Source: Lachnospiraceae bacterium
GTDB lineage: Bacteria > Bacillota > Clostridia > Lachnospirales > Lachnospiraceae
Reading direction: 5' to 3'
NCBI GenBank assembly: GCA_015057585.1
Contig: SVEF01000001.1
Span: 62,001-126,000 of the forward strand
Length of the DNA: 64,000 nucleotides
Below the pieces are notes generated by a model. That model made no database searches. It saw only the letters and a list, made by a program, of their open reading frames with translations, and had not been told where the DNA came from. The position numbers were made by a program, and so were the translations under genes. This document shows positions 1 to 64,000 of the stretch, in pieces; position 1 is the stretch's first letter, and each line of letters starts with the position of its first letter.

Positions 1-111
1 GAAATGTATCTGTTTTCCAAGGCCGGTTTTGCGGAAGAACTTCGCCGGATGGTAAGAGAAGAGTCAGGAGACGGAGTAAAAATTACTTTGGTCGGACTGG
101 AAGATTTGTAG
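1..111 (+). CDS. C-terminal tail of an ATP-binding protein (DUF234-type end), partial
   Basis: Open from base 1 in frame 1, with 36 codons before TAG at 109-111. The tail contains LFSKAGFAEELRRM followed by VTLVGLEDL-like residues (here KITLVGLEDL). This is the usual ending of archaeal-type AAA ATPases with a C-terminal DUF234 domain, in which an FSKxGF motif is followed by a short strand and a final LEDL/LEDI. The family is poorly characterised. The P-loop and helix-turn-helix parts would lie upstream of the window. The assignment rests only on this short tail, so another protein with a similar end is possible. The next gene starts 33 bases further on. Confidence 0.6.
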   Translation, partial: EMYLFSKAGFAEELRRMVREESGDGVKITLVGLEDL

Positions 112-144
112 AAGAAGGATTATAACACAAAGTGAGGAACAGGT

Positions 145-1446
145 ATGTACCGTTATTTATCTAAATTGGTCATTTACCGGAATATTGACAAGGACAGTAT
201 CCTGTTTTGCATTGCCGAGGCAATGGAAGGATATGAGAAGGGTTCCTTGGATAAAGAAGAAACTGTACGAAAATTGTATACGCAGGTCAACCGGTTATTG
301 GATGTTGCAACCAGATATGGATTTGACGGAAATTTGTGGCAGAATTATTTGACATATTTATTGGTGATGACCGAGACTCCATTCGGGCTTGTATGTGAAC
401 AGCGCGGGGCCTCGGATGGCAGTGTGAATCTGTTTGCGGAAGCGGACTTCGAAATTTTCCGCAACCTGTTTTACTATGATTTCTCGAGATGGGAAAAGGA
501 ACTCTCCATTGACTGCTTCTCCATTCTTACAAAGTACCGGGCGGTTTGCAAGGACGAAAAGTATTATAATAAGAATGTAAGTGAGCGTGTGAAAGAACTG
601 AGCACGGCAATTGCGGGGACAGAAAGCAGCAGACAGGTGTTTGATCTTGTGACACAGTTTTATAAAGAGCACGGAGTCGGGCTGATTGGTATGAATAAAG
701 CGTTCCGTTTACAGGAAACGGAGGGACGTTATGAACTGGTGCCGATTACCAATACAGAAGAGGTAAGGTTATCGGATCTGGTCGGTTATGAAGACCAAAA
801 GAAGAAACTGGTGGAAAATACGAAAGCTTTCGTAGAGGGTCGAAAGGCAAACAATGTGCTTTTATACGGAGATGCCGGAACCGGAAAATCCACCAGCATT
901 AAAGCGATTTTGAATGAATATTATAAAGACGGTCTTCGTATGATTGAAATATATAAGCATCAGTTTTCAGAATTGGCCGGGTTAATTTCCAGGATTAAGA
1001 ACCGGAATTATAAGTTCATTATTTACATGGACGATTTGTCATTTGAGGAATTTGAAATTGAATATAAGTATTTGAAAGCGGTCATTGAGGGAGGGCTTGA
1101 GATTAAGCCGGACAATGTTTTGATTTATGCGACCTCCAACCGCAGACATTTGATCAGAGAAACGTGGTCAGACCGTTCTGATATGTCAAAGGACGAGTTA
1201 CATCGTTCGGATACGGTACAGGAAAAGTTGTCTCTGGTAGCAAGATTTGGAATCAGCATTCCTTTTCTATCGCCAAACCAGAAGCAATTTTATGAAATTG
1301 TGAGAGAACTGGCGGGTCGGCACCCGGAGATTGCAATGCCGGAAGCAGAATTGTTGCAAAAGGCGAATGCATGGGAGATTTCTCACGGAGGGCTGTCAGG
1401 AAGAACCGCACAGCAGTTTATTACCTACTTGTTAGGAAAAGAGTAA
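145..1446 (+). CDS. AAA+ ATPase of the DUF815 family
   Basis: A 433-aa soluble protein with no signal peptide. The N-terminal 200 residues are helical and unassigned. The AAA+ core begins at about residue 208 ([14 protein letters not shown]). Walker A is GDAGTGKST at residues 242-250 and Walker B is [10 protein letters not shown] near residue 290. A sensor-1-like YATSNRRHL follows near 325, and RFGISIPF with [11 protein letters not shown] near 370-390. This order of motifs is that of DUF815 (COG2607), predicted ATPases of unknown substrate. The start is supported by GAGGAAC just upstream. The following gene starts 31 bases after the stop and is probably co-transcribed, suggesting a link to a membrane SH3b protein. 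The family call is firm but the function is unknown. Confidence 0.9.
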
Positions 1447-1477
1447 TGGGAGACTACAAACAGACAGGAGGATTTAC

Positions 1478-2626
1478 ATGGTACGGGTAAGAAAAGATAA
1501 AGTAAAAAGAATGAGAACATGGGTCGCTGTAGTTGGAACAATGTTATGCCTCACGGCAACGTTTGCACAAACTTCGGCAAGTGTATTTGCTGCCAAAGAA
1601 CCGACCTTTGAAGCAACAGAGGAAACGATGGTTGCAGATGCCTATGTCGGTGAGGTAAATATTGACGGGTTAAATGTCAGAATGGGTTTTGGTGCCGATT
1701 ATGATAAAGTAGTGGTGAACGGAAAGCAGTTAACCCTGCACAAGGGTGACATGATTGCTGTTATGGCGTCCGGAAATTCTTCCAGCGGAAACCTTTGGTA
1801 TGAAGTACGTTGGATGGAAGACGGTGTGGAATATCATGGTTATGTAAACGCAAAATACGTGAATTTGACAGATGAAATAGCATTGCCGTTACCAACCCCG
1901 ACGCCGGTGGCAACCCCGACACCGGAACCGACTCCGACACCGGAAGCAACTCCGACACCGGAAGCAACTCCGACGATGGCAGCAACTCCGGGACCGACAG
2001 AAGCACCGGCGGTTACACCGGGAGAGGACGATGGTATGTCCTCTGCGTGGAAGGGAATTTTAGTGGTTGTTGCCCTGCTTTTGATTGTAGCTATCGCCTA
2101 TGTTTTTGTTATGAAGAGAAGAAAAGAAACTGTCAAGGCGGAAACCGCTGAGAAGATTGACAGTTTAAAGAATATCCAGTTAGAAAAGACAGAAGAGGAA
2201 GAGAAGGAGGATACGGTGGTAAGTATTATGCGCCGCAGACCGGAATCTCCTGCCGGCGAAGTACGTGAAACACCGGCACGTCCAAAGCAGACGTATGAAT
2301 CAGAGGCTACCCTGCTTGCACGAAAAGAACAGGCAAGAGTCATCAATGAAGAAATTATGGAGCGTTCCCGTTTTTATGATCCGAATGAGGAGAAAAAGAA
2401 ACAGGATGAATTAAAGCAGCTGTCGGAAAGTCTGAAGGAAAAAGAGTTACTGAGAGATGAAATTGACAATCTGATTCCGGGTGAAGTGGTTTATCACGAA
2501 TATTTCGGGAAGGGTGTTGTATTTGACAATTCTGACGTAAAAGTAATCGAAATACGTTTTGGCACAGATGTACGCTTTATCAATAAAGCAAGTTGTGTTG
2601 CTAAAAAGTTAATGCGTAAGGTGTAA
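1478..2626 (+). CDS. Membrane-anchored SH3b protein with a Tudor/CarD-like C-terminal barrel
   Basis: A 382-aa protein with a good AGGAGG site. Residues about 12-39 look like a signal or signal-anchor sequence ending near VFA. Residues 55-128 form an SH3b domain (VNIDGLNVRMGFGADYDKV, then WYEVRW and GYVNAKYV), a fold that commonly binds cell wall. A Pro/Thr/Glu linker (PTPEATPTPEAT) follows, then a membrane segment at about 192-212 and a charged coiled-coil-like stretch. The last 50 residues (GEVVYHEYFGKGVVF, then IEIRFGTDVRFI) resemble the small beta barrel at the C-terminus of UvrD/PcrA helicases or CarD-type proteins. The layout suggests an extracellular wall-sensing part joined to a cytoplasmic binding domain. 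This is inference, and no function is known. Its last codons lie inside a terminator stem. Confidence 0.85.
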   Translation: MVRVRKDKVKRMRTWVAVVGTMLCLTATFAQTSASVFAAKEPTFEATEETMVADAYVGEVNIDGLNVRMGFGADYDKVVVNGKQLTLHKGDMIAVMASGNSSSGNLWYEVRWMEDGVEYHGYVNAKYVNLTDEIALPLPTPTPVATPTPEPTPTPEATPTPEATPTMAATPGPTEAPAVTPGEDDGMSSAWKGILVVVALLLIVAIAYVFVMKRRKETVKAETAEKIDSLKNIQLEKTEEEEKEDTVVSIMRRRPESPAGEVRETPARPKQTYESEATLLARKEQARVINEEIMERSRFYDPNEEKKKQDELKQLSESLKEKELLRDEIDNLIPGEVVYHEYFGKGVVFDNSDVKVIEIRFGTDVRFINKASCVAKKLMRKV

Positions 2627-2642
2627 GCCTTACGCATTTTTT
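2611..2642. terminator. Bidirectional terminator shared by two convergent genes
   Basis: A perfect 11-bp stem (AATGCGTAAGG at 2611-2621, CCTTACGCATT at 2628-2638) with a 6-base loop is followed by a T-run on the plus strand and by a T-rich stretch when read on the minus strand. The stop codon of the plus gene (2624-2626) lies in the loop and that of argH (2630-2632) in the right arm. Confidence 0.85.
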
Positions 2643-4006
2643 ATATAGTCCCAATAAAAGGCGAGTACTTCATTCATGGCTTTTTGTCCCGGAGCCCCGA
2701 GGGTATTTCGCTTTTCTACACAGGTTTCCATACGGATGGCATCAAAAATATCCTCTTCAAAGGCGGGGAATATTTTTTTATAGTCGGAAAGCGGTAAATC
2801 ATCCAAGGAGCAGTTTTTCTCAATACAAAGAAGCACAAGCTGTCCAATGATACCATGGGCATCGCGGAACGGAACACCGTGGTTGACAAGATAATCGGCA
2901 GCGTCAGTAGCGTTGGTAAACCCGTTTTTAGCGCTGGCTTCCATCACATCATTGTTGAATTTCATGGTTGCAAGCATGCCGGTAAATAAGACAAGACAGC
3001 CTTTTACCGTATCCATGGCATCAAAGGTGAATTCTTTGTCTTCCTGCATGTCTTTGTTGTATGCAAGAGGAATCCCTTTCATAGTTGTGAGAAGCGAAGT
3101 GAGTGCCCCGTAGACGCGTCCGGTTTTTCCACGGATGAGTTCCGCAATGTCCGGATTTTTCTTTTGCGGCATGATGCTGCTTCCGGTCGAATAGCCGTCA
3201 TCGATTTCTACAAAACGGTATTCATTGGAATTCCACAAAATAATTTCTTCGCAAAAACGGCTTAAGTGCATCATGCAGATGGAAAGGGCACTTAAGGTTT
3301 CCAACAGATAGTCACGGTCGGAGACAGAATCCATACTGTTTCTGGTAGGGCCGTCAAAACCAAGCAACGAAGCGGTATAAGCCCGGTCCAAAGGATACGT
3401 CGTTCCGGCCAGGGCACCTGCTCCGAGAGGACAAAGGTTCATTCGTTTCCGGATGTCCTGCAAACGTTCACGGTCGCGTAAAAACATTTCAAAATAAGCT
3501 CCCAGATGATGGGCAAGCGTTACAGGCTGTGCCTTCTGTAAATGCGTAAACCCTGGCATATAAGTAGCCAGATTGGCTTCCATGATGTCATATAATGTCT
3601 GTAACAGGGTGAGAAGCAAACGATCCAGCTCATCTATTTCATCTCTTGTGTAAAGACGCATATCCAGGGCGACCTGATCATTCCGGCTACGGCCGGTATG
3701 TAATTTTTTACCGGTATCGCCGATACGGTCAATTAAGTTTGCCTCTACGAAACTGTGAATGTCTTCCTGGCTTTCGTCAAATGTAAGCAAACCGGATGAA
3801 ATGTCGTCTGCAATCTGTTCCAACGTTGTTACGATGGTGTTTTTTTCTTCGTCAGTTAAAATTCCTTGTTTTGCCAGCATGGTGACATGGGCAATACTCC
3901 CTTTAATGTCCTGTTGGTAAAATTTCTGGTCAAAAGAAAGGGATGCATTAAAATTGTGAACCAGTTGGTTTGTCTCTTTTGTAAATCGTCCGCCCCAGAG
4001 TTTCAT
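2630..4006 (-). CDS. argH: Argininosuccinate lyase
   Basis: A 458-aa cytosolic enzyme that cleaves argininosuccinate to arginine and fumarate, the last step of arginine synthesis. It belongs to the fumarase/aspartase superfamily. The N-terminal LWGGRF, the conserved HTGRSRNDQVALDMR stretch, TYMPGFTHLQKAQPVTL, and the family signature GSSIMPQKKNPD near residue 280 are all present. Length matches the family (about 460). The start is fixed by GGAGGT six bases before ATG. The gene stands alone and faces eno divergently. A TTGACT-17-TTTAAT promoter with an overlapping ARG-box-like site lies upstream, consistent with control by the ArgR at 56955. That regulation is inferred. Confidence 0.97.
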   Translation of the reverse strand: MKLWGGRFTKETNQLVHNFNASLSFDQKFYQQDIKGSIAHVTMLAKQGILTDEEKNTIVTTLEQIADDISSGLLTFDESQEDIHSFVEANLIDRIGDTGKKLHTGRSRNDQVALDMRLYTRDEIDELDRLLLTLLQTLYDIMEANLATYMPGFTHLQKAQPVTLAHHLGAYFEMFLRDRERLQDIRKRMNLCPLGAGALAGTTYPLDRAYTASLLGFDGPTRNSMDSVSDRDYLLETLSALSICMMHLSRFCEEIILWNSNEYRFVEIDDGYSTGSSIMPQKKNPDIAELIRGKTGRVYGALTSLLTTMKGIPLAYNKDMQEDKEFTFDAMDTVKGCLVLFTGMLATMKFNNDVMEASAKNGFTNATDAADYLVNHGVPFRDAHGIIGQLVLLCIEKNCSLDDLPLSDYKKIFPAFEEDIFDAIRMETCVEKRNTLGAPGQKAMNEVLAFYWDYIKNA

Positions 4007-4035
4007 AGTGCGACCTCCATTTTCTTTGATGATTT

Positions 4036-4069
4036 AATGAATTAAATTATTAAAGAATAGTATAGTCAA
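4036..4069 (-). promoter_or_regulatory. argH promoter with possible ARG box
   Basis: On the minus strand TTGACT (4064-4069) is separated by 17 bases from TTTAAT (4041-4046). Plus-strand bases 4036-4055 (AATGAATTAAATTATTAAAG) overlap the -10 and resemble the ArgR operator half-site pattern TGAAT-N-ATTCA with mismatches. The promoter is fair; the operator is a guess. Confidence 0.4.
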
Positions 4070-4155
4070 TTCTTTCTAAAATTGCAAGCAATTTGTATCA
4101 AAAGAATAAAAATGCATAGAATAAGCAGGAAGAAGAAAAGAAGGTGGGGAAGTTT

Positions 4156-5445
4156 ATGGGAAAAAACAGTGAGATTGTAAGGGTCAGTGCAAGGGAAGTC
4201 TTAGATTCCAGGGGAAATCCGACGGTAGAAGCAATGGTAAGTTTAAAGAATGGGATAACAGCCTGTGCAATGACGCCGTCCGGGGCATCAACCGGCGAAT
4301 TTGAGGCGTTGGAGCTCAGAGACGGAGAGGCGTTGCGCTATGGCGGAAAAGGTGTAAAAAAGGTAGTAGCAGGAGTAAACAAGGAAGTACATGAGGAATT
4401 GTCCGGTCAATGTGTTCTTTTGCAAAAGGAACTGGATGAACGGATGCGTCGGCTGGATGGAACAAAGGATAAGTCAAAACTTGGAGCAAACGGAATTCTC
4501 GCGGTGTCCTTGGCTTGTGCAAAAGCTGGGGCTGCATATCAGGGAGAAGCACTGTACCGTTATGTCGGAGGATTGACCGCAGGAGTTCTTCCGATACCGA
4601 TGATGAATATTGTAAACGGCGGGGCACATTCGGATGCCAATATCGATATTCAGGAGTTTATGATTGTGCCGGTGGGAATGAGAAAATTGAAGGAAAATGC
4701 ATTTGCAGAAGGAGTGCGCTGGTGTGCAGAAGTGTACCATTCCCTGAAAAAGATATTGAAGAACTGGGGAGTATCTACTGCGGTTGGCGATGAAGGAGGA
4801 TTCGCACCCGATCTTGCTTCGGATGAAACGGTTCTGGATCTTTTGCTGGAAGCAATTGCAGATGCCGGATATACCGCCGGAAGAGACGGAGAGTTTATGC
4901 TGGCTCTGGATCTGGCAGCGTCTGAATGGAAAGACAGGGAAAAGGGAACCGGATATTATATGTTGAAGAAACAGGGAATTGTGCATACCTCGGAAAGCCT
5001 GACCCGTTATTATGAGGAACTGGTAAGAAAGTATCCGATCTTGTCGTTGGAAGACCCGTTGGATGAGGAGGACTGGGAGGGCTGGAAAAAGCTTACGGAA
5101 TGTCTGGGAAATCAGGTCCTTTTAGTTGGAGATGATTTGTTTGTAACGAATGAGGAACGCTTGAGAAGGGGAATCGACAGGAAGGTGGGCAATGCAATTT
5201 TAGTAAAACCGAATCAGATTGGAACGCTTTCAGAAACCATGGAGACGGTACGGGTGGCAAAGGAAAACGGCTATGTTACCATTTTGTCGCACAGAAGCGG
5301 AGAGACAGAGGATACTGCAATTGCAGATCTTTCCGTAGGATTGTCCACACCATATATCAAAATGGGGGCACCATGCCGGGGAGAACGGACTGCGAAATAT
5401 AACCGATTGCTTGCCATTGAGGAAGAAGTGTTCTCGCGGTTCTGA
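4156..5445 (+). CDS. eno: Enolase
   Basis: A 429-aa glycolytic enzyme converting 2-phosphoglycerate to phosphoenolpyruvate in the cytosol with Mg2+. It shows the N-terminal AREVLDSRGNPTVEA, GASTGEFEALELRD, the acid pair region DEGGFAPDL near 212, the metal ligand region SLEDPLDEEDW, the catalytic lysine in LVKPNQIGT (about 351) and SHRSGETED near 377. The C-terminal loop reads KMGAPCRGERTAKYN, a variant of the common KTG(A/S).R.(E/D)R form. An in-frame GTG at 4144 is possible, but AAGGTGG at 4141-4147 is better placed for ATG at 4156, so the shorter start is used. It is monocistronic, with its own terminator. Confidence 0.96.
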   Translation: MGKNSEIVRVSAREVLDSRGNPTVEAMVSLKNGITACAMTPSGASTGEFEALELRDGEALRYGGKGVKKVVAGVNKEVHEELSGQCVLLQKELDERMRRLDGTKDKSKLGANGILAVSLACAKAGAAYQGEALYRYVGGLTAGVLPIPMMNIVNGGAHSDANIDIQEFMIVPVGMRKLKENAFAEGVRWCAEVYHSLKKILKNWGVSTAVGDEGGFAPDLASDETVLDLLLEAIADAGYTAGRDGEFMLALDLAASEWKDREKGTGYYMLKKQGIVHTSESLTRYYEELVRKYPILSLEDPLDEEDWEGWKKLTECLGNQVLLVGDDLFVTNEERLRRGIDRKVGNAILVKPNQIGTLSETMETVRVAKENGYVTILSHRSGETEDTAIADLSVGLSTPYIKMGAPCRGERTAKYNRLLAIEEEVFSRF

Positions 5446-5453
5446 AAATAAAG

Positions 5454-5490
5454 AAAACCACAAAGTGCAACAGACTTTGTGGTTTTTATT
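5454..5490. terminator. Terminator after eno, also at the end of the minus-strand operon
   Basis: A 13-bp perfect stem (AAAACCACAAAGT at 5454-5466 and its complement at 5474-5486) with a 7-base loop is followed by T residues. The stop codon of the minus-strand small gene (5486-5488) touches the right arm, so the hairpin can serve both strands. Confidence 0.85.
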
Positions 5491-5695
5491 CTTCGGTTAA
5501 GATAGGCGTCGGAGATTCCTGGATTTGATAAGAATAATACTTTATCATATTTCCGGAGTCAGTGCCGACATAAGGATAACAGGCATCCCGGTCACAGTGG
5601 TATACCATGGTTTGGTACGTCGTGAAGTTTTCCCCGTAGTTTCCGTCATACGGAAGAAGAGGGGTATACTTTTTTTCCTCTGATTCGTTATTCAA
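5486..5695 (-). CDS. Small hypothetical protein downstream of the P-type ATPase
   Basis: A 69-aa protein starting at TTG (5693-5695), eight bases after a strong AGGAGG on the minus strand. It begins 32 bases after the stop of the calcium-type ATPase gene and ends at a shared terminator, so it is probably translated from the same message. The sequence is polar, with no membrane segment. It has one CDRDAC pair of cysteines and many Tyr residues (YHCDRDACYPYVG). I do not recognise a family. A role with the pump is suggested only by position. The strong ribosome site and tight spacing argue that it is real despite the rare start codon. Confidence 0.65.
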   Translation of the reverse strand: MNNESEEKKYTPLLPYDGNYGENFTTYQTMVYHCDRDACYPYVGTDSGNMIKYYSYQIQESPTPILTEE

Positions 5696-5727
5696 GTCCG
5701 GTTCCTCCTAGATGTGTTACCTATATT

Positions 5728-8283
5728 CTACCCCCTGGAGGAAGGATTTGCAACCTTCTTTTGTAATTCGACAAAAATTATCGGCGTGACAGAAAAAATA
5801 ATGACAATGAGCCACTGGATGAAGGTAAGCGGATTCACGAGAAACAGAGTTTGCAACCAGGGTGTAGTAATGACCAGAAGCTGCAAAAACGTGCATAGGA
5901 GGAAAGCCCCAACCATTTGAGGATTCGAAAAGAATCCGATTTGAAACAGGGAATGATGGCTCCTCATATTAAAGGCATGGAACAACTGTGAAAAGCTTAA
6001 GACAGCGAAAGCCATGGTCGAGGCATTACCCACATAGTGAGTACCAAGTATGTAGGCGAGAAGGGAGAGAGCACCAATCAGCATACCTTCAACCAGAATG
6101 TTTGAAATGAGTTCTTTGTCCAGCAAGTCTGCTTTTGGCGAGACCGGAGGGCGCTTCATGATGTCTTTTTCCGGCGGTTCCATTCCAAGTGCAAGGGCAG
6201 GCAAAGAATCCGTGATTAAATTCACCCACAAAAGCTGTACGGCGGCAAGCGGTGACGGCATGCCAAACAGAATGGCAAAAAATATGGTAATAATCTCGCC
6301 GATATTACAGGAAAGCAGAAAGCGGATGGCTTTTTTTATGTTATCATAGATTCCTCGTCCTTCCTCTACCGCACTGACAATGGTGGCGAAATTATCATCC
6401 ATTAGTATCATGTCAGCAGCATTTTTGGCCACATCGGTTCCTGATTTCCCCATGGCACAACCGATATCGGCTGCTTTTAACGCGGGGGCATCATTCACGC
6501 CGTCTCCTGTCATGGCAACAATTTCCCCGTGACTTTGCAAGGCTTTGACAATGCGGACCTTGTGATCCGGAGTTACTCTGGCAAACACCGTATGCTGTTT
6601 GATAGTACGCCGAAATTCTTCTTCGCGCATTGCGTCTATCTCTGCACCAGTCAGGGCAGTAGTGCCCGGAGAAAGGATGCCTAATTGTTCCGCAATGGCA
6701 CAGGCGGTATTTTTGTGATCTCCGGTGATCATAACCGGAGTAATGCCTGCAGTTTTGCAAAGGGCAACGGCTTCTTTGGCTTCCTGCCTCGGTGGATCAA
6801 TCAGACCGAACAGACCAAGCATGGTCAGATTGTGTTCCAAGTGTTCTGTAGTAAAAGCAGTTTCTTCCGGAATCACTTTATATGCAATGGCAAGGACACG
6901 CAGGGCGTCTTTGGCCATGGAATCATGCTTGGCACACAGTGCGTTCCTGTCTGAAGTGGGAAGTTGGCATTTTGGAAGAAGAACGTCGAAGGCACCTTTG
7001 GTTATGACAAGAGATTCACCGGTTTCCCTAAGACGGTGTACGGTAGTCATGCATTTTCTGGTGGAATCAAACGGAATCTCATAGATGCGTGGATAGGTTT
7101 CCCGCAAGGAGAGAGTGTGTCCATTTTGAAGTGCATAGGTAAGAAGTGCCGTTTCAGTCGCTTCTCCAAATTCTTCGGTAGCATTGTTACATAGAATACC
7201 CATGAGTTCCATCGGCAGGAGTGCGTGGGTGCTCCCGAGAGAGAACGTTTTGATGACACTCATACGGTTTTGGGTCAGTGTTCCGGTTTTGTCTGAACAT
7301 ATGTAGGTGGCACTGCCAAGTGTTTCAACTGCAGGCAGTTTTCGTATGATAGAGTTTTTCTTTACCATACGTTGGACGCCTAAGGAAAGCATAATGGTCA
7401 CGACCGCAGGCAGGGATTCCGGAATGGAGGCGACAGCAAGGCTCACTGAAGTCATAAACATGGTAAAGAATGGAATTCCCCGAAGAATTCCAATGATAAA
7501 AAGAAGAAGACAGATGCTGAGTGCTGCAATGGCAAGAGCTTTTCCTGTTTTCCCAAGACGTTTTTGTAATGGGGTCTCAGCAGATTCATCCGTGAGAATC
7601 AGATTTGCAATTTTTCCTACTTCGGTCTCCATTCCCGTGGCAGTGACTACAGCGGTTCCGTGACCTGCACAGACGACACAGGACGAATAAAGCATGTTTT
7701 TACGGTCACCTAAAGGTGTTGCTTTCGGAAAGACGCAGTCCGCCTGTTTTTCGGTTGTTAACGATTCTCCGGTCAGGGCACTTTCATCTGCCTTAAGCCC
7801 ATGGGAAGAAAGCAGTCTTGCATCTGCAGGAACCAGATTTCCCGTTTCAATAAAAATAATATCTCCGGGAACCAGCATGGATGCCGGTATGGTAACTTTT
7901 TTGCCGTCTCTTAAGACAATGGCATGCGGTGCGGAAAGTTTTTTTAATGCCTCCAGAGAATGTTCCGCTTTTGTTTCCTGAATAACACCCAGAATGGCAT
8001 TTAACGTAACCACAATCAGAATAATTACCGGGTCCGCAAAGTCTGCCTTTCCTTCAAAGAGAGAAAGAAAAAAAGATATTGCTGCCGCGGCTAACAATAC
8101 CAGAATCATAAAGTCCTGGAACTGGGCAAAGAAACGGGAGAGCAGGCTCACCTTTTTTGTTTGTTTCAGTTCATTCGGGCCATAAGCGATGAGCCGTTCT
8201 TTTGCTTGTTTTCCGGTGAGACCGTCGGGGGTGCTTTTTAGGTGTTGCAGTGTCATGTCTGAAGAAAGAGAGTGGAAATACAT
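5728..8283 (-). CDS. P-type Ca2+-transporting ATPase (P2 type)
   Basis: An 851-aa membrane pump of the SERCA/PMCA-like bacterial group. It starts with the cation-ATPase N domain (GLTGKQAKERLIAYGPNEL). The actuator motif TGES lies in ADESALTGESLTTEK, the phosphorylation motif DKTGTLTQNRM has Asp at about 331, the hinge is TGDGVNDAPALKAADIG, and the M4 metal site is PESLP (VASIPESLPAVV). The C-terminal six-helix cation-ATPase region follows. It exports calcium or another divalent cation at the expense of ATP. AAGGAGG precedes the ATG. Ca2+ is favoured by the M4 motif and the overall family, but Mn2+ is possible. A 69-aa gene follows in the same operon. Confidence 0.93.
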   Translation of the reverse strand: MYFHSLSSDMTLQHLKSTPDGLTGKQAKERLIAYGPNELKQTKKVSLLSRFFAQFQDFMILVLLAAAAISFFLSLFEGKADFADPVIILIVVTLNAILGVIQETKAEHSLEALKKLSAPHAIVLRDGKKVTIPASMLVPGDIIFIETGNLVPADARLLSSHGLKADESALTGESLTTEKQADCVFPKATPLGDRKNMLYSSCVVCAGHGTAVVTATGMETEVGKIANLILTDESAETPLQKRLGKTGKALAIAALSICLLLFIIGILRGIPFFTMFMTSVSLAVASIPESLPAVVTIMLSLGVQRMVKKNSIIRKLPAVETLGSATYICSDKTGTLTQNRMSVIKTFSLGSTHALLPMELMGILCNNATEEFGEATETALLTYALQNGHTLSLRETYPRIYEIPFDSTRKCMTTVHRLRETGESLVITKGAFDVLLPKCQLPTSDRNALCAKHDSMAKDALRVLAIAYKVIPEETAFTTEHLEHNLTMLGLFGLIDPPRQEAKEAVALCKTAGITPVMITGDHKNTACAIAEQLGILSPGTTALTGAEIDAMREEEFRRTIKQHTVFARVTPDHKVRIVKALQSHGEIVAMTGDGVNDAPALKAADIGCAMGKSGTDVAKNAADMILMDDNFATIVSAVEEGRGIYDNIKKAIRFLLSCNIGEIITIFFAILFGMPSPLAAVQLLWVNLITDSLPALALGMEPPEKDIMKRPPVSPKADLLDKELISNILVEGMLIGALSLLAYILGTHYVGNASTMAFAVLSFSQLFHAFNMRSHHSLFQIGFFSNPQMVGAFLLCTFLQLLVITTPWLQTLFLVNPLTFIQWLIVIIFSVTPIIFVELQKKVANPSSRG

Positions 8284-8370
8284 TCTTTTTGATCCTCCTT
8301 GGGAAAATATAGAAAAGGCGCTGAAACAGATGCTTTTTAAGGGTTTTTACAAGTATTTATATGAGTGGGG

Positions 8371-8439
8371 ATTTGTAAAAATGCACAAAAATCGGGCGAA
8401 ATCTTGTGCATTTTGGCAAGCAGAAAATACTTTACAAAT
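8371..8439. repeat. Nested inverted repeats in front of the Tad-like operon
   Basis: An outer perfect 9-bp inverted repeat (ATTTGTAAA at 8371-8379, TTTACAAAT at 8431-8439) encloses an inner perfect 11-bp repeat (AAAATGCACAA at 8377-8387, TTGTGCATTTT at 8404-8414). There is no T-run, so it is not a simple terminator. The outer right arm overlaps the predicted -35 TTTACA. This is a candidate operator or regulatory RNA structure between the divergent ATPase gene and the 17-kb operon. Confidence 0.7.
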
Positions 8440-8459
8440 CGAGAGAGCAGCGATATGAT
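8431..8459 (+). promoter_or_regulatory. Candidate promoter of the Tad-like operon
   Basis: TTTACA (8431-8436), 17 bases, TATGAT (8454-8459), about 107 bases before the first start codon at 8567. The -35 lies in the outer arm of the nested inverted repeat. Confidence 0.5.
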
Positions 8460-8566
8460 AATAGTGTAAAGGGATTCCATTCTTTCTTTTCTTCCCAAAT
8501 GGACTCTATTACTCCCAGTTACGATTCGGTAAAAAATTTCCTTTTCAATTGAATAAGGAGCGTAGT

Positions 8567-9325
8567 ATGAAAGTGGCATTTTGGAACATTACCGGTTTGC
8601 CCGGAAATGCGACAGGATATATTTCTGCAATAGGGGCGTATTGCGCCATTTGCTTGAAAAAGGAAGTTTTTTTAAGTAGCAATCACCTTAAAGGCAGAAG
8701 GCTGGAGGATTATTTTTTTAACGATTCGACAAAGAGTGGGAAAGAGAAATATGCAAATTGTTATTTGTACGGAGAAACCGGATATTTTAGAAGACTATGG
8801 GAGGAAAAACACCGGAAACAGGACAAAGAGGTTACTTTAGAGGGAATTCATCTTTTGGCGCCTCCGGATCTTATGGCCCCTCTCATGTTCTATCATGAAA
8901 TACCAAAGGAAACATTATACTTTATGGACCTTTCGGAAGAGATGAATGCGTTTTCCTTTCGTGCACTGGAGGAAGCAGACCTGGTTGCGGTCATTTTGCC
9001 GCAGAATAAAGCCGAAATCCATAATTTCTTTGATCATTATTCATCAATCATTCCCAAAGCGTTATTTTTTATTGCAGAGTACCGGAAAGAGAACGGTAAT
9101 ACACTGAAAAATCTACAGAACCTCTATGGAGTTGAGGAGAGCAAGGTTCGTATGTTGCCCTATTTTTCGGAGTTTGATTATGTATGTGAAATGGGAGAGG
9201 TAGAGGGACTGTTCCGTACAGGTAAAACAGAGTATACGGAGCAGGAAGCTGCTTTTGTAAAAGCAATTGGCGAAATAGCAGAGTTAATTGTACAACAGAT
9301 GGAACAAATTAGTAAGAAATCATGA
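8567..9325 (+). CDS. Degenerate ParA/CpaE-like protein without a P-loop
   Basis: A 252-aa protein starting at ATG 8567, six bases after AAGGAG; an in-frame TTG at 8549 lies before the ribosome site and is rejected. The N-terminus KVAFWNITGLPGNAT aligns with the start of the CpaE-like protein at 11454 (MITFWSPVRGMSRTT). A later stretch ADLVAVILPQNKAEI matches ADRAIIVLPQNPAIW there. The two are therefore likely paralogs with a ParA/MinD fold. The Walker A lysines are absent (GLPGNAT), so nucleotide hydrolysis is doubtful. ParA-like CpaE/TadZ proteins localise Tad pilus machines to a site on the membrane, and this copy could be a structural partner. The fold call is inference from pattern similarity. 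Confidence 0.75.
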   Translation: MKVAFWNITGLPGNATGYISAIGAYCAICLKKEVFLSSNHLKGRRLEDYFFNDSTKSGKEKYANCYLYGETGYFRRLWEEKHRKQDKEVTLEGIHLLAPPDLMAPLMFYHEIPKETLYFMDLSEEMNAFSFRALEEADLVAVILPQNKAEIHNFFDHYSSIIPKALFFIAEYRKENGNTLKNLQNLYGVEESKVRMLPYFSEFDYVCEMGEVEGLFRTGKTEYTEQEAAFVKAIGEIAELIVQQMEQISKKS

Positions 9326-10068
9326 GAAGGAGGAACATGTATTATAGAAATAAAAAAAGATGTGGAAGATGTGTACGGTGGATTGTGATAGTAATTGCTG
9401 TGCTGGGAGTTTTGGGAAGTGTGAACGGATATCTGATGACCGGACAAAAAGAAAAACAACTGGATGAACTGCGGAAACAAAAAGAGTTATTTGAAAAGGA
9501 ATTGTACGTTGCGACAAGAGACTTACGAGTAGGACAGGTTCTCACATTGGAAGATGTCGTACTTCAGGTCAGATATACGGATACAGAGAGAAGCAACTAT
9601 TTGGATACAGAGGATATTGGAAAGATATTATTGACGGATGTCAGAGAGGGGGAATGTCTAACAAAAAGAATGATTACGGATACAAAGACGGATGTTAGGG
9701 AAGTAGTGGTCAATCGTATAGATTTGCCGGTTGGATTAACGGAAGGGGATCTGGTTGATCTTAGAATTTCTTATGGAAATGCAGAGGATTATGTAGTTCT
9801 TGCGAAAAAACTTCTGGTTTATTGTGAAGAGAAAAAAGGAATTATACTTCGATTGGAAGAGAAAGAAATTTTGTTTCTGTCTTCGGCACTTCATGATTGT
9901 GAGAGTTACAAAGATACGCAGCTTTATCTTGTGAAATATCCCGAATATCGGAATATGCAGGGAAGTGATGTGAACTATATACCTAACGTGGCGGTTTTAT
10001 CGATGTTGCATCAGGATACAAAGATAGATAAAAGAAAGCAGTTGGAACAACGGCTGACAGAGCGATAG
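9322..10068 (+). CDS. cpaB: SAF-domain protein, CpaB/RcpC-like pilus assembly factor
   Basis: A 248-aa protein with a basic N-terminus and one membrane segment at about residues 19-38 (WIVIVIAVLGVLGSVNGYL). A short coiled coil is followed by a SAF-like domain: LYVATRDLRVGQVLTLEDVVLQV, then GKILLTDVREGECLTKRMI. The region RIDLPVGLTEGDLVDLRISYG is typical of CpaB, which stabilises the outer channel in Gram-negative Tad systems and has a wall-side role in Firmicutes. ATG at 9322 overlaps the preceding stop by four bases. A second ATG at 9337 has AAGGAGG only three bases away, so the exact start is uncertain. It is the second gene of the operon. The family call is fairly secure from the SAF pattern and the neighbours. 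Confidence 0.8.
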   Translation: MRRRNMYYRNKKRCGRCVRWIVIVIAVLGVLGSVNGYLMTGQKEKQLDELRKQKELFEKELYVATRDLRVGQVLTLEDVVLQVRYTDTERSNYLDTEDIGKILLTDVREGECLTKRMITDTKTDVREVVVNRIDLPVGLTEGDLVDLRISYGNAEDYVVLAKKLLVYCEEKKGIILRLEEKEILFLSSALHDCESYKDTQLYLVKYPEYRNMQGSDVNYIPNVAVLSMLHQDTKIDKRKQLEQRLTER

Positions 10069-10076
10069 GAGGTGGA

Positions 10077-10835
10077 ATGGAGGAAGATTTTGAAAAAAAA
10101 GTACTGGATTATATAAAAAAATGCATATCAGAAGAAATCAATTTTATAAGAGAATCGAAAAGGAAATTAGAAGGTAGAATCGATACTATATTATTTGGAG
10201 AAGGAGGAATGTCTGCGGACAGGGTAGAAAAGTGTTTGTTTCCGTTTGAACAGTCCGGCTATCTGACTACGGAACAAAAATTGGATCTTTTACTTTATAA
10301 AAACGAGAAATCAAGAGAAAAGGGGGAGGATATTCGTCTGCTGGATGAGTGGATTAAAAAGGGAATATCGGTTGTAACGGAAAAAGAAATATCAGAAAGT
10401 TATATAAAATGGAGACGGAGTGCAGAGTTCTTTTTTTCGTGGGAAGAAAAAAAAGAATTTTTGGTTCGGCGTTTTGCAGAACAACTGGGGGTTGGTTTGG
10501 TGGGAATATTATTGAGACTGGGAGGAGATGCCATAGCAATAGGGGAATATTGTAGTTACCACGGGAAGATAGAGAGCAGACTGGAAGTTCGGAAAGGCGA
10601 GTATAAAATTGCATTGCCTTGTCTGGAGTTTGATTCAGAGGAAGAGATAGAATGTGTAATCCGAAGAGTCATTGAAGGAGAAAAGAAAGGAGAGATAACA
10701 AGAATAAATCCATGTTGGAAATCTGAAAGACAGGATGGAACACGGCTCATGGCGATACGTCCGCCGGCTACGGATCATTGGGGATTGGAAATAATATTTG
10801 GAAACGGAGAGGAAAAGAAAATATATGGCAGATAA
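10077..10835 (+). CDS. Stand-alone N-terminal domain of a CpaF-like secretion ATPase
   Basis: A 252-aa protein, ATG just after AGGAGGT. Its C-terminal third matches the middle of the full CpaF-like ATPase at 12205: FDSEEEIECVIRRVIEG against FESEEELKRVLRNLIKD, and QDGTRLMAIRPPATDHW (RPPATD at residues 228-233) against QDGRRVSVSRPPATDSW. In the full protein this motif is followed by the P-loop domain. Here the protein ends 19 residues later and has no Walker A. The reading frame is clean and packed between two overlapping genes, so it looks like a maintained product and not a decayed one. It may join the ATPase ring or regulate it. That is inference. Confidence 0.8.
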   Translation: MEEDFEKKVLDYIKKCISEEINFIRESKRKLEGRIDTILFGEGGMSADRVEKCLFPFEQSGYLTTEQKLDLLLYKNEKSREKGEDIRLLDEWIKKGISVVTEKEISESYIKWRRSAEFFFSWEEKKEFLVRRFAEQLGVGLVGILLRLGGDAIAIGEYCSYHGKIESRLEVRKGEYKIALPCLEFDSEEEIECVIRRVIEGEKKGEITRINPCWKSERQDGTRLMAIRPPATDHWGLEIIFGNGEEKKIYGR

Positions 10836-11466
10836 AATTGGATTTGTGGGTTATGAGATGGAGGATATGATATTTTACCTGGCATATTGTATTTACGAAT
10901 GCGGGAAAAAGGTTGCAATAGAAGACCGGACAGAGCATGCAATGTTGCTCCGTTTCTTTGATGCAGAAGAGGAACAGATTGAAAAGGGAGCAGCTGAAGT
11001 TATATGTCAGGGAATATATCTTACGAATGCAAGAGTTTCAGAAGATGAATTTGACGTGATTTGTCTGGCATTCGGTTATCGTTTGCAACACCCAAAACTT
11101 TATGAATGCAACAAACTAGTGGCAGTTACAGATTTGTTACCTGCACATGCATGCTTACTTAAAAAAATCGGACAATGGGAAAGAACACAGGTACTGGTAA
11201 TCCGGAACTGTGTGCCTGTAAAACATCGGGTTGATTACATAGAAAAACTAACCGGAGTCCGGACAAAAAATGTGTTACAGATTCCTTGGGAGGCAAAGGA
11301 TGTAAGAATTCGTTGCAGCCTTGGCGTGGGAGCGCATATTAGAATCCGCGGACTGTCGGACGGAATGTTGGAGGCACTGGAAAAACTGTTTGAGATTTTT
11401 AAGTTTGATTCGCTAGGACAAACAGTGGAAATGGTCAGAAAGAGGGAACAAAGATGGGAAAGATGA
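10825..11466 (+). CDS. ParA-fold-like cytosolic protein without a P-loop
   Basis: A 213-aa protein. ATG 10825 overlaps the preceding gene by 11 bases; the upstream TTG at 10798 is a weaker choice. The N-terminus KIGFVGYEMEDMIFYLAYCIYECGKKVAIEDRTE has the strand-helix-strand pattern of MinD/ParA proteins (first strand, loop, helix, then a KVAIxD-like strand), but the loop GYEMEDM lacks the glycine-rich lysine motif. Later QVLVIRNCVPVKHRVDYIEKLTG resembles the strand and helix following the switch region. No membrane segment. Similar P-loop-less proteins accompany Tad-like clusters in Clostridia as far as I recall. The role is unknown; it could be a third member of the CpaE-like set here. Confidence 0.65.
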   Translation: MADKIGFVGYEMEDMIFYLAYCIYECGKKVAIEDRTEHAMLLRFFDAEEEQIEKGAAEVICQGIYLTNARVSEDEFDVICLAFGYRLQHPKLYECNKLVAVTDLLPAHACLLKKIGQWERTQVLVIRNCVPVKHRVDYIEKLTGVRTKNVLQIPWEAKDVRIRCSLGVGAHIRIRGLSDGMLEALEKLFEIFKFDSLGQTVEMVRKREQRWER

Positions 11467-12266
11467 TAACTTTTTGGTCACCGGTACGCGGAATGTCGAG
11501 GACCACTTCTACCCTGTGTGCAGTTATGATATCGTTTGCAATGCAGTATCCGCAGTATGAAGTGGCATTTTCTTCCGTCGGGAAGGAAGACACTTCTCTG
11601 GAAGACAGTCTGGGCACTTATGGTAGGGGGACGGAAAAAGAAGGGCTTTATGACAGGAGTGGCATGGTGGCAATGTTACAAAACTGTAAGCAGAACGATT
11701 TGACCACAACCAGAATCAGACGTTGTGCATTGCCACTGTTTCTTCCGTCGCTTACCCTTTTTCCGGGTTTACATCAAAAGGATATGCTGATTCACGGAAG
11801 AGAGGCGGAACGGCTGGAACGATATATTGTAACGGAGTGTCTGCGTAAAGAATATGATTTGCTTTGCCTGGATTTGTGTGGTGGCAGCAATGAAAAATCA
11901 TTGGAATATATGCAGTTTGCTGATAGAGCAATTATTGTTCTTCCGCAGAATCCTGCTATTTGGAATTTGTATCGGAAGGAATACGGGGAATATCTTTGGA
12001 AACAACCAAAAGGAATCTTGTTTGGAGGATATGCGGCATTGTCAAAATACAGCATGGTACAGTATGGAAGAAACTTTAAGGAAAAAGAAGAAGTGATGCT
12101 TGGTTCTGTACCGTGGAATGAAGGGTATATGGATGCGGTTGCGGATGGAAAAGCAGTGGAATTTCTTCTTCGAAACGAAAATGTGGGAAAAAGGGAAAGT
12201 AATTATGAATTTATGGAAGGCGCAAAAAAAGCAGCAAAGAAACTTCACGACTTTATTTTCTTATGA
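11454..12266 (+). CDS. CpaE/TadZ-like ParA-family protein with an altered Walker A
   Basis: A 270-aa protein whose ATG overlaps the previous gene by 13 bases. Residues 3-20 (KMITFWSPVRGMSRTTST) occupy the place of the deviant Walker A of ParA/MinD. The usual KGGxGKTT is changed to a form with Arg where Lys is expected. DLLCLDLCGGSN near residue 145 takes the Walker B/switch position and ADRAIIVLPQNP follows. CpaE/TadZ proteins place the Tad machine and are often degenerate ATPases. The next gene overlaps its 3' end by about 60 bases. Family placement is good; ATPase activity is doubtful from the missing lysine. Confidence 0.75.
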   Translation: MGKMITFWSPVRGMSRTTSTLCAVMISFAMQYPQYEVAFSSVGKEDTSLEDSLGTYGRGTEKEGLYDRSGMVAMLQNCKQNDLTTTRIRRCALPLFLPSLTLFPGLHQKDMLIHGREAERLERYIVTECLRKEYDLLCLDLCGGSNEKSLEYMQFADRAIIVLPQNPAIWNLYRKEYGEYLWKQPKGILFGGYAALSKYSMVQYGRNFKEKEEVMLGSVPWNEGYMDAVADGKAVEFLLRNENVGKRESNYEFMEGAKKAAKKLHDFIFL

Positions 12267-13905
12267 AATGCTAAAGGAATCCATAAGCGATATGCTGAGC
12301 GAGTTTTCTGGAATGCAGATATCGGATACGGGTCTTTCGGAATGTGTGTATCAAAATCAGGTGGAATATCGGAAACTGATTTCGGATAGCATCAGAAGTT
12401 GTTGTTCGGGAAATTGTGGTGCACGCGAAACAGTAAAGGAACTGATTCGATCGTATCTGTTGAAAGAGTTAAAAATGAACCGTCAGCAAATGCAACAGTT
12501 ATTGTTCGAGAGTGTTACGGAATCTCTGAAAGTGAGGATTATGTTTGAGGTATTGTTGAACCGTGCATGTGCAGAGGAAGAACAAAGTTTTGGATGTCTG
12601 TGGAAACGAGCAGGATGGGGCGGAACGGAGGCTCATGTGATTACAGGAGAAATGATAAGGGACTATTACGAACGTCAAAACATGATTTTAACATTTCAGG
12701 ACGAACTCATGATTTTATCACAGCTCCTCTTTGCGGATACGGTAGGATTGGGAGTGATTGATAGTTTAACCTATCAAAAAGGGAGTATTGAAGAAATCCA
12801 ATTGGGGATGAATGGTTGTGCAGAGCAGTCCTATAACTATAAAAGGGAATTGCTTTATAAGCGGGAACCGATCCTTTATAACAAGGACGGGATTCATATT
12901 TTATTACAGGGACAAATGATTTGGCTTCAATTTTTGAGTTTTGAATCGGAAGAGGAATTAAAACGGGTTTTGCGAAACCTGATTAAAGATGCCAGGGCAG
13001 GAGAACTGAGTAAAAAGCATCCTATGATTATTGTAGATACCCAGGACGGCAGGCGGGTTTCTGTTTCGAGACCTCCGGCAACGGATTCCTGGATTGGTTT
13101 GATTCGAAAGTTTGATACGGTTACAGGAACAACTTTGGAAGAACTGTACGGAAAACAGCCGGTATTAGTAGATTTGTTGCGAAGAATTATTAAGACTGGA
13201 AGGCATATTGCAATTACTGGTGAGATGGCATCGGGGAAAACAACATTGTTCCGAGCCTGTTTAAGGGAAACCAGTCCGGATAGGAATTTGCGTGTGATTG
13301 AATCAGAATCATTTGAACTAAATGTAAGAAACTTCATGCCGGAGAGGAATACGATGACCATGCGGATTAGCGGAGACACAACGGCAGAGGAGGTTTTGTC
13401 GTTTGCAAAAAAGACGACAGGACAGATATTTGCAGTTGGGGAAATCAGTTCGGCGTTGATTGCAGTTTTGATGATGGATTTGACTAAAATAGCAACGCAG
13501 GTGTTTTTTTCTTCTCATCATGTATCTACGGAACGGATGATTACCGATTTTGTGAATGCGAAGTTAAGATATGGCGGCTATTCGGAAGAAAGGCTGGCGG
13601 AGCTGGATGTCGTTAGTTGTTTGGGATTTGATATTCACTTGCGCAATCGGTTTGGTAAGAGAGAAATTCAGTACATCAATGAGATTTCAGTAGTAAAGGC
13701 GGAAGATAGGGAAGAGAAAACTTACAGAATCCGTACCATTTATTGTTACGATGAAGAGACGGAGTGTGGAAAAATTTTGGAGATGCCCGGAGAAGAAACT
13801 TTACAAAGGGCAAAAGAAGAAATGTCAGTCAAGGACTATCAGGACTATCTCATGTTTATTACAGGAGGAATTACGGGTGAAAGAAAAATTGCAGCAAAGA
13901 TATGA
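12205..13905 (+). CDS. cpaF: CpaF/TadA-like secretion ATPase
   Basis: A 566-aa hexameric-type motor predicted to power assembly of a Tad-like fibre at the inner face of the membrane. The open frame begins at GTG 12100, but ATG 12205 after AAAGGGAAAG is preferred; ATG 12268 lacks a ribosome site. The N-domain contains MLKESISDMLSEF. RPPATD lies near 289, Walker A is GEMASGKTT at 339-347, and the Walker B region is FAVGEISSAL with Glu at about 413. The canonical GEVRG and the GHDGSLTTLHANS stretch are replaced by GEIS and FFSSHHVST, so this ATPase is divergent, yet the main catalytic residues remain. It overlaps its neighbours on both sides. Confidence 0.87.
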   Translation: MNLWKAQKKQQRNFTTLFSYEMLKESISDMLSEFSGMQISDTGLSECVYQNQVEYRKLISDSIRSCCSGNCGARETVKELIRSYLLKELKMNRQQMQQLLFESVTESLKVRIMFEVLLNRACAEEEQSFGCLWKRAGWGGTEAHVITGEMIRDYYERQNMILTFQDELMILSQLLFADTVGLGVIDSLTYQKGSIEEIQLGMNGCAEQSYNYKRELLYKREPILYNKDGIHILLQGQMIWLQFLSFESEEELKRVLRNLIKDARAGELSKKHPMIIVDTQDGRRVSVSRPPATDSWIGLIRKFDTVTGTTLEELYGKQPVLVDLLRRIIKTGRHIAITGEMASGKTTLFRACLRETSPDRNLRVIESESFELNVRNFMPERNTMTMRISGDTTAEEVLSFAKKTTGQIFAVGEISSALIAVLMMDLTKIATQVFFSSHHVSTERMITDFVNAKLRYGGYSEERLAELDVVSCLGFDIHLRNRFGKREIQYINEISVVKAEDREEKTYRIRTIYCYDEETECGKILEMPGEETLQRAKEEMSVKDYQDYLMFITGGITGERKIAAKI

Positions 13906-15469
13906 GGCAATTGGACCTTACGGAAAAAAACGCATGGATGCAATGGTGCAAAGAACGTATCGTAATGTGCTCGTTGGATGGATTCTTGGAGGAGTTCTGA
14001 TAGCCGGATGGAATGTTTGGCTTAGGATGCCATTTGGTTTGTATGTGATAGGCAGTATGGTGTTAATGGGATATGTCGTATATGAAGAAGTGGCAGGAAC
14101 TCAAGTACAAAACATAGAAGAACGTTTATGTAAAGGACTAATAGAATACCTTGCCAATGTCAAACACGCATATATGGTAGATGGAAATGTGGCAAATGCA
14201 TTGGCAGAATCTGTAGAAGGGTGCGGAGAAGAAATTAAGGTACATGCCGCTTTGTTCTATCGGATTTTGTCCTCATGTGGAAGGAAAGAAAAGGTGCGGG
14301 ATTATGTGGTAGTCCAGGGTTATCCTCATTTTTTGAAGCTGCTTTTGGTACAAGCCTATGAGGTTTCTGAAAAAGGAGATGTAGTTTTTGACAATGGGAA
14401 GTCTATGTTTGCGGAAAATTTGGAACATCTCAGGCTACTAATTATGGAGGAACTTTACCATAGGAAAAAGAAAAAGTATGAGTTTGCCGGATATACTTTT
14501 GTTGCTTTAATTCCTTTTTTTGCTATGCCGCTCATACGATTTTGGGGATTGGAATTTTCAAGTGATATGACGCAATTTTACAATGCATCGGGGAAATGGA
14601 TAGAAGTACTTACTTTTGGTGTAACTTTTATCATCTATCATTTTATCAACCATGCAAAAGATATTTATTTTTTTAGGGAAAGGCACAAGAGAGAGTATAG
14701 AAGAGACTGCTTGCTCGGGAAACTGGAAAGATATTTTGAAGAAAGACAGGGAGCAGGGAGTCAAAGAGTCCGAAAATTGTTACTTGAAACCGGTCAAAGG
14801 GAATCTTTTGGCGAATTTGTGGTACGGACATTATGTTTGGGGAGTTTGGCATCCATCGGTAGTGGTATTTTATTTGCATCTGAAAATATAGAATGGTTTT
14901 ATTGTTTGTTTTTCAGTGTGATTTTAGGTATCGTGATTGCAATGTATCCATTTCTTGGATTGCTTTACCGTAATCACATACTGAGGCAGCATGCAGAGGA
15001 GGAAATCCGGCAATTTCAATCTGTGCTTTTGATGGAGCGACGTATTGAAGATATGACAATACAGGAACTTCTGGAGGATATGGAGATATTTAGCCGCATT
15101 TTCCGACCGGAACTCAGGAAATGTATGAATTCGTATTCCATCGGACCCAAGGAAGCACTTTTACGGCTGCGTAAGGAGGCGGGAGACATTCATTACGGAT
15201 TCCGGGATATTGCAGATGGATTTTTGGCGGTGGATGATGTCGGAATACAAAATGCGTTTGCAGAAGTAGAAAATAATCGGGAAATGCTTGAAAAAATGTC
15301 ACAGTTGGAAGCAGAAATTCAGTTACGAAACAAAAGAGATGGAATTGATATTTTGGCAAGAATTCCGATGTGTTTAACATTGGGTGCTTACTTTATATTG
15401 CCTTTTTTTGGGAAGTCTTTAAGCGGAGTAGCAGAAGTGTTTGAAATATTAGAAGAGTTATCAATATAG
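13877..15469 (+). CDS. Fused TadB/TadC-like membrane platform protein
   Basis: A 530-aa membrane protein. GTG 13877 sits eight bases after AGGAGG and overlaps the CpaF gene by 29 bases; the open frame upstream lies inside cpaF and is not used. About seven or eight membrane segments are seen: two near residues 30-75, two near 200-265 (FVALIPFFAMPLIRFW, VLTFGVTFIIYHFI), two near 320-365, and one near 500. Between them are two cytosolic helical stretches: LIEYLANVKHAYMVDGNVANALAESV, and RIEDMTIQELLEDMEIFSRIF with DGFLAVDDVGIQNAF. These match the order of T2SSF domains in TadB and TadC, normally two genes. It would form the platform on which the CpaF-like motor acts. Fusion is inferred from topology. 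Confidence 0.8.
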   Translation: MKEKLQQRYEAIGPYGKKRMDAMVQRTYRNVLVGWILGGVLIAGWNVWLRMPFGLYVIGSMVLMGYVVYEEVAGTQVQNIEERLCKGLIEYLANVKHAYMVDGNVANALAESVEGCGEEIKVHAALFYRILSSCGRKEKVRDYVVVQGYPHFLKLLLVQAYEVSEKGDVVFDNGKSMFAENLEHLRLLIMEELYHRKKKKYEFAGYTFVALIPFFAMPLIRFWGLEFSSDMTQFYNASGKWIEVLTFGVTFIIYHFINHAKDIYFFRERHKREYRRDCLLGKLERYFEERQGAGSQRVRKLLLETGQRESFGEFVVRTLCLGSLASIGSGILFASENIEWFYCLFFSVILGIVIAMYPFLGLLYRNHILRQHAEEEIRQFQSVLLMERRIEDMTIQELLEDMEIFSRIFRPELRKCMNSYSIGPKEALLRLRKEAGDIHYGFRDIADGFLAVDDVGIQNAFAEVENNREMLEKMSQLEAEIQLRNKRDGIDILARIPMCLTLGAYFILPFFGKSLSGVAEVFEILEELSI

Positions 15470-15486
15470 AAAATGGAGGAAAGCAA

Positions 15487-15912
15487 ATGCAGATCAGTCG
15501 AGAATTTATATTGGAGGCAGTCGGTTTATCATTGCTTGTTATGCTTCTTTTGTTGGGAACACAGATGTTTCAGAGGGCAACCGGTTTGATAGAGATGCTC
15601 GATGAAGAACAAAGCAGGCAGATAGAGAGTTTAAAAGAATATGAAATAACACAATTCGATGGCAGAAAAATAGACGGGGTGACGGTAATCGGCTATATCA
15701 AAAATATGGTAAATCATTACGGTTTGTCGGTTTGTGTGCAGACAGAGGAAAAAGAGTTCACAATAGACAGCAAAGAGAACTGTCAACAATTGAAAAATAC
15801 AGCATCAGAGTATTATATCAGTTCGTTTGGACTATATGAATGTTGCGTTGTAAGAGATGAAAATGGGGGAGTGGATTACATTTTGATTACAGAGGAGGCG
15901 GAAGAATTATGA
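15487..15912 (+). CDS. Small N-TM pilin-like protein, first of a paralogous pair
   Basis: A 141-aa protein with a GGAGG site. It has a short N-terminus, one membrane segment at about residues 11-30 (AVGLSLLVMLLLLGTQMF), then a soluble domain. The stretch QFDGRKIDGVTVIGYIKNM followed by GLSVCVQT aligns with QFDNAKLKNYENSTATGSQIVDLIKSL and VTVVVAN in the next gene, so the two are paralogs. Small proteins of this form (one TM, then Y.G..VSGSEVI-like sequence) accompany Tad-like loci in Clostridia and are thought to be minor pilins or TadE-like parts. There is no clear type III prepilin cleavage site. The function is inferred from context. Confidence 0.75.
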   Translation: MQISREFILEAVGLSLLVMLLLLGTQMFQRATGLIEMLDEEQSRQIESLKEYEITQFDGRKIDGVTVIGYIKNMVNHYGLSVCVQTEEKEFTIDSKENCQQLKNTASEYYISSFGLYECCVVRDENGGVDYILITEEAEEL

Positions 15913-16364
15913 GCGAATCCAAAAATTTTATTAAGAGTGCGGTAGGAATACTGATTGTGGTGGCCATTTGTTTTGTATCGGTAACCATCTATAAGAAGGG
16001 GAATGCAAGCATTAACAGTTCCATTAGTGATTATGATGAGATTGTTTCACAGTTTGATAATGCAAAACTTAAAAATTATGAGAATTCTACGGCAACAGGA
16101 AGTCAAATTGTGGATTTGATTAAGTCATTAAAAGAAGAGGATGGTGTTACGGTTGTGGTAGCAAATGGATACATCCTGGCCAAGAAAAAGGAGCCACAGG
16201 AATATGATTATGGAGTGATACATGCGGTGGATTCCAAGATATTGAAAGACATCGCAGACAAATCACAAAAGGAATTTTACATTAATCCGTATGCATCGTT
16301 TACCTCTAATGTGCTCTATGATGAAAATAGAGAAATTTATTCGATTGTATTTGAGCAAAAGTGA
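15909..16364 (+). CDS. Small N-TM pilin-like protein, second of a paralogous pair
   Basis: A 151-aa protein; its ATG overlaps the preceding stop (ATGA). The N-terminus is MSESKNFIKSAVG, with a membrane segment at about residues 12-28 (VGILIVVAICFVSVTIY). The domain carrying GSQIVDLIKSLKEEDGVTVVVANG is shared with the gene before it. The rest is a polar region rich in Asp and Tyr. It would be exposed on the outside if the N-terminal segment is a signal anchor. Like its neighbour it lacks a recognisable prepilin peptidase site. Tight coupling with the pair and the secretion ATPase suggests a pseudopilin-type part of the fibre or its base. Confidence 0.75.
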   Translation: MSESKNFIKSAVGILIVVAICFVSVTIYKKGNASINSSISDYDEIVSQFDNAKLKNYENSTATGSQIVDLIKSLKEEDGVTVVVANGYILAKKKEPQEYDYGVIHAVDSKILKDIADKSQKEFYINPYASFTSNVLYDENREIYSIVFEQK

Positions 16365-16528
16365 TGAAAGTAGCGCGTGAAATGATGATATATGTATTGG
16401 CAGTGTTTCTGTTTGTTTCTGCCTTGATGATATTATGCAAAGAAGTGAAACTATATGAAACAGCGTATCAATACCTGACGGAATACATCACTCACCATTC
16501 TATCCGTGTGGTGCCGAAAGGAGAATAG
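16364..16528 (+). CDS. 54-aa single-pass membrane protein in the Tad-like operon
   Basis: A short gene, 54 codons plus TAG. ATG at 16364 overlaps the preceding stop by one base and the next gene starts four bases after its stop. The sequence begins MKVAREMMIYVLAVFLFVSA, giving a membrane helix at about residues 7-25, followed by a short polar tail ending VVPKGE. The stop region contains the AAGGAG ribosome site for the next gene. Size and topology fit a major Flp-type pilin, but the usual GXXXXEY processing site is not present, so I leave the role open. Position in a run of overlapping genes supports that it is translated. Confidence 0.7.
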   Translation: MKVAREMMIYVLAVFLFVSALMILCKEVKLYETAYQYLTEYITHHSIRVVPKGE

Positions 16529-16531
16529 CGT

Positions 16532-16927
16532 ATGGGACAACTACAGAGAGCGATTTTAGTACTATTGGTTTGCGTGATTTGTGTGTTGCCGGGGATTGAC
16601 CGCTATCGGCAACATCGATATTTCATATCTAAGTTGACAGATGCATATGCAAGTTATTTTTTTGAAAAAATGTGCGTAGAGGGAGAATGTAACGAAGAAA
16701 AGTTACATGATTTTTATGAGTACATTCAGATTCTGGGTGATGAACCGGAATTTTATATTGAGGAATACTGTAGAGGTTTCCGACAGGACGGAACGGAATA
16801 TCGTATCTATATTCCATGGTATGAGATTGTGGATACGATGCAACAAGAAGGGGTATATCATTTTACAGAGGGAAGTGAATTGCGTTTACATGTAGGAAAT
16901 ACGGTTTATTATGGATTGGTACGGTGA
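16532..16927 (+). CDS. Small N-TM protein of the Tad-like operon
   Basis: A 131-aa protein preceded by AAGGAG. A membrane segment lies at residues 6-21 (RAILVLLVCVICVLPG), then an extracytoplasmic domain of about 105 residues with three Cys (KMCVEGEC and EEYCRGF) that might form a disulfide. Its C-terminal EYRIYIPWYEIVDTM is beta-rich. It has the size and topology of TadE-like minor pilins. I do not recognise a named family. It lies in a set of six similar small membrane-anchored genes following the TadB/TadC-like protein. Confidence 0.72.
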   Translation: MGQLQRAILVLLVCVICVLPGIDRYRQHRYFISKLTDAYASYFFEKMCVEGECNEEKLHDFYEYIQILGDEPEFYIEEYCRGFRQDGTEYRIYIPWYEIVDTMQQEGVYHFTEGSELRLHVGNTVYYGLVR

Positions 16928-16942
16928 CAGGGAGAGAAATTG

Positions 16943-17335
16943 ATGCATCGGTTATTAGAGGAAACATTGGAAATGCTATGCTATGTCATTGTACTGGTTG
17001 GTACTTTGTTTCTATGCTCTGAGGGAATGAAGGACAGGTATCACTTAAATTGTGCAGAGCAGTGGGTTCACGCATTTCTTGAAGAGGCAGAACGACAGCA
17101 AAAAATCACACCAGAGGATTTGGAAGTGTTGGAAAAGCGTATGATGGAAGCGGAAACAGGATACAGTGTTTCTATTCAAATCAAAAGAAAAGAAGAGGTA
17201 TTTGATATGGAACAAATAAGGGAGAACTTTATAAGCGGGAAAACAATTTTGTTACAGCAAGGTGATTTTATACTGGTCTGTATTCGGGAGAGAGAAAGAG
17301 AACGAAGTATCAGGTACGCAATGATATGGTGGTGA
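16943..17335 (+). CDS. Small N-TM protein of the Tad-like operon
   Basis: A 130-aa protein. The open frame includes TTG at 16940, but ATG 16943 with GGGAG upstream is the natural start. A membrane helix occupies about residues 9-27 (MLCYVIVLVGTLFLCSEG). The rest contains HAFLEEAERQQKITPEDLEVLEKRM, a helical segment, then GYSVSIQIKRKEEVFD and an Arg/Glu-rich C-terminal stretch. The layout resembles TadE/TadF-type proteins, in which an N-terminal anchor presents a small domain. No family recognised; the role is inferred from the operon. The next gene starts two bases after its stop. Confidence 0.72.
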   Translation: MHRLLEETLEMLCYVIVLVGTLFLCSEGMKDRYHLNCAEQWVHAFLEEAERQQKITPEDLEVLEKRMMEAETGYSVSIQIKRKEEVFDMEQIRENFISGKTILLQQGDFILVCIRERERERSIRYAMIWW

Positions 17336-17336
17336 T

Positions 17337-18014
17337 ATGAGAAAGGTTCATTTTGCGTTGATATTTTGCATGATAGTAGTTTCACTTTTTTTGAACGTGC
17401 TTACAGAACAAAAAAAGTATGAGGGTGTTAGAATGCAAAAGGAGCGGATGGAGGAAAGTCTGCGTTATGCCATCAGTATATGTGCACAGGAACTGGCAGG
17501 AGTGATGCAGGAAACAGCAGATGTAAAAAGAATGGTGTTCAGGGAGAGTTTTTTTCGTGCATGGCATATACGCCTTGGTATCATGGGAAATGAAGAGGAA
17601 CAGGAACGCCTGAATCTTCACATGCCGATTTTGGGATATCTATCAGAAGATGGTGCTTATTTTCTTCTTATAAAAGAAGAAAGAACAGGAGGAAAAACAA
17701 GGCTGATAAGGGAGTGGACCGAAAAGATTCCATATGCTCTGACAGGAGATGAAAAAGAGAACCGGCAGATATTGACTGCATTTTGGGAAGAGACAGTTTC
17801 GGAGTATTTGACTGAACACAATCGCATTGCAAAACAATATGGCCTGGAATATGAGTTCTATGTACCTCTCTTTTTAAACGATCCGGAGCAAAGACTTGGC
17901 TTTCCGATTGTTTTTGCAGTGTTTCAAGGTTGGCCACTGGAGGGAAGTGGAAAGTATTTATATGAAAATTGTATGGGTGCTAATGCATATATCATTCCAA
18001 AAGACAATCCGTAG
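17337..18014 (+). CDS. N-TM protein of the Tad-like operon, TadE-like
   Basis: A 225-aa protein whose ATG lies right after the preceding stop, with GGTGGTG as ribosome site. The membrane segment is at about residues 4-20 (VHFALIFCMIVVSLFLNVL), followed by a helical linker with many Met and Glu. A compact domain of about 170 residues ends with VFAVFQGWPLEG and YIIPKDNP. This is the largest of the six single-anchor proteins and the last before the surface proteins. No known domain is apparent. Its position and topology suggest an exported component, possibly a minor subunit or tip adaptor; this is inference. Confidence 0.72.
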   Translation: MRKVHFALIFCMIVVSLFLNVLTEQKKYEGVRMQKERMEESLRYAISICAQELAGVMQETADVKRMVFRESFFRAWHIRLGIMGNEEEQERLNLHMPILGYLSEDGAYFLLIKEERTGGKTRLIREWTEKIPYALTGDEKENRQILTAFWEETVSEYLTEHNRIAKQYGLEYEFYVPLFLNDPEQRLGFPIVFAVFQGWPLEGSGKYLYENCMGANAYIIPKDNP

Positions 18015-18131
18015 TTTTCGGTACGTCCTTTCCGGAAAACAGAATTGTCAAAATAAGGTATATGCGGTATGGTTATTATAAAGAAACGTTAGGAAGCAAC
18101 ATTAGGATAAAAGGTATCGGGAGGACGAGTT

Positions 18132-19901
18132 ATGAAAAGAACGTGGATTGCATGGATTACGGTAGGAATTTTGGTGGTAATTGTAATTTCTGGGATTTTA
18201 GCCTGGTTTATACTGAAAATAGAAGGGAAAGATCCGGGGGCGCCGGGGACATATATGTCAACTATGACACCGGATCCGACGGTTACAGCCGTGCCGACTG
18301 AAACACCAAAGAATATACTAACGCCGGAACCTACGGCAGCCGTAGCTCCTACTATGACTCCAACGGAAACGTTGACACCAACCCCGGAGCCAACGGCGAC
18401 AAACACGCCGGTACCTACGGCTACAAATACTCCTACACCGGAGCCAACGGCAACGAGTACACCTACTCCAACCTCTACGAATACACCAACACCGACTCCG
18501 AGATTTACATTTGACGAGTTTGAGAAGGAAATGTATGTTAAGGACGGAGTAAATGTGCGTGATTTGCCGTCTACGGAAGGTGAGAAGATTGGCAGTCTTA
18601 AACAGTGGGATAAGGTAAAGGTAACCGGTCAGTGTAAGGAAACAAAGTGGTACCGTATCGAGTTTGACGGAACGGTTGGATATGTGAGCGGAAATTTCTT
18701 GGTAGAGAACGGACCAACTCCGACTCCAACTCCGACTAATACACCTACTCCAACGAACACACCGACACCTACACCGACCAACACACCTACCCCGACTCCT
18801 ACGAATACACCGACTCCTACGAATACTCCAACACCGAAACCAACGAGTACACCTACACCAAAGCCTACGGCAACGCCAAAGCCAACCGCGACACCAAAGC
18901 CAACGAGTACGCCGACTCCAAAGCCAACAGCAACGCCTACACCGGCACCTGCGTTTAGGTTCATGGGTAATCCGAATGAAATCATGTTGTTCAATGAAAA
19001 TCCGGAAGAAATCAAGTTCCGTATAGAGAACGAGATGAATGAGGATGTCCAGGTTGAAGTGGTATCCAGTAATGACTATGTAGTAAACGCTTATCTTGAG
19101 CAGAACGGTAACGGATATTATAACTATGTGGTAAATGTTTTCGGAAGAGAAAGCGGAACCGCAGAAGTCACTCTTACCATTTATGCAAAGGGAGCCAGTG
19201 GCAGATACAACGTTGTCTGTGACAGAAGAACGGTAAAGGTAACGGTTGAGTTTGAAAACGTGCCGGTAAGTCCAAACGCAAATTATCCGATTTTTGAGAA
19301 CGAGTGGCAGTATGGTGATGATATTACCGTACAGGTATGGTCAGACGGCTATTACGGTCTTGTATATGTTTTCGGAAGTGGAGAAATGTGGGACGGAAAC
19401 ACGGCAAAAGGAAAGATAGGAACCTCTATGCCATGGGCTGACTATGATATCTGCAATGTCGCGCCTAATATTCGTGAAGTTGCGATTGCAGACGGTGTTA
19501 CACATTTGGAAGATTTGAATATAAGATTGTTGGAAAATGTAAAAATACCGACAACAGTAAAAAGTATCGGAAAACTTTGTTTTGCCGATTGCAATCAGTT
19601 TACCGAAATTGTAATTCCGGAAGGCGTCGAATATATCGACGACTGGGCATTTTCTTTCTGCAACAATGTAACGCGAATTGAACTACCATCCACATTGAAA
19701 TACATCGGTATGGGAGCGTTCGATTTGGATATTCACCGTGAGGCAGTAAACCGCAACAAGGTAAAGAGCGTAACGATTCCTGCAGGAGTGGAGTACATTG
19801 ATTACGGAGCCTTTGGTTACCGCTGGGATATTGAAATCATTGTGCCGGAAGGACTTGATACATCAAACTTTGACCCGGACTGGAATATTATCATGTCGTA
19901 A
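18132..19901 (+). CDS. Membrane-anchored SH3b and BspA-type leucine-rich-repeat surface protein
   Basis: A 589-aa protein with GGGAGG before ATG. Residues 5-28 form a signal anchor (IAWITVGILVVIVISGILAW). A Pro/Thr linker (about 38-125) leads to an SH3b domain at about 130-190 (VNVRDLPSTEGEKIGSL, then WYRIEFDGTVGYVSG), followed by a second long Pro/Thr linker (194-275). Next come a beta-rich domain at 278-375 and BspA-like leucine-rich repeats at about 440-580, with units such as TEIVIPEGVEYIDDWAFSFC. Such repeats bind host or bacterial surface ligands. The Pro/Thr linkers would span the wall. It is separated from the preceding genes by 117 bases but keeps the same strand, so it may be an accessory surface part of the Tad-like locus. 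Confidence 0.88.
   Translation: MKRTWIAWITVGILVVIVISGILAWFILKIEGKDPGAPGTYMSTMTPDPTVTAVPTETPKNILTPEPTAAVAPTMTPTETLTPTPEPTATNTPVPTATNTPTPEPTATSTPTPTSTNTPTPTPRFTFDEFEKEMYVKDGVNVRDLPSTEGEKIGSLKQWDKVKVTGQCKETKWYRIEFDGTVGYVSGNFLVENGPTPTPTPTNTPTPTNTPTPTPTNTPTPTPTNTPTPTNTPTPKPTSTPTPKPTATPKPTATPKPTSTPTPKPTATPTPAPAFRFMGNPNEIMLFNENPEEIKFRIENEMNEDVQVEVVSSNDYVVNAYLEQNGNGYYNYVVNVFGRESGTAEVTLTIYAKGASGRYNVVCDRRTVKVTVEFENVPVSPNANYPIFENEWQYGDDITVQVWSDGYYGLVYVFGSGEMWDGNTAKGKIGTSMPWADYDICNVAPNIREVAIADGVTHLEDLNIRLLENVKIPTTVKSIGKLCFADCNQFTEIVIPEGVEYIDDWAFSFCNNVTRIELPSTLKYIGMGAFDLDIHREAVNRNKVKSVTIPAGVEYIDYGAFGYRWDIEIIVPEGLDTSNFDPDWNIIMS
18715..18954 (+). repeat. Pro/Thr-coding short tandem repeat
   Basis: A run of CCNAC(N) and related units encoding PTPTNTP, PTPTSTP and PKPTATP blocks inside the SH3b/leucine-rich-repeat protein. 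The third bases vary widely, so the repeat is kept at protein level more than at DNA level. It may still slip during replication. Confidence 0.8.
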
Positions 19902-19919
19902 TAATTAAATAAAGAACAT

Positions 19920-19979
19920 AAAAAGGGCGATGAACACAGGTTGTTGACACAACTATCTGTAGTAAGTCGTCTTTTTTTG
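19920..19979 (+). terminator. Possible terminator between the two surface-protein genes
   Basis: AAAAAGGGCGA pairs imperfectly with TCGTCTTTTT, enclosing a small GTTGT/ACAAC hairpin, and ends with seven T residues. The stem contains a bulge and a G-U pair. It could reduce, but not fully stop, reading into the giant gene. Confidence 0.45.
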
Positions 19980-20025
19980 TACAAAAATAGAAAATAACGT
20001 TATAGAGGAAAAGAGGAGGATACAC

Positions 20026-23000
20026 ATGAAGATTTTTCATAAAGAAATAAGAAAGCAAAAACTTCCGGCTCTGATATTTCTGTGCCTCGCTCTGGTTTTG
20101 ACAGCAGGAATACTGTCAGAGGATATCTTTGTTCAGGCGTTCGATGTTTATGAGATGACAGAGGACAATGACCTCATTCTGGAGTTTACACAGAAAAAAG
20201 CATCCGGTTCAGCTACGTACCGCTATGGAACGGATAACTGGTGGTTATCATCAAAGAAAATGAACGGAGGTAGAGCGGATTTAACTTCCTCCGCTTACAA
20301 CCAGTCGACAGTAACTAAAGTTAACGCATATCCTATTACACCGATCCCCACCCCGGATGCAAACGGAAATTATGACGAACGCAGAAAAATGCGAGCAGAG
20401 GAGATTGTCGCCTGGGCATCTGAGGCGTATGGACGAGATAGAATTCTTACAGGAGATAATGGAACTCCCGGAGTAGTAACAGCATACGCTTCCCGAACAT
20501 TTAGGGTGTACAAGAACAACGTAGATGTCGGAAAGACTTATTACTGCTATAATGACATTTCCAACGCTTTAAATGAATGGGGAGAGAAATGGTCTAAGGG
20601 AGCAGATTCAGCTTTTCGCCGTTCCTACGATAAGGAAATCTATTTAAAGTTTGCGCTGACAGACCTTACTGTAAAAGTAATTGATAAGGGCACAGGAGAA
20701 GAAATCAAGGGCTATGCATATAATACAGAACCATATATCTTTGGTGAAACTGTTACAAAAGATGCCCCGGATGATGTTCCCGGATACAGATACGACGGTT
20801 ATCGCCTTGTCGGAAGTAACGGACGCCCATATACCGGTTCTTCTACAAATTTTTCAAGGGTTCTTAAGTCCAGTGAACTTGGCAGTGGAAGCATGACACT
20901 TTACTTCATTTATGAGAAGGTGGACTCTGGTCCGGATAACACGGATCCGAATCCAACGTCCGGCCCGCTTCCTACGGGTGTTACGCCGACACCAACGAAT
21001 ACGCCTACACCAACTATTACACCGACTATTACACCAACTCCGGTGCCACAGAAGTACAGAAAAAAAGATGAGGCAGATAAACGCTATTTCACAACAGGAC
21101 AGGGTTATACCCTCGATGCAATAGCAAAGAATACTTCGTATTACCTTGCCAACAACGCAAGCAAGACAGGTGCAGGGCGAATAACGGCACATGAAGCAAC
21201 CACGCGCGCTAAGTCGTACCTTGTCGGTACGGATGCCAATAATAACACCTGGTATTTCATTGCAGACGGAACAAAGGCAACGTATGTACACCCTGCAACG
21301 TATGGAAGCGGAACGACAAAGTACAATGCCGATACGGCAGAGGTAAAATACATTACGGAACTGACCTTCCCGGAGACCATTACCTGTAATGGAACAACGT
21401 ACACGGTTACGTCCATCGGTGGCGGTTCCTCAACATACCATACGGTAACGTCAAGGACAACCTCAACGTCCACTTCGGAGACCTCGTATGATTACGGCAT
21501 TATCACGGGACTTTCCTATTATTCCTATGAGTCGAGTAACGGTACGTACCAGGATTATTACGATGTTGAATACATCTATGGTGTCCTTGGTAACGGATAT
21601 ATCGAAAGTCTGGGTGAGAAAGCAGCAAATACCGATTCGGGATACCATTATAAATATGAAAACAGTTACTATGTCTACAATACAACCTTAAAGGAGATAA
21701 CGATTCCGTCCACGGTAACGACGATCTGCCAGTATGCCTTTTTCCAGTGTGAAGAACTGCGTATCATTAACGGTGGGGAAGGTCTGGTTACGATTGAAGC
21801 AAATGCTTTCCGTGCGGCGACGCATAAGACACCGGTGATAAGTGAGGTCTGGAGCTGGAGCACATCTGACACGGAATCCACGGGCGGACTGTACTATTAC
21901 TATAACGGCGCATATTCCACCTCTTCCATAACCTCTGACATGAGGGCATGGGAGACGGAAGTAATGTTCCGTTACTACATGGCACTGCCGGAACTGCCGG
22001 TACTTAAGACGATTAAAGGAAACGCATTTGCCTACCACACCAACCTCAGCGTTGTTGTACTGTCAGAGACAACGGATTCGATTGGTTCCGGGGCATTCCT
22101 TGGCTGTAACCTTGACTCCATTACGATTCCGTGTAAGACGGCAAGTGTGGCTGACAGCAAGGATACTCTTGGCACCAAAGGTAATGTAACAAATAAAACC
22201 ATTATCTATACGGAACCGGATGCAGCCGGTGCGGTTGCCTACGGAAGAAAGTATGATAAATATTATACGCTAAAGTGCGGGTATAAGATTCACTATCTTC
22301 CGAACGGGGCACCGTTTTCGCCGCAGATGTCGATTGCAGGTCTTGAAAATCTGTATCTGGACATCGTGGACGGCGGCATCATCTATTCGTATCAGTGGGA
22401 AGGCTCCATAACAGCCTATTATTACATAGAATCCGACGGTTCTTTCTGGCTGGAGTATTCAAAAAAGTTTGAAAAAATGCCGGATGCTCCGGCACCGGAA
22501 GAAATTTTATACAACGATAACTTTAGCCTGGTCTATTATGATGCGCAGGGAAACATGTGGAGACTGCTTGTTTCCGGAAGCGGAAATACACGTAACCTTG
22601 ATGTGGAGGAAATTGTAACAGCACATCCGGTTTCGTCGATAAAGAGTATATCCTGTTCTTCAAGCGGACAGTTCTCGGTTGACTATCTTTCGGATGATAA
22701 CTGTACCTACAGGTATAACCGGGCGTATGACGGAACGGTAACACATACCTTACTGCGGCAGGTTCCCGCAGACAAAGGGCTTGTCACATCGTTTTACTAC
22801 GGGACAACGCCTGCAGGACAGGACAGCAGCAAGAAAGCGTATTACTTTAACGGATATGACTGGAGCACGGTTCCTAACGCACGGTATCCGTCCGGTGTTG
22901 TCATAAAGGCGGCATGGTCCAACGTATATTCCGAGGAACTGTATGATGAAGAGTATGACAGTTATTATACAGAGGATACCTATTATTACAGCGTTGTGGA

Positions 23001-25530
23001 TTCTTCGGGAAATATCCGGACCAGAAATCCGAATACCAATGTCTGGGATACAATGACCGCAGGGATTGGCGGGGATATTGTATATGCGAAACCGTTATTT
23101 ACAGGGTGGAGTGATGGTGCCTCCCTGATACAAAACAGTGACGGAACGGTTTATTTTTACATGGCAGCCTTAGATGACCTCGGCTCAAGATACTTTACGT
23201 CTTCCAGTGCTGTAACAAATTTAGGTACTTATGATTCCTATATCAGGAATGTAACCTACATAAAAATGAAAAATGTACCGCAGTATCTGTTCTATGTGGA
23301 ATTAGAGGACGGATCCCTTTACTACTTTACCTGCAGCTGGTACAGTACGGCAACGTATAACCCGACCACCATGACACGTCTTGGCGGAGATAACGTGTAT
23401 TTCAAGAAAATATTTATGCATAACACAGGTACCTTTGCTGATTATGATGAAGCGCAGATTTATACTGAAGATACGTTTTCCCTCCTTGGTCTGAGCACGG
23501 ACGGAAGACTGTTTGCAGCGGGATACTCGGATAATTTTTCACTTGGAACGGGAAATGTGTCGCACACATCGCCAAAAACGATGACGGATGTCAGTAACGG
23601 ACGTACGTATACGGATTTCATGACATCAACATCCTATCAGGAGTACTATGATTCGGACTGGAATCCGACGAGTTACGTGACGGAATGGAGATATACCACT
23701 GCACTTGGCACGGACGGAAATGTGTATCTGGCAGGACGGGCTGATACCTGGCACACAACCTTTACCCTGACCGGAGAGACAAGAGCGGAAGTCATTAAAC
23801 TGATAAATGAGGCCAGAGCGCTCACAAAGTGGGGCTACTATCTGCCGCATAATGCCATGGATAAGTACTTTACAGATACGGCAGAGTATATCTACGATGC
23901 CGGCTATCAGTTTTCGGCAAAAGTACTGCATAACACGTTTTTCGTTCCGTATCCGGGGTATGACTTTGAAACATGGAACACAGCTACGGACGGAACCGGT
24001 ACTGACTATGCCCCGGAAACAAAGGTGGTACTGACAAACGACCTTACCCTGCATGCACAGTGGGAGGCAAGCCTTCCGACGATTCACTACAATGCGAACG
24101 GCGGACAGGGTGGTATGGCAGATACGGTGCTGCCGCTTGGCACAACGAGTGCCTACCTTGCAAAGAACCGTTTTTACCGGCCGGATTATAAGTTTACCGG
24201 CTGGAACACAAAGGCGGACGGAACAGGAACTTCCTATACGGATGAAGCGTATGTGACCGGAGTGACCGGTTACCTTGAACTGTATGCCCAGTGGAAAGAG
24301 GTTGTCTACACCCTGGTTTACATGAAGTACCCTTACGGTTCTGCCGGAAACAGTGTATGGAAAACAAAAACCATGGGAAACGGTGCGTCAAATACGACAA
24401 GCGAGACCATCGAGGGACAGCCGATGACACCAAGCGGCTACACAGTCACTTACAATACCAATCGTTCCGGTACGATGAGTACCACACCGGTCATGGGAGC
24501 ACTGACAAGTGCAAACACCACAACATCGGCACCGACCTTTGAGAAATGGCAGCTCCGGGAACCGGATGCAGACGGAGTACACCAGTATTATGGTGTAAAC
24601 TATGCACCGGGAACTGTGGTATCAAGACTTACGGATACCGACGGGGCAGTTCTGTATCTTTACCCGACCTGGGGCGGCAGTGGTTCTTATGTTATCCTTC
24701 CGAATGCCACCTGTGACGGTTATGCACTGCTTGGCTGGTGTGAAGCACCGGACGGAAGCCTTGAAATTTATCTCCCGAACGATGACACAAGTAGTGAAGT
24801 CAGTACCTATGTGCCGGTGAAAAATGTAACGCTGTATGCGATTTGGGACCCGGAGGGAGAACAAGGAAGACTGGATTTTTGTATTACAGACACGACAGAT
24901 CCTATTGGAAAAGGAATGCTTCGTGAAGGAGTACAGGCTCTTATTTTGAAAACAGGGCATAAATTCTTTTATTCATTTTCTATGCAGGAAGATCAGCAAG
25001 TTTTACCCACAGAAATCAGAATCACTCCTGTTTATCGATGGATTTCTTACGATGAAGGAGAAAGAAGAGAATGTAGTGTGTATTATCATAGTTTAGTAAA
25101 TGGAAAACGAGTGCATTTTTTAATGGCCGGAGATGAGCAGGATACAAGAAACGGTATGGAAAGCGGGTGTATTTTGTTGAAGCAATTCCGGTCAGTGGAT
25201 GGGAAAAGAGTTTGGGAAGGAGAATTCTCTTTGCCAACGGAAGTGTTTCCTGTTTGCTCAGAGATGCAGACATGGTTTGAAGAACATCGGAAAAAGGAAC
25301 CTATGACAGGGAATGAGAACTTCTTTTTAAAGAATGGTTATCTTGCAATAGAATTTCAAGTGGAGTATAAAACAGAATTCGGAGAGTGGATTTCTTACGA
25401 AAACTGGAAGCAGGCCAAGGTATATCAGGATGCGATGGAAGCAGGTTGGAATTGTATGCCGGGAGAGGTAATACGTTATAATCTCGGAAAGAAAAGTACA
25501 GAAGATTACGAAATCGGGGGAGTGGAATAA
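20026..25530 (+). CDS. Giant surface protein with leucine-rich repeats, RCC1-like motifs and InlB B-repeats
   Basis: An 1834-aa protein with AGAGGAGG before ATG and a signal peptide to about residue 37. A MucBP-like segment (LTVKVIDKGTGEEIKGYAY) is near 215-270 and a short Pro/Thr linker near 305-340. BspA-like leucine-rich repeats (TLKEITIPSTVTTICQYAFF) lie at about 440-740. RCC1-like strands (LLGLSTDGRLFAAGYSDNF, TALGTDGNVYLAGRAD) are near 1150-1260, and InlB B-repeats (FETWNTATDGTGTDY, FTGWNTKADGTGTSY) at about 1290-1615. There is no LPXTG anchor or C-terminal membrane helix. The final 215 residues are a distinct domain encoded by more AT-rich DNA resembling the Tad-like genes. It is probably the operon's large exported adhesin or fibre-associated protein. 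That role is inferred. Confidence 0.88.
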   Translation: MKIFHKEIRKQKLPALIFLCLALVLTAGILSEDIFVQAFDVYEMTEDNDLILEFTQKKASGSATYRYGTDNWWLSSKKMNGGRADLTSSAYNQSTVTKVNAYPITPIPTPDANGNYDERRKMRAEEIVAWASEAYGRDRILTGDNGTPGVVTAYASRTFRVYKNNVDVGKTYYCYNDISNALNEWGEKWSKGADSAFRRSYDKEIYLKFALTDLTVKVIDKGTGEEIKGYAYNTEPYIFGETVTKDAPDDVPGYRYDGYRLVGSNGRPYTGSSTNFSRVLKSSELGSGSMTLYFIYEKVDSGPDNTDPNPTSGPLPTGVTPTPTNTPTPTITPTITPTPVPQKYRKKDEADKRYFTTGQGYTLDAIAKNTSYYLANNASKTGAGRITAHEATTRAKSYLVGTDANNNTWYFIADGTKATYVHPATYGSGTTKYNADTAEVKYITELTFPETITCNGTTYTVTSIGGGSSTYHTVTSRTTSTSTSETSYDYGIITGLSYYSYESSNGTYQDYYDVEYIYGVLGNGYIESLGEKAANTDSGYHYKYENSYYVYNTTLKEITIPSTVTTICQYAFFQCEELRIINGGEGLVTIEANAFRAATHKTPVISEVWSWSTSDTESTGGLYYYYNGAYSTSSITSDMRAWETEVMFRYYMALPELPVLKTIKGNAFAYHTNLSVVVLSETTDSIGSGAFLGCNLDSITIPCKTASVADSKDTLGTKGNVTNKTIIYTEPDAAGAVAYGRKYDKYYTLKCGYKIHYLPNGAPFSPQMSIAGLENLYLDIVDGGIIYSYQWEGSITAYYYIESDGSFWLEYSKKFEKMPDAPAPEEILYNDNFSLVYYDAQGNMWRLLVSGSGNTRNLDVEEIVTAHPVSSIKSISCSSSGQFSVDYLSDDNCTYRYNRAYDGTVTHTLLRQVPADKGLVTSFYYGTTPAGQDSSKKAYYFNGYDWSTVPNARYPSGVVIKAAWSNVYSEELYDEEYDSYYTEDTYYYSVVDSSGNIRTRNPNTNVWDTMTAGIGGDIVYAKPLFTGWSDGASLIQNSDGTVYFYMAALDDLGSRYFTSSSAVTNLGTYDSYIRNVTYIKMKNVPQYLFYVELEDGSLYYFTCSWYSTATYNPTTMTRLGGDNVYFKKIFMHNTGTFADYDEAQIYTEDTFSLLGLSTDGRLFAAGYSDNFSLGTGNVSHTSPKTMTDVSNGRTYTDFMTSTSYQEYYDSDWNPTSYVTEWRYTTALGTDGNVYLAGRADTWHTTFTLTGETRAEVIKLINEARALTKWGYYLPHNAMDKYFTDTAEYIYDAGYQFSAKVLHNTFFVPYPGYDFETWNTATDGTGTDYAPETKVVLTNDLTLHAQWEASLPTIHYNANGGQGGMADTVLPLGTTSAYLAKNRFYRPDYKFTGWNTKADGTGTSYTDEAYVTGVTGYLELYAQWKEVVYTLVYMKYPYGSAGNSVWKTKTMGNGASNTTSETIEGQPMTPSGYTVTYNTNRSGTMSTTPVMGALTSANTTTSAPTFEKWQLREPDADGVHQYYGVNYAPGTVVSRLTDTDGAVLYLYPTWGGSGSYVILPNATCDGYALLGWCEAPDGSLEIYLPNDDTSSEVSTYVPVKNVTLYAIWDPEGEQGRLDFCITDTTDPIGKGMLREGVQALILKTGHKFFYSFSMQEDQQVLPTEIRITPVYRWISYDEGERRECSVYYHSLVNGKRVHFLMAGDEQDTRNGMESGCILLKQFRSVDGKRVWEGEFSLPTEVFPVCSEMQTWFEEHRKKEPMTGNENFFLKNGYLAIEFQVEYKTEFGEWISYENWKQAKVYQDAMEAGWNCMPGEVIRYNLGKKSTEDYEIGGVE

Positions 25531-25589
25531 AAATGATAGATTTTATTACTTGCATTACGAGAAAAATGAAAATATAATGGAGGTATAGG

Positions 25590-26196
25590 ATGCAGAAGAA
25601 AGAGAAAGATACAAGTACAATTTTTGATGATGTATTTCGAACCATGGTTGAAAAGATGCCTTATTTGTTTATTCCATTGATTAATGATGTGTGGAGTTTG
25701 CTAATGGCGAAAAATACATATATGAGGTGCCGATTATTGATGTACAGGCCTATACGAAAGAAGAGATATTTAAAAAGAACTTACTTGTACTTTTGCCATA
25801 TTATATTATAAAATATGAAAAGCTATTTGTTAAAAGAGGCATAAAAAATCACGAATTACAGAGGCTGTTTCAAGATTTTCAAGAAATCAAACATAACTTG
25901 GATATTCTGAGCGTGTCAGGAAGAGATGAGATTTATGCCGATTTAATTCATTTGATTCTGCATGTGTCGAATTACATGTTGAAAAAATCTCCTGTTGCAA
26001 GGAAAGGAATTGGTGAAATCATGGGTGGAGAAGTATTAGAACTTATAGTGAAAAATTAATCAAGGAAGGAAGAGCAGAAGGAGAGTTAAGGGCTGTCATC
26101 TCATTTGTAAACGAAGGAATTATCTCTGTGGAATATGCGGCTGCAAAATTGGAGATTACGACAGATGAATTTGAAAAATTGATGAAAGAGATGTGA
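25590..26196 (+). pseudogene. Broken Rpn-family gene (PD-(D/E)XK nuclease/transposase type)
   Basis: Three fragments in three frames read as one decayed gene. The first (from ATG 25590, GGAGG site) encodes IFDDVFRTMVEKMPYLFIPLINDV, the usual N-terminus of Lachnospiraceae Rpn-like proteins. The frame then changes near 25690 to EFANGEKYIYEVPIIDVQAYTKEEIFKKNLLVLLPYYI, which belongs much further along in the family, so the nuclease core has been deleted. After a stop at 26057-26059 a third frame continues with LIKEGRAEGELRAVISFVNEG, then EYAAAKLEITTDEFEKLMKEM and TGA at 26194-26196. The family is known for recombination-promoting nucleases found in many copies. No activity is expected here. It fills most of the gap between 25531 and 26427. 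Confidence 0.85.
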
Positions 26197-26234
26197 GAAG
26201 GTATTTAAGATACAAAGGATTATATTTAGAGAAT

Positions 26235-26280
26235 AAAAAGGCTGAAAGTTTATGTGAAGAACGTTTGGCCTTTTTGTTTT
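26235..26280 (+). terminator. Terminator after the Rpn pseudogene
   Basis: AAAAAGGC (26235-26242) pairs with GCCTTTTT (26268-26275), extended inward by weaker pairs, and is followed by GTTTT. It separates the pseudogene from the CobW operon. Confidence 0.65.
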
Positions 26281-26325
26281 GCACAAAATTCTTGGTTTAA
26301 AACAATTTTGATGGAACGGATTTTC

Positions 26326-26354
26326 TTGACAGAAAACATAGAAAGGAATATACT
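26326..26354 (+). promoter_or_regulatory. Strong sigma-A promoter of the CobW operon
   Basis: TTGACA (26326-26331), 17-base spacer, TATACT (26349-26354). The start of transcription should lie near 26361, giving a leader of about 65 bases before ATG 26428. No clear Zur-type palindrome was seen next to it. Confidence 0.8.
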
Positions 26355-26427
26355 TTCTTCGTATAGAGACTTGTTCAAAAAGCAAAGATAAACATAAGAG
26401 TTTTTTATAGAGAAAGGAGTCAGAAAA

Positions 26428-27552
26428 ATGACAAAAATTGATATTATCTCCGGATTCCTCGGAGCCGGAAAAACAACATTAATTAAGAAACTTTTGGACG
26501 GTGCATTCAAGGGAGAAAAGGTAGTTCTCATTGAAAATGAGTTTGGTGAAATCGGTATTGACGGCGGCTTTTTAAAGGATGCCGGTATTGAGATTACAGA
26601 GATGAATTCCGGTTGTATCTGCTGTTCTTTAGTTGGCGATTTTGGAAAGTCCTTAAAGGAAGTGGTAGACCGTTTCCATCCGGACCGCGTAATTATTGAG
26701 CCATCGGGTGTAGGGAAGTTGTCTGATGTAATCAAGGCAGTACAGGATGTGCAGGGCGACCTTGGTGATGCAACACTCAATTCCTTCAGTGCAGTTGTTG
26801 ATGCATCCAAGGCTAAGATTTATATGAAAAATTTCGGTGAGTTTTTTAATAATCAGGTAGAGAGCGCAAAGACTATTATTTTGAGCCGCACCCAGAATGT
26901 AAAGGAAGAAAAACTTGAGCAGGTGGTTGCGATGCTCAGAGAACATAATGCACAGGCTGCCATTATCACAACTCCTTGGGATGAGTTAGATGCAGCACTT
27001 GTACTTGCAGCAATGGAAAAGAAGACAAGTTTTGAAGAAGAGATATTGCATGAAATGAAGCATCATCACCACGAGCATCATTACCACCATGAGCATGGAG
27101 AAGAATGTACTTGCGGATGTCATGACCATCATCACGAACATGACCATCATGAACATGAACATGATCATCATGAACATGAACATAATCATCATGAACACCA
27201 TCATGACCACGGTGAAGGATGCACCTGTGGCTGTCACGACCATGACGGACATCATCACCACCATCATCATGCAGATGAAGTATTTACCAGCTGGGGCAAG
27301 GAAACTCCGCGTAAGTACACAAGAGAAGAAATCGAAACAGTTCTGGTAAAACTGGCGGAGACCAATGAATTTGGTACCATCTTACGTGCGAAGGGCATGG
27401 TTGACGGTATAGACGGTCACTGGATTTACTTTGATCTTGTTCCGGGGGAATTTGAACTGCGTGAAGGAATGGCAGATTACACCGGCAGACTTTGTGTGAT
27501 TGGTACGGATTTAAAAGAAGAAGAATTGGCAAAGGCATTTAATATTAGATAA
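26428..27552 (+). CDS. CobW/P47K-family GTPase metallochaperone with a large His-rich insert
   Basis: A 374-aa protein with AAAGGAG before ATG. The N-terminal GTPase has Walker A GFLGAGKTT at residues 10-18 and ENEFGEIGIDG. The metal-binding CxCC motif is in NSGCICCSL, followed by EPSGVGKL. Residues about 211-285 hold roughly 37 histidines, many in HDHHEHEHDHH-type runs, and two CTCGCHDH motifs, a likely zinc or other metal store. A C-terminal CobW domain is short. These GTPases deliver zinc, cobalt or other metals to client proteins. It leads a three-gene operon with a CobW-DUF1980-like fusion and an ArsR-type regulator. The metal cannot be fixed from sequence; zinc is the most likely by family. 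Confidence 0.93.
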   Translation: MTKIDIISGFLGAGKTTLIKKLLDGAFKGEKVVLIENEFGEIGIDGGFLKDAGIEITEMNSGCICCSLVGDFGKSLKEVVDRFHPDRVIIEPSGVGKLSDVIKAVQDVQGDLGDATLNSFSAVVDASKAKIYMKNFGEFFNNQVESAKTIILSRTQNVKEEKLEQVVAMLREHNAQAAIITTPWDELDAALVLAAMEKKTSFEEEILHEMKHHHHEHHYHHEHGEECTCGCHDHHHEHDHHEHEHDHHEHEHNHHEHHHDHGEGCTCGCHDHDGHHHHHHHADEVFTSWGKETPRKYTREEIETVLVKLAETNEFGTILRAKGMVDGIDGHWIYFDLVPGEFELREGMADYTGRLCVIGTDLKEEELAKAFNIR

Positions 27553-27568
27553 GAAATGAGGAAGTGAC

Positions 27569-28513
27569 ATGGCAGCAACACCTGTTTATCTGATTACAGG
27601 ATTTTTAGATAGCGGAAAAACTACATTTTTACGCGACACCCTGCAGGACAGTGAGTTTTTGGATGGGGAAAAGACCGTACTGATTCTTTGCGAAGAGGGA
27701 GAAGAAGAATATGACGCGGCAATTCTTGCCGAAAAGAATGTTACGATTCTGACGGTAGAAAATGAAGAGGATTTGAATCCGCGCTTTTTGATGGAGATAA
27801 AGAAAACGCACCGTCCGGAAAAGGTTATGGTGGAGTTTAACGGTACCTGGAGCGTATCAAAGTTTCTCGAAAACGGGTTCCCGTCCGGCTGGGAACTGGC
27901 GCAGATGATTACTACAGTGGATGCTACTACATTTGAAACGTATATGAGCAATATGCGGCAGATGATGATGGAGCAGATTGGATTTACTGAACTGGTTATT
28001 TTTAACCGATGTACGGCAACAACAAAGAAAAACACATTCCGTAAATCCGTGCGTACCTTAAACCGCCGTGCGCAGGTGGTTTATGAGGCACTGGACGGAG
28101 AAGATGGCATTGAGGATGAAATTGAACTTCCGTATAACATCGATGCACCGGTGATTGAGATTGAGGATGATGATTACGGCATTTTCTATTTGGATGCACT
28201 GGATGCCCCGCAGAAATATGTGGATAAGATCGTACAGTTTACCGCGATGATATATCGCGGCAAGGAACTTCCGAAGGGCACCTTTGTGCCGGGACGTTTT
28301 GCGATGACTTGCTGCGCTGACGACATTACGTTCATTGGTTTCCTTTGCAAAGGAGAACAGGCTAATTATTTTAAAATGCGGGAATGGGTTAAGGTGACTG
28401 CAAAAATCAAGTGCGAATATTACAAAGAATATGAGGGCGAGGGTCCGGTGCTTTATCTAGAAAAGATTGAATTAACAAAGAAACCGGAAGAACATCTGCT
28501 TTACATGAATTAG
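27569..28513 (+). CDS. CobW-like GTPase fused to a DUF1980/YcgQ-like C-terminal domain
   Basis: A 314-aa protein 16 bases downstream of the first CobW gene. The N-terminus has ITGFLDSGKTTFLRD (Walker A GFLDSGKTT), and VEFNGTWS takes the place of the EPSG region. The CxCC metal motif of classic CobW is missing (ILCEEGEEEYDAAI). The last 100 residues (FTAMIYRGKELPKGTFVPGR, then CCADDITFIGFLCKG and EWVKVTAKIKCEYY) resemble the C-terminal domain of DUF1980/YcgQ (TIGR03943) proteins. Those normally pair with YcgR-type permeases near CobW genes. A fusion would couple the GTPase to that domain directly. The domain assignment is from motif memory and should be confirmed by profile search. Confidence 0.85.
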   Translation: MAATPVYLITGFLDSGKTTFLRDTLQDSEFLDGEKTVLILCEEGEEEYDAAILAEKNVTILTVENEEDLNPRFLMEIKKTHRPEKVMVEFNGTWSVSKFLENGFPSGWELAQMITTVDATTFETYMSNMRQMMMEQIGFTELVIFNRCTATTKKNTFRKSVRTLNRRAQVVYEALDGEDGIEDEIELPYNIDAPVIEIEDDDYGIFYLDALDAPQKYVDKIVQFTAMIYRGKELPKGTFVPGRFAMTCCADDITFIGFLCKGEQANYFKMREWVKVTAKIKCEYYKEYEGEGPVLYLEKIELTKKPEEHLLYMN

Positions 28514-28524
28514 GAGCAAAATAC

Positions 28525-29454
28525 ATGAGTCAGAACATACAGTTAAATTTGGATAATGCAGAGAAATTGACGGCAATTGGAAAGGCCCTTGCTTCGGAGG
28601 TGCGTATTAATTTGTTGAAATTGTTAAACCACTGCAGTCTGAATGTCAATGAGATTGCGGAGCGGCTGAATATTCCTGCATCCTCTGCGGCCATGCATGT
28701 GAAGGTGTTAGAAGAAGCCGGACTTTTGAGAGCAGAACTGTTGCCGGCTGTGCGAGGTTCCATGAAGGTATGTCATAAGGCAGTAGATGAGATTCACCTG
28801 CAGACTATTTCGTCTATGGGAATGGAGAAAGTGGAAGTCATCAACATGCCAATCGGGTCGTTTGTTGATTATAAGGTGGCTCCGACTTGTGGATTAGTGA
28901 GCGATAAAGGACCGATTGGAGAAGAAGATGAGCCGAGATGCTTTTACCATCAGGACAGAGCGACAGCACAGCTTTTGTGGTTTGGAGAAGGATATGTAGA
29001 GTACCGGTTCCCAAATCATGTACTGAAAGAAGCAAGGGAAACCAGGCTGGAACTTTCCATGGAACTATGTTCGGAAGACCACGAGTACAATCTGGATTTT
29101 CCGTCGGATATTACGGTATGGGTGAACAACATGGAGGCTGGCACTTGGAGATGTCCTTCGGATTTCGGCGGTAGACGCGGAATCTGGAATCCGGAGTGGT
29201 GGCCGGATAAAAATACGCAGTTTGGTGTATTAAAAACATGGAAACTGACAGAAGATGGCACTTACATTGACAATGAAAAGGTAAATGACACTACGCTGCA
29301 CGGGTATTCTCTGAATGCATCGGATTATATTTCTGTACGTATCGGGATAAAAGAAACTGCGGAGAAGAAAGGCGGAATCAATCTGTTTGGAGAGAGTTTC
29401 GGTGATTTTGCACAGGGTGTTCGTATGGCAATCTATTACGAAGAGAAAAAATAA
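28525..29454 (+). CDS. ArsR-type transcriptional regulator with a large C-terminal domain
   Basis: A 309-aa protein starting after AGGAGC. The N-terminal winged helix (LTAIGKALASEVRINLLKLL, then NVNEIAERLNIPASSAAMHVKVLEEAGLL) is of ArsR/COG4189 type. From about residue 100 a large beta-rich domain follows, with CFYHQDRATAQLLWFGEGYVEYRF and ITVWVNNMEAGTWRCPSDFGGRRG. No ArsR-type metal-binding cysteine pair is obvious in the helix region. Linkage to two CobW genes suggests it may sense metal status or a related signal and control this operon; that is inference. In other bacteria members of this long family lie next to sugar or metal genes. Confidence 0.85.
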   Translation: MSQNIQLNLDNAEKLTAIGKALASEVRINLLKLLNHCSLNVNEIAERLNIPASSAAMHVKVLEEAGLLRAELLPAVRGSMKVCHKAVDEIHLQTISSMGMEKVEVINMPIGSFVDYKVAPTCGLVSDKGPIGEEDEPRCFYHQDRATAQLLWFGEGYVEYRFPNHVLKEARETRLELSMELCSEDHEYNLDFPSDITVWVNNMEAGTWRCPSDFGGRRGIWNPEWWPDKNTQFGVLKTWKLTEDGTYIDNEKVNDTTLHGYSLNASDYISVRIGIKETAEKKGGINLFGESFGDFAQGVRMAIYYEEKK

Positions 29455-29471
29455 TAGTTACAAAATGAATT

Positions 29472-29513
29472 CTCCGGCATATCTTAATAAGAGAAGAATG
29501 CCGGAGGTTTTTT
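29472..29513 (+). terminator. Strong terminator whose right arm carries the next gene's ribosome site
   Basis: CTCCGGCAT (29472-29480) pairs perfectly with ATGCCGGAG (29498-29506), extended inward by TCTT/AAGA across one bulged A, with an 8-base loop. Six T residues (29508-29513) follow and then the ATG of the amidase gene. GGAGG at 29503-29507 overlaps the right arm, so the site is masked when the hairpin forms in a read-through message. Confidence 0.88.
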
Positions 29514-30299
29514 ATGCCTAAAATTATAGTAGATGCAGGACATGGAGGATACGACAACGGAGCCGTGTATAACGGACGGCGTGAAAAGGACGATAATCTG
29601 GCGCTGGCTCTTGCCGTGGGAGAAGCGTTGATGGAAAAAGGATTGGAGGTGGAATTTACCAGAGTAGAGGACATCTATCAGGCGCCGGTGGAAAAGGCAC
29701 AGATTGCAAACCGTGCAGACGGTGATTTTCTTGTGTCCATACACAGAAATTCCAGTCCGACACCAAATACGTATTCCGGAGTGCAGACATTGGTCTATAA
29801 CGACAGAGGTCTGGCTTCTTTGATGGCTAACAATATCAATCAGGAGATGGCAGAAGTCGGTTTCCAAAATCTTGGTATCAGCGAACGGCAGAATTTGGCA
29901 GTGCTTAGAAGAAGTGACATGCCGGCGGTTTTGGTTGAAGCAGGATTTATTAATACAGATGAAGATAACAGACTGCTGGATGCCAGATTTGATGCCACGG
30001 CGCAGGCAATTGCCGATGGAATTATCGGAACATTGTTACAGACCGGAGAGCTGGAACTGGAGGATGTGGAAGGTCCGGGACGTGAGGTTTACCGGGTGCA
30101 GACCGGACTGTTTCGAAACCGTGAAAATGCAGAACGAATGGCAGACCAGTTGAGAAGGATGGGATATGATGTTGCAGTCGAGATGTTCCGCGATCTCTAT
30201 GCGGTCAAAGTCGGTGAACGTGATGATTTGGATGATGCGACTGAATTGGAGCGGGAGTTGAAGCGACTGGGGTATGACACGTTGATCGTTTCGAAATAA
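29514..30299 (+). CDS. N-acetylmuramoyl-L-alanine amidase (Amidase_3) with SPOR domain
   Basis: A 261-aa protein. Residues 1-175 form the zinc amidase domain that cuts the bond between MurNAc and L-Ala in peptidoglycan. KIIVDAGHGGYDNGA supplies the first His, REKDDNLALAL the metal Glu, FLVSIHRNSSP the second His, and PAVLVEAGFINTDEDN the catalytic Glu. Residues about 190-261 (VYRVQTGLFRNRENAERMADQL, then YAVKVG) form a SPOR-type domain that binds denuded glycan. No signal peptide is visible at the chosen ATG, which is unusual for a wall enzyme, but no earlier in-frame start with a ribosome site exists. A role in sporulation or division is likely by family. Confidence 0.92.
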   Translation: MPKIIVDAGHGGYDNGAVYNGRREKDDNLALALAVGEALMEKGLEVEFTRVEDIYQAPVEKAQIANRADGDFLVSIHRNSSPTPNTYSGVQTLVYNDRGLASLMANNINQEMAEVGFQNLGISERQNLAVLRRSDMPAVLVEAGFINTDEDNRLLDARFDATAQAIADGIIGTLLQTGELELEDVEGPGREVYRVQTGLFRNRENAERMADQLRRMGYDVAVEMFRDLYAVKVGERDDLDDATELERELKRLGYDTLIVSK

Positions 30300-30309
30300 G
30301 GGGAAGAAC

Positions 30310-30334
30310 AACGGCGGAGTTTGTCTCCGCCGTT
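30310..30334. terminator. Hairpin between convergent amidase and aroE genes
   Basis: A perfect 10-bp GC-rich stem (AACGGCGGAG / CTCCGCCGTT) with a 5-base loop lies between the two stop codons. T-runs are weak on both sides, so it may act as a modest bidirectional terminator. Confidence 0.65.
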
Positions 30335-30340
30335 ACTTTG

Positions 30341-31114
30341 TTATTGATGTAATTTGAAATTAAATAAATCTTGTACAATCGGTAAAATCACATCATCTGA
30401 AATTTCTGTATCCAAAAACAGTTCCACCGCATATTTCGCCTGTGCCACCAGCATTCCCATGCCATTCACAGCTTTTATACCCATACTTTCTGCCTGAGCC
30501 AGGAGTTTGGTCATGGAAGGATTATAAATAAGGTCCACCACGGCCTCTAAGTGTATATACGGACTTAAATCCATCGGTGCGGCATCTGCATTCGGATACA
30601 TGCCGATGGGACTGGTATTGACAATTAAGGAGGCATCGGAATGGAATCTGGCCGCCTGCTCATATGTGACAGTGCCCGGTTCCTCCTTATATTTTACGGT
30701 AATCAGTTCGGCAGGAGATAAGGAGCGCAGTGCGGCAGTAACTGCTTTTGCAGCCCCACCGTTTCCGATAATAAGAACCTTTTGACCGGAAACCTTTATG
30801 TTGTTTTGCCGGAGTGTATATAAAAAACCAAGGTAATCCGTATTATATCCATACAATTTTCCGTTTTTGTTTATGATTGCATTTACAGCTCCAATTGCTT
30901 TTGCGGAATCGGACAGTTCATCCAAATAAGGAAGAACCGCCTGTTTATAAGGAATGGTAACGTTAATTGCTTCAAATTCTCTGTTTTCCATGAAAACAGT
31001 AAAATCTTCTTTGGAAAGCGGTATCAAATCATAAGTATAATCCGCTAACTTTTCATGTATCAGTTTGGAATAGCTGTGTCCTAATTTTTCTCCGATGAGT
31101 CCATAACGGTTCAT
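30341..31114 (-). CDS. aroE: Shikimate dehydrogenase
   Basis: A 257-aa enzyme that reduces 3-dehydroshikimate with NADPH in the shikimate pathway. The N-terminus NRYGLIGEKLGHSYSKLIH contains the substrate-binding SxS-like serines. NVTIPYKQAV carries the catalytic Lys and GYNTDYLGF the catalytic Asp. The nucleotide-binding GNGGAAKAVTAAL follows. Length is slightly short for the family (about 270-280) but all key motifs are present. The start follows a GGGG site; a TTGCAA-16-TATAAT promoter lies upstream. The gene stands alone and converges with the amidase gene. Confidence 0.95.
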   Translation of the reverse strand: MNRYGLIGEKLGHSYSKLIHEKLADYTYDLIPLSKEDFTVFMENREFEAINVTIPYKQAVLPYLDELSDSAKAIGAVNAIINKNGKLYGYNTDYLGFLYTLRQNNIKVSGQKVLIIGNGGAAKAVTAALRSLSPAELITVKYKEEPGTVTYEQAARFHSDASLIVNTSPIGMYPNADAAPMDLSPYIHLEAVVDLIYNPSMTKLLAQAESMGIKAVNGMGMLVAQAKYAVELFLDTEISDDVILPIVQDLFNFKLHQ

Positions 31115-31154
31115 AGATAATAATCCCCTTTGGCTTTGATAATATTTTGAAACT

Positions 31155-31182
31155 ATTATAACAAATTGGGGAGTGATTGCAA
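31155..31182 (-). promoter_or_regulatory. aroE promoter
   Basis: On the minus strand TTGCAA (31177-31182), 16 bases, TATAAT (31155-31160), with TG just upstream of the -10 (extended -10). It lies about 40 bases before the ATG. Confidence 0.65.
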
Positions 31183-31276
31183 GAAGCTTTCTTTCTTCCC
31201 CTTTTCCAAACGGAAAATATTATAAGATATACTAAAAAAGTGTAAAAAAAATATAAACTTTATAAAAGAATAAGGA

Positions 31277-31305
31277 TTGACTTTTAGTTGTGCAAAACAT
31301 ACAAT
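31277..31305 (+). promoter_or_regulatory. Promoter of the vWA-tubulin operon
   Basis: TTGACT (31277-31282), 17 bases, TACAAT (31300-31305), predicting transcription from near 31312 and an AT-rich leader of about 115 bases. The spacer contains TTGTGCAAAAC (31288-31298), also found inverted upstream of the CobW promoter. The rest of the 314-base gap from 31115 holds only the aroE promoter and AT-rich sequence. Confidence 0.75.
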
Positions 31306-31428
31306 AATATTGTGTCGAATTTTGCAGGAAAAGCAAATTTTCACAAAATTCTGAATAATAAAACGAATCAAAGTTTTTTCTTGAAGTTTTATTGAGGGTT
31401 AAAAAATAAAGATGGGAGGGTGGTATTT

Positions 31429-34332
31429 TTGAAAAGAATTATCAGTGCAGTCTGTGCAGTATTGATGTTAGTGACATCGCTGGTGTATTTACAGCCGGGC
31501 GTTCAGGCCGCAGCAGAATCGGAGTATCCGACCAGAGTAATTAATGTGGTCTACGATGACTCGGGAAGTATGATTAAAGATCAGGATACGGGAGAGATGT
31601 TAGACATGTGGTGCCAGGCAAAGTATTCTCTGGAAGTGTTTGCGGCGATGCTGGAAGAGAATGACACCATGAATATCTACGTCATGAGTGACTACGTAGA
31701 TGTCTACGAAAAGGCTATTTTAGAACCGCCGATTTTAACATTAAGAGGAAACAGTGATGCAAAAAAGAACGTGGAGAAGGTACGTGCACTTTGTACTGAT
31801 GCCAGTGATACCCCGTTTAATGCAGTGAAAAAGGCATATTCGGATTTGGAAAAAACAGATGCGGATGAAAAGTGGCTGGTAGTCTTAACGGATGGTGTAT
31901 TTCAGAAGGATAAAAAGCCGGGACAAAAGAAAAGGGAAACTTATACCATTGACGAAGTTAATGCATACTTCGCAGAAAAAGATGACAGTGTCAAGGTTAT
32001 GTATTTGGCAATGGGTGAGCTTGCAGCGACGATCGATGAAGTACCGTCTCAAAATATCTTTTATGAAAAAGCGGCAACCAGTGACCAGATTTTAAATAAG
32101 ATTACGGAAATTTGCGGTAGAATTTTTAACCGGAATAGGTTAGTGGTGGATATGGAGACCATGCAAATTGAATTTGACGTTCCAATGACAGAACTTATCG
32201 TATTTGCGCAAGGGGCCAATGTTGAAATTTCAGGAATCAAATCAGAAAAAGGAAAAACCTATTCGGATAATGCTACGCAGGTTCCTGTGAGGTATTCAGA
32301 GAAAGCTACAATAGATGAGCAGTATAAGAATGTAGTAGTAAATCGTAACTTAAAGGGTACGATTTGGGCAAGAAAAGGCGACTATAATCCGGGAACATAT
32401 ACAGTAGGAGTGACCGGTGCAGAAACCATTGAAGTTTACTATAAGCCAAATGTAGATATTATGGCAGAATTGATTGATTCCGACGGAAAAATCATCGAAG
32501 GTGTAAAAGCACTGGAAGCAGGAGAATACACCGTAACCTTTTCCTTAGTAAAGGGCGGAACGAAAGAAAAGATTATAGAATCCAAACTTTTGGGAGAGGT
32601 TACCTATGAAGCTGCGCTTACTATCAATGGGAAGTCGGAAGGGGTTATCGACTCCGGTGATAAGGTGCAGTTGGATGAAGGAACCTTCCAGGTGGATGTT
32701 AAGGCGAAGTACTTAAAATACAATTCGGTTTCGACCAGATTGAATTATACGATTTATCGTGATAAGGCGTTGGATTTGGAAGTCATGGAGGTACCAACCT
32801 ATGTGATTGAAGGGGACGGCGTTTCCAATGATGACGAGCCGATTGTAGTAAAGGCAACACTGGAAGGCAAGGAACTGACAAAAGAACAGTGGAATGTATT
32901 AAAGCAGTTGGATGTGCAGGTGACAGACGAAACAAAAAATGCATTTTCCTTCAAAGCGGTAAAGGGGGATGAAATCGGATATTTTTATGTATATCCGCAA
33001 GTACATACCTCAAGTCTTTCGAGTAAAGAATACACAAAATCGGAATTGAGCTTTAGTACAACCGCCAAGTACGGAAGTGAAACCTGGGGCGGCAGTACGG
33101 AAGGCACCGTTTATTGGGAAGACTGCAGGCAAAAGAGTCTGGACCTTGAAATGCTTTCGGCTCCTCAGTATGTGATAGAGGGAGAAGGCTTGTCTAATGC
33201 GGATGAACCAATTGTTGTGAAAGCAACATTGGAGGGTAAGGAACTGACACCGGAGCAGTGGAGAGCCATGGAACCATTGAGTGTTACCGTGACTGATGGG
33301 ACAAGCGATGTATTTACCTTTGTGGCGGAAAAGAGCGATGAAATCGGTTATTTTCATGTATATCCGCAGATTCATACCGCGAATCTGACAGACACGACCT
33401 ATACACAGACCCGCGTGGATTTTGTCGCACAAGCGCAGTATCAGACAGAAATCTGGAGCGGTAGAACCAATGGTACGGTACCGTTACTCGATAACCGGAG
33501 AAAAGAACTGGGCATTTCCGTGGTTGACAGTCCGGATTATAACGTAACGGCAGAAGGAATCGAAAATGATGACCAGAAAATGGCGGTAAAGGTTACATTA
33601 GAGGGTGAGGAACTGACAGAAGAGCAGTGGCAGTATGTCGACGGCTTAAAGGTAACTCAGGCAGAGAACAAGGATGACAGAGTTTCCTTTGATGTGGAAA
33701 AGAGTGAATTGCCGGGTATCTTCTATGTGACTCCGAAGATAGACGGAGGAGCCCTGTCGGGAGAGGATTACGATGACATCGTATTAAAGATGGAAGCAGA
33801 AGGCGGATATGGCGTAGAACTGTGGTCCGGTGAGGATACGGGAACGGCAAAGTTTTCTGACAGCAGAACTCTTTTTGAAAAATATCGCAATGCCATTATC
33901 TTCGGACTGATTTTACTGGCGTTGTTGATTTTGTTCCTTGGTTATGTGCCTCCGTTTAAACGATACCTGCCAAAGAAATTGAAAAAGAATCCGATGATTA
34001 CCTGTTCACCGACAAGACCGGGACAACGGCCGTATGAGGTTGGAGGAAGATATTCCAAGAATAGAATTACAACCTTTATACCGTATGTGCCGGAAACAGG
34101 AACAATCAGAGTACTTCCTTCCAATACAGGAGTTTCGCCGTTAAAGGTAAAGGCGGCCGGCGGAAACCGTATGGAAATTACAAATACAAAGCTATATGCA
34201 AAGAGACAGAATCTTACGTTTGACGGACAACCGGTACAGGCGGGAGCAAAGAAAAACCTGAAAAAATCAGCCGGAATGATTGTAAGATACAAGACCAAAG
34301 ACACAGAGTATACCTGTGTGCCAAATAAATAA
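31429..34332 (+). CDS. Secreted, membrane-anchored vWA-domain protein with three internal repeats
   Basis: A 967-aa protein. TTG 31429 is chosen: GGGAGGG lies nine bases upstream and the product then starts MKRIISAVCAVLMLV, a clean signal peptide ending at about VQA. GTG 31420 would overlap the site. A vWA domain follows with MIDAS motif DDSGS at residues 43-47. After linkers come three repeats of about 122 residues (about 447-567, 568-690, 693-810), each with a core like PIVVKATLEGKELT.EQW and ending near W.G. A membrane helix lies at about 821-840 (AIIFGLILLALLILFLGYV), then a basic cytosolic domain of about 125 residues that is beta-rich. The vWA part would face outward and the tail inward, near the tubulin-like protein encoded next. 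Confidence 0.92.
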   Translation: MKRIISAVCAVLMLVTSLVYLQPGVQAAAESEYPTRVINVVYDDSGSMIKDQDTGEMLDMWCQAKYSLEVFAAMLEENDTMNIYVMSDYVDVYEKAILEPPILTLRGNSDAKKNVEKVRALCTDASDTPFNAVKKAYSDLEKTDADEKWLVVLTDGVFQKDKKPGQKKRETYTIDEVNAYFAEKDDSVKVMYLAMGELAATIDEVPSQNIFYEKAATSDQILNKITEICGRIFNRNRLVVDMETMQIEFDVPMTELIVFAQGANVEISGIKSEKGKTYSDNATQVPVRYSEKATIDEQYKNVVVNRNLKGTIWARKGDYNPGTYTVGVTGAETIEVYYKPNVDIMAELIDSDGKIIEGVKALEAGEYTVTFSLVKGGTKEKIIESKLLGEVTYEAALTINGKSEGVIDSGDKVQLDEGTFQVDVKAKYLKYNSVSTRLNYTIYRDKALDLEVMEVPTYVIEGDGVSNDDEPIVVKATLEGKELTKEQWNVLKQLDVQVTDETKNAFSFKAVKGDEIGYFYVYPQVHTSSLSSKEYTKSELSFSTTAKYGSETWGGSTEGTVYWEDCRQKSLDLEMLSAPQYVIEGEGLSNADEPIVVKATLEGKELTPEQWRAMEPLSVTVTDGTSDVFTFVAEKSDEIGYFHVYPQIHTANLTDTTYTQTRVDFVAQAQYQTEIWSGRTNGTVPLLDNRRKELGISVVDSPDYNVTAEGIENDDQKMAVKVTLEGEELTEEQWQYVDGLKVTQAENKDDRVSFDVEKSELPGIFYVTPKIDGGALSGEDYDDIVLKMEAEGGYGVELWSGEDTGTAKFSDSRTLFEKYRNAIIFGLILLALLILFLGYVPPFKRYLPKKLKKNPMITCSPTRPGQRPYEVGGRYSKNRITTFIPYVPETGTIRVLPSNTGVSPLKVKAAGGNRMEITNTKLYAKRQNLTFDGQPVQAGAKKNLKKSAGMIVRYKTKDTEYTCVPNK

Positions 34333-34351
34333 AACTTAGGAGGAATGAAAA

Positions 34352-37300
34352 ATGAATGCACCTACATTGATCGTCGGTCTCGGCGGAAAAGGTTCGGATA
34401 TCGCGTTACGTGTATCCAAGATGGTAAGTGAAGAGCAGCGCAAGCAGATTGGGTTTGTTGTATTTGATACCGACGTAAATGAATTACGTCAGATTAAAGA
34501 AGAAAACCCGCATGTTTACACGGTTCAGACTTCGACCAAGTTATCGGTTGGTGAGTACCTGGATATTGATACCCACTCGAGAGATACCTGGTTCCCGGTA
34601 AATGCTATTTTAAACAGTAAGACACTGACAGAAGGTGCCGGACAGGTACGTGCGGTATCCAGAATGGCATTTGAAACCGCTATCCGTGCAGGCAAGATGG
34701 AAACCTTACATAAGGCAATTGAAGATTTATATAAGTTAGAGGGTGAAGAGTACCAGCAGGCACTCAGAGTTATCATTGTAAGTTCCTTAGCAGGCGGTAC
34801 CGGTTCCGGTCTTATTCTTCCGGTAGCTCTTTACATTAAGAACTATCTGGCAACCAGATTCCGTCAGAGTGCAAACATTACCAGAGGCTTCTTCCTGTTA
34901 CCGGAAGTATTCTATGGTGTAATCCCTGGACAGGCAGAACGCAATAACTTAAAGAGTAATGCGTATGCAACCTTAAAGGAAATCGATGCATTCTTAATGA
35001 AGGGTGACTCCACATTACCTGAAAAGTACAGAAACAGCGTAAAGATGGAATTCCCGTGTGCAGCCTCCGGAGAATATGAAGAATATGATGTGAGACCGTT
35101 TGACTTCTGTTTCTTATTTGATGCACAGAACTCCGAGGGTAAGAAATTAAATTCCTTTAATGAATACTTAGACCATGCGGCTAACTGTATTTATGCACAG
35201 TCCATCGGTCCGATGAATAAGAGAAGTAACTCTTCCGAGGATAATACCATCCGTAAACTGTGTGCTGAGCGCGGTAGAAACCGTTATGCCGGTGCCGGTA
35301 CAGCAATGTTAATTTATCCGGTAGATGAGATTAAGCGTTATATGGGTCTTTCCTGGGCAACGGATGCACTTTCCAAGCAGTGGCTGACCTATGATAACAG
35401 ATTCAAGCAGGAGCAGAAGGCAAATGCACAGAAGAAGAAACAGGGCGTACGTGTCGCAGATGTAAGAGAGGACAAGTGTTATATCGGTTCTGTAGAGCAG
35501 TTAGCAAGCAATAAGGATCCGTTTGCAATGTCTATCGTAGAAGTTTGCGGTACCTATGACGAAGCAGGCATCGAAAGAATCTCCGATAAGTGGGATGAAT
35601 ATATTGCAGAATTAAAGAAGAAGATTGAAGTGGAGAATTCCTCCGGACAGAGTGAACTTGACAGTATTCGTGACCAGATTACAGGCTCCATGCAGTCGAT
35701 TGAACCTGGTGCAGGAGAAGAAGCATGGGCTGCTTATACGGAAGTTTATGGTAACTTAAAGAAGTATAAGACCATGATTCAGCGCCATGTCAACGATATG
35801 GCAGGCACGGTTGCTTATGCAATTTTCCATGCAAATGAAGAGAATGTTACCGGAAATAAGCAGAAGCATCAGCTTGAAAAGTATATGAGAAATGCCCAGG
35901 GTGAATTCATGCATCCGAATGCAGTAAGATATTTCCTGTATAAGGTATTAGAGGGTTTAAACAACGAGTACCAGATGGTACATAAAAACGTGGCGGATGC
36001 TGAAAAGTACTTTGATGAATTCGAGAGAAGCATCTTTGACGATACGGATACCGACAGAATTGAGACTGCGGATGATTTGGCAAAGACCAAGAAGGTATCG
36101 GTTGCCGACAGATTGCTGAAGCGCTTAAGCAGTGACCAGGAAGACCTGATTTCGGCATATTCGCTGTACTTGCAGACGGCAAACAAATACAGAGTAGACA
36201 CCATCTATGAGGCGGTACTGGAAGAGGGTATGACTTATGTCAGAAAGCTTTGTGAGGCTTTCCAGAGCTTTTACAGATCCTTTGACGGCAAACTTTCCGG
36301 CATGAGTCGTGAAGTGAAGTCCATCGAGAAGAAGTTTGACCGCATGAAGGGTACGGCAGCCAGATACGTTTGTGCATCTCCGACCTGCTTTACCAAGATG
36401 CTGGAGAAGATGCCGTACGGCGGTGGAAATATTTCCATTGGCAATGAACTTGCAGAGACGATTTACTCCAAGGTACATGCATATGCAATGATGCAGACCA
36501 GAGCAGATAACAATACGTACTTCAGCAACATTTTTGATGTAGATATTTTAGATTACTTTAAGAATATGCTGATGAGAGATTACAGTGATGAAATCGATAT
36601 TGATGTTATTACTGCGATTGAAAAGGAAGCAGAATACGAAAGAGGCATTTTTGACGATGCAAGCTTAGAACAGTATGTTGTGCATGCGTTCAATGAAGCA
36701 AAGGTACTTGCAGCTCCGTTTATCGAAAAGCCGATGGGTGAAGAGAAGGATCCGATTAACTCCTGTACCTTCAATAAGAGTCTGTTTGGAGAAGAGGATT
36801 CCCCAAGATCCCGCATGGTAGACAGAGAACTCAGAAGCTTCGGCGGTGAGCCGGACAATGATGTTCCGAAGAATATGATTATGTTCTATAAGTCCTTCTA
36901 CGGATTGCGTGCGAACGATTTAAGTAAGTTTGCTCCGCCACAGAAGGCAGAAACCTACAACAGGGTAGGCGGCGAATATTTCAAGGCATACTATGAACTG
37001 GTAAGCAAGATTCATCCGGTATCCGATAAGAGCCGTGTGATTACTCCTCATATCGACAGATGGTGGCACAACGTTGCCATGATGCCGGATTTGGATGAAG
37101 GAAATCAGGCAAGACAGGAAACCGAAATCTATGCGGCATTGTTTTGGGGTCTTGTGAATTCTTACATTGATATGGCAGAAACCGGTTATGGTCAGAAGAA
37201 TTACCGACTGAACGTGGAAGATGTGGACTTAGATGAGGATTCCAGTACATTGGTTGTTTCCAACGGTACACCTTGTGATAAGTTATACGAGGTCTGGGAT

Positions 37301-37816
37301 GCCCTTTCCATTTATCCGGAGCTGGTAACCAATATTTTGAGAAGAACCGAGGATGAAATTAAGGCACAGTTAAACGGAAATACGGCATTGGCAGAGAGCA
37401 GCCTGTATAAGGGTCTTGCAAGCTTCCGCATCAGAGAGTTTCCACTCTGCGGTGCGGAAAACAAAGTACGAAGTGTTTTGGATATCCCATTGTTAATTAA
37501 GAGAACCATGCTGTCCGAACTGTATAATGAAGAAAAGGTAATCAACATCCTTAAGGTTATGATTGCCGAACTTCAGAAGTATGTTGCAAGATTTTGCACT
37601 GCAAAGGAATATCCGGAAGTAGCAGGAAAGTTGATTCTCAGCCAGTTTGATAAGTTCCTGGAAGACATTGCATTAGAGAGCAATTGTTGGAAGGATGTAT
37701 ATCACGATTATCTCTTTATGAGAACTTGCAGCAATGTAGCTAAGACTTTAGAAGAGTTAGGCTTACGCGATGCGGCAGAAAATGTAAGAGAAAGAGCAAA
37801 GGAGCTCAGCAAATAA
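34352..37816 (+). CDS. Tubulin/FtsZ-superfamily GTPase-like protein (Tubulin_2 type)
   Basis: A 1154-aa protein with TTAGGAGG before ATG. The N-terminus NAPTLIVGLGGKGSDIALRV gives the T1 loop, VVFDTDVNEL the T3-like region, and SSLAGGTGSGLILPVALYI contains the tubulin signature GGTGSG at residues 148-153. A GTPase core of this kind is known in FtsZ, tubulin, TubZ and the large Tubulin_2 (PF13809) group. The remaining 900 residues are mainly helical, with no membrane segment. It is far longer than FtsZ (about 350-400). It may polymerise on the inner face of the membrane with the vWA and TM partners in this operon. GTP binding is a confident prediction; polymerisation is inference. Confidence 0.9.
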   Translation: MNAPTLIVGLGGKGSDIALRVSKMVSEEQRKQIGFVVFDTDVNELRQIKEENPHVYTVQTSTKLSVGEYLDIDTHSRDTWFPVNAILNSKTLTEGAGQVRAVSRMAFETAIRAGKMETLHKAIEDLYKLEGEEYQQALRVIIVSSLAGGTGSGLILPVALYIKNYLATRFRQSANITRGFFLLPEVFYGVIPGQAERNNLKSNAYATLKEIDAFLMKGDSTLPEKYRNSVKMEFPCAASGEYEEYDVRPFDFCFLFDAQNSEGKKLNSFNEYLDHAANCIYAQSIGPMNKRSNSSEDNTIRKLCAERGRNRYAGAGTAMLIYPVDEIKRYMGLSWATDALSKQWLTYDNRFKQEQKANAQKKKQGVRVADVREDKCYIGSVEQLASNKDPFAMSIVEVCGTYDEAGIERISDKWDEYIAELKKKIEVENSSGQSELDSIRDQITGSMQSIEPGAGEEAWAAYTEVYGNLKKYKTMIQRHVNDMAGTVAYAIFHANEENVTGNKQKHQLEKYMRNAQGEFMHPNAVRYFLYKVLEGLNNEYQMVHKNVADAEKYFDEFERSIFDDTDTDRIETADDLAKTKKVSVADRLLKRLSSDQEDLISAYSLYLQTANKYRVDTIYEAVLEEGMTYVRKLCEAFQSFYRSFDGKLSGMSREVKSIEKKFDRMKGTAARYVCASPTCFTKMLEKMPYGGGNISIGNELAETIYSKVHAYAMMQTRADNNTYFSNIFDVDILDYFKNMLMRDYSDEIDIDVITAIEKEAEYERGIFDDASLEQYVVHAFNEAKVLAAPFIEKPMGEEKDPINSCTFNKSLFGEEDSPRSRMVDRELRSFGGEPDNDVPKNMIMFYKSFYGLRANDLSKFAPPQKAETYNRVGGEYFKAYYELVSKIHPVSDKSRVITPHIDRWWHNVAMMPDLDEGNQARQETEIYAALFWGLVNSYIDMAETGYGQKNYRLNVEDVDLDEDSSTLVVSNGTPCDKLYEVWDALSIYPELVTNILRRTEDEIKAQLNGNTALAESSLYKGLASFRIREFPLCGAENKVRSVLDIPLLIKRTMLSELYNEEKVINILKVMIAELQKYVARFCTAKEYPEVAGKLILSQFDKFLEDIALESNCWKDVYHDYLFMRTCSNVAKTLEELGLRDAAENVRERAKELSK

Positions 37817-37842
37817 TTCTGTAAGAAAAGGTGGTGAAATTT

Positions 37843-39789
37843 GTGTATTCTGTATTAATACAAAACAAAAAAACGATGGAATCGTTTCATGAGTTTCATC
37901 CACTGTTTTTAGAGACATTGGGAAAGGATATTGTTCTTTGCCGGTGGTTGGAAGCGGGGACAACAATTGATACGGCATTGCCGGAACTCAGTCAATTGAC
38001 GGATTCGGTAGAAAGATGGCGTGCAATTATTGTCCACGTGGAAGACGAGGAGGAAATGAAAAAATATGAAAGGCATCCGGACAATCCGTATGACTTTCTT
38101 ATCAATTCTTCAAAGGCAGATGCAACAAAGGAGAGCCCGGTGCCTTTGATTCGATTGACACATATGTTGGGCGGAGTTCCCGCCCCGGAAATTGAGTATG
38201 AAAGCCGTGTAGTTGCAGAAAAAGCCAAAGTACCGAGAACGATTTATGTTCCGAAACCGCGCGGTGAGGAAACACGTTTGCACGCAGAACTTTTAGAGCG
38301 GTATGATTTCAACGGTAAATTGCCGACGGAAATCATTGTAATCACGTTACGGCTTAGAAAAAAAGAGCAAATGGACCCGACACGAAGAACGTGGAATCCG
38401 TTACAGGAATCCAAAAGTTCGGAGTTTTGGCGAAGGAATAATTATCCGGGAAAATGCAGATTTGTTGTTTGCGACTATATTAACGAAGGTGTAATACAGA
38501 AGAGAGCAGATATGTTTTCCTTCTGGACCAGCGTTTTGCTCCTTGCGACAAACGATATTGATTCCAGCTCTCTGCAGGCATACCGTTTGTATACCATGAA
38601 GGTTCATTACAATAAGTTTATTATGGAAGAAACCTTTAAGTATAAGGCAAAGACGTTGCGTGGGGTACGGAGATACATCAATTACGAATTGGATAAGGAC
38701 ATCAAGAAAAAGAATGCGGTCAGAAAAGAACTTCCGCCTTATGCAGACTATTCGGTATCTGTCGATTCCGGTTATCCGAGCCGTTCGGACGTTGTAGTTG
38801 ACACGGGAGAATTCAAACTGAGTGCGCGAAGTGAGTCTGCGGAAAAAGAGAAGTGGAGAAAACTGAGCCTTGAAGCAGAGGAAAAACTGGAGGATGCGTT
38901 TAAGCAGGCGGAACGTGTTTTGGAAGAGCGTGCGGATGAAATACGGTATCACAGTAAGATTAAAACAGAGGACCGGATTGAGATTCAGCCTTTGGACCGA
39001 TTCCAGATGGAAGATGTCAATACCGACTTGTTTACGCTGTACGGTAAAATCTTAGAGAAACAGAATAATCTGCCGCGTCTTCAGTTGGGTAAGAAGACGA
39101 AAACAGCGGAGCGTTCCGGAAATGTAAAGAATGCGGTGACAGCGCGTATTACGAAGGGCTGGGTTATGGATATTGTCCTGATACTTTTGGGGCTTTTGGT
39201 CCTTTCACTGATTCCGGCGGTGCTGTTTACGTATTTTCTCGGCATGGGAAAGACGCTTGGTACGGTGCTTGTTACACTTGCTTTGCTGCTTGCATTTTTG
39301 ATTTTGCTGTTTATTCTTTTGAAGTTCCAAAGACACAGGTTCATCAAGAAAATTATCGCTTACAATGATGTGTTAGAGGATAATTTACATGAACTTGTGG
39401 AAAACCTGACAAAATATCAGGAATTTGTAGGAGATGTGGTTTCTTATGCCAGAGGCAAGAATTATCTGGAACTTCTGCGTCAAAGAATGTATATGTTAGC
39501 AAATACCTATAGCAAATACGAGATTCATTTAAGAGCCACAAATGCATTTTTAGATAAAATCGCACGATGGGCAGCCGCATTTTATATTCCGTTAACGTCA
39601 GAGTATGAAGAGGATGAAGAGGTTGAGATTGATTTGGATGCTGTTCCAAACTACAACCACATGTATACCTTCGAAACGGACTGGGAACATCAGGTGCCGT
39701 TTAACCAGACGGGGGATTATATGAACGCACCGTTCCATTTTATTGAGCGGGTAGAAATCAAGAGAGAGGAGTTGTACGAAGATGCGTGA
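37843..39789 (+). CDS. Two-TM protein of the tubulin-like system
   Basis: A 648-aa protein. GTG 37843 is chosen because AAGGTGGTG ends six bases before it, giving MYSVLIQNKKTMESFHEFH; upstream GTG codons fall inside the ribosome site. The N-terminal domain of about 120 residues has alternating strands and helices (KDIVLCRWLEAG, WRAIIVHVEDEEEM). A charged middle follows. Two adjacent membrane helices lie at about 441-465 and 471-495 (IVLILLGLLVLSLIPAVLF and TVLVTLALLLAFLILLFI). The cytosolic C-terminal part is helical and ends REELYEDA. It probably anchors the tubulin-like protein or its filament to the membrane, an inference from position. The start of the next gene overlaps its stop by eight bases. 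No known family recognised. Confidence 0.85.
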   Translation: MYSVLIQNKKTMESFHEFHPLFLETLGKDIVLCRWLEAGTTIDTALPELSQLTDSVERWRAIIVHVEDEEEMKKYERHPDNPYDFLINSSKADATKESPVPLIRLTHMLGGVPAPEIEYESRVVAEKAKVPRTIYVPKPRGEETRLHAELLERYDFNGKLPTEIIVITLRLRKKEQMDPTRRTWNPLQESKSSEFWRRNNYPGKCRFVVCDYINEGVIQKRADMFSFWTSVLLLATNDIDSSSLQAYRLYTMKVHYNKFIMEETFKYKAKTLRGVRRYINYELDKDIKKKNAVRKELPPYADYSVSVDSGYPSRSDVVVDTGEFKLSARSESAEKEKWRKLSLEAEEKLEDAFKQAERVLEERADEIRYHSKIKTEDRIEIQPLDRFQMEDVNTDLFTLYGKILEKQNNLPRLQLGKKTKTAERSGNVKNAVTARITKGWVMDIVLILLGLLVLSLIPAVLFTYFLGMGKTLGTVLVTLALLLAFLILLFILLKFQRHRFIKKIIAYNDVLEDNLHELVENLTKYQEFVGDVVSYARGKNYLELLRQRMYMLANTYSKYEIHLRATNAFLDKIARWAAAFYIPLTSEYEEDEEVEIDLDAVPNYNHMYTFETDWEHQVPFNQTGDYMNAPFHFIERVEIKREELYEDA

Positions 39790-42700
39790 GTTTTTGACAA
39801 GAATCGGGACAACGATTGCGATTATCGCAGTCTGTACCTTAGCGCAGTGTCTTACGAATACAAAGAAAAAAGACAGAAGTAAGCAGACCGTACTTCCTCT
39901 GGTGGCAATTTTATATTACGTTGTCGCCGTTACGGCAAGCTTTGTTTTGCTGTTAAAGATTGAGCGGTTTTTAGAAATATTGGAAAAGCTGATCAGTATG
40001 TTTGATTTGTGTTCGGTTGTGATTTTCAATGTGGCACTTTATGCAGGATATCTTGCAATCAAGAGTGTGGCTTACGGACTTTGCCTGATTATTTTCCGTA
40101 CCATCCGTTTCCCGGGACTTACGGAGTTCTTCTACGAGTATGACCAGGAGTACAATGAGTGGTTTTTACAGGAACGTTGGGCAAACGTATACCGGTTGTT
40201 TAAGTGGTTTACCATTGTCGGTACGGTATTTTGCGGTACGGCAATCGGAGTCATTTGGCATCTCGGATATGAGTCGCAGTATTATACCTGTATTTTCCCG
40301 GTCGTTGTACAGATTGTAGTAGCTGAAATCTTTTGTTTCCTGGGCGGATATACGAAATCGACCTATGAACATGAGGTTATCGGTGAAGACAGTCATGCGC
40401 AGAAAATCAGTAATTTCTATAAAATCAGGGAAATATTAGAAAAGACATTTCCGCGAGAAGTGTTGACAGCAAGCACAGGATCGGAGTATTCGTATGCTTC
40501 CGGTGTCATCGATTTATTAAAGCAGTTGGAAGAGTCGGATGAGACAAATGAAAAGATAGTATCAGAGTATTTCAAATTCGGTGAAGGAGAAGAAGAATAC
40601 GATGTTGACTGTATTCAGGCAACATTAAAACTGCTGAAACATGAAAATGTTGTATTTTTCAATCCGTTCTATCGGGATTTGGGAAAATACCTGGCACTTC
40701 CTTTCATGAATTCTCTTCTGGCAGGGAAAAAATGTCTGGTTATAGTGGGACGTTCTTCTACAAGAGAAGATATTAAGCTTTGGCTGGAGGAAATGCTGAA
40801 GGATCACGCAAAAATCCAGTCGCTGTGGCGTGTACGGGAATTGTCCTCACATGAACCGGAGTGTGAAGTCGGAATTTTAAACTTCTCACAATTATATGAT
40901 TTAAGAATTATTGAAAAAAATAGAGAATTTTTAAAGGATGTCGGTTTTGTATTTATATTAGAACCGTCTCTGATTGTAAATACCGGCCAGGTTGGTGTCA
41001 GCATTCTGGCACAGCAGATGGTAAACATCGGAGAGAAGCCGGTATATTGCATTGCGGACCGTTTGGTAGATGGACTGGTGGATACGATGTCCCATCTTCT
41101 TCAGACGGAAATCACGGAAGTGGTTGCTCCGCCGGTTTCCAGAAACATCCATACCGCAATGGCATGGAATGCTGACGGAGATTATTTAAGACAACGATTG
41201 TTCGGAAAGCAGACACATTATCTTGGTAATGGTGTGGAACTTGCAGCCGTAGCGGTAAAGAACCAGATTCCGAAGGTCATCTGGTTTGGTGAGTCAAAGG
41301 TGCCGCTTCGTGATATCAAGTGGATTGCAAGCCAGTGTTATCCGGTATTGTGTAAGTACATGAATATTCCGATACAGCAGCAGGCATTCTGGGAGAAACT
41401 TCAGTTTGTTTCGAATATCTGGAGTGTTCCGGAAGAGGACGAGCAGTTTGTCATTGCCGAAGACGAATTTATTAGTATTTTCAGTACTTTAAGAACATTT
41501 CTTTCCAGAGGAAAGAGACAGACATTTGTCAATGTCCTTTCGGAAAATTATCTGCTGAGAGACTATATGAGACATAATCCGCAGATGTTTGCAACGAATC
41601 CGAATGCCATTCCTTCTTTGGTGCCGGATTATGCAAAGACGGAGAGAAATACGTTACTTAAATTAATCTTAAATATGACATACCGCGCAGTAACGGAAGA
41701 GGAAATCATTAGTGAATTCCATCTGGTTGGACTTGATACGAACGATGCTTTCCATACGATATCCAGCCTTCTTACAAAGTATACCTATGCGACGGATGAT
41801 ATCTTTGATATTCAGACTGTAAGAGGGGAATTTGACGGTGTTTCCGTAACATCACAAAATTATTACAGGGTTGTTCCGGAAAAGTTCCAGATGTACTTTG
41901 GTGAGGTTTTACAGAATGCATACTACATCTGTGAAGAAGAAGTCGATGGCAGCGAGTATTTGGATTCCAAACTGATGGGACATGTTACTCAGACGATTCT
42001 TCCGGGTCAGTTCGTTACATACGAAGGAAAATACTACCTGGTAAAGCATATTTCTTCAATCAATGGTGTTGTATTGCGAAGAGCATCCAACCTGTTCCAT
42101 GGAAGAAAATATTACAGACAGATCAGAGAGTATCGTTTTTCTGAAAATGCAACAGAAGAGATTGTCAACTCTAAGACCGTTATGGGAGTAGAAGTTACTG
42201 TATTCCGTACAGACTTTAGTGTAGCCACAACCGGTTACCTTGAGATGAACAACAACAACGATTTACGCTCTGCAAGGGTACATGATTTTTCAAATGACCC
42301 GTCTGTAGATATCTACACAAGAAGATATCACAATAAAGCGGTACTTCGTGTGCAGATGCCGAATAGTAATTCTAAGGTACGTTATACCATTTGTATGCTG
42401 TTATCCGAGATTTTTAAGTCGATTTTCCCGAATGCATGGCAGTACCTTGCTGTGACTTCGGAGATGCCGGATGATATCGACGGCATGCTGAATCATATGG
42501 TTTATAGCGTATCCGGAGACGTAAATCCGGAATATATCTATATCATTGAGGACAGTGAATTAGACCTTGGTTTGCTGGATGCAGTAGAAAAGAACCTGGT
42601 ATCTTTATTGGAACTTGTTACCGACTTCATCACCTGGCATTTTGAAAAGATGAGAGAACCGGCAGAGAAAGATCCGGAAATTCATACCGTGGAATTCCCG

Positions 42701-44182
42701 CCGAAGCCGAAAAAGAAGAATAAACTCTTGGAAAAGATCAAGAAAATTCTTCGTTTGGGCAAGAAGGAGGAAAACTCGGATACTCAGACGGAGTCCGCTG
42801 AGGATGGTGTAACTGAAGAGACTTCTGAGGCTACGTCGGAAACACTTTCCAAGAAAGAAGCAAAGGCAGCAAAGAAGCGGGAGCGTAAAGAAACCAGAGA
42901 AAAGAAGAAGCAGGAAAGAAAACAGGCAAAGGCTGAAAAGAAATTGCAGAAAGAAAAAGAACGTGCAGAGAAGAAATTACAGAAAAAGCGTAAAAAACAG
43001 GGCACAGAGGAAGAAGTAGCAGAAGAACAGGAACAGCTTCCTGAGGAAACAGAAACTACGGAAACCGCGGAGGTTGCAGAGGTTGAGGAAACTGTTGAAG
43101 AAGCAGTTGCAGCAACAGCGGAAGACGCAGAAACTATAGAGCCTGTAGCTGCAGAAATTCCGGTAGAACCGGAAACAGAGTCTGTGCCGATTGTGCAGCC
43201 TGAATTTAAGGTTTCTGAAGGCTGGAGCCCGAATGGTGAGAAACCGGATTACGGTAAGTTAGACGGTACGGATATCTTTGATGAAACCAGCGGTAAAGCG
43301 GCAGAAGAAGGCTTTGAGGAATTCTTTGAAGCAGCAGGAATGCCGGCTGGTGAAAAGAGCCGTTACCAGGAAGAGTGTTATCTGAAGTTTGGTTTTGATG
43401 AAATTGATGCCAGATTGAAACTGGATGAAGTGCGTACGTATCTGACCTTGCACGGATTTGCTGACAATGCTCTTTTGAAGGCAAGAAGACGTGAACCATT
43501 TGAAGAGACAATTCTTGATATGGATGCGACCAATCATTGTGATTTCTGTCAGAAACCGTTAAGCGGAGTCAGTTATGAAAAACTGACAGATGGCAGAATC
43601 CGTTGTAACGATTGTAGTTCCACGGCAATTGTTTCTGTAGAGGCATTCAGAGAATTGTTTTTCCAGTCGTTGCAGATGATGGAAAGTTTCTTTGCAATCG
43701 AGTTCAAGGTGCCGATTAAGGTAAAGACCCTGGATGCAAAGAATATCGCACGCGGAGCCGGCAGTGTGTATGAGCCGACGACAGCAGTTGCTGCCCGTGT
43801 ACTTGGTTATGCACAGCGCAAGGACGGTATGTTCTATCTGAATGTAGAAAATGGTAGTCCTCGTCTGGCCACACTGACTACGATGGTGCATGAGATGACA
43901 CATATCTGGCAATATGTCAACTGGAAGGATTCCGAAATCAAAAAGGCATATCCGGACAAGTGGCAGAGAGATATTGTCTATGAAGGTATGGCCATGTGGG
44001 TACAGGTACAGTATCTGTATCTCATCGGAGAAGAGTCTTATGCGAAGCAGGAAGAAGCATATGCTATGCTGAGGGAAGATGCTTATGGTATCGGATTCCG
44101 TATGTGCTGTGAGAAGTATCCGCTCATTAAGGACTCTTCGCTGGTAACACATACGCCGTTCAATCATTTTCCACCTCTTTAA
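39782..44182 (+). CDS. Five-TM protein with degenerate helicase-like region, zinc ribbon and HExxH zincin domain
   Basis: A 1466-aa protein, ATG overlapping the previous gene. Five membrane segments lie within the first 195 residues. Residues about 290-980 form a large cytosolic region. Its order recalls an SF2 helicase (NPFYRDLGKYLALPF, VIVGRSSTREDI, FVFILEPSLIVNTGQVG, YCIADRL), but P-loop and DEAD residues are lost, and a late IYIIEDSELDLGLLDAV resembles the DUF1998 region. A Lys/Glu-rich linker (about 980-1150) follows. Then a four-Cys ribbon (CDFC 1253-1256, CNDC 1275-1278) and a metallopeptidase-like domain with HEMTH at 1370-1374 and a third-ligand Glu at about 1401. Catalysis by the zincin part is plausible. 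The helicase reading is inference only. This gene is the largest of the operon. Confidence 0.85.
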   Translation: MREFLTRIGTTIAIIAVCTLAQCLTNTKKKDRSKQTVLPLVAILYYVVAVTASFVLLLKIERFLEILEKLISMFDLCSVVIFNVALYAGYLAIKSVAYGLCLIIFRTIRFPGLTEFFYEYDQEYNEWFLQERWANVYRLFKWFTIVGTVFCGTAIGVIWHLGYESQYYTCIFPVVVQIVVAEIFCFLGGYTKSTYEHEVIGEDSHAQKISNFYKIREILEKTFPREVLTASTGSEYSYASGVIDLLKQLEESDETNEKIVSEYFKFGEGEEEYDVDCIQATLKLLKHENVVFFNPFYRDLGKYLALPFMNSLLAGKKCLVIVGRSSTREDIKLWLEEMLKDHAKIQSLWRVRELSSHEPECEVGILNFSQLYDLRIIEKNREFLKDVGFVFILEPSLIVNTGQVGVSILAQQMVNIGEKPVYCIADRLVDGLVDTMSHLLQTEITEVVAPPVSRNIHTAMAWNADGDYLRQRLFGKQTHYLGNGVELAAVAVKNQIPKVIWFGESKVPLRDIKWIASQCYPVLCKYMNIPIQQQAFWEKLQFVSNIWSVPEEDEQFVIAEDEFISIFSTLRTFLSRGKRQTFVNVLSENYLLRDYMRHNPQMFATNPNAIPSLVPDYAKTERNTLLKLILNMTYRAVTEEEIISEFHLVGLDTNDAFHTISSLLTKYTYATDDIFDIQTVRGEFDGVSVTSQNYYRVVPEKFQMYFGEVLQNAYYICEEEVDGSEYLDSKLMGHVTQTILPGQFVTYEGKYYLVKHISSINGVVLRRASNLFHGRKYYRQIREYRFSENATEEIVNSKTVMGVEVTVFRTDFSVATTGYLEMNNNNDLRSARVHDFSNDPSVDIYTRRYHNKAVLRVQMPNSNSKVRYTICMLLSEIFKSIFPNAWQYLAVTSEMPDDIDGMLNHMVYSVSGDVNPEYIYIIEDSELDLGLLDAVEKNLVSLLELVTDFITWHFEKMREPAEKDPEIHTVEFPPKPKKKNKLLEKIKKILRLGKKEENSDTQTESAEDGVTEETSEATSETLSKKEAKAAKKRERKETREKKKQERKQAKAEKKLQKEKERAEKKLQKKRKKQGTEEEVAEEQEQLPEETETTETAEVAEVEETVEEAVAATAEDAETIEPVAAEIPVEPETESVPIVQPEFKVSEGWSPNGEKPDYGKLDGTDIFDETSGKAAEEGFEEFFEAAGMPAGEKSRYQEECYLKFGFDEIDARLKLDEVRTYLTLHGFADNALLKARRREPFEETILDMDATNHCDFCQKPLSGVSYEKLTDGRIRCNDCSSTAIVSVEAFRELFFQSLQMMESFFAIEFKVPIKVKTLDAKNIARGAGSVYEPTTAVAARVLGYAQRKDGMFYLNVENGSPRLATLTTMVHEMTHIWQYVNWKDSEIKKAYPDKWQRDIVYEGMAMWVQVQYLYLIGEESYAKQEEAYAMLREDAYGIGFRMCCEKYPLIKDSSLVTHTPFNHFPPL

Positions 44183-44206
44183 TAACCGGAAAGCGGGGTG
44201 AATCCT

Positions 44207-44785
44207 ATGGAATCATTACTTGATATATACGGTGACATCTCTCAGGAGGTGAAACGTATTTTAGACCGGATTGCAGGTGTGGAAAAACAGATTCAGGAAC
44301 TGAAACAACAGCGGATGAGTGAATATATCGAACGGATTAGTCACTTGAGAAGTCAATTGATAAAGATTGACGAATATGAGGTAATCATTCAAGGGTATAT
44401 TCAGATGGCAGAAGCAGGCTTGTCCAGTAAGAATGTGTTAACGATTGAAGCACCTCCGGGCTACAAAGTAAATTTAAACAGATTGCGTCAGTGGGCCTTA
44501 AAAATTGATCCGTTAGCATTAGAGGATCCGGAGATGCCGGACGATCCGTATGCGCAGAAATTACTTGCGGTTGCTTTATGTGATCTTCGTTTTCTGGAGC
44601 AGAAAAAAGTGGAGTTTAAATGTCGAATTGTTGAACTTGAAGAAGAGATGGCGAACGAAACGACAGATGATATCAAAGCACTGGAAGAAAAACATCGCAA
44701 ACTCGAGAAAGAGTTGCAGGATTACGGATGCAGTGAAGAGGTTCTGCGTCTGGTGAAAGAAATGAGTTTAAAAAACGTAACATAA
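44207..44785 (+). CDS. Small helical cytosolic protein, last gene of the tubulin-like system
   Basis: A 192-aa protein. ATG 44207 is preferred over the in-frame GTG 44198, since GGGGTG at 44195-44200 is the likely ribosome site. It has no membrane segment. Residues about 5-60 (VKRILDRIAGVEKQIQELKQQ) and about 125-185 (LEQKKVEFKCRIVELEEEM, IKALEEKHRKLEKELQDYG) are strongly helical and charged, likely coiled coil, separated by a Pro-rich part (APPGYKV, DPEMPDDPYA). It could bridge partners or bind filaments. It lies 24 bases after the zincin gene and before a strong terminator, so it is the last gene of the operon. No family recognised. Confidence 0.82.
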   Translation: MESLLDIYGDISQEVKRILDRIAGVEKQIQELKQQRMSEYIERISHLRSQLIKIDEYEVIIQGYIQMAEAGLSSKNVLTIEAPPGYKVNLNRLRQWALKIDPLALEDPEMPDDPYAQKLLAVALCDLRFLEQKKVEFKCRIVELEEEMANETTDDIKALEEKHRKLEKELQDYGCSEEVLRLVKEMSLKNVT

Positions 44786-44799
44786 TAAATGTACATCCG

Positions 44800-44836
44800 A
44801 AAGCGGGAGAAAGGAAACTTTCTCCCGCTTTTTTTG
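44800..44836 (+). terminator. Strong terminator closing the tubulin-like operon
   Basis: A perfect 14-bp stem (AAAGCGGGAGAAAG at 44800-44813, complement at 44818-44831), GAAA tetraloop, and a run of seven or more T residues. Confidence 0.93.
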
Positions 44837-44839
44837 GAC

Positions 44840-44866
44840 ATACTTTTCGCAATTCCTTCATAAGAT
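44840..44866 (+). promoter_or_regulatory. Candidate sigma-E promoter of the spoIIIA operon
   Basis: ATACTT (44840-44845), 13 bases, CATAAGAT (44859-44866), about 25 bases before spoIIIAA. The pattern fits mother-cell sigma-E promoters (ATA at -35, CATA at -10), and spoIIIA is a sigma-E operon in spore formers. Confidence 0.5.
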
Positions 44867-44891
44867 AGGACAAGAATGGAGGAGGAAGGGT

Positions 44892-45896
44892 ATGAAAGAC
44901 TTTTATAAAATTTTTCCGGCAGGATTACGGGAACGTATGGAAAAGTTGCATCTGTTACAGAATGGTTTCACAGAGCTGCGGCTCCGCTGTAATGCACCGT
45001 TGATTTTATTAAAGGGAAGAGAAGAATTCTTTTTACATAGTACTTGCGGAGGGCTCACGAAAGAGGCAGAGCACGCATATCGGATTTCTGTGAATGAAAT
45101 CCGGGAGATGATGGAGTATATCAGTAATTTTTCTGTCTATGCGTATGAAGATGAAATGCGTCAGGGATTTCTTACGATTCAGGGGGGACATCGAATCGGA
45201 ATATGCGGAAAGGCAGTAATACAAGATAAGAAAATCAAAACGATACGGAATATCTCGTTTATGAATCTTCGTTTGGCAAGAGAAAAAAAAGGTTGTGCAG
45301 ATACGGTGCTGCCTTATCTGTTTGAAAACCGGAGGTTCTGTCATACTTTGGTGGTTTCTCCGCCGGGGTGTGGAAAGACAACGTTACTGAGAGATATAAT
45401 TCGACAGTTGTCGAATGGAGCAACATGTCTTGCTCCGGATGGTAAAAAAATAAGCCTTCCGGGCCGGAAGGTAGGTATTGTGGACGAACGGTCAGAAGTG
45501 GCAGCCTGTTACCACGGAGTACCGCAAAATGACCTTGGTATCCGTACGGATGTACTGGACGGGTGTCCAAAATCTACAGGAGTAGAATTGCTGCTTCGAT
45601 CAATGTCGGAGGATGTGATTGCCATGGATGAACTGGGTGGTGAAGAAGATATTGCCGTGGTGAAAAAAAGTATTTTCTGTGGTTGCAAAATCCTTGCGAC
45701 AGCACATGGAGAAGATAAAAAAGAGTGGTTTGAACAAGGGGGAAAAGAAGCAAAAGTATCGGATTTGCCATTTGAACGGTATGTGTTTTTGAAATCGGAT
45801 GGACCACCGGGGCAAGTTTCTGCGGTATGTGATGCAAAAGGCAGGGTACTGTTTGCAGAAAATACAGAGGGGTGGTTTGGAGGAGAGAGAACATGA
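44892..45896 (+). CDS. spoIIIAA: Stage III sporulation protein AA, secretion-type ATPase
   Basis: A 334-aa ATPase of the mother cell that works with the SpoIIIA ring and SpoIIQ channel to sustain the forespore. It belongs to the type II/IV secretion ATPase family. Walker A is PPGCGKTTLLRDI and the region KVGIVDERSEVAACYHG is typical. Walker B lies at SEDVIAMDELGGEEDI, and ILATAHGEDKKEWF follows. Length fits the family (about 300-340). GGAGGAGG precedes the ATG. The gene ends with an ATGA overlap with spoIIIAB. It is first in the eight-gene operon, with a sigma-E-like promoter. Confidence 0.96.
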   Translation: MKDFYKIFPAGLRERMEKLHLLQNGFTELRLRCNAPLILLKGREEFFLHSTCGGLTKEAEHAYRISVNEIREMMEYISNFSVYAYEDEMRQGFLTIQGGHRIGICGKAVIQDKKIKTIRNISFMNLRLAREKKGCADTVLPYLFENRRFCHTLVVSPPGCGKTTLLRDIIRQLSNGATCLAPDGKKISLPGRKVGIVDERSEVAACYHGVPQNDLGIRTDVLDGCPKSTGVELLLRSMSEDVIAMDELGGEEDIAVVKKSIFCGCKILATAHGEDKKEWFEQGGKEAKVSDLPFERYVFLKSDGPPGQVSAVCDAKGRVLFAENTEGWFGGERT

Positions 45897-46414
45897 TACT
45901 GAAAACGGTTGGTGCAATTTTAGTGCTTGCTTCTGCAACAGCCATCGGAAGCATACTGGCGTTTCAGGTAAAGGAACAGGAACGGTGGCTTGCAGATATG
46001 AAACTGTCACTCATTTTGCTTTCCGGAGAACTGGAGTACCACCAAATACCGTTCCCGGAGGCAATGCGGCTGACAGGAACAAAGCATAAAGGAAGAATGC
46101 GGGATTTTTTCCGGAAGGCAGGAGAAGAACTGGAAAAAAGAGAAGGAGAAAGCTTGTCTGTGGTTTGGAGACGGCAGGCGGAAAGATGCTTAAAACAGTC
46201 GCCTTTGAAAAAAGAGCAGAAGGAAGAGTTTTCGGAAATCGGAATCTATTTCGCGGGGGCCGACAGTAATGTAAGAAAAAAAGCCCTGGAATTTTATTTC
46301 TCCCGTCTGGAGGAGGAAATTGTACGGATGAGGAGTACGGAGAAAGAAAAAGCGTACTTGTACCGGATGCTTGGAATGCTTGGTGGAGTTTTTTTACTGA
46401 TACTTGCATGTTAA
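45893..46414 (+). CDS. spoIIIAB: Stage III sporulation protein AB
   Basis: A 173-aa protein with membrane segments at each end (GAILVLASATAIGSILAF and MLGMLGGVFLLIL) and a helical cytosolic middle. It resembles the T2SSF-like platform proteins that pair with the SpoIIIAA ATPase. The start is ATG 45893, following GGAGGAG and overlapping the spoIIIAA stop; the longer frame from 45872 is within spoIIIAA and not used. RRQAERCLKQSPLKKEQ and RKKALEFYFSRLEEE match the family pattern. It needs SpoIIIAA for function in model spore formers. Confidence 0.93.
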   Translation: MILKTVGAILVLASATAIGSILAFQVKEQERWLADMKLSLILLSGELEYHQIPFPEAMRLTGTKHKGRMRDFFRKAGEELEKREGESLSVVWRRQAERCLKQSPLKKEQKEEFSEIGIYFAGADSNVRKKALEFYFSRLEEEIVRMRSTEKEKAYLYRMLGMLGGVFLLILAC

Positions 46415-46425
46415 GAGAGGATTGA

Positions 46426-46626
46426 GTGGATATGACGATACAGATGATTTTTAAAATTGCCGCAGTCGGTATCCTGGTGTCGGTGCTAAATCAAGTGCTA
46501 AAGCATTCGGGACGAGAAGACCAGGCGTATCTGACCAGTCTGGCAGGACTGATTTTAGTCTTATTCTGGATTATTCCATATGTGGCTGAATTATTTGAAA
46601 CCATACAGGAACTGTTTGGGCTATGA
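46426..46626 (+). CDS. spoIIIAC: Stage III sporulation protein AC
   Basis: A small membrane protein, 66 aa from GTG 46426 (five bases after GAGAGG) or 64 aa from ATG 46432; the choice is open. The sequence IFKIAAVGILVSVLNQVLKHSGRED is the typical SpoIIIAC start, followed by a second membrane helix (AGLILVLFWIIPYVAEL). It is part of the SpoIIIA feeding-tube complex in the mother-cell membrane around the forespore. Confidence 0.93.
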   Translation: MDMTIQMIFKIAAVGILVSVLNQVLKHSGREDQAYLTSLAGLILVLFWIIPYVAELFETIQELFGL

Positions 46627-46653
46627 CAGGAAAGGCCCGGAAAGGCGGACACT

Positions 46654-47031
46654 ATGTTGAGAACAGCGTTGCTGGGAATTCTTACCGTTGTGATTGCGAT
46701 GGCAATGAAACAGGGAAAGGCAGAATTCGGACTGTTTGTATCTTTTACAGGAAGTATTTTGATTGCCTGGGTCGCAGTTAGGCTGTTAGAAGGAATCAGT
46801 GGGAGTTTGAACCGGTTGGAACATATTCTTACGGTGGATCTGGAATATATAAAGCTTATGATCAAAATGATCGGAATTACCTACCTATCCGAGTTTTCCT
46901 CTGCCTTGTGCAAAGACGCAGGATATTCGGCCGTTGCAGGCCAGATAGAATTAGTCGGGAAACTGACGATTCTTACAATCGGGATGCCGATTGTGCTCGC
47001 ACTGTTTGAAATGATGGTAAGTATGGTATAA
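46654..47031 (+). CDS. spoIIIAD: Stage III sporulation protein AD
   Basis: A 125-aa membrane protein with three or four helices: LLGILTVVIAMAMKQ, FGLFVSFTGSILIAWVAV and a C-terminal GKLTILTIGMPIVLALFEM. KLMIKMIGITYLSEFSSALCKDAGYSAVAGQIEL is the conserved SpoIIIAD core. It sits between AC and AE as in all known spoIIIA operons and is thought to form part of the membrane platform. Start ATG 46654 with GAAAGGCGG upstream. Confidence 0.94.
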   Translation: MLRTALLGILTVVIAMAMKQGKAEFGLFVSFTGSILIAWVAVRLLEGISGSLNRLEHILTVDLEYIKLMIKMIGITYLSEFSSALCKDAGYSAVAGQIELVGKLTILTIGMPIVLALFEMMVSMV

Positions 47032-47044
47032 GGCGGACATATAG

Positions 47045-48076
47045 ATGGAAGAATTAGAACTGGACTATTCGCAGTTGCAGGAAACGGTAGAGCGGCTGCT
47101 TCCGAAGGAATTTCCTTTTTCAGCCGAGGCTTTTTTTAAACAGTTTGCTACAGGAGAAGGGTTACAGGACTTTTGGGCGGAATTATTCCGATGGCTGTTA
47201 AAAAATATCACTTTTCCGGTAGAGCAGGGAGTCCGCCTGTTGTTTCTGGTGCTATTTTCTGCGTTTTTTTCGAATTTGTCTAAGGCATTTCAAAAAAATG
47301 GGGCATCCCAGATGGGATATTTATGTATTTACCTGTTGATAGCCCTACATATTACCGGAGGATTTCAGGCTTCTGTTTCTATTGTCAAAGAGGGAATTGA
47401 AACCATATGTGGTCTTGCTTCCGTGTTGTTTCCTACGTACTGCATCAGTATTGCGTTTGTAACGGGAAGTCTGACAGCAACAGGATATTATCAGGGGACC
47501 GCTTTTTTTATTACGATGTTTGAATATGTGGCGGCAATTGTGCTTCTTCCGCTCAGCCGTGTATATTTGTTGTTATCCCTTGCCTCCTGTATGCAGAAAG
47601 AGCCTATTTTTTCAAAACTGCTTACGATTCTTGAGAATGTATTTTCCTGGCTGAAGAAAACAATCGTGGGGATTGTGCTTGCGTTTAGTGCGATTCAGGG
47701 AATCCTGTTACCTGCCATTGATAACTTAAAGAAAAGTGCAATTATAAAGACGGCATCGACGATTCCGGGTGTGGGAAATCTCGTAGATGGCGCATGGGAA
47801 ACTGTGGTCGGGGCAGGAGTGGTACTTAAGAATGCAATCGGAATCGGTGGAGTCTGTTTGTTGTTTTTGCTTGGAGTATTACCGCTTGCAAATTTGACAA
47901 TGCAGTATCTTTTGTATCGTGTGATAGGCGCATTGGCAGAGCCGGTATTACAGGATCAGACGGAACAGCTTTTGTCTTATGCGGGAACAGCACAGAAATT
48001 GTTATTACAGACGATGAGTCTTGGAATGATATTATTTTTGATGTTATTGGTTGTTATGACGAGGATTACAGTATAA
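47045..48076 (+). CDS. spoIIIAE: Stage III sporulation protein AE
   Basis: A 343-aa polytopic membrane protein and member of the SpoIIIA complex. It has about seven helices after an acidic N-terminus (MEELELDYSQLQETVERLLP). Conserved stretches include TSALASV-like positions, here SVLFPTYCISIAFVTGSL, and LPAIDNLKKSAIIKTASTIPGVG, characteristic of the family. The family usually begins with a signal-like segment; here it is weak. It directly abuts spoIIIAF. The product is needed for late forespore gene expression in model species. Confidence 0.95.
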   Translation: MEELELDYSQLQETVERLLPKEFPFSAEAFFKQFATGEGLQDFWAELFRWLLKNITFPVEQGVRLLFLVLFSAFFSNLSKAFQKNGASQMGYLCIYLLIALHITGGFQASVSIVKEGIETICGLASVLFPTYCISIAFVTGSLTATGYYQGTAFFITMFEYVAAIVLLPLSRVYLLLSLASCMQKEPIFSKLLTILENVFSWLKKTIVGIVLAFSAIQGILLPAIDNLKKSAIIKTASTIPGVGNLVDGAWETVVGAGVVLKNAIGIGGVCLLFLLGVLPLANLTMQYLLYRVIGALAEPVLQDQTEQLLSYAGTAQKLLLQTMSLGMILFLMLLVVMTRITV

Positions 48077-48670
48077 ATGATGGAATGGATAAAAAACATT
48101 GCAATATTTCTTGTGATTGCCGGACTGATTCTGGAGATGATAGAGGAGACAAAATATTATAAGTTTGTCCGTTGGGTCATTGGGGTCATATTGATGTTAC
48201 AGTTACTAAAGCCGTTTGCGGATACGCGGGAGTTATGGGAACGTTTTACTTCCAGTGTGCATTCGTTTGACTATGCGATGGGGACGGAGCGTGTCATGGA
48301 AGAGATTTATGCTGCTTCGGAGGGGGTAGCAGAAAGTGTGCAGCATAAGTACGAGACTATGATTGCAGAACAGGTTGCAAACCTGCTGAATCAGCACCAA
48401 ATAACATTACTGCACCTGGAAACGGAAATTGGCAAAGACGGAGCACTTTTGAAACTGCATATCTACGGGGAATACAAAACGGAGGAGACAGACAGTGGCT
48501 TACAGATTCCAACAGTAGTACCGGTAGAACCGGTTATTATTACAGAAAAAGAAAAGGAAAATGAAAGCGAAATGATGTCGCCGTTTGAATTGTATTTATG
48601 TGAGAGGTTTGCGGAGTTTTACCGGATAGAGGAAAGCAGAATTTGTGTAAAAATCGGGGAGGCGTGGTAA
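48077..48670 (+). CDS. spoIIIAF: Stage III sporulation protein AF
   Basis: A 197-aa protein with two N-terminal membrane helices (IKNIAIFLVIAGLILEMI and VRWVIGVILMLQLLKPF) and an extracytoplasmic domain. That domain is similar to ring-building motifs in secretion systems: LLNQHQITLLHLETEIG. The start abuts the spoIIIAE stop. The C-terminal EESRICVKIGE matches the usual end. The domain lies between the two membranes around the forespore and is thought to form a ring. Confidence 0.93.
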   Translation: MMEWIKNIAIFLVIAGLILEMIEETKYYKFVRWVIGVILMLQLLKPFADTRELWERFTSSVHSFDYAMGTERVMEEIYAASEGVAESVQHKYETMIAEQVANLLNQHQITLLHLETEIGKDGALLKLHIYGEYKTEETDSGLQIPTVVPVEPVIITEKEKENESEMMSPFELYLCERFAEFYRIEESRICVKIGEAW

Positions 48671-49237
48671 GTGACAGGAAAGGAATGGTTGCTAAAGGCA
48701 AAAGAAAGGATTTGCAAATTTGGAATCAAAGAATGGGTGACGGTGCTGGTTGTCGGTGTTTGTCTGTTGGTTCTTGTAATCCCGGCGGATGGAAAGAAAA
48801 AGACAGATAAGATGACTGACAATATTACGCCTACTCCCATGTTAAGCCGGGAAGAATCTTATACGGAAGTGATGGAAAAGCGGGTGGAAGAGTTGCTGTC
48901 ACAGGTAGAAAGTGTAGGAAGAGTAAAAGTCATGATTACGGTAAAAACCACGGAGGAGAAGAACGTATTAAAGGATGGGACACGTGAACTTAAGGAATCC
49001 ACAGAACAGGATAGTGCAGGTGGAAGCAGAATTTCTTACAGTGAAGTAACGGAAAATGAGACCGTTTTTTCAGGGGAAGAACCGTATTTATTATCTGAGA
49101 GCTATCCGGAGGTAATAGGCGTAGTGGTACTTGCAGAGGGAAGCGGCACAGGAAGTGTGGATTACGATATTTTGAATGCGGTACAGGTACTATTTGATCT
49201 TCCGGCGCATAAAATTAGAATAATGAAAATGAAATAA
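48671..49237 (+). CDS. spoIIIAG: Stage III sporulation protein AG
   Basis: A 188-aa protein starting at GTG eight bases after GGGGAGG. One membrane helix near residues 21-37 (WVTVLVVGVCLLVLVIPAD) precedes a ring-building-motif domain. The domain begins VEELLSQVESVGRVKVMITVKTTEEKNVL and ends VQVLFDLPAHKIRIMKMK. SpoIIIAG forms a large ring in the space between mother cell and forespore in Bacillus subtilis. The insert between the strands (KESTEQDSAGGSRI) is typical of the family. Confidence 0.94.
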   Translation: MTGKEWLLKAKERICKFGIKEWVTVLVVGVCLLVLVIPADGKKKTDKMTDNITPTPMLSREESYTEVMEKRVEELLSQVESVGRVKVMITVKTTEEKNVLKDGTRELKESTEQDSAGGSRISYSEVTENETVFSGEEPYLLSESYPEVIGVVVLAEGSGTGSVDYDILNAVQVLFDLPAHKIRIMKMK

Positions 49238-49265
49238 TATGCCAACCGGCAGAAGTGGAGGATGG

Positions 49266-49955
49266 ATGAAACAACTTTTTAAGAAAAATCAGATTATTAT
49301 TACGGCATTGGCACTGATGATAGCAGCGGCAGGATATCTGCAGTTTTCGAATCCGGGGGACAATGCCGCACAGAGTGGAAATGACAATGTGTATTTTGAA
49401 GGAACGGATAAAGCAGGAGACGGAACGACTTTGGCAGACAAGTCAGAAACTGACGGAGAAGGTGACGGAAATAAAGATGATGTTACAATATCTGTCGGAA
49501 ACAACCAGGGCGGTTCCGTGCAAAGTGCAGATGGTTCCGAAGAGACCGGAGACAATCATCAGGTAGGTGAAGCTGTTATGGTAAGTACAACACTTCATGG
49601 GAATTTTACATCGAATGCAAAATTGGTAAGAGAACAAAGAAGAGCGCAGAGTAAGGAAACATTAATGCAGATTATCAATAATGCGTCACTGACGGATGCA
49701 CAAAAGCAGACGGCGGTAGAAACTTTGGTGAATCTCACCACCATTGCGGAAAAGGAAAATGCAGCCGAACTTCTTTTGGAGGCAAAGGGATTTGCAGATC
49801 CGATTGTTAATATTGTAGAGAATGAGGTGGATGTCGTCATTAATGCGGTGAGTGTCACCGACCGTCAGATTGCGCAGATTGAAGATATTGTTACCCGGAA
49901 AACGGGCTTTGAACCAAAGAATATTACAATTACAGCGGCAATTCAGGAGGATTGA
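49266..49955 (+). CDS. spoIIIAH: Stage III sporulation protein AH
   Basis: A 229-aa protein. ATG 49266 follows TGGAGG and gives MKQLFKKNQIIITALALMIAAAGYLQF, the usual family start; ATG 49239 would add nine residues without a ribosome site. One membrane helix is followed by an acidic linker and the C-terminal domain (REQRRAQSKETLMQIINNASLTDAQKQTAVETLVNLT, then CIV-like VDVVINA). This domain binds SpoIIQ and resembles YscJ/FliF ring proteins. It is the last of the spoIIIA operon. Confidence 0.95.
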   Translation: MKQLFKKNQIIITALALMIAAAGYLQFSNPGDNAAQSGNDNVYFEGTDKAGDGTTLADKSETDGEGDGNKDDVTISVGNNQGGSVQSADGSEETGDNHQVGEAVMVSTTLHGNFTSNAKLVREQRRAQSKETLMQIINNASLTDAQKQTAVETLVNLTTIAEKENAAELLLEAKGFADPIVNIVENEVDVVINAVSVTDRQIAQIEDIVTRKTGFEPKNITITAAIQED

Positions 49956-49977
49956 TTACATAAAAAGCAAGAAAAAG

Positions 49978-50006
49978 TTTGCAAAACGGAGATAGTTTGG
50001 TATAAT
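49978..50006 (+). promoter_or_regulatory. Promoter before asp23
   Basis: TTTGCA (49978-49983), 17 bases, TATAAT (50001-50006), about 63 bases before the ATG. The -10 is perfect. It allows the following genes to be expressed in growing cells apart from the sporulation operon. Confidence 0.6.
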
Positions 50007-50069
50007 AAACGAAAAGAGAAAGAATTTAACGTGGTGATGTATGCACCATGATGATTAGGAGGATATACT

Positions 50070-50459
50070 ATGACAATGGAAGCAGAAAATGTAACCACAT
50101 ATGAAGAAAAGGGATTTACATCCGAAGTAAAAATTGCAGGTGATGTCATTGCTACCATCGCCGGTCTTGCAGCGACAGAGATTGAAGGAATTTCTTCTAT
50201 GCAGGGAAATTTGACCAATGAATTGGTGGGTAAACTTGGAATGAAAAATCTGACCAAGGGTGTTACCATCCGTTTTGAAGAAGAAGGAACAGCAGTCCAT
50301 GTGGATCTGTCTGTGATTATGCGATACGGATACAGTATCCCTAAGGCATGTAAGGCGGTACAGGAGCGTGTAAAGACCGCGATTGAAAATATGGCGGGAT
50401 TAAAGGTTTCCGGTGTAAATATCAATATTGTAGGTGTGGATACAGAAGTAATCGAATAA
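50070..50459 (+). CDS. asp23: Asp23/YloU-family envelope stress protein
   Basis: A 129-aa soluble protein of the Asp23/Gls24 family, which in Gram-positive bacteria associates with the membrane and responds to envelope or alkaline stress. The family core is seen in GDVIATIAGLAATEIEGISSM, VTIRFEEEGTAVHVDLSVIMRYGYSIPKACKAVQERVKTAIENM and VSGVNINIVGVDT. GATTAGGAGG precedes ATG. In Clostridia the gene is regularly found just upstream of nusB. It has its own promoter and is followed by a hairpin. Confidence 0.93.
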   Translation: MTMEAENVTTYEEKGFTSEVKIAGDVIATIAGLAATEIEGISSMQGNLTNELVGKLGMKNLTKGVTIRFEEEGTAVHVDLSVIMRYGYSIPKACKAVQERVKTAIENMAGLKVSGVNINIVGVDTEVIE

Positions 50460-50469
50460 AGGAAAATGA

Positions 50470-50513
50470 CAATAGAAAGCCTGCGATGCGGGTTTTCTAT
50501 TGTTGTGATTTTT
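50470..50513 (+). terminator. Hairpin between asp23 and nusB
   Basis: CAATAGAAA pairs with TTTCTATTG (50470-50502) around an inner CCTGC/GCGGG stem; GTGATTTTT follows. It is a weak terminator or attenuator that may lower, but not stop, reading into nusB, which has no obvious promoter of its own. Confidence 0.6.
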
Positions 50514-50551
50514 ACGAGAAAAAGATTCCCAGTGGAGATGGAGAGAAAAAT

Positions 50552-50953
50552 ATGACAAAGCGTGAAGAGAGAGAACACCTGTTTAAATTATTGTTCTGTA
50601 AAGATTTTCATGAGATGGCAGAGATGGAAGAACAGGTGGAGATGTATCAGGAACAGAGAGAATTGGAAAACAAGGAAGAGTTTGAACCAATCAAAAAGAA
50701 ACTGGATGCTATTGTAGCAACAGAAGGTACGATTGATATGCTTCTTTCCGAAGCAGCCAGTGGCTGGCGTTTAAACCGCATGGGAAAGGCGGAACTGACT
50801 ATTTTACGTATTGCTGTTTATGAAATGCGTTATGATGAAGAGGTTCCGGAAAAGGTAGCGATTAATGAAGCTGTGGAACTTGCAAAGAAATACGGAAACG
50901 ATGCTTCGGCAGGATTTGTAAACGGAGTACTTGCAAAACTCGTTTCTAAATAA
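50552..50953 (+). CDS. nusB: Transcription antitermination factor NusB
   Basis: A 133-aa RNA-binding protein that takes part in rRNA antitermination with NusE/S10. The helical pattern REEREHLFKLLFCKDFHE, LNRMGKAELTILRIAVYEMRYD, PEKVAINEAVELAKKYG and GFVNGVLAKL is that of NusB. The open frame extends back to 50486 through the hairpin, but ATG 50552 with GGAGA upstream gives the usual family start (MTKREEREH). xseA follows 11 bases later. Confidence 0.95.
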   Translation: MTKREEREHLFKLLFCKDFHEMAEMEEQVEMYQEQRELENKEEFEPIKKKLDAIVATEGTIDMLLSEAASGWRLNRMGKAELTILRIAVYEMRYDEEVPEKVAINEAVELAKKYGNDASAGFVNGVLAKLVSK

Positions 50954-50964
50954 AGGTGAATGTA

Positions 50965-52164
50965 ATGGCAGAGATTTATTCTGTGTCCCAGATTAACACT
51001 TATGTGAAAAATATGTTTGCCGGAAACTCTCTTTTGAACCATATTTATGTCAAAGGAGAGATTTCCAATTGCAAGCATCATACGTCCGGCCATGTTTATT
51101 TTACGTTAAAGGACGGTGCGGCGCAGATTGCTTGCGTTTTATTTGCCGGTCGGAAAGCCGGCATTTCTTTTCGGATGGAGGACGGACAAAGTGTCATCGT
51201 ATTCGGAAGCATCAGTGTGTACGAAAGGGACGGAAAATATCAGTTATATGCAGATGATATCCGTTTAGACGGAGTGGGGCAACTGTATGAGAAATTTGAA
51301 TATCTGAAAAGAAAGCTGGGAGCAGAAGGACTCTTTTTGCCGGAATATAAAAAAGGAATTCCGCCCTTTGCAAAACGCGTTGGGATTGTAACGGCATCGA
51401 CCGGTGCCGCACTTCAGGACATTATGCAGATTGCACGACGGAGAAATCCTTATGTGCAACTTGTTTTATATCCTGCAAAGGTACAGGGCGAAGGAGCGGC
51501 GGATACTGTAGTGCGCGGAATAAAGGCCCTGGATGGCAAGGTGGACACAATAATTGTCGGCAGGGGCGGTGGCTCTATCGAGGATTTATGGGCTTTTAAT
51601 GAAGAGAAGGTGGCCAGGGCTATTTTTGCTTGTATTACACCGGTAATTTCGGCTGTCGGACATGAAACGGATACGACGATTGCAGACTTTGTTTCTGATT
51701 TGCGTGCACCGACACCATCCGCTGCGGCAGAACTTGCAGTATATGATGTGCGTTTGTTGGAGCAGACATTGGCAGGAATCCACGGAGAACTGGTTCAGGC
51801 AGTGTTGTCAAAGGCAGAGACGAAACGAATGCTGTTAAAGCAAAAGGAACTGCAACTGCAACAGGTACATCCAAGGTATCAGTTACAACAAAAACGTCTC
51901 AGGGTAGATGAATTGTCAGAAAAGATTTCTGCGAGAATGAAGGAACTGGTGTCTGCAAAACGACAAAAACTGGCACTTCTGGCACAGAAACTGGAAGGTA
52001 TGTCTCCGATGGGAAGACTGGAAGCCGGATATGCCTTTGTAACAAGACAGGACGGTCCGATGATTAAGACATTATCCCAGGTTGGTATCGGAGACAGTAT
52101 TAACATTGATGTAACAGACGGTACAATTCATGCAACCGTACAGGGCGTTTCGGAAAGAGAATAA
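50965..52164 (+). CDS. xseA: Exodeoxyribonuclease VII large subunit
   Basis: A 399-aa catalytic subunit of the ssDNA exonuclease used in DNA repair and recombination. The N-terminal OB fold is seen in YSVSQINTYVKNMFAG, YVKGEISNCKHHTSGHVYFTLKD. The nuclease part contains RVGIVTASTGAALQDI, RGGGSIEDLWAFNEE and ISAVGHETDTTIADFVSDLRAPTPSAAAEL. Helices and the C-terminal MGRLEAGYAFVT follow. ATG 50965 with AAAGGTG upstream is the start; GTG 50956 would lie in the ribosome site. It is coupled to xseB. Confidence 0.96.
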   Translation: MAEIYSVSQINTYVKNMFAGNSLLNHIYVKGEISNCKHHTSGHVYFTLKDGAAQIACVLFAGRKAGISFRMEDGQSVIVFGSISVYERDGKYQLYADDIRLDGVGQLYEKFEYLKRKLGAEGLFLPEYKKGIPPFAKRVGIVTASTGAALQDIMQIARRRNPYVQLVLYPAKVQGEGAADTVVRGIKALDGKVDTIIVGRGGGSIEDLWAFNEEKVARAIFACITPVISAVGHETDTTIADFVSDLRAPTPSAAAELAVYDVRLLEQTLAGIHGELVQAVLSKAETKRMLLKQKELQLQQVHPRYQLQQKRLRVDELSEKISARMKELVSAKRQKLALLAQKLEGMSPMGRLEAGYAFVTRQDGPMIKTLSQVGIGDSINIDVTDGTIHATVQGVSERE

Positions 52165-52174
52165 GGTGAAAAAT

Positions 52175-52384
52175 ATGGAAGATAATAAGAAAGATGCAAA
52201 CTTAGAACAGTCCATGCAGGAATTGGAGCAGGTAATGGAGGCTTTGAACCGCCCGGAGATTTCTCTGGAGGAGTCCTTTGCTTTCTATAAAAAAGGCATG
52301 GATTTGCTGCTTGCATGCAACCGGGCAATTGACAAGGTAGAAAAAGAACTGATGATACTGGAGGAAAACGGTGTTGGAGAATAA
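52175..52384 (+). CDS. xseB: Exodeoxyribonuclease VII small subunit
   Basis: A 69-aa subunit that binds the helices of XseA. SMQELEQVMEALNRPEISLEESFAFYKKGMDLLLACNRAIDKVEKEL is the family signature. ATG 52175 follows AAGGTG; the longer frame from 52130 overlaps xseA and is not used. The next gene starts inside its last codons (14-base overlap). Confidence 0.95.
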   Translation: MEDNKKDANLEQSMQELEQVMEALNRPEISLEESFAFYKKGMDLLLACNRAIDKVEKELMILEENGVGE

Positions 52385-53279
52385 GTTTAAAGGTGCTTTG
52401 AAGGAAAGACAGGCATATATCAACAGTGTGTTGGATGTATATTTGCCGGAGGTGGAAGGGCGTCAGAAAACCATACTGGAGGCTATGCATTACAGCGTGA
52501 CTATTGGCGGAAAACGAATCCGTCCGATTCTGATGCTTGAGATGTTCCGCACTTTTGCGGGAGAAGACGCGGAAGAAGAGAGGATAGAACCATTTCTTGC
52601 AGCAATGGAAATGCTGCATACGTATTCTCTGGTGCACGATGATTTGCCGGATATGGACAATGACAGGTACCGGAGAGGGCAGTTGACGACCCATGCAAAG
52701 TATGGAGCGGCGATGGGGATTCTGACCGGCGACGCGCTCCTAAATTATTCGTTTGAAACAGCGTGTAAGGCGTTTTCCATTACGGACGAGGAATGGGATC
52801 TCCGGGTAGCCAAGGCATTAAAAATCTTTGCGACCAAGGCCGGTGTGTATGGAATGATTGGTGGACAGGTTGTTGATGTGGAAAAGACCGGGCAACCGCT
52901 GGATACAGAAGAAATTTCTTTTATTTACGAATTGAAAACCTGTGCTCTTTTGGAATCCGCAATGTTAATCGGTGCCATTTTAGGTGGTGCAGATGACGGG
53001 TTGTTTAGCGATATTGTCTGGATGGCATCCTGTATCGGTATGGCATTCCAGATTCAGGACGATATTTTAGATTTGACCGGGGATGAGAGTAAACTCGGAA
53101 AGCCGGTACACAGTGATGAGAAGAATGAGAAAACCACATTTGTATCGCTATATGGAATTGACGTGGCAAAAGAAAAGGTAAAGGAACTTTCGGCAGAGGC
53201 ACTTTGGCTTGCCGAGAAACTTTCCTGTACGGAATTTTTAAAGGAACTGGTTGTTTATCTGACAATCAGAGAGAATTAG
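52371..53279 (+). CDS. ispA: Farnesyl diphosphate (polyprenyl) synthase
   Basis: A 302-aa prenyl transferase that condenses IPP with allylic diphosphates, making FPP (or GGPP) for undecaprenol and quinone-type lipids. Motifs are GGKRIRPIL, the first Asp-rich HDDLPDMDNDRYRRG, GDALLNYSFE, GQVVDV and the second Asp-rich FQIQDDILD. The start is GTG 52371, after GGAGG at about six bases. It lies next to dxs, which supplies the same pathway. Confidence 0.94.
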   Translation: MLENKFKGALKERQAYINSVLDVYLPEVEGRQKTILEAMHYSVTIGGKRIRPILMLEMFRTFAGEDAEEERIEPFLAAMEMLHTYSLVHDDLPDMDNDRYRRGQLTTHAKYGAAMGILTGDALLNYSFETACKAFSITDEEWDLRVAKALKIFATKAGVYGMIGGQVVDVEKTGQPLDTEEISFIYELKTCALLESAMLIGAILGGADDGLFSDIVWMASCIGMAFQIQDDILDLTGDESKLGKPVHSDEKNEKTTFVSLYGIDVAKEKVKELSAEALWLAEKLSCTEFLKELVVYLTIREN

Positions 53280-53291
53280 TTGGAGTAGCGT

Positions 53292-55157
53292 ATGGCAGGA
53301 GTACTGGATAGAATCAAACAACCGAATGATATAAAAAATGTGAGCCCATCCCAATATCCAAGACTCGCAAAAGAAATCCGCCATTTTCTTTTGCATAAGG
53401 TCTCCGCAACCGGAGGACACCTTGCGTCCAATTTAGGCGCAGTGGAACTGACAATGGCTTTACATTTGTTTTTGGATTTGCCAAAGGACAAACTGATTTG
53501 GGACGTAGGCCATCAGGCGTATGTACACAAACTGTTGACCGGAAGACAGGATGGCTTTGAGCATCTGCGGGAATATCAGGGAATGAGTGGTTTTCCGAAG
53601 AGAAAGGAAAGCAATTGCGATGCCTTTGATACAGGTCACAGTTCTACGTCGCTGTCCGTGGCAAACGGCATGGTCAGTGCCAGGGAACTATCCGGGACCA
53701 ACGAAAAGATAGTTGCTGTGATTGGAGATGGGGCACTTGGCGGCGGCATGGCATTCGAAGCCTTAAACAATCTCGGAAAGATTAAAAGTAACCTGATTAT
53801 TGTATTAAATGACAATACGATGTCGATTTCGGAAAATGTGGGAGGTATGGCAAATTATCTTGCCAAAATTCGTACCAATACCGCTTACACCGGCTTTAAG
53901 GGGTCTTTGGAAGAGACTTTAAGTAAAACTCCGGTCGGTGAAAAACTTGTTAAAAAACTGAAGCAGTCGAAGGACTCGTTGAAACATTTAATGATTGGCG
54001 GCATGTATTTTGAGGATATGGGAATTACCTATATCGGACCGATTGATGGACATGACATTGCCCAGATGACACGTGCGCTGGAATCGGCTGCCAGAATGCA
54101 AAAAGCGGTGCTTATTCATGTGGTGACGAAAAAGGGAAAAGGATATGACCATGCGGAGGCAGACCCGGGGAAATTCCATGGGGTAGAGCCGTTTGCGTTA
54201 AAAACAGGGGAAATCTTAAAGAAAACAGAAGGAATTACGTATACCAAAGCATTTTCCAAGGCGATGGTAGAACTGGGAGAAAAGAATGACAAACTCGTTG
54301 CGATTACGGCGGCGATGCCGTCCGGAACCGGTTTGTCCGCGTTTGCAAAGAAATATCCGGAACGGTTTTTTGATGTTGGAATTGCGGAAGAGCATGCGGT
54401 GACGTTTGCGGCAGGTATGGCGGCAAGCGGCTATCACCCGGTGGTGGCAATTTATTCAACATTTTTACAGCGTGCCTACGACCAGATTCTGCATGACGTA
54501 TGCATCGGAAATCTGCCGGTTACCTTCGCTGTTGACCGTGCCGGAATTGTAGGAAAGGACGGGGAAACTCATCAGGGCATTTTTGATTTGTCGTTCCTTT
54601 CCCATATCCCGAACCTGACGGTCATGGCACCGAAGAACACGAAAGAATTAAAGGAAATGTTAGCTTTTGCTACAGAATGTGATTTTCCGGTAGCTATCCG
54701 TTACCCGAGAGGAACTGCAGGTGCTGCGGAAGAAATGGAAGTGGAAATCATCCGTTACCAGAAGGCAGAGGTGCTATCGGAAGGACATGATGTCGCTATT
54801 ATTTCTGTTGGTAGTACAGCGGATGAGGCATTTTCGCTCAGAGAGCGATTGTCGGAGCAGGGAATCTATGCAGGGGTAACCAATGCAAGATTTGTAGCAC
54901 CGATGGATGAAGAAATGATTCTTTCCCTTGCAAGAAGCCATAAAGTGCTGGTTACCCTGGAGGAAAATGTGGCAAGAGGCGGTTTTGGCGAGCGGGTTGC
55001 TGCTTTATTAAAGGAAAATGCGATTGAGACACCACTGGTTACAGGCACACTTAACAATTGCTTTATTGAGCATGGCGAGGCTTCCCTGCTGAAGCAGGAA
55101 TATGGACTCAACGAAGAAAAACTGTTGGAAAAAATATTGGAAAGGTATGGTCACTAA
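53292..55157 (+). CDS. dxs: 1-deoxy-D-xylulose-5-phosphate synthase
   Basis: A 621-aa thiamine diphosphate enzyme, first and controlling step of the MEP isoprenoid pathway, joining pyruvate and glyceraldehyde 3-phosphate. Seen are DVGHQAYVHKLLTGR, GDGALGGGMAFEALNN with the later NDN for the cofactor Mg2+ site, the transketolase-like AEEHAVTFAAGMA (catalytic Glu), and RGTAG near the end of the central part. The C-terminal transketolase domain closes the protein. GGAG site before ATG. The 3' end overlaps tlyA by 11 bases. Confidence 0.97.
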   Translation: MAGVLDRIKQPNDIKNVSPSQYPRLAKEIRHFLLHKVSATGGHLASNLGAVELTMALHLFLDLPKDKLIWDVGHQAYVHKLLTGRQDGFEHLREYQGMSGFPKRKESNCDAFDTGHSSTSLSVANGMVSARELSGTNEKIVAVIGDGALGGGMAFEALNNLGKIKSNLIIVLNDNTMSISENVGGMANYLAKIRTNTAYTGFKGSLEETLSKTPVGEKLVKKLKQSKDSLKHLMIGGMYFEDMGITYIGPIDGHDIAQMTRALESAARMQKAVLIHVVTKKGKGYDHAEADPGKFHGVEPFALKTGEILKKTEGITYTKAFSKAMVELGEKNDKLVAITAAMPSGTGLSAFAKKYPERFFDVGIAEEHAVTFAAGMAASGYHPVVAIYSTFLQRAYDQILHDVCIGNLPVTFAVDRAGIVGKDGETHQGIFDLSFLSHIPNLTVMAPKNTKELKEMLAFATECDFPVAIRYPRGTAGAAEEMEVEIIRYQKAEVLSEGHDVAIISVGSTADEAFSLRERLSEQGIYAGVTNARFVAPMDEEMILSLARSHKVLVTLEENVARGGFGERVAALLKENAIETPLVTGTLNNCFIEHGEASLLKQEYGLNEEKLLEKILERYGH

Positions 55158-55986
55158 GGTGAAAGAACGACTGGACGTACTGCTGGTAAAAAGAAATCTG
55201 GCAGAATCAAGAGAAAAAGCAAAGGCTTATATTATGGCCGGAAATGTATTTGTGGACGGAGTCAGAGAGGACAAGGCCGGTAGCAGTTTTGAGGAAACTG
55301 TGCAGATTGAAGTCAGGGGACTAGCCATGAAATATGTCAGCCGTGGTGGATTTAAACTGGAAAAAGCGGTCAAGGAATTTGGCGTGGAACTAGCCGGAAA
55401 GACTTGTATGGATGTAGGCTCTTCTACCGGAGGATTTACCGACTGTATGTTACAAAACGGAGCGGTCAAGGTGTTTGCCATTGACGTCGGCACCAATCAA
55501 TTGGCTTGGAAACTTCGTACGGATGAACGTGTGGTTTCCATGGAAAAAACCAATATCCGCTATGTGACACCGGAGGATATCGGACAGCTTGTAGAGTTCG
55601 TTTCTATTGATGTGGCGTTTATTTCGCTTACTAAGGTTCTGGGACCTGTCTATGAATTGATGGCAGACGGCGCAGAGATTGTCTGCCTGATTAAGCCGCA
55701 GTTTGAAGCAGGCCGTGAAAAGGTAGGAAAAAAGGGCGTCGTAAGAGAACGCAGCGTGCATGAAGAGGTCATTGTGGAGGTGACAACGTTCGCGTGTGCA
55801 ACCGGACTGGAACTTTTGCATTTGGATTATTCGCCGATTAAGGGACCGGAAGGCAATATTGAATATTTATTATATGCAAAGAAGAATGCAAAGGACGATG
55901 CCGCAGTACGTGAGGAATCCCTGCAGAATATTTTAGTTTCGGTGCAGGGGGTGGTAGGAAATGCACATGGTGATTTGGACAAATGA
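55147..55986 (+). CDS. tlyA: TlyA-family rRNA 2'-O-methyltransferase
   Basis: A 279-aa protein. Residues about 5-65 form an S4 RNA-binding domain (RLDVLLVKRNLAESREKAKAYIMAGNVFVDG). The FtsJ-like methyltransferase domain has MDVGSSTGGFTDCML for SAM binding, then AIDVGTNQLAWKLR and VCLIKPQFEAGREKVGKKGVVR. TlyA methylates 16S and/or 23S rRNA in bacteria; some members are also reported as hemolysins. The start is ATG 55147, inside the dxs tail; GTG 55159 is another choice. Operon position next to nadK and argR is standard in Clostridia. Confidence 0.94.
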   Translation: MVTKVKERLDVLLVKRNLAESREKAKAYIMAGNVFVDGVREDKAGSSFEETVQIEVRGLAMKYVSRGGFKLEKAVKEFGVELAGKTCMDVGSSTGGFTDCMLQNGAVKVFAIDVGTNQLAWKLRTDERVVSMEKTNIRYVTPEDIGQLVEFVSIDVAFISLTKVLGPVYELMADGAEIVCLIKPQFEAGREKVGKKGVVRERSVHEEVIVEVTTFACATGLELLHLDYSPIKGPEGNIEYLLYAKKNAKDDAAVREESLQNILVSVQGVVGNAHGDLDK

Positions 55987-55987
55987 C

Positions 55988-56016
55988 TTGAGTTTTGTAT
56001 AAAAACGTAGTAAAAT
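55988..56016 (+). promoter_or_regulatory. Candidate promoter of nadK
   Basis: TTGAGT (55988-55993), 17 bases, TAAAAT (56011-56016), about 53 bases before ATG 56069, in an AT-rich 82-base gap. Confidence 0.55.
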
Positions 56017-56068
56017 ATTCATAAATATGTATAAATATAAATTTTGACAGGCATGGGATGAATGAATT

Positions 56069-56908
56069 ATGAAGAAATTCTGTATCATTGTAAATAAAGA
56101 CCGGGATGAACGGTTAGAATTGACTGAACAAGTGAAGGAATATTTGTCGGCACATGGAAAGACATGTGAAGTCCGGGTGGAGTCACTGGAAAATTCGGAG
56201 GAATTTCTACCGGTACCTGCAGATACAGAATGTGTGATTGTCCTTGGCGGTGACGGCACGATGATACGTGCGGCAAACCGGCTAAAAGAACTTTCCGTAC
56301 CAATGCTTGGAATTAATGCAGGGAATTTGGGATATCTGACCGGAGCGGAAGTCAGTGAAACCGAAAAAAGTCTGGAAAGACTGTGCTCCGGAGCGTTTTT
56401 TATAGAAAAGCGTATGATGCTTGATGTGGAAAAAGACGGAAATTACAGCGGCACGGTATTAAATGAGGTTGCGATTACAAGAAACGGTGTCAGCCGTTTG
56501 ATTGATTTGAAGGTTTCAGTAAACGGCGCGTTATTGGATGTGATTTCCGGGGATGGACTCCTTATTTCCACACCGACCGGTTCTACCGGTTACAATATGT
56601 CTGCCGGTGGGGCGATTGTGAAACCGGAGGCGGAGTTGATTATGATTACGCCGTTATGCCCGCATTCCCTATCTTCCAGACCGGTGATTGTGACGGCTGA
56701 AGATGAGATTACCATCGAAGTTATACAGGATAAGCGTACGCAGGACGTTGAGATTGCGGCAACCTATGACGGAAGAGAGGCTGTACAGGTGAAGGCAGGA
56801 GAAATATTAAGTATCCGAAAGTCAAAGTATGTAACAGAACTGATAAAATTGGATGAACGGAGTTTTTTTGAGGTGCTTCGTTCGAAACTTGGAAGAATTG
56901 ACAGATAG
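56069..56908 (+). CDS. nadK: NAD kinase
   Basis: A 279-aa enzyme that phosphorylates NAD to NADP with ATP or polyphosphate. Motifs are the N-terminal KKFCIIVNKDRDER, VIVLGGDGTMIRAANRL (GGDGT), LGINAGNLGYLTGAE, LNEVAITRNG (NE) and GDGLLISTPTGSTGYNMSAGG. Length fits the family. It is followed by argR after 46 bases. An own promoter may lie in the gap after tlyA. Confidence 0.96.
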   Translation: MKKFCIIVNKDRDERLELTEQVKEYLSAHGKTCEVRVESLENSEEFLPVPADTECVIVLGGDGTMIRAANRLKELSVPMLGINAGNLGYLTGAEVSETEKSLERLCSGAFFIEKRMMLDVEKDGNYSGTVLNEVAITRNGVSRLIDLKVSVNGALLDVISGDGLLISTPTGSTGYNMSAGGAIVKPEAELIMITPLCPHSLSSRPVIVTAEDEITIEVIQDKRTQDVEIAATYDGREAVQVKAGEILSIRKSKYVTELIKLDERSFFEVLRSKLGRIDR

Positions 56909-56954
56909 TACTATGGAAAACCGGAATTAGGAAGAACGGAAAGGATGTGAAGAA

Positions 56955-57419
56955 ATGAAAAGCAGCAGACAAAATAAAATTATTGAGATTGTAAAAAAGT
57001 ATGACGTTGAGACACAGGAAGAACTGGCAGAGTATCTGACACAGGCAGGTTTTGCGGTGACCCAGGCAACGGTATCCAGAGATATTCGTGAGTTGAAACT
57101 GACAAAGGTCCAGGGCGAGACCGGGCGTCAGAAGTATGCGGTGTTACAAAGCGGAAATTCGCATGCTGCCGGAATGAATGAACGTCTGGTCCGTGTGTTA
57201 AAGGATGCATTTGTTTCTATGGATAAGGCACAGAATATCCTGGTAATCAAGACAGTTTCCGGTATGGCAATGGCGGCGGCTGCCGCGCTGGATTCTCTTG
57301 AGATTGACAATCTGATCGGATGTATTGCCGGAGATGATACCATTATGTGCGCCATCCGTACCGAAGCAGATACTGAGATTGTTATGGAAGAAATTTCAGG
57401 ATTGGTATACGGAAAATAA
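56955..57419 (+). CDS. argR: Arginine repressor ArgR/AhrC
   Basis: A 154-aa hexameric repressor. The N-terminal winged helix (RQNKIIEIVKKYDVETQEELAEYL, then VTQATVSRDIRELKLTKV) binds ARG boxes. The C-terminal trimerisation and arginine-binding domain has GCIAGDDTIMCAIRTEADTE. AAAGGATG before ATG. It probably controls argH at 2630 through the AT-rich site found there. In most Firmicutes recN follows argR; here yebC follows instead. Confidence 0.95.
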   Translation: MKSSRQNKIIEIVKKYDVETQEELAEYLTQAGFAVTQATVSRDIRELKLTKVQGETGRQKYAVLQSGNSHAAGMNERLVRVLKDAFVSMDKAQNILVIKTVSGMAMAAAAALDSLEIDNLIGCIAGDDTIMCAIRTEADTEIVMEEISGLVYGK

Positions 57420-57426
57420 AGAAGTT

Positions 57427-57455
57427 TTGACAAGCGCTGGAAACTGTGGTAAAAT
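57427..57455 (+). promoter_or_regulatory. Promoter of yebC
   Basis: TTGACA (57427-57432), 17 bases, TAAAAT (57450-57455), 43 bases before ATG 57499. Close to consensus. Confidence 0.75.
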
Positions 57456-57498
57456 TCTCAGTTGGAAAATATTTTAATCAAGAACAGGAGAGAAAATA

Positions 57499-58227
57499 AT
57501 GTCCGGACATTCTAAATTTGCAAACATTAAGCATAAAAAGGAAAAGAACGACGCGGCAAAGGGTAAAATCTTTACCAGAATCGGCCGTGAAATTGCGGTA
57601 GCCGTAAAAGAAGGCGGCCCGGATCCGAATAACAACAGCAAGTTAAAGGATATCGTTGCAAAGGCAAAGGCAAACAACATGCCAAACGATACCATCGAAA
57701 GAAGCATCAAAAAGGCTTCCGGTGAAGGTGCAAACGTAAACTACGAATTTGTTTCATACGAAGGTTATGGCCCGAACGGTATCGCAATTATCGTAGATGC
57801 TCTTACCGACAATAAGAACAGAACAGCAGCTAACGTAAGAAACGCGTTCACAAAGGGTAACGGAAATGTCGGAACACAGGGCTGTGTATCCTTCATGTTT
57901 GATAAAAAGGGTCAGATTATCATCGATAAGGAAGAATGTTCCATGGACGCAGATGACCTTATGATGTTAGTTCTGGATGCAGGTGCAGAGGATTTTGCAG
58001 AGGAAGAAGACAGCTACGAAATCATCACAGAGCCGGATGCATTCTCTTCAGTATTTGAAGCACTTGAGGCAGCAAAGATTGCTACCGTATCCGCAGAAGT
58101 AACGATGATTCCTCAGACCTGGGGCACATTAACCGATGAGCAGGACATCAAGAGCATGAATAAGATTCTTGATCTTCTTGATGAGGATGACGACGTCCAG
58201 GAAGTTTACCACAACTGGGATGAGTAA
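57499..58227 (+). CDS. yebC: YebC/TACO1-family protein
   Basis: A 242-aa cytosolic protein. The start [31 protein letters not shown] and the later [14 protein letters not shown]-like part (here [15 protein letters not shown]), [18 protein letters not shown] and [12 protein letters not shown] are the family pattern. YebC proteins act as translation factors for stretches rich in proline in some bacteria and as DNA-binding regulators in others. Codon use is that of a highly expressed gene. AGGAGAG before ATG. A second copy of its 3' end lies at 59443-59492. Confidence 0.95.
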
Positions 58228-58228
58228 T
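58183..58228 (+). repeat. yebC 3' end, left copy of a direct repeat
   Basis: Left copy. The last 24 bases (58205-58228), coding YHNWDE and stop, occur exactly again at 59469-59492. A 15-base stretch just upstream (58183-58197) matches 59443-59457 at 14 positions. Confidence 0.85.
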
Positions 58229-58252
58229 CCAAAGAATTTATAATGCATGACA

Positions 58253-58286
58253 AAAGGGTAAGCGTTTGAAAAAACGTTTACCCTTT
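58253..58286. terminator. Bidirectional terminator after yebC and the HTH gene
   Basis: A 15-bp stem (AAAGGGTAAGCGTTT at 58253-58267 with its complement at 58272-58286, one G-U pair) and GAAA loop. T-rich on both sides. It overlaps the stop codon of the minus-strand HTH gene. Confidence 0.75.
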
Positions 58287-58503
58287 ATAATATTTGATCT
58301 GTATCAGCAGGTATATATTGCAGGATGTCTATTACCTGACAGTTTAGAATGCGACATAAATCATTTAGTGTTTTTGTGGAAATGTCCTTATTGTGTTTTA
58401 AGCGATGCAGGGTGCTGTGTGACATATGGTGTTTAGAGGTCAAGGTATACCAGTTTTCTTCGGATGCCTCTAATGTCTTCCAAAAAGGTGAATAATCTAT
58501 CAT
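58285..58503 (-). CDS. Small XRE-type helix-turn-helix protein
   Basis: A 72-aa Cro/C1-type DNA-binding protein: MIDYSPFWKTLEASEENWYTL, then HHMSHSTLHRLKHNKDISTKTLNDLCRILNCQVIDILQYIP. Very similar small regulators are common in Lachnospiraceae mobile and accessory regions. GGGAGA lies upstream on the minus strand. It is divergent to the lipoprotein gene and may control it from the shared 129-base gap. It lies inside the segment flanked by two yebC tails, so it probably arrived by insertion. Confidence 0.88.
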   Translation of the reverse strand: MIDYSPFWKTLEASEENWYTLTSKHHMSHSTLHRLKHNKDISTKTLNDLCRILNCQVIDILQYIPADTDQIL

Positions 58504-58562
58504 GGTGTATCTCTCCCTATGTAGTTAGTTGTATAATTCTATGGTATAAAATATTTTTTTAC

Positions 58563-58591
58563 TTGAATATCTTCGCTAAAACGAATATAAT
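58563..58591 (+). promoter_or_regulatory. Promoter of the lipoprotein gene
   Basis: TTGAAT (58563-58568), 17 bases, TATAAT (58586-58591), 42 bases before ATG 58633. Near-consensus. Confidence 0.75.
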
Positions 58592-58632
58592 AAATGCGTA
58601 TATATAATTAGTATATTTAGGAGGAAAATGTG

Positions 58633-59436
58633 ATGAAAAAATATGGATGTAAAAGTGTTATAGCATTTTGTGTAATGGTGCTAGCTTTTGGTTTGGTAGG
58701 ATGTCAATCGTCCGTAGAGGAAGATGAGCCTGGAACAACGCCCTTGGGAACTTTACAAGAGGGAGAAGAGACTCTTTTTTCGGAGGAACAGGGAAGAGAG
58801 TATGTGACTGTTGGCCCGAATGGAGAGGTTTTTAAGATTAATGTTGACGAGAATGGAAGAATGCTGTCACAAAGATATTATGATAAAAATGGCGTCTTAT
58901 GTGGAAGAAATGAAGTGATTTATGATGATGTGTCTTATGGACCGTATGGTCCGATGATAAAAATTGTTTGTTTTGATAACAATAAAGAGCAGATTGGTAT
59001 GGTGCAATATCATGCTGGTATTCATCATACTGTATCGATAGATGCGAAACAAGGATATGTTTTGGCGGCGGTAGAGGTGACAATTGGGCAGGACGAAACA
59101 ATACAGGCGCAATTTGTGGAAGCTGAGGCAAAAACGGTCAGAGAGTTTGTTTATTATGGTGATGAGTTTGAGGTAACGATTTCATACTATGATGATAATG
59201 GAAAAATGAAACATGTTGAATGTCGTGATGGTATGGGAAATCTGATTGAGGAAACAAGGTTTGAATATGTATATGAGGAATTGGAGGATGGAGTGAGAAG
59301 AGAAACGCAGTTTACTTATGTTGATGGGCAACTAAGTGGAAAAATCTTGTACGAATATGATTCGTATGGAAATTGTATAAGGAGTACAATTTATGATGCA
59401 GCAGGAAATGTTGTGTTTACTACACAAACAGAGTAG
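58633..59436 (+). CDS. Lipoprotein with YD/RHS-like short repeats
   Basis: A 267-aa protein. ATG 58633 is eight bases after GGAGG; the GTG at 58630 is less likely. A lipoprotein signal peptide ends in FGLVGC (Cys24), predicting a lipid anchor on the outer face of the membrane. The body has repeated segments of the type YYDKNGVLCGRNEVIYDD, YYDDNGKMKHVECRDGMGN and YEYDSYGNCIRSTIYDAAGNVVF, with spacing like short YD/RHS repeats. No enzyme motif seen. It lies with a divergent HTH gene within the insert after yebC. Its function is unknown; an exposed binding or immunity role is possible. Confidence 0.85.
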   Translation: MKKYGCKSVIAFCVMVLAFGLVGCQSSVEEDEPGTTPLGTLQEGEETLFSEEQGREYVTVGPNGEVFKINVDENGRMLSQRYYDKNGVLCGRNEVIYDDVSYGPYGPMIKIVCFDNNKEQIGMVQYHAGIHHTVSIDAKQGYVLAAVEVTIGQDETIQAQFVEAEAKTVREFVYYGDEFEVTISYYDDNGKMKHVECRDGMGNLIEETRFEYVYEELEDGVRRETQFTYVDGQLSGKILYEYDSYGNCIRSTIYDAAGNVVFTTQTE

Positions 59437-59442
59437 ACTGGG

Positions 59443-59492
59443 GAGGATGATGACGTCAAAAGAATTGATTTACCACAACTGGGATGAGTAAT
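59443..59492 (+). repeat. Second copy of the yebC 3' end
   Basis: Contains an exact 24-base copy (59469-59492) of the end of yebC including its stop, and a 14/15 match upstream (59443-59457). The spacing between the two blocks differs by four bases, so it would not continue the frame. This is a remnant tail marking the right end of a 1.26-kb insert. Confidence 0.8.
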
Positions 59493-59499
59493 TAAGATG

Positions 59500-59598
59500 A
59501 GACCTTTTTATAACTGGATGTGATATGTACCCTCCTTACTGGACAATCCAGTAAGGAGGGTACATATCAATGACAGTTGTAGAGAGGTCTTTTTTTTT
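59500..59598 (+). terminator. Very long hairpin with a perfect 23-bp core stem
   Basis: An outer AGACCT/AGGTCT pair (59500-59505, 59585-59590), then ATAACTG/CAGTTGT, enclose a perfect 23-bp inverted repeat (59521-59543 and 59547-59569) with a 3-base loop. Nine T residues follow at 59590-59598. It can work as a terminator, but the core is much longer than usual. The right arm contains AAGGAGG followed after 10 bases by ATG (a 16-codon frame), so the site is masked. Confidence 0.85.
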
Positions 59599-59610
59599 GA
59601 TTCTTCATTA

Positions 59611-59678
59611 CATTGTATAAACAATGCAATTACAATGCACATAAATGGATTGACAATGACGGATTGAAATGATAAAAT
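59611..59678 (+). promoter_or_regulatory. Promoter and possible operator of the toxin-antitoxin pair
   Basis: TTGACA (59650-59655), 17 bases, TAAAAT (59673-59678). Upstream CATTGT/ACAATG form a small palindrome (59611-59626) and ACAATGCA recurs nearby, a possible binding site for the antitoxin. Promoter good, operator a guess. Confidence 0.65.
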
Positions 59679-59703
59679 CTGTTTACAGAGGGAGTGTGAG
59701 AGT

Positions 59704-60021
59704 ATGGCAAACACCAATATTACAATACGTATTGACGAAACACTAAAAACACAGTTGCAAGAGTTACTGTCGAATCTGGGGATGGATGTGACTACTTTTT
59801 TTACGCTGGCAGCAAAGCAGGCAGTACGGGAGCAGGCATTGCCATTCCAACCAAGAGTATCTCCAGAATTTGACCGTTTTAAAGCGTATTATATGGCTTT
59901 GAATCAGACTTTGCGCGATGCAAGGGGAAGAGTTGTTATTCCGAAGGATGATGAATGGATAGGCGAGACAGAATGGGACGAACTGTTTCAACAGATGAAG
60001 GAGGAGAAGGGCATTTCGTGA
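59704..60021 (+). CDS. relB: RelB/DinJ-family antitoxin
   Basis: A 105-aa protein. The N-terminus NTNITIRIDETLKTQLQELLSNLGMDVTTFFTLAAKQAVRE is the ribbon-helix-helix DNA-binding domain typical of RelB/DinJ. A flexible C-terminal part (GRVVIPKDDEWIGETEWDELFQQM) would wrap and neutralise the toxin. GGGAGTG precedes ATG. It overlaps the toxin gene by one base, the standard antitoxin-first order. It probably represses its own promoter just upstream. Confidence 0.92.
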   Translation: MANTNITIRIDETLKTQLQELLSNLGMDVTTFFTLAAKQAVREQALPFQPRVSPEFDRFKAYYMALNQTLRDARGRVVIPKDDEWIGETEWDELFQQMKEEKGIS

Positions 60022-60350
60022 TGTTTAAAAAAGGTGATGTGTGGTTTGTAGAGTTTCCGCTGGAGGAAGAGGCTACAAAGATTATTAATCGCCCTGTAAT
60101 TGTATTGGATGAAGATACATTAGGGGTGTTGTCTGTTAAGATTACAAAACATGCACCGAGAGAGGAAGATCCTTATGATATACCAATTCTGTATTATAAG
60201 GAGGCTAATTTAAGACTTGCATCCACGGCAAGAGTATCTAAGGTACTTTTGATTCCGAGGGACAATTTTATATTTAAAATAGGGGATTTACATCCGGACG
60301 ATTTGATTCGGGTAGAAGAGATGTATCGAAAATATTTAGAGGAACACTAA
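60021..60350 (+). CDS. PemK/MazF-like toxin
   Basis: A 109-aa protein. The start is ATG 60021, which overlaps the antitoxin stop; the longer frame from 59955 is not used. FKKGDVWFVEFPLEEEATKIINRPVIVLDED and LASTARVSKVLLIPRDNFIFKIGDL match the PemK/MazF fold, whose members cleave mRNA at short sequences. The usual RP motif after the first strands (here NRPVIVL) is retained. Pairing of a RelB/DinJ antitoxin with a PemK-like toxin is seen in Clostridia. Activity is predicted only. Confidence 0.87.
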   Translation: MFKKGDVWFVEFPLEEEATKIINRPVIVLDEDTLGVLSVKITKHAPREEDPYDIPILYYKEANLRLASTARVSKVLLIPRDNFIFKIGDLHPDDLIRVEEMYRKYLEEH

Positions 60351-60358
60351 GGAAAAGG

Positions 60359-60391
60359 ACCACTGACACAGCAGAAAGTTTTGTCAGTGGT
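60359..60391 (+). terminator. Terminator after the toxin gene
   Basis: ACCACTGACA (60359-60368) pairs with TGTCAGTGGT (60382-60391); T-rich sequence follows. A 10-bp perfect stem with a 13-base loop. Confidence 0.75.
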
Positions 60392-60423
60392 TTCATTATT
60401 TTCTCCCATTTTTCCTGTTCATA

Positions 60424-60432
60424 TGTTATAAT
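60424..60432 (+). promoter_or_regulatory. Extended -10 promoter before the BIG2 protein
   Basis: TGTTATAAT (extended -10 with a perfect TATAAT at 60427-60432) lies about 125 bases before ATG 60557. No good -35 at the right distance. The leader sequence shows no recognised riboswitch. Confidence 0.5.
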
Positions 60433-60556
60433 ATTTTCAACCATTATTTTGTACTTCGGACTAAAGAGGACGCAGATTTCATCCGATATATGGTATAAGG
60501 ATTATTATGTAACTTATTACTTATTATGGATTTTGATAAATAACAGGAGTGATACC

Positions 60557-63500
60557 ATGAAAAAGAGAAATTGGACAAAAGCAATATGTTTTCTTTTAAC
60601 AACCTGCTTATTAACAGGAAACAGTTATCTTGGAGGAGGAGAGGCTAAAATTTCTATCTCGGACTGGACCACAGTTGAGAACGGAAGCACTGTAGCAGAA
60701 GCGGCAGAAGGTGACCGTTATGTTATTCTGCAGCCGGGCAGTGATGCTACGGACAATGATTTTATTTCAAACGGTTCCGTAGTTAAGATGGAAAAGTCTA
60801 CGATGGAGATTTCCGTCAGTAAGCGTGATGCGAATAACCTTCCGATTCCGTGGGACGATGATGTCAGCGTCAGAGTCAGTTCCGGTAACACTGCAGTAGT
60901 AGAAGCGGAAAATTATGACGGTTCTTATTTCAGCACTTTAAAGAGAAAGGGACCGGGTACTTCCAATATTACCGTGCTTGTGGTACAGGCATATACGGAT
61001 GGTACCGGTGCAGTGAAGGAAAGAGTCCTTGCCAGTGTTAACTTCCAGGTATTGGTGGAACTGAAGGTGGTGGATTCTGATGTGAACCACTGGAAGATTA
61101 CGGATATGGGCGATGGTGGCAACAAGGCACTCGTTTTAAATCAGAAAATTGAAAATGAATATCAGTTAAATTTTAAGTATATTGATGAAGAAAAGATTGA
61201 GAATGCCGAATTGTATTGGGAACTTTCCAAAGACGGTGTAGTTTCCATTGATGAAAACGGTAAATTAAGCGTGCTCGGTGCGGGTTATGTTACCTTAAAG
61301 ATTTACACAGAATTACCGGACGGAAAGACAAAGGCAAATGAAGAATTTGAAATCGTAGTTTCTCCGGTAGGTAGTAACAATACCATGCCTCCGACACAGG
61401 TTCCGGCAGACCCATCTGCATATGATAAGTTTTTACCGGTTGTAAACATGGTTGTAGATGAACCAAACTTTACGATTTACTCCAATGGTTTTCCTGCTTC
61501 TAACCTCACATGGGAAGTGGCTTCCGTTGACTATGCCGGAAAAGAAAAGGTCATTTCTCCGAACGATAAGTCTTTGTTGACTTATGTGGTATCGGAAGGC
61601 AGCGGTAACGTTAATTTCATGAATGTAAAGGCCGGTACCTACGTGGTGAGAGGTTATGTCAACAAGGACCGCTATGGTGATACGAACTGGGCAGTTGTTA
61701 CCTACAATATTGTTGTGAATCTTTCGATAAAGAACACTACCGTATATATGAATGTCGGAGATACCTACAGTATCTTACAGAATTCCAACGTGCCTGAAAA
61801 TCTGTTCCAGTATTTGTTTACCTTTACATATACAGACAAGGATCATGAGTTTATTGCAGGGATTGACCGCAAAACAGGTTTGATTACTGCATTGAATAAA
61901 GGTACTGCTGAAATTTTAATGTCCTATAATAAGACCAGCAATTCCGGTATTTATGATAAGGATGACAGTTCCTCTGACAACTTAAACAAGCAGGTAACCT
62001 ATACTATTAAAGTCATTGACGGTATCGCATTAAATACTACCTCCATGTCGATGTTTACGGGAGCAACCTATCAGCTGACCGCAAGTGTGACGGACCGTAC
62101 GGCTCCGATTACCTGGATTTCTTCCGATCCGTCCTTTGCCACGGTAGACAATACCGGTTTGGTGACGGCTGTGAGAGCGACCGGCGCGACTCGTCCGGTA
62201 CAGATTTTTGCAAGTCAGACCATTGATGGTGTTACCAAGTCTGCAGTATGTAACATTTACATTCAGCCGGCGGTGACCAAGGTAACATTAAATCCGTCGG
62301 TTACCACATTGGAAATCGGGGAATACGAGACCATTAAAGCGACCGTAAGTCCTTCCGGTATCGCAGGAACGACGCTTCGGTGGTTATCTTCCGACACCAG
62401 TGTGTTTGAAATTGTTGATTTTACTGACCTTTCCGCAACCATTCAGGGTAAAGCGGGCGGCGTTGCCGTATTGACTGCAATCAATGCGGAAAACGTAGTA
62501 GTCGGTTACTGTAAGGTAACAGTAAACCAGCAGGCGGAGACAATTAAGTTATCCGAAACCAATGTAACGGCAAAATTATCGGCTAAGACGTATCAGTTAT
62601 ATGCAACATTAACACCGGCAAATACCACCAATACCAAGTTAATCTGGTCCACAACAGACGGCAAGATTGCAACCGTTGACCAGAATGGTAAGGTGACGTT
62701 TAAAGCCTCCGGCAAGGTAACGATTGTCGTGCAGTCCGAGGATAATCCGGCGTTAATTGCTTACTGTAACTTTGAAATTTTAAAGGCAGTAACCAACGTA
62801 AGATTAGATGAGGATTCTCTGGAAATGTATTCCGGTGAGTCGCACAGACTGACTTATCTGGTGACTCCTGCCAATGCAAGTAACCTGGCGGTAACCTGGG
62901 TATCCTTTAATCCATCGGTCGTAGCAGTGGACAGCACCGGTATGCTGACTGCAAAGTCTCCGGGTACCACGCAGATTATGATTATGACGCAGGACGGTTC
63001 GTACTACGATATTTGTACGGTTGTTGTAAAACAGAAAGCAGTCAGCGTTAAGATGAATTATACTGAGATTACGATGAATGCGGGTGAGTACTTTGATATG
63101 GAAGTTACGGTAGCACCGGCAACCAGTACAGAAAAGTCCCTCACATGGCAGAGTTTAAATTCCAAGGTGGTTACAGTTTCTTCGACCGGACGTATTACGG
63201 CAAGAGCGGAAGGTACTGCGGTTGTGCTTGTTAAGACAGAAAGCGGAGTGACCTCGTATTGTACGGTAACCGTTCTTCAGCCGGTGATTTCCATGGAACT
63301 GGATCCTTCGGATATCACCATTGATGTCGGAGATACCTTTACGATTGAACCGGTATTCAAACCGGATAATGCAACCAACCGCGAAGTAACCTGGGAAAGC
63401 AGTGATGAATCGATTGCAGAGGTAAATGCCATTGGCGAAGTTACCGGTATTTCCGGCGGTACTGCAGTAATTATATGCGAAACCGTAGATGGCGGATATC

Positions 63501-64000
63501 GTTCCTACTGTTTGGTAAGGGTAGAAGAGCCGGTAGTGGAAATTACAATTAATCCGGACAATTATCGCCTGGGTCTCGGAAAGTCTTATCAGCTTGAGGC
63601 GACTATTTCCAATCATGGTACGGCAACGGATATTGGTATTATCTGGAGTTCTTCGGATGAGTCTGTTTGTACGGTAGATGACAACGGAAAGATTTATGGT
63701 GTAAATTACGGATATGCTACCATTATGGCAGAAGCTGCCGATGGTTATGGTGCATATGCGACTTGTGAGGTCAGAGTGGTACGTGAAGTGACATCACTTA
63801 AGTTGAATGTCAGTGCGATTACAATCGTACAGGGAGAAACGTTTTCGTTAAAGTCAACAATTAAACCATCTAACGCAACGTATACCACAGCCATCTTTAC
63901 CTCTTCGGATGATTCGATCGCAATGGTAGATGAAGATGGTTTGATTACCGGGTTGGAGCCGGGTAAGGTTTTAATTCGTGCAGATGCAAGAGATAACAGC
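60557..64000 (+). CDS. Large BIG2 (Ig-like) repeat surface protein, 5' part
   Basis: An open frame of 1148 codons running off the window, with CAGGAG before ATG. The signal peptide (KKRNWTKAICFLLTTCLLTGNS) is followed by a unique region to about residue 270. From about 480 onward come repeated Ig-like BIG2 domains of about 85 residues, at least seven, with motifs such as VTLNPSVTTLEIGEYETI, WSSSDESVCTVDDNGKI and GTAVVLVKTESG. Such domains form rods on bacterial surfaces and often present adhesins. The C-terminal anchor is not in the window. It is preceded by an extended -10 promoter. Start and reading frame are secure. Confidence 0.93.
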   Translation, partial: MKKRNWTKAICFLLTTCLLTGNSYLGGGEAKISISDWTTVENGSTVAEAAEGDRYVILQPGSDATDNDFISNGSVVKMEKSTMEISVSKRDANNLPIPWDDDVSVRVSSGNTAVVEAENYDGSYFSTLKRKGPGTSNITVLVVQAYTDGTGAVKERVLASVNFQVLVELKVVDSDVNHWKITDMGDGGNKALVLNQKIENEYQLNFKYIDEEKIENAELYWELSKDGVVSIDENGKLSVLGAGYVTLKIYTELPDGKTKANEEFEIVVSPVGSNNTMPPTQVPADPSAYDKFLPVVNMVVDEPNFTIYSNGFPASNLTWEVASVDYAGKEKVISPNDKSLLTYVVSEGSGNVNFMNVKAGTYVVRGYVNKDRYGDTNWAVVTYNIVVNLSIKNTTVYMNVGDTYSILQNSNVPENLFQYLFTFTYTDKDHEFIAGIDRKTGLITALNKGTAEILMSYNKTSNSGIYDKDDSSSDNLNKQVTYTIKVIDGIALNTTSMSMFTGATYQLTASVTDRTAPITWISSDPSFATVDNTGLVTAVRATGATRPVQIFASQTIDGVTKSAVCNIYIQPAVTKVTLNPSVTTLEIGEYETIKATVSPSGIAGTTLRWLSSDTSVFEIVDFTDLSATIQGKAGGVAVLTAINAENVVVGYCKVTVNQQAETIKLSETNVTAKLSAKTYQLYATLTPANTTNTKLIWSTTDGKIATVDQNGKVTFKASGKVTIVVQSEDNPALIAYCNFEILKAVTNVRLDEDSLEMYSGESHRLTYLVTPANASNLAVTWVSFNPSVVAVDSTGMLTAKSPGTTQIMIMTQDGSYYDICTVVVKQKAVSVKMNYTEITMNAGEYFDMEVTVAPATSTEKSLTWQSLNSKVVTVSSTGRITARAEGTAVVLVKTESGVTSYCTVTVLQPVISMELDPSDITIDVGDTFTIEPVFKPDNATNREVTWESSDESIAEVNAIGEVTGISGGTAVIICETVDGGYRSYCLVRVEEPVVEITINPDNYRLGLGKSYQLEATISNHGTATDIGIIWSSSDESVCTVDDNGKIYGVNYGYATIMAEAADGYGAYATCEVRVVREVTSLKLNVSAITIVQGETFSLKSTIKPSNATYTTAIFTSSDDSIAMVDEDGLITGLEPGKVLIRADARDNS

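Follow-up and report, generated by a model that had tools for sequence, protein, structure and literature searches.

The tubulin-like GTPases of the FtsZl1 family were linked to vWA partners by Makarova & Koonin (2010; PMC2875224), whose main text predicts a role in membrane remodelling and also raises doubt on the polymerisation of FtsZl1 proteins, which lack the C-terminal domain of FtsZ. Kaur et al (2020; PMC7159879) described tubulin-vWA conflict systems with a DO-GTPase and GAP1 in Firmicutes and assigned the tubulin loci with DO-GTPase2 and GAP1-N2 to biological conflict. Separately, the YprA/MrfA (DUF1998) helicases are part of the MrfAB, DISARM, Druantia and ARMADA systems (PMC12458937). 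No experiment on any FtsZl1/Tubulin_2 member is reported in the literature that we found.

Here we analyse a five-gene operon within a 64,000-nucleotide stretch of a Lachnospiraceae contig (hereafter the window), whose host is described as a gut-type Clostridia bacterium. An earlier note had read this operon as an undescribed membrane cytoskeletal system. As judged from its sequence, it belongs to a known kind of bacterial tubulin system but shows a layout that is new.

Results

The five ORFs announced in the earlier note were all found between positions 31420 and 44785 of the window, on the + strand and tightly packed, with intergenic gaps of 19, 14, −8 and 15 nt in order. Three of the five products are membrane proteins and neither an OmpA nor a kinase is encoded, in line with the membrane-centred set without OmpA that had been proposed. 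Of the promoter and terminator that were said to enclose the genes, the terminator holds: the intrinsic hairpin at 44800..44836 (+ strand; −29.7 kcal/mol for the folded stretch, z −7.0, 0/200 shuffles) is strong and lies 3′ of the operon. The promoter-like site, TTGACT-17-TACAAT at 31277..31305 (+ strand), matches the consensus at 10/12 positions and is weak evidence, since six promoter-like sites occur in the stretch against 2.0 expected. The operon occupies the slot between aroE and spoIIIAA, and the spoIIIA operon follows it at a distance of 107 bp.

The first gene (31420..34332, +) encodes a vWA protein of 970 aa with a hydrophobic stretch at aa 7–25, likely a signal peptide, and by hydropathy one further TM segment at aa 825–843, after which a tail of ~125 aa is likely cytoplasmic. 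The vWA domain and the repeats that follow are predicted to form the extracellular part. Pfam VWA gives no score in this protein itself, and scores only in two relatives; the MIDAS residues D46, S48, S50, T131 and D158 are invariant in 13 homologues. The description of a secreted vWA protein with one TM stands. Three repeats of ~123 aa with a 369-nt spacing (32800..33750, +), which the earlier note had missed, appear to form a stalk of the extracellular part. Most relatives, with 713–747 aa, are about 230 aa shorter.

The second gene (34352..37816, +) encodes a protein of 1154 aa whose tubulin-like identity had been proposed from a GGTGSG loop. The Tubulin_2 profile (PF13809) matches it at E 9.9e-59, with 199.8 bits against a family cut-off of 27, and FtsZ and CetZ match its AF2 model at Z 17–18 over residues 1–305, the GTPase domain (34352..35266, +); the protein is a true member of Tubulin_2/FtsZl1. 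The AF2 models have moderate confidence, with few homologues, and the pLDDT of this one is 71. The T1 glycines and the T4 GTP-binding loop of the family are both present, the latter at aa 148–153 (34793..34810, +) and kept in 13/13 homologues, once as the variant GGTGAG. The FtsZ matches stop near residue 305, leaving the FtsZ C-terminal domain unmatched in the structural comparison, and after residue ~320 the model is mostly helical, which suggests the long helical C-terminal part that takes the place of this domain in FtsZl1 proteins. The T7 loop is partly recognisable, with D297 in 11/13 and N298 in 13/13 homologues; as the profile alignment of the tubulin family with the host FtsZ covers only a short N-terminal stretch, the acidic residue was tentatively placed by eye. 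Because the FtsZ C-terminal domain is unmatched and T7 is partial, FtsZ-like treadmilling is doubtful, and the word cytoskeletal overstated the case, as the same doubt in Makarova & Koonin already implies. A sequence search of the PDB with the tubulin profile returned no meaningful match.

The third gene (37831..39789, +) encodes the two-TM protein that had been described, TM2 (652 aa), a core component with a TM hairpin at aa 448–497 (segments 448–466 and 479–497 by hydropathy). It belongs to no known Pfam family, and its matches in the PDB are at chance level or helical. The fifth gene (44198..44785, +) encodes a short coiled-coil-like protein of 195 aa, CC, as had been noted, with no significant family; in locus L028 its homologue forms the N-terminus of an ATPase of the FtsK/SpoIIIE type.

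The fourth gene (39782..44182, +) encodes ZIN, a protein of 1466 aa that the earlier note had described as a five-TM protein with a zincin domain. Both elements were recovered: the model and hydropathy place about five helices in aa 1–190 (39782..40351, +), and the C-terminus carries the zincin motif. The main domain, about half of the protein (aa ~238–959; 40493..42658, +), had been overlooked. Foldseek matches the ZIN model to 6znp_A at E 8.5e-20 over 759 columns, VIA-align aligns aa 238–959 with 6zns at Z 16.8, and the RecA1-RecA2-canopy fold of YprA/MrfA (DUF1998) is collinear with ZIN over ~720 residues. The catalytic motifs are replaced: motif I, TPTASGKT in MrfA, reads NPFYRDL in ZIN, motif II changes from VIDExH to xEPS, and in motif III CCSAT has given way to CIADR or a similar sequence. 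Neither the GKT of Walker A nor the DExH of Walker B is kept in any of the 11 ZIN members, and both are intact in 11 Clostridia MrfA comparison sequences; the Cys4 zinc cluster of MrfA, CGCETGCPSC, aligns to a Cys-free stretch. As modelled, the body of ZIN is an MrfA/YprA-type helicase fold that has lost its ATPase motifs.

The zincin domain (aa 1253–1466; 43538..44179, +) combines a zinc ribbon with HEMTH and a downstream EG. HE[LM]TH and EG are invariant in nine homologues, and the HExxH with a downstream Glu ligand predicts a gluzincin-type peptidase. DUF6782/BSP matches the domain weakly. A DA1-like peptidase was considered and rejected, PF12315 having matched one member only (E 0.17), and a PDB sequence search with the ZIN profile gave no meaningful match. 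The domain is absent in L018 and L044 and is a separate gene in L028; it is therefore not a strict part of the core.

Relatives of the operon came mostly from whole-genome sampling, since a genome-wide scan with one protein gave a single relative. The order vWA-tubulin-TM2-ZIN is the only one in the nine relatives that are readable across the core (L016–L021, L028, L041 and L042), so that the lack of joint conservation that would have counted against the earlier note was not found. L044 also keeps the order, although its TM2 has diverged strongly and additional genes separate vWA from tubulin, and the contig-end fragments L043, L045 and L049 are consistent with it. The vWA gene, a neighbour expected of FtsZl1/Tubulin_2 members, lies directly 5′ of the tubulin gene at the locus itself and in every relative of this type with a readable flank except L044. 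Occurrence is patchy: the ZIN profile was found in 7 of 299 sampled Lachnospiraceae genomes, all seven of which also encode the long tubulin. Two sister species of the genus have different genes between aroE and spoIIIAA and no operon there, and in a third, where spoIIIAA lies at a contig end, the operon is missing 5′ of it. The four-gene core is conserved but accessory. A mobile-element origin was considered and rejected, as no relatives were found among viral contigs; the single 'phage' match, MT836542, is an unverified 9.8-kb contig that we read as chromosomal because it carries ordinary bacterial genes, such as a SAICAR-synthase-like ORF. Plasmid matches are limited to the GTPase domain, at 21–33% identity.

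The genes that accompany the core vary. RyR/TrkA and Castor-like RCK channel genes occur in L017, where they overlap or lie 13 bp apart, and in L019, and L021 encodes a homologue of the RyR-pair protein. Transglutaminase genes, whose products have a leading hydrophobic stretch, are present in L016 and L021, TIR genes in L021 and L042, and an FtsK ATPase with the Walker A motif GASGSGKST in L028. Several other accessory products were judged by eye to be envelope proteins (lipoproteins, SH3, L,D-transpeptidase-like); unlike classical immune effectors, these would fit an envelope-maintenance role equally well. PADLOC gave no convincing match for the four core proteins, and its matches to CC (e.g. 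CorA, 2e-5) seem to reflect the coiled coil.

Discussion

On the best reading of these data, the operon resembles the conflict systems more than it does a cytoskeleton for division. We tentatively favour a membrane-spanning sensing-and-response complex, in which the tubulin-like GTPase would act as a cytosolic switch or scaffold. A ligand or mechanical load on the outside vWA domain would be relayed via its tail to the GTPase, which would oligomerise beneath the membrane on platforms formed by TM2 and ZIN; the dead helicase would be a surface on which partners or nucleic acid dock, rather than a motor, and assembly would activate the effector of the locus, here the zincin and elsewhere the RyR/RCK channel pair, TIR, transglutaminase or FtsK-type ATPase. 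By analogy with the tubulin-vWA-DO-GTPase conflict systems, the likeliest role would be a response set off by phage or by attack on the envelope, and not a part in routine division or cell shape. A bolder form of this proposal, which we consider possible but speculative, is that these loci represent a class of bacterial immune or stress machine, tethered to the membrane and so far unrecognised, in which an extracellular vWA sensor drives assembly of the tubulin-like GTPase on a membrane-bound dead YprA/MrfA helicase and so switches interchangeable effectors (zincin, RyR-gated RCK channel, TIR or FtsK pump).

The membrane remodelling predicted for FtsZl1 offers another explanation: a tubulin-like polymer on the inner face of the membrane would bend it, anchored by the vWA and TM proteins, and the zincin would act as a protease in maturation. 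The family, its vWA pairing, the three membrane proteins out of five products and the envelope proteins among the accessory genes all agree with such a vesicle machine; we find it doubtful, as the unmatched FtsZ C-terminal domain and the partial T7 loop speak against FtsZ-like treadmilling, and the dead helicase, TIR and RyR/RCK genes would be left unexplained. The extracellular MIDAS vWA domain with its repeats could instead be the stalk of a system with which anaerobic Firmicutes monitor envelope stress or the cell wall, sensing wall damage or tension and signalling via zincin cleavage or channel opening, and transglutaminases, an SH3 protein and lipoproteins do adjoin several copies. The accessory, patchy distribution would be unusual for such housekeeping, however, and no two-component or sigma/anti-sigma gene was found in the operon with Pfam, which makes this explanation distinctly unlikely. 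A link to sporulation, suggested by the position directly upstream of spoIIIAA, 107 bp from the spoIIIA operon, appears highly improbable: the strong terminator separates the two operons, spoIIIAA occupies the same place in sister species that lack the operon, and neither spoIIIAA nor spoIIIAE occurs within the ~20 kb read in L016–L021 and L028, the seven relatives whose flanks were compared with the neighbours of the operon in the window.

The sensing-and-response complex that we favour would be built on a recurrent, compact four-gene core of Clostridia that comprises, as predicted from sequence, one enzyme (the zincin), one pseudo-enzyme (the dead helicase) and one GTPase. If correct, it would connect bacterial tubulins with YprA-type immune helicases, which have been separate fields, and would provide a case of a helicase fold converted into a membrane scaffold.

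Compared with the YprA/MrfA helicases, ZIN keeps the collinear fold but is membrane-anchored, has lost the Cys4 cluster and both Walker motifs, and is joined to a zincin rather than to a nuclease; its tubulin and vWA neighbours go unmentioned in the main text of PMC12458937. With the GAP1-N2 DO-GTPase systems (PMC7159879) the operon shares a Firmicutes tubulin with a C-terminal coiled coil, an extracellular TM-anchored vWA protein and variable effectors, and other Clostridia tubulins of the FtsZl1/Tubulin_2 family occupy DO-GTPase2/GAP1-N2 loci. Where those systems have DO-GTPase/GAP1, the operon has the pseudo-helicase: with Pfam, none of its five proteins matches a DO-GTPase, any other family of P-loop GTPases or GAP1, and the control loci L027 and L047 score PF19993. 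The TM2 and ZIN profiles do not match the GAP1 of L048. More generally, no profile match relates TM2, ZIN or vWA to the partners that occur in DO-GTPase systems, and such homology was rejected; the partners here genuinely differ from those of the known DO-GTPase/GAP1 systems. With the FtsZl1 systems, as presented in the main text of PMC2875224, the operon has in common the Tubulin_2 GTPase with GGTGSG, the long helical C-terminus, the adjacent vWA gene, TM-protein partners and Clostridia among the member genomes, which supports the family membership and vWA partnership proposed in the earlier note; it differs from them in that OmpA, a protein kinase and a P-loop GTPase are all missing, and in TM2 and the dead MrfA-type helicase/zincin, which that text does not name. 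Since the family and its vWA pairing were already known in 2010, and from the Firmicutes conflict systems in 2020, the description as an undescribed system was only partly right. The vWA-tubulin pair stays constant while its other partners exchange, DO-GTPase/GAP1 or TM2/pseudo-helicase, and it is this second set, TM2 with the dead helicase/zincin, that looks new.

Genomic setting and conservation of the gene set

The tubulin operon lies in a 3.0-Mb genome (G000), where the window places it between aroE, on the − strand, and spoIIIAA. Re-reading of the window bore out what the earlier note had described: five ORFs on the + strand (vWA, 31420-34332; tubulin-like, 34352-37816; TM2, 37831-39789; ZIN, 39782-44182; CC, 44198-44785), their spacing, and the flanking promoter-like and terminator signals. 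Directly 3′ of the terminator is the spoIIIA operon (44892-50953; gene names past spoIIIAA assigned by eye), an unrelated neighbour. Upstream of the operon, two large BspA-type leucine-rich-repeat proteins are encoded close together (20026-25530, 1834 aa with Listeria-Bacteroides repeats; 18132-19901, 589 aa with an SH3 domain), and what looks like a metal-handling cluster (26428-29454) comprises two genes for CobW-type GTPase-like proteins (27569 by eye) and, after them, one for an ArsR-type regulator whose C-terminal part is long. The gene at 60449-64000, which continues past the window end, encodes a large protein with seven or more Big_2 Ig-like repeats.

Relatives came from samples of the family (299 genomes), class (391) and phylum (398), plus one genome-contig scan. 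As the earlier note's reading required, the gene set is conserved: the vWA-tubulin-TM2-ZIN order and strand are the same in L016, L017, L018, L019, L020, L021, L028, L041 and L042. In the diverged L044, core order and strand are kept, but extra genes separate vWA from tubulin; L043, L045 and L049 show as much of the set as their contigs have room for. L049 (MT836542.1), though filed as 'Bacteriophage sp.', looks like a piece of bacterial chromosome; besides the start of the tubulin operon it has a SAICAR-synthase-like ORF. The ZIN profile matches 7 of 299 family genomes, all with the long tubulin; in the class sample, G332, G363, G368 and G614 likewise have both, and only G488, a marginal match (E 8e-4), departs from the pairing. 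Because order is kept and ZIN co-occurs with the long tubulin, the set is a real module, yet an accessory one, since in two congeneric sister species (completeness 78% and 86%) other genes fill the aroE-spoIIIAA slot, among them those for a HAD phosphatase and a response regulator (named by eye). In a third (86% complete), spoIIIAA comes after the same HAD gene, at a contig end, and the family sample search found no tubulin match.

The tubulin-like, vWA, TM2 and CC proteins

The profile search confirmed the tubulin identity proposed earlier, with a Tubulin_2 match over residues 6-340 (Pfam, E 9.9e-59). The PF00091 match is weak; in G000, PF00091 retrieves this protein and one ordinary FtsZ. 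The AlphaFold model (pLDDT 71) superimposes on FtsZ and CetZ with Z 17-18 and rmsd ~3 Å over ~190 residues, inside residues 1-305; in this comparison no FtsZ C-terminal domain was matched, and the ~800 residues past the GTPase part are mostly helical in the model. Thirteen relatives all retain the glycines of T1 and T4. The DN pair at residues 297-298 (N in 13/13, D in 11/13), where model confidence is low, is T7-like and is tentatively read as T7. Lachnospiraceae also have a shorter type of Tubulin_2 protein, of ~800-955 aa (L022-L026), which lacks the vWA-TM2-ZIN partners and has varying neighbours (RF3, PLD-type synthase; spoIIIA in L025).

The vWA protein, whose MIDAS is invariant among relatives, has three 123-aa repeats, most relatives being ~230 aa shorter, and by hydropathy one TM followed by a ~125-residue tail. 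TM2 has two TM helices and matched no known family in the family-profile search of the operon proteins or in the PDB search. The homologue of CC in L028 forms the N-terminal part of an FtsK/SpoIIIE-type ATPase (Walker A, GASGSGKST).

ZIN combines a predicted pseudo-helicase with a zincin

ZIN begins with a TM region, its first loop positively charged, followed by residues 238-959. Its model (pLDDT 71.5) finds MrfA, a DUF1998 helicase, as best Foldseek match (E 8.5e-20, 759 columns), the next helicases being at ~1e-7. VIA-align gives Z 16.8 with MrfA for 539 residues across 238-959; DEAD-box cores score equally high (up to 18.3), mostly on the RecA part alone. The ZIN profile is collinear with 11 Clostridia MrfA from motif I to the C-terminal signature, at values weak alone (P 0.003-0.011, hhalign probability 4-10%). 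Motif I reads NPFYRDL or similar (MrfA, TPTASGKT), motif II xEPS or similar (VIDExH) and motif III CIADR or similar (CCSAT); in these columns no ZIN member keeps GKT or DExH, and in the profile alignment ZIN also lacks the MrfA Cys4 cluster. Judged by these motifs, ZIN is therefore a pseudo-helicase. A charged linker and a zinc ribbon then lead to the zincin, which weakly resembles DUF6782/BSP peptidases. The zincin of the earlier note stands in that its HE[LM]TH...EG motif is intact, and invariant in nine members, but not as a fixed part of the protein: L018 and L044 lack it, and in L028 it has a gene of its own.

Variable neighbours

Variable genes lie either downstream or upstream of the core. 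Downstream of the operon, L017 (16741-19901) and L019 (16780-19901) encode a membrane-protein pair, RyR + TrkA_N and Castor/Pollux-like RCK channel; in L021, only a homologue of the first member was seen (18642-19901). This recurring pair may be a nucleotide-gated channel effector. Transglutaminase genes lie beside the core in L016 and L021, and TIR genes in L021 and L042. A TIR-RyR-channel link is plausible in view of a recent report that RyR-domain proteins of phages bind TIR-made cADPR signals or degrade them (PMC13232231).

Possible roles and comparison with known systems

We tentatively prefer a sensing-and-response model, in which vWA would signal from outside in, the GTPase would oligomerise at the membrane, the pseudo-helicase would serve in docking, and effectors would be switched on. 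Membrane remodelling, predicted for FtsZl1 with vWA partners by Makarova & Koonin (2010; PMC2875224), with filament formation uncertain, seems unlikely for this operon, and envelope surveillance more unlikely still. These readings overlap with sensing and response, and one experiment could favour several.

The earlier note called the system undescribed. The pairing of such tubulins with vWA was already published in 2010 and 2020; for the present combination, we found no description in the main texts of the papers surveyed, and the main text of the 2025 YprA helicase survey (PMC12458937) mentions neither tubulin nor vWA. Kaur et al (2020; PMC7159879) assigned to conflict systems the tubulins that accompany vWA, DO-GTPase and GAP1-N2 in Firmicutes and actinobacteria. 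At L046 (5633-12750), two Tubulin_2-like genes, almost adjacent and beside a vWA-like gene, fit their Firmicutes tubulin-pair arrangement. The same clades hold other loci of their type, with DO-GTPase2 in L027 and L047 and GAP1-N2 in L048; in profile comparison, neither TM2 nor ZIN resembles the other partners encoded there.

Follow-up and report, generated by a model that had tools for sequence, protein, structure and literature searches.

The window analysed here, a stretch of 64,000 nucleotides from a gut-type bacterium, contains a gene for a membrane-anchored protein whose central region is related in fold to the YprA/MrfA-type (DUF1998) SF2 helicases and has lost its ATP motifs, and whose C-terminus is probably a zinc peptidase. 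The explanation that we favour, at about even chances, is that this pseudo-helicase and its probably cytoplasmic HExxH zinc peptidase would form the non-hydrolysing part of an FtsZl1 (Tubulin_2)-vWA membrane system. A membrane-bound dead YprA-type helicase joined to a predicted peptidase in an FtsZl1 system is not found described in the literature consulted, where FtsZl1-vWA systems and YprA helicases are treated separately, in agreement with the original prediction that the architecture was not previously known; its mechanism is inferred only. The computed architecture is the following:

39782..44182, + strand: whole gene of the membrane-anchored pseudo-helicase / peptidase, an open reading frame of 1466 aa present as one copy in its own genome, with relatives in other genomes
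39803..40354, + strand: N-terminal membrane region, residues ~8-191, with about five hydrophobic helices, based on Kyte-Doolittle peaks only
40505..42658, + strand: pseudo-helicase, residues ~242-959, with RecA1, RecA2, a beta-rich region and a DUF1998-like end (AlphaFold2, Foldseek and VIA)
42719..43321, + strand: charged linker, residues ~980-1180, identified by composition (49 Glu, 31 Lys)

The hydropathy peaks agree with the five N-terminal TM helices proposed earlier, the first ~240 residues holding 4-6 hydrophobic segments, and exactly five in 5/8 family members, while the charged linker is poorly conserved among relatives. No clear domain is recognized when the single sequence is compared with Pfam, NCBIfam and the PDB. 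Moreover, no helicase family (PF09369 MZB, PF00270 DEAD) is among the Pfam matches of ten members, and MZB has no match in the own genome.

The fold of the central region was computed with AlphaFold2 for residues 185-985 (pTM 0.78). In a Foldseek comparison with the PDB, the four best matches are all chains of MrfA, a DUF1998 (YprA-family) helicase, with E from 6.7e-22 to 1.6e-15 over 729-753 columns (best, 6znp_A: E 6.7e-22, 752 columns). The family ranked next appears near E 5e-10, ~12 orders of magnitude behind, and MrfA is followed in the ranking by other SF2 helicases. VIA-align gives Z values of 17.5 (468 residues) and 16.2 (554 residues) against MrfA. The match is collinear and full-length, running from RecA1 through RecA2 to the C-terminal canopy, so that the RecA1-RecA2 and OB-CON-DUF1998 canopy arrangement of the YprA/MrfA family is present in the target core. 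This bears out the earlier view that the center keeps the order of an SF2 helicase, and a center unrelated to RecA domains, which would have contradicted it, was not what the comparison returned. The models of the center and the C-terminus are of moderate confidence (mean pLDDT values of 74 and 77), having been built on alignments of 10 and 11 sequences.

A helicase-like shape reached by convergence, or produced by model bias, without homology to YprA/MrfA, would fit the lack of a sequence-family match and an hhalign probability of only 6% between the target family and the MrfA-type helicases. However, neither would readily account for the collinear match and the distance by which MrfA leads, and a profile-profile alignment that pairs motif with motif independently of the fold model reaches a score of 35-36 with nine MrfA-type helicases, above all shuffled controls (column shuffles, 19.2 +/- 2.8, maximum 30.7 of 150; block shuffles, 22.8 +/- 2.8, maximum 31.9 of 100). 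The same comparison with two neighbour families gives 21 and 18. A single large DUF1998 helicase (L052) compared alone scored 20.7, which is uninformative, and the nine-sequence family alignment was therefore needed. Convergence or bias is thus very unlikely, and the relationship of the central fold to YprA/MrfA-type helicases is supported by the model, the tests on sequence alone being weak.

The sites of the former helicase motifs were located by these alignments:

40661..40684, + strand: former motif I, residues 294-301, NPFYRDLG replacing TPTASGKT (profile alignment with the MrfA family, family alignment)
40952..40969, + strand: former motif II, residues 391-396, FILEPS replacing VIDEAH (profile and family alignments)
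41048..41077, + strand: former motif III, residues 423-432, CIADRLVDGL replacing SATIANP (profile and family alignments)
42539..42577, + strand: DUF1998-like end, residues 920-932, YIIEDSELDLGLL (extended profile alignment, MrfA alignment)

In the profile comparison TPTASGKT is paired with NPFYRDLG (motif I), IDEAH with ILEPS (motif II) and SAT with ADR (motif III). The query contains no GxxxxGK[S/T], as had been predicted of its P-loop, and motif I is substituted in 10/10 members, none of which has GKT or GKS at the site, pointing to a family-wide pseudo-helicase. In eight of the ten a conserved PF[YF]xDL stands in its place, which suggests that the site was remodelled and not left to drift. 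The computed loss of motif I and the changes in motifs II and III across the family support, from alignments only, the assignment of the target family as pseudo-helicases. Nonetheless, the new form taken by the former ATP site is itself well conserved (PF[YF]xDL, EPS in most members with the Glu of motif II kept, and CDxxxDGL), and it could be argued that the site accepts another nucleotide or employs other residues, the protein being an active motor of unusual chemistry. With all three motifs altered and no GKT/GKS in any member, such a cryptic NTPase is unlikely. As to the DUF1998-like end, YIIEDSELDLGLL aligns with IYIYDxYPGGVGFAE of MrfA in the extended profile alignment, where confidence is low. 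The likeness claimed for this end stands in fold and position but not in its cysteines, since the four-Cys DUF1998 cluster, invariant in nine MrfA-type proteins, does not occur in the corresponding end of the target-family alignment.

Beyond the linker, two further elements are found:

43538..43615, + strand: four-Cys ribbon CxxC-18-CxxC, residues 1253-1278, invariant, with weak Zn_Ribbon_1/DZR matches
43889..43984, + strand: HEMTH (1370-1374) to Glu1401, predicted zinc-peptidase active site, based on invariance, DUF6782 and a zincin-like model

The HEMTH motif, the Glu 27 residues past His1374 and the nearby ribbon (Cys 1253/1256/1275/1278) are thus all where they had been foreseen, and the four Cys, the H-E-x-T-H residues and the downstream Glu are invariant in 11/11 relatives. 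DUF6782 (PF20573) is matched by 11/11 members at E up to 5 (best, 2.4e-6), the query scoring 18.9 bits, below the gathering cut-off of 27. The C-terminal model is zincin-like, with VIA Z of 8-9.6 to several zincins, and Foldseek returned nothing for it at E 0.001. The C-terminus would then probably be a zinc peptidase, as proposed, on the strength of sequence and model, with zinc binding and activity inferred. It shares HExxH and a downstream Glu, a gluzincin-like pattern, with the DUF6782 putative metallopeptidases, M1 aminopeptidases and the tubulin carboxypeptidase MATCAP; it differs from zincins in that its own four-Cys ribbon precedes HExxH, and its best structural matches score alike and are to zincins in general.

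Three more specific assignments were rejected. DA1-like peptidases have a LIM-like ribbon and HExxH, and for this reason PF12315 was considered, but only one member matched, at E 0.21, and it was dropped. Matches of the ribbon to L37a ribosomal proteins are at E 0.09 or worse, such as any CxxC-CxxC ribbon gives. MATCAP as a specific relative (VIA Z 8.9) shares its rank with M1 and other zincins. There is no evidence that the peptidase acts on tubulin.

The gene stands directly downstream of three genes that the original prediction did not include, and a fourth follows it:

31420..34332, + strand: vWA-type protein with a signal-peptide-like N-terminus, one C-proximal TM and a DDSGS MIDAS motif (alignment, hydropathy)
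34352..37816, + strand: Tubulin_2 (FtsZl1) protein of 1154 aa (PF13809, E 9.9e-59; family alignment)
37831..39789, + strand: 652-aa protein with two adjacent TM helices, no family matched
44198..44785, + strand: 195-aa probable coiled-coil protein, with weak coiled-coil type matches only, encoded by the final gene of what is likely an operon

The two-TM gene runs 8 nt into the target gene, and the computed order vWA membrane protein, Tubulin_2 (FtsZl1), two-TM protein and target is found in 10/10 loci read. The MIDAS residues D46, S48, S50, T131 and D158 are invariant in nine proteins; the vWA protein has no Pfam match, and its fold is unconfirmed also by PDB sequence search, where the vWA, two-TM and Tubulin_2 alignments yielded nothing useful. 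That the target is constantly encoded next to a bacterial relative of tubulin suggests a membrane-cytoskeleton machine that has yet to be studied, its function being inferred.

The target is patchily distributed, being present in 7/299 genomes of the bacterial family, and all seven are among the 17 of the 299 that have Tubulin_2. A peptide-pattern search of the genome contigs found no relatives because the patterns are not conserved, and these were found by a sequence search across genomes. Matches in G501 and G792, with E of about 1e-3 and 6e-4, were put down to chance; around the G501 match no such operon is present. The lost motifs, one locus in which the gene is split in two overlapping frames (L019) and another in which the peptidase is missing and the operon kept (L039) could be taken as signs of a helicase and peptidase losing function. 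Nevertheless, relatives only 20-47% identical keep long frames without internal stops, and together with the invariant peptidase residues and constant gene order this argues for selection and makes decay scarcely credible.

Regarding known systems, MrfA (YprA; PDB codes: 6znp, 6znq and 6zns) has, like the target, a pair of RecA domains with a beta-rich canopy and then a DUF1998-like end after them, whereas the target is without Walker A and the four-Cys DUF1998 cluster, has changed motifs II and III, adds TM helices, a C-terminal zinc ribbon and the predicted peptidase, and has different gene neighbours. The defence helicases of the YprA family (DISARM DrmA/DrmB, Dpd, Druantia and ARMADA; PMC12458937) also place a YprA-type core in a multi-gene operon, and for Dpd loss of the four-Cys cluster is likewise reported. 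These are associated with nucleases, and ARMADA requires its Walker motifs; the text of that work contains no "tubulin", "transmembrane", "vWA" or "metallopeptidase". The operon also resembles the FtsZl1 (Tubulin_2, PF13809)-vWA systems (Makarova and Koonin 2010, PMC2875224; GAP1-N2 systems, Kaur et al. 2020, PMC7159879) in the long C-terminal extension of Tubulin_2, the TM vWA protein and further membrane proteins. However, the partners in the described systems are GTPase, GAP1, kinase, OmpA or HSP70 proteins, none of which is seen among the genes read here, where the pseudo-helicase-peptidase stands instead. For TRAFAC GTPase and GAP1 this absence covers the genes of the operon in the window alone, and for GAP1 it was judged without a model of that family.

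The central place of YprA-type helicases in those defence systems, the classing of tubulin and vWA operons as conflict systems (PMC7159879), the patchy spread and the TrkA_N/RyR or CASTOR-like protein that adjoins in relatives would be consistent with an anti-phage or self-defence sensor, in which the dead helicase, at the membrane, detects foreign nucleic acid, with onward relay of the signal by way of the tubulin polymer and the vWA protein and, in some relatives, a linked channel-like protein. This is possible but doubtful, since PADLOC gave no match for five operon proteins, the locus in the window adjoins ordinary chromosomal genes, spoIIIA genes included, and there was no match among phage records.

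In the preferred explanation, a non-hydrolysing part of the FtsZl1-vWA system, the TM helices would anchor the protein at the membrane, on an inferred cytoplasmic side, and the RecA pair with its DUF1998-like canopy would retain the clamp shape. Because ATP could not be used by the usual site, the core would most likely be a scaffold or a sensor of a ligand (nucleic acid or tubulin polymer), and it may position or gate the peptidase where one is present, which in turn would probably trim a component of the same complex; both gating and substrate are inferred. L039 lacks the peptidase yet keeps the operon, so that peptidase gating cannot be the whole function. A bolder proposal, which we hold only tentatively, is that these proteins form an undescribed clade of membrane YprA-type pseudo-helicases acting as the cytoplasmic hub of a tubulin/vWA machine, where the remodelled ATP site would dock or sense and would control how the fused zinc peptidase acts on the tubulin polymer or on partners of that polymer. 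In the literature consulted since the 2010 description, no experimentally known partner or role of FtsZl1 tubulins was found. A constant partner that is membrane-anchored and joins a dead SF2 clamp to a predicted protease would provide a concrete complex for study, and, if true, YprA-type helicases would have been recruited without ATPase activity beyond their known DNA repair and anti-phage roles.

Finally, another locus of the same bacterial family (L098) has a different type of Tubulin_2 operon, without the target. Also, a gene similar in size to that of the 195-aa protein lies at the matching place in L017 (15618-16244).

The protein encoded at 39782-44182 on the forward strand (1466 aa) is present as a single copy in its own genome (3.0 Mb, 97.8% complete), and its anatomy, taken alone, can be stated with high confidence. 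The N-terminal transmembrane helices of the original prediction correspond to hydrophobic helices reaching residue ~190 by hydropathy; also as anticipated, the P-loop is missing (no GxxxxGK[S/T] in the protein), a four-Cys ribbon is located at Cys1253/1256/1275/1278, and HEMTH occupies residues 1370-1374, with Glu1401 27 residues past His1374. Among relatives, hydropathy peaks indicate five N-terminal helices in 5/8, and four to six in the remaining ones.

When the query and its relatives were scanned one by one, no helicase family was matched. An AlphaFold2 model of residues 185-985, built from ten relatives without templates (pTM 0.78, mean pLDDT 74), was compared with known structures, the top four Foldseek matches all being MrfA, the DUF1998 helicase (6znp_A, E 6.7e-22, 752 columns), followed by Brr2, Hel308, and PolQ at E near 5e-10. 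With VIA-align, MrfA scores Z 17.5 across 468 residues and Z 16.2 across 554; DEAD-box helicases reach similar Z values, but across only about 300 residues. The model agrees with the SF2-helicase order previously read in the center. A memorized MrfA structure is unlikely because the network weights used are presumably older than the MrfA PDB entry.

Profile-profile alignment of the target family with nine MrfA-type proteins collected in this analysis scores 35-36, the controls being 19.2 +/- 2.8 for column shuffles (maximum 30.7 of 150), 22.8 +/- 2.8 for block shuffles (maximum 31.9 of 100), 17.6 for the reversed profile, and 21 and 18 for two neighbor families. The hhalign probability is only 6%, and therefore this alignment is support and not standalone proof. 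Together with the model comparison, it settles the helicase relationship of the central region. The alignment pairs TPTASGKT, IDEAH, and SAT of MrfA-type proteins with NPFYRDLG, ILEPS, and ADR of the target. A less certain extension is collinear to the end, pairing IYIYDxYPGGVGFAE with IYIIEDSELDLGLL; the proposed DUF1998-like end is upheld for fold and position, but the four DUF1998-defining cysteines of MrfA proteins are absent from the target. Loss of these cysteines is also reported for Dpd (PMC12458937).

GKT or GKS is found at the motif I position in no relative. The former motif I is a conserved PF[YF]xDL in 8/10 members, with other residues in the most divergent two (L022 and L039), and the former motifs II and III have the conserved new forms EPS and CDxxxDGL. 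From motif loss, without an assay, the canonical ATPase is judged to be lost, and the former site looks remodeled under selection and not decaying, which remains an inference.

All 11 sequences keep the four Cys and HExTH...E unchanged in the C-terminal region. The putative metallopeptidase family DUF6782 matches 11/11 members (best E 2.4e-6), the score for the query being under the gathering cut-off. In a model of this region, HEMTH sits within a single helix and Glu1401 in another further along (pLDDT about 94-96); its best VIA matches are zincins, tied at Z 8.6-9.6, including putative lipoproteins, M1 aminopeptidases, and MATCAP, and Foldseek returned nothing under E 0.001. This region is probably a gluzincin-type peptidase, with zinc and activity unproven. 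In the relative locus L037 (1019-3181, reverse strand), the zinc-ribbon peptidase part is followed by an in-frame transglutaminase-like domain (PF01841, E 9.1e-6).

The protein is carried by 7/299 genomes of the bacterial family, its own included. One genome from a different family of the class (G367) matches across most of its length, and searching 391 genomes of the class with a profile brought in a further full-length form (G997), a peptidase-less form (G750), and fragments. Relatives share 20-47% identity with the query, and their genes form long reading frames with no stop codon inside; G021 has the gene split into two overlapping frames, with the break ahead of the peptidase. Locus L039 (8975-11965 and 488-2200) holds a diverged member entirely without ribbon and peptidase, and its vWA-like neighbor also lacks the DDSGS motif, having DDFYS instead.

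The target belongs to a likely operon, after which come the spoIIIA genes (named from sequence and order); the operon genes lie 14-19 nt apart or overlap by 8 nt:

Operon genes by start position
31420, vWA-TM protein, first of the operon
34352, Tubulin_2 (FtsZl1) protein, PF13809 E 9.9e-59
37831, two-TM protein, directly before the target
39782, target, fourth gene
44198, probable coiled-coil protein, after the target

The order of the first four is identical in 10/10 loci read, this one included, and 7/7 target-bearing genomes of the family fall among the 17 with Tubulin_2. Genome G201 of the same family (locus L098) has Tubulin_2 without the target; its operon is of a different type, which lacks a pseudo-helicase and includes a vWA gene, a zinc-ribbon P-loop protein, and further large proteins. 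By eye, its gene list resembles the GAP1-N2 systems described in PMC7159879 (Kaur et al.). In relatives, a transglutaminase-like gene often adjoins the operon (a separate gene in L017, L018, and L022), L036 carries an upstream AAA ATPase gene (PF00004; 1792-3876), and a TrkA_N/RyR or CASTOR-like protein is often adjacent:

Proteins with N-terminal hydrophobic helices beside the operon, some with weak TrkA_N/RyR or CASTOR-POLLUX matches
L017, 16241-18166
L018, 15358-17505
L020, 16780-18897
L022, 15642-18119

No such protein lies beside the operon in the window.

FtsZl1 has been described with vWA proteins, GTPases, and membrane proteins, and a membrane-remodeling role was predicted for these systems (Makarova and Koonin 2010, PMC2875224); Firmicutes tubulin-vWA operons were grouped with conflict systems (Kaur et al. 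2020, PMC7159879). In a 2025 YprA helicase survey (PMC12458937), the words tubulin, transmembrane, vWA, and metallopeptidase do not occur, and no mention of DUF6782 was found in the literature searched, which left out most subscription papers. Because none of this FtsZl1, conflict-system, YprA, and DUF6782 literature shows it, the pseudo-helicase-peptidase fusion appears undescribed there, the supplementary gene families of PMC2875224 being unchecked.

That the target works, overall, as a non-hydrolyzing, membrane-anchored pseudo-helicase/peptidase of an FtsZl1-vWA system is a reading we find evenly balanced between acceptance and doubt. The N-terminal helices, computed from hydropathy, would anchor it in the membrane, and the ribbon and charged linker suggest that the rest is cytoplasmic. 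Given the retained fold, it may clamp nucleic acid or the tubulin polymer, or provide a scaffold for either; in MrfA, the canopy shifts upon ssDNA binding (PMC12458937). The peptidase is inferred to trim an operon partner, and at least one relative (L039) does without it.

Elsewhere in the window, 20026-25530 encodes a probable large surface protein of 1834 aa that carries BspA-type leucine-rich repeats as well as Listeria-Bacteroides repeats, and 26428-29454 holds two CobW-type GTPase genes, one with a fused DUF1980 C-terminal domain, then an ArsR-like regulator, which looks like a metal homeostasis cluster.
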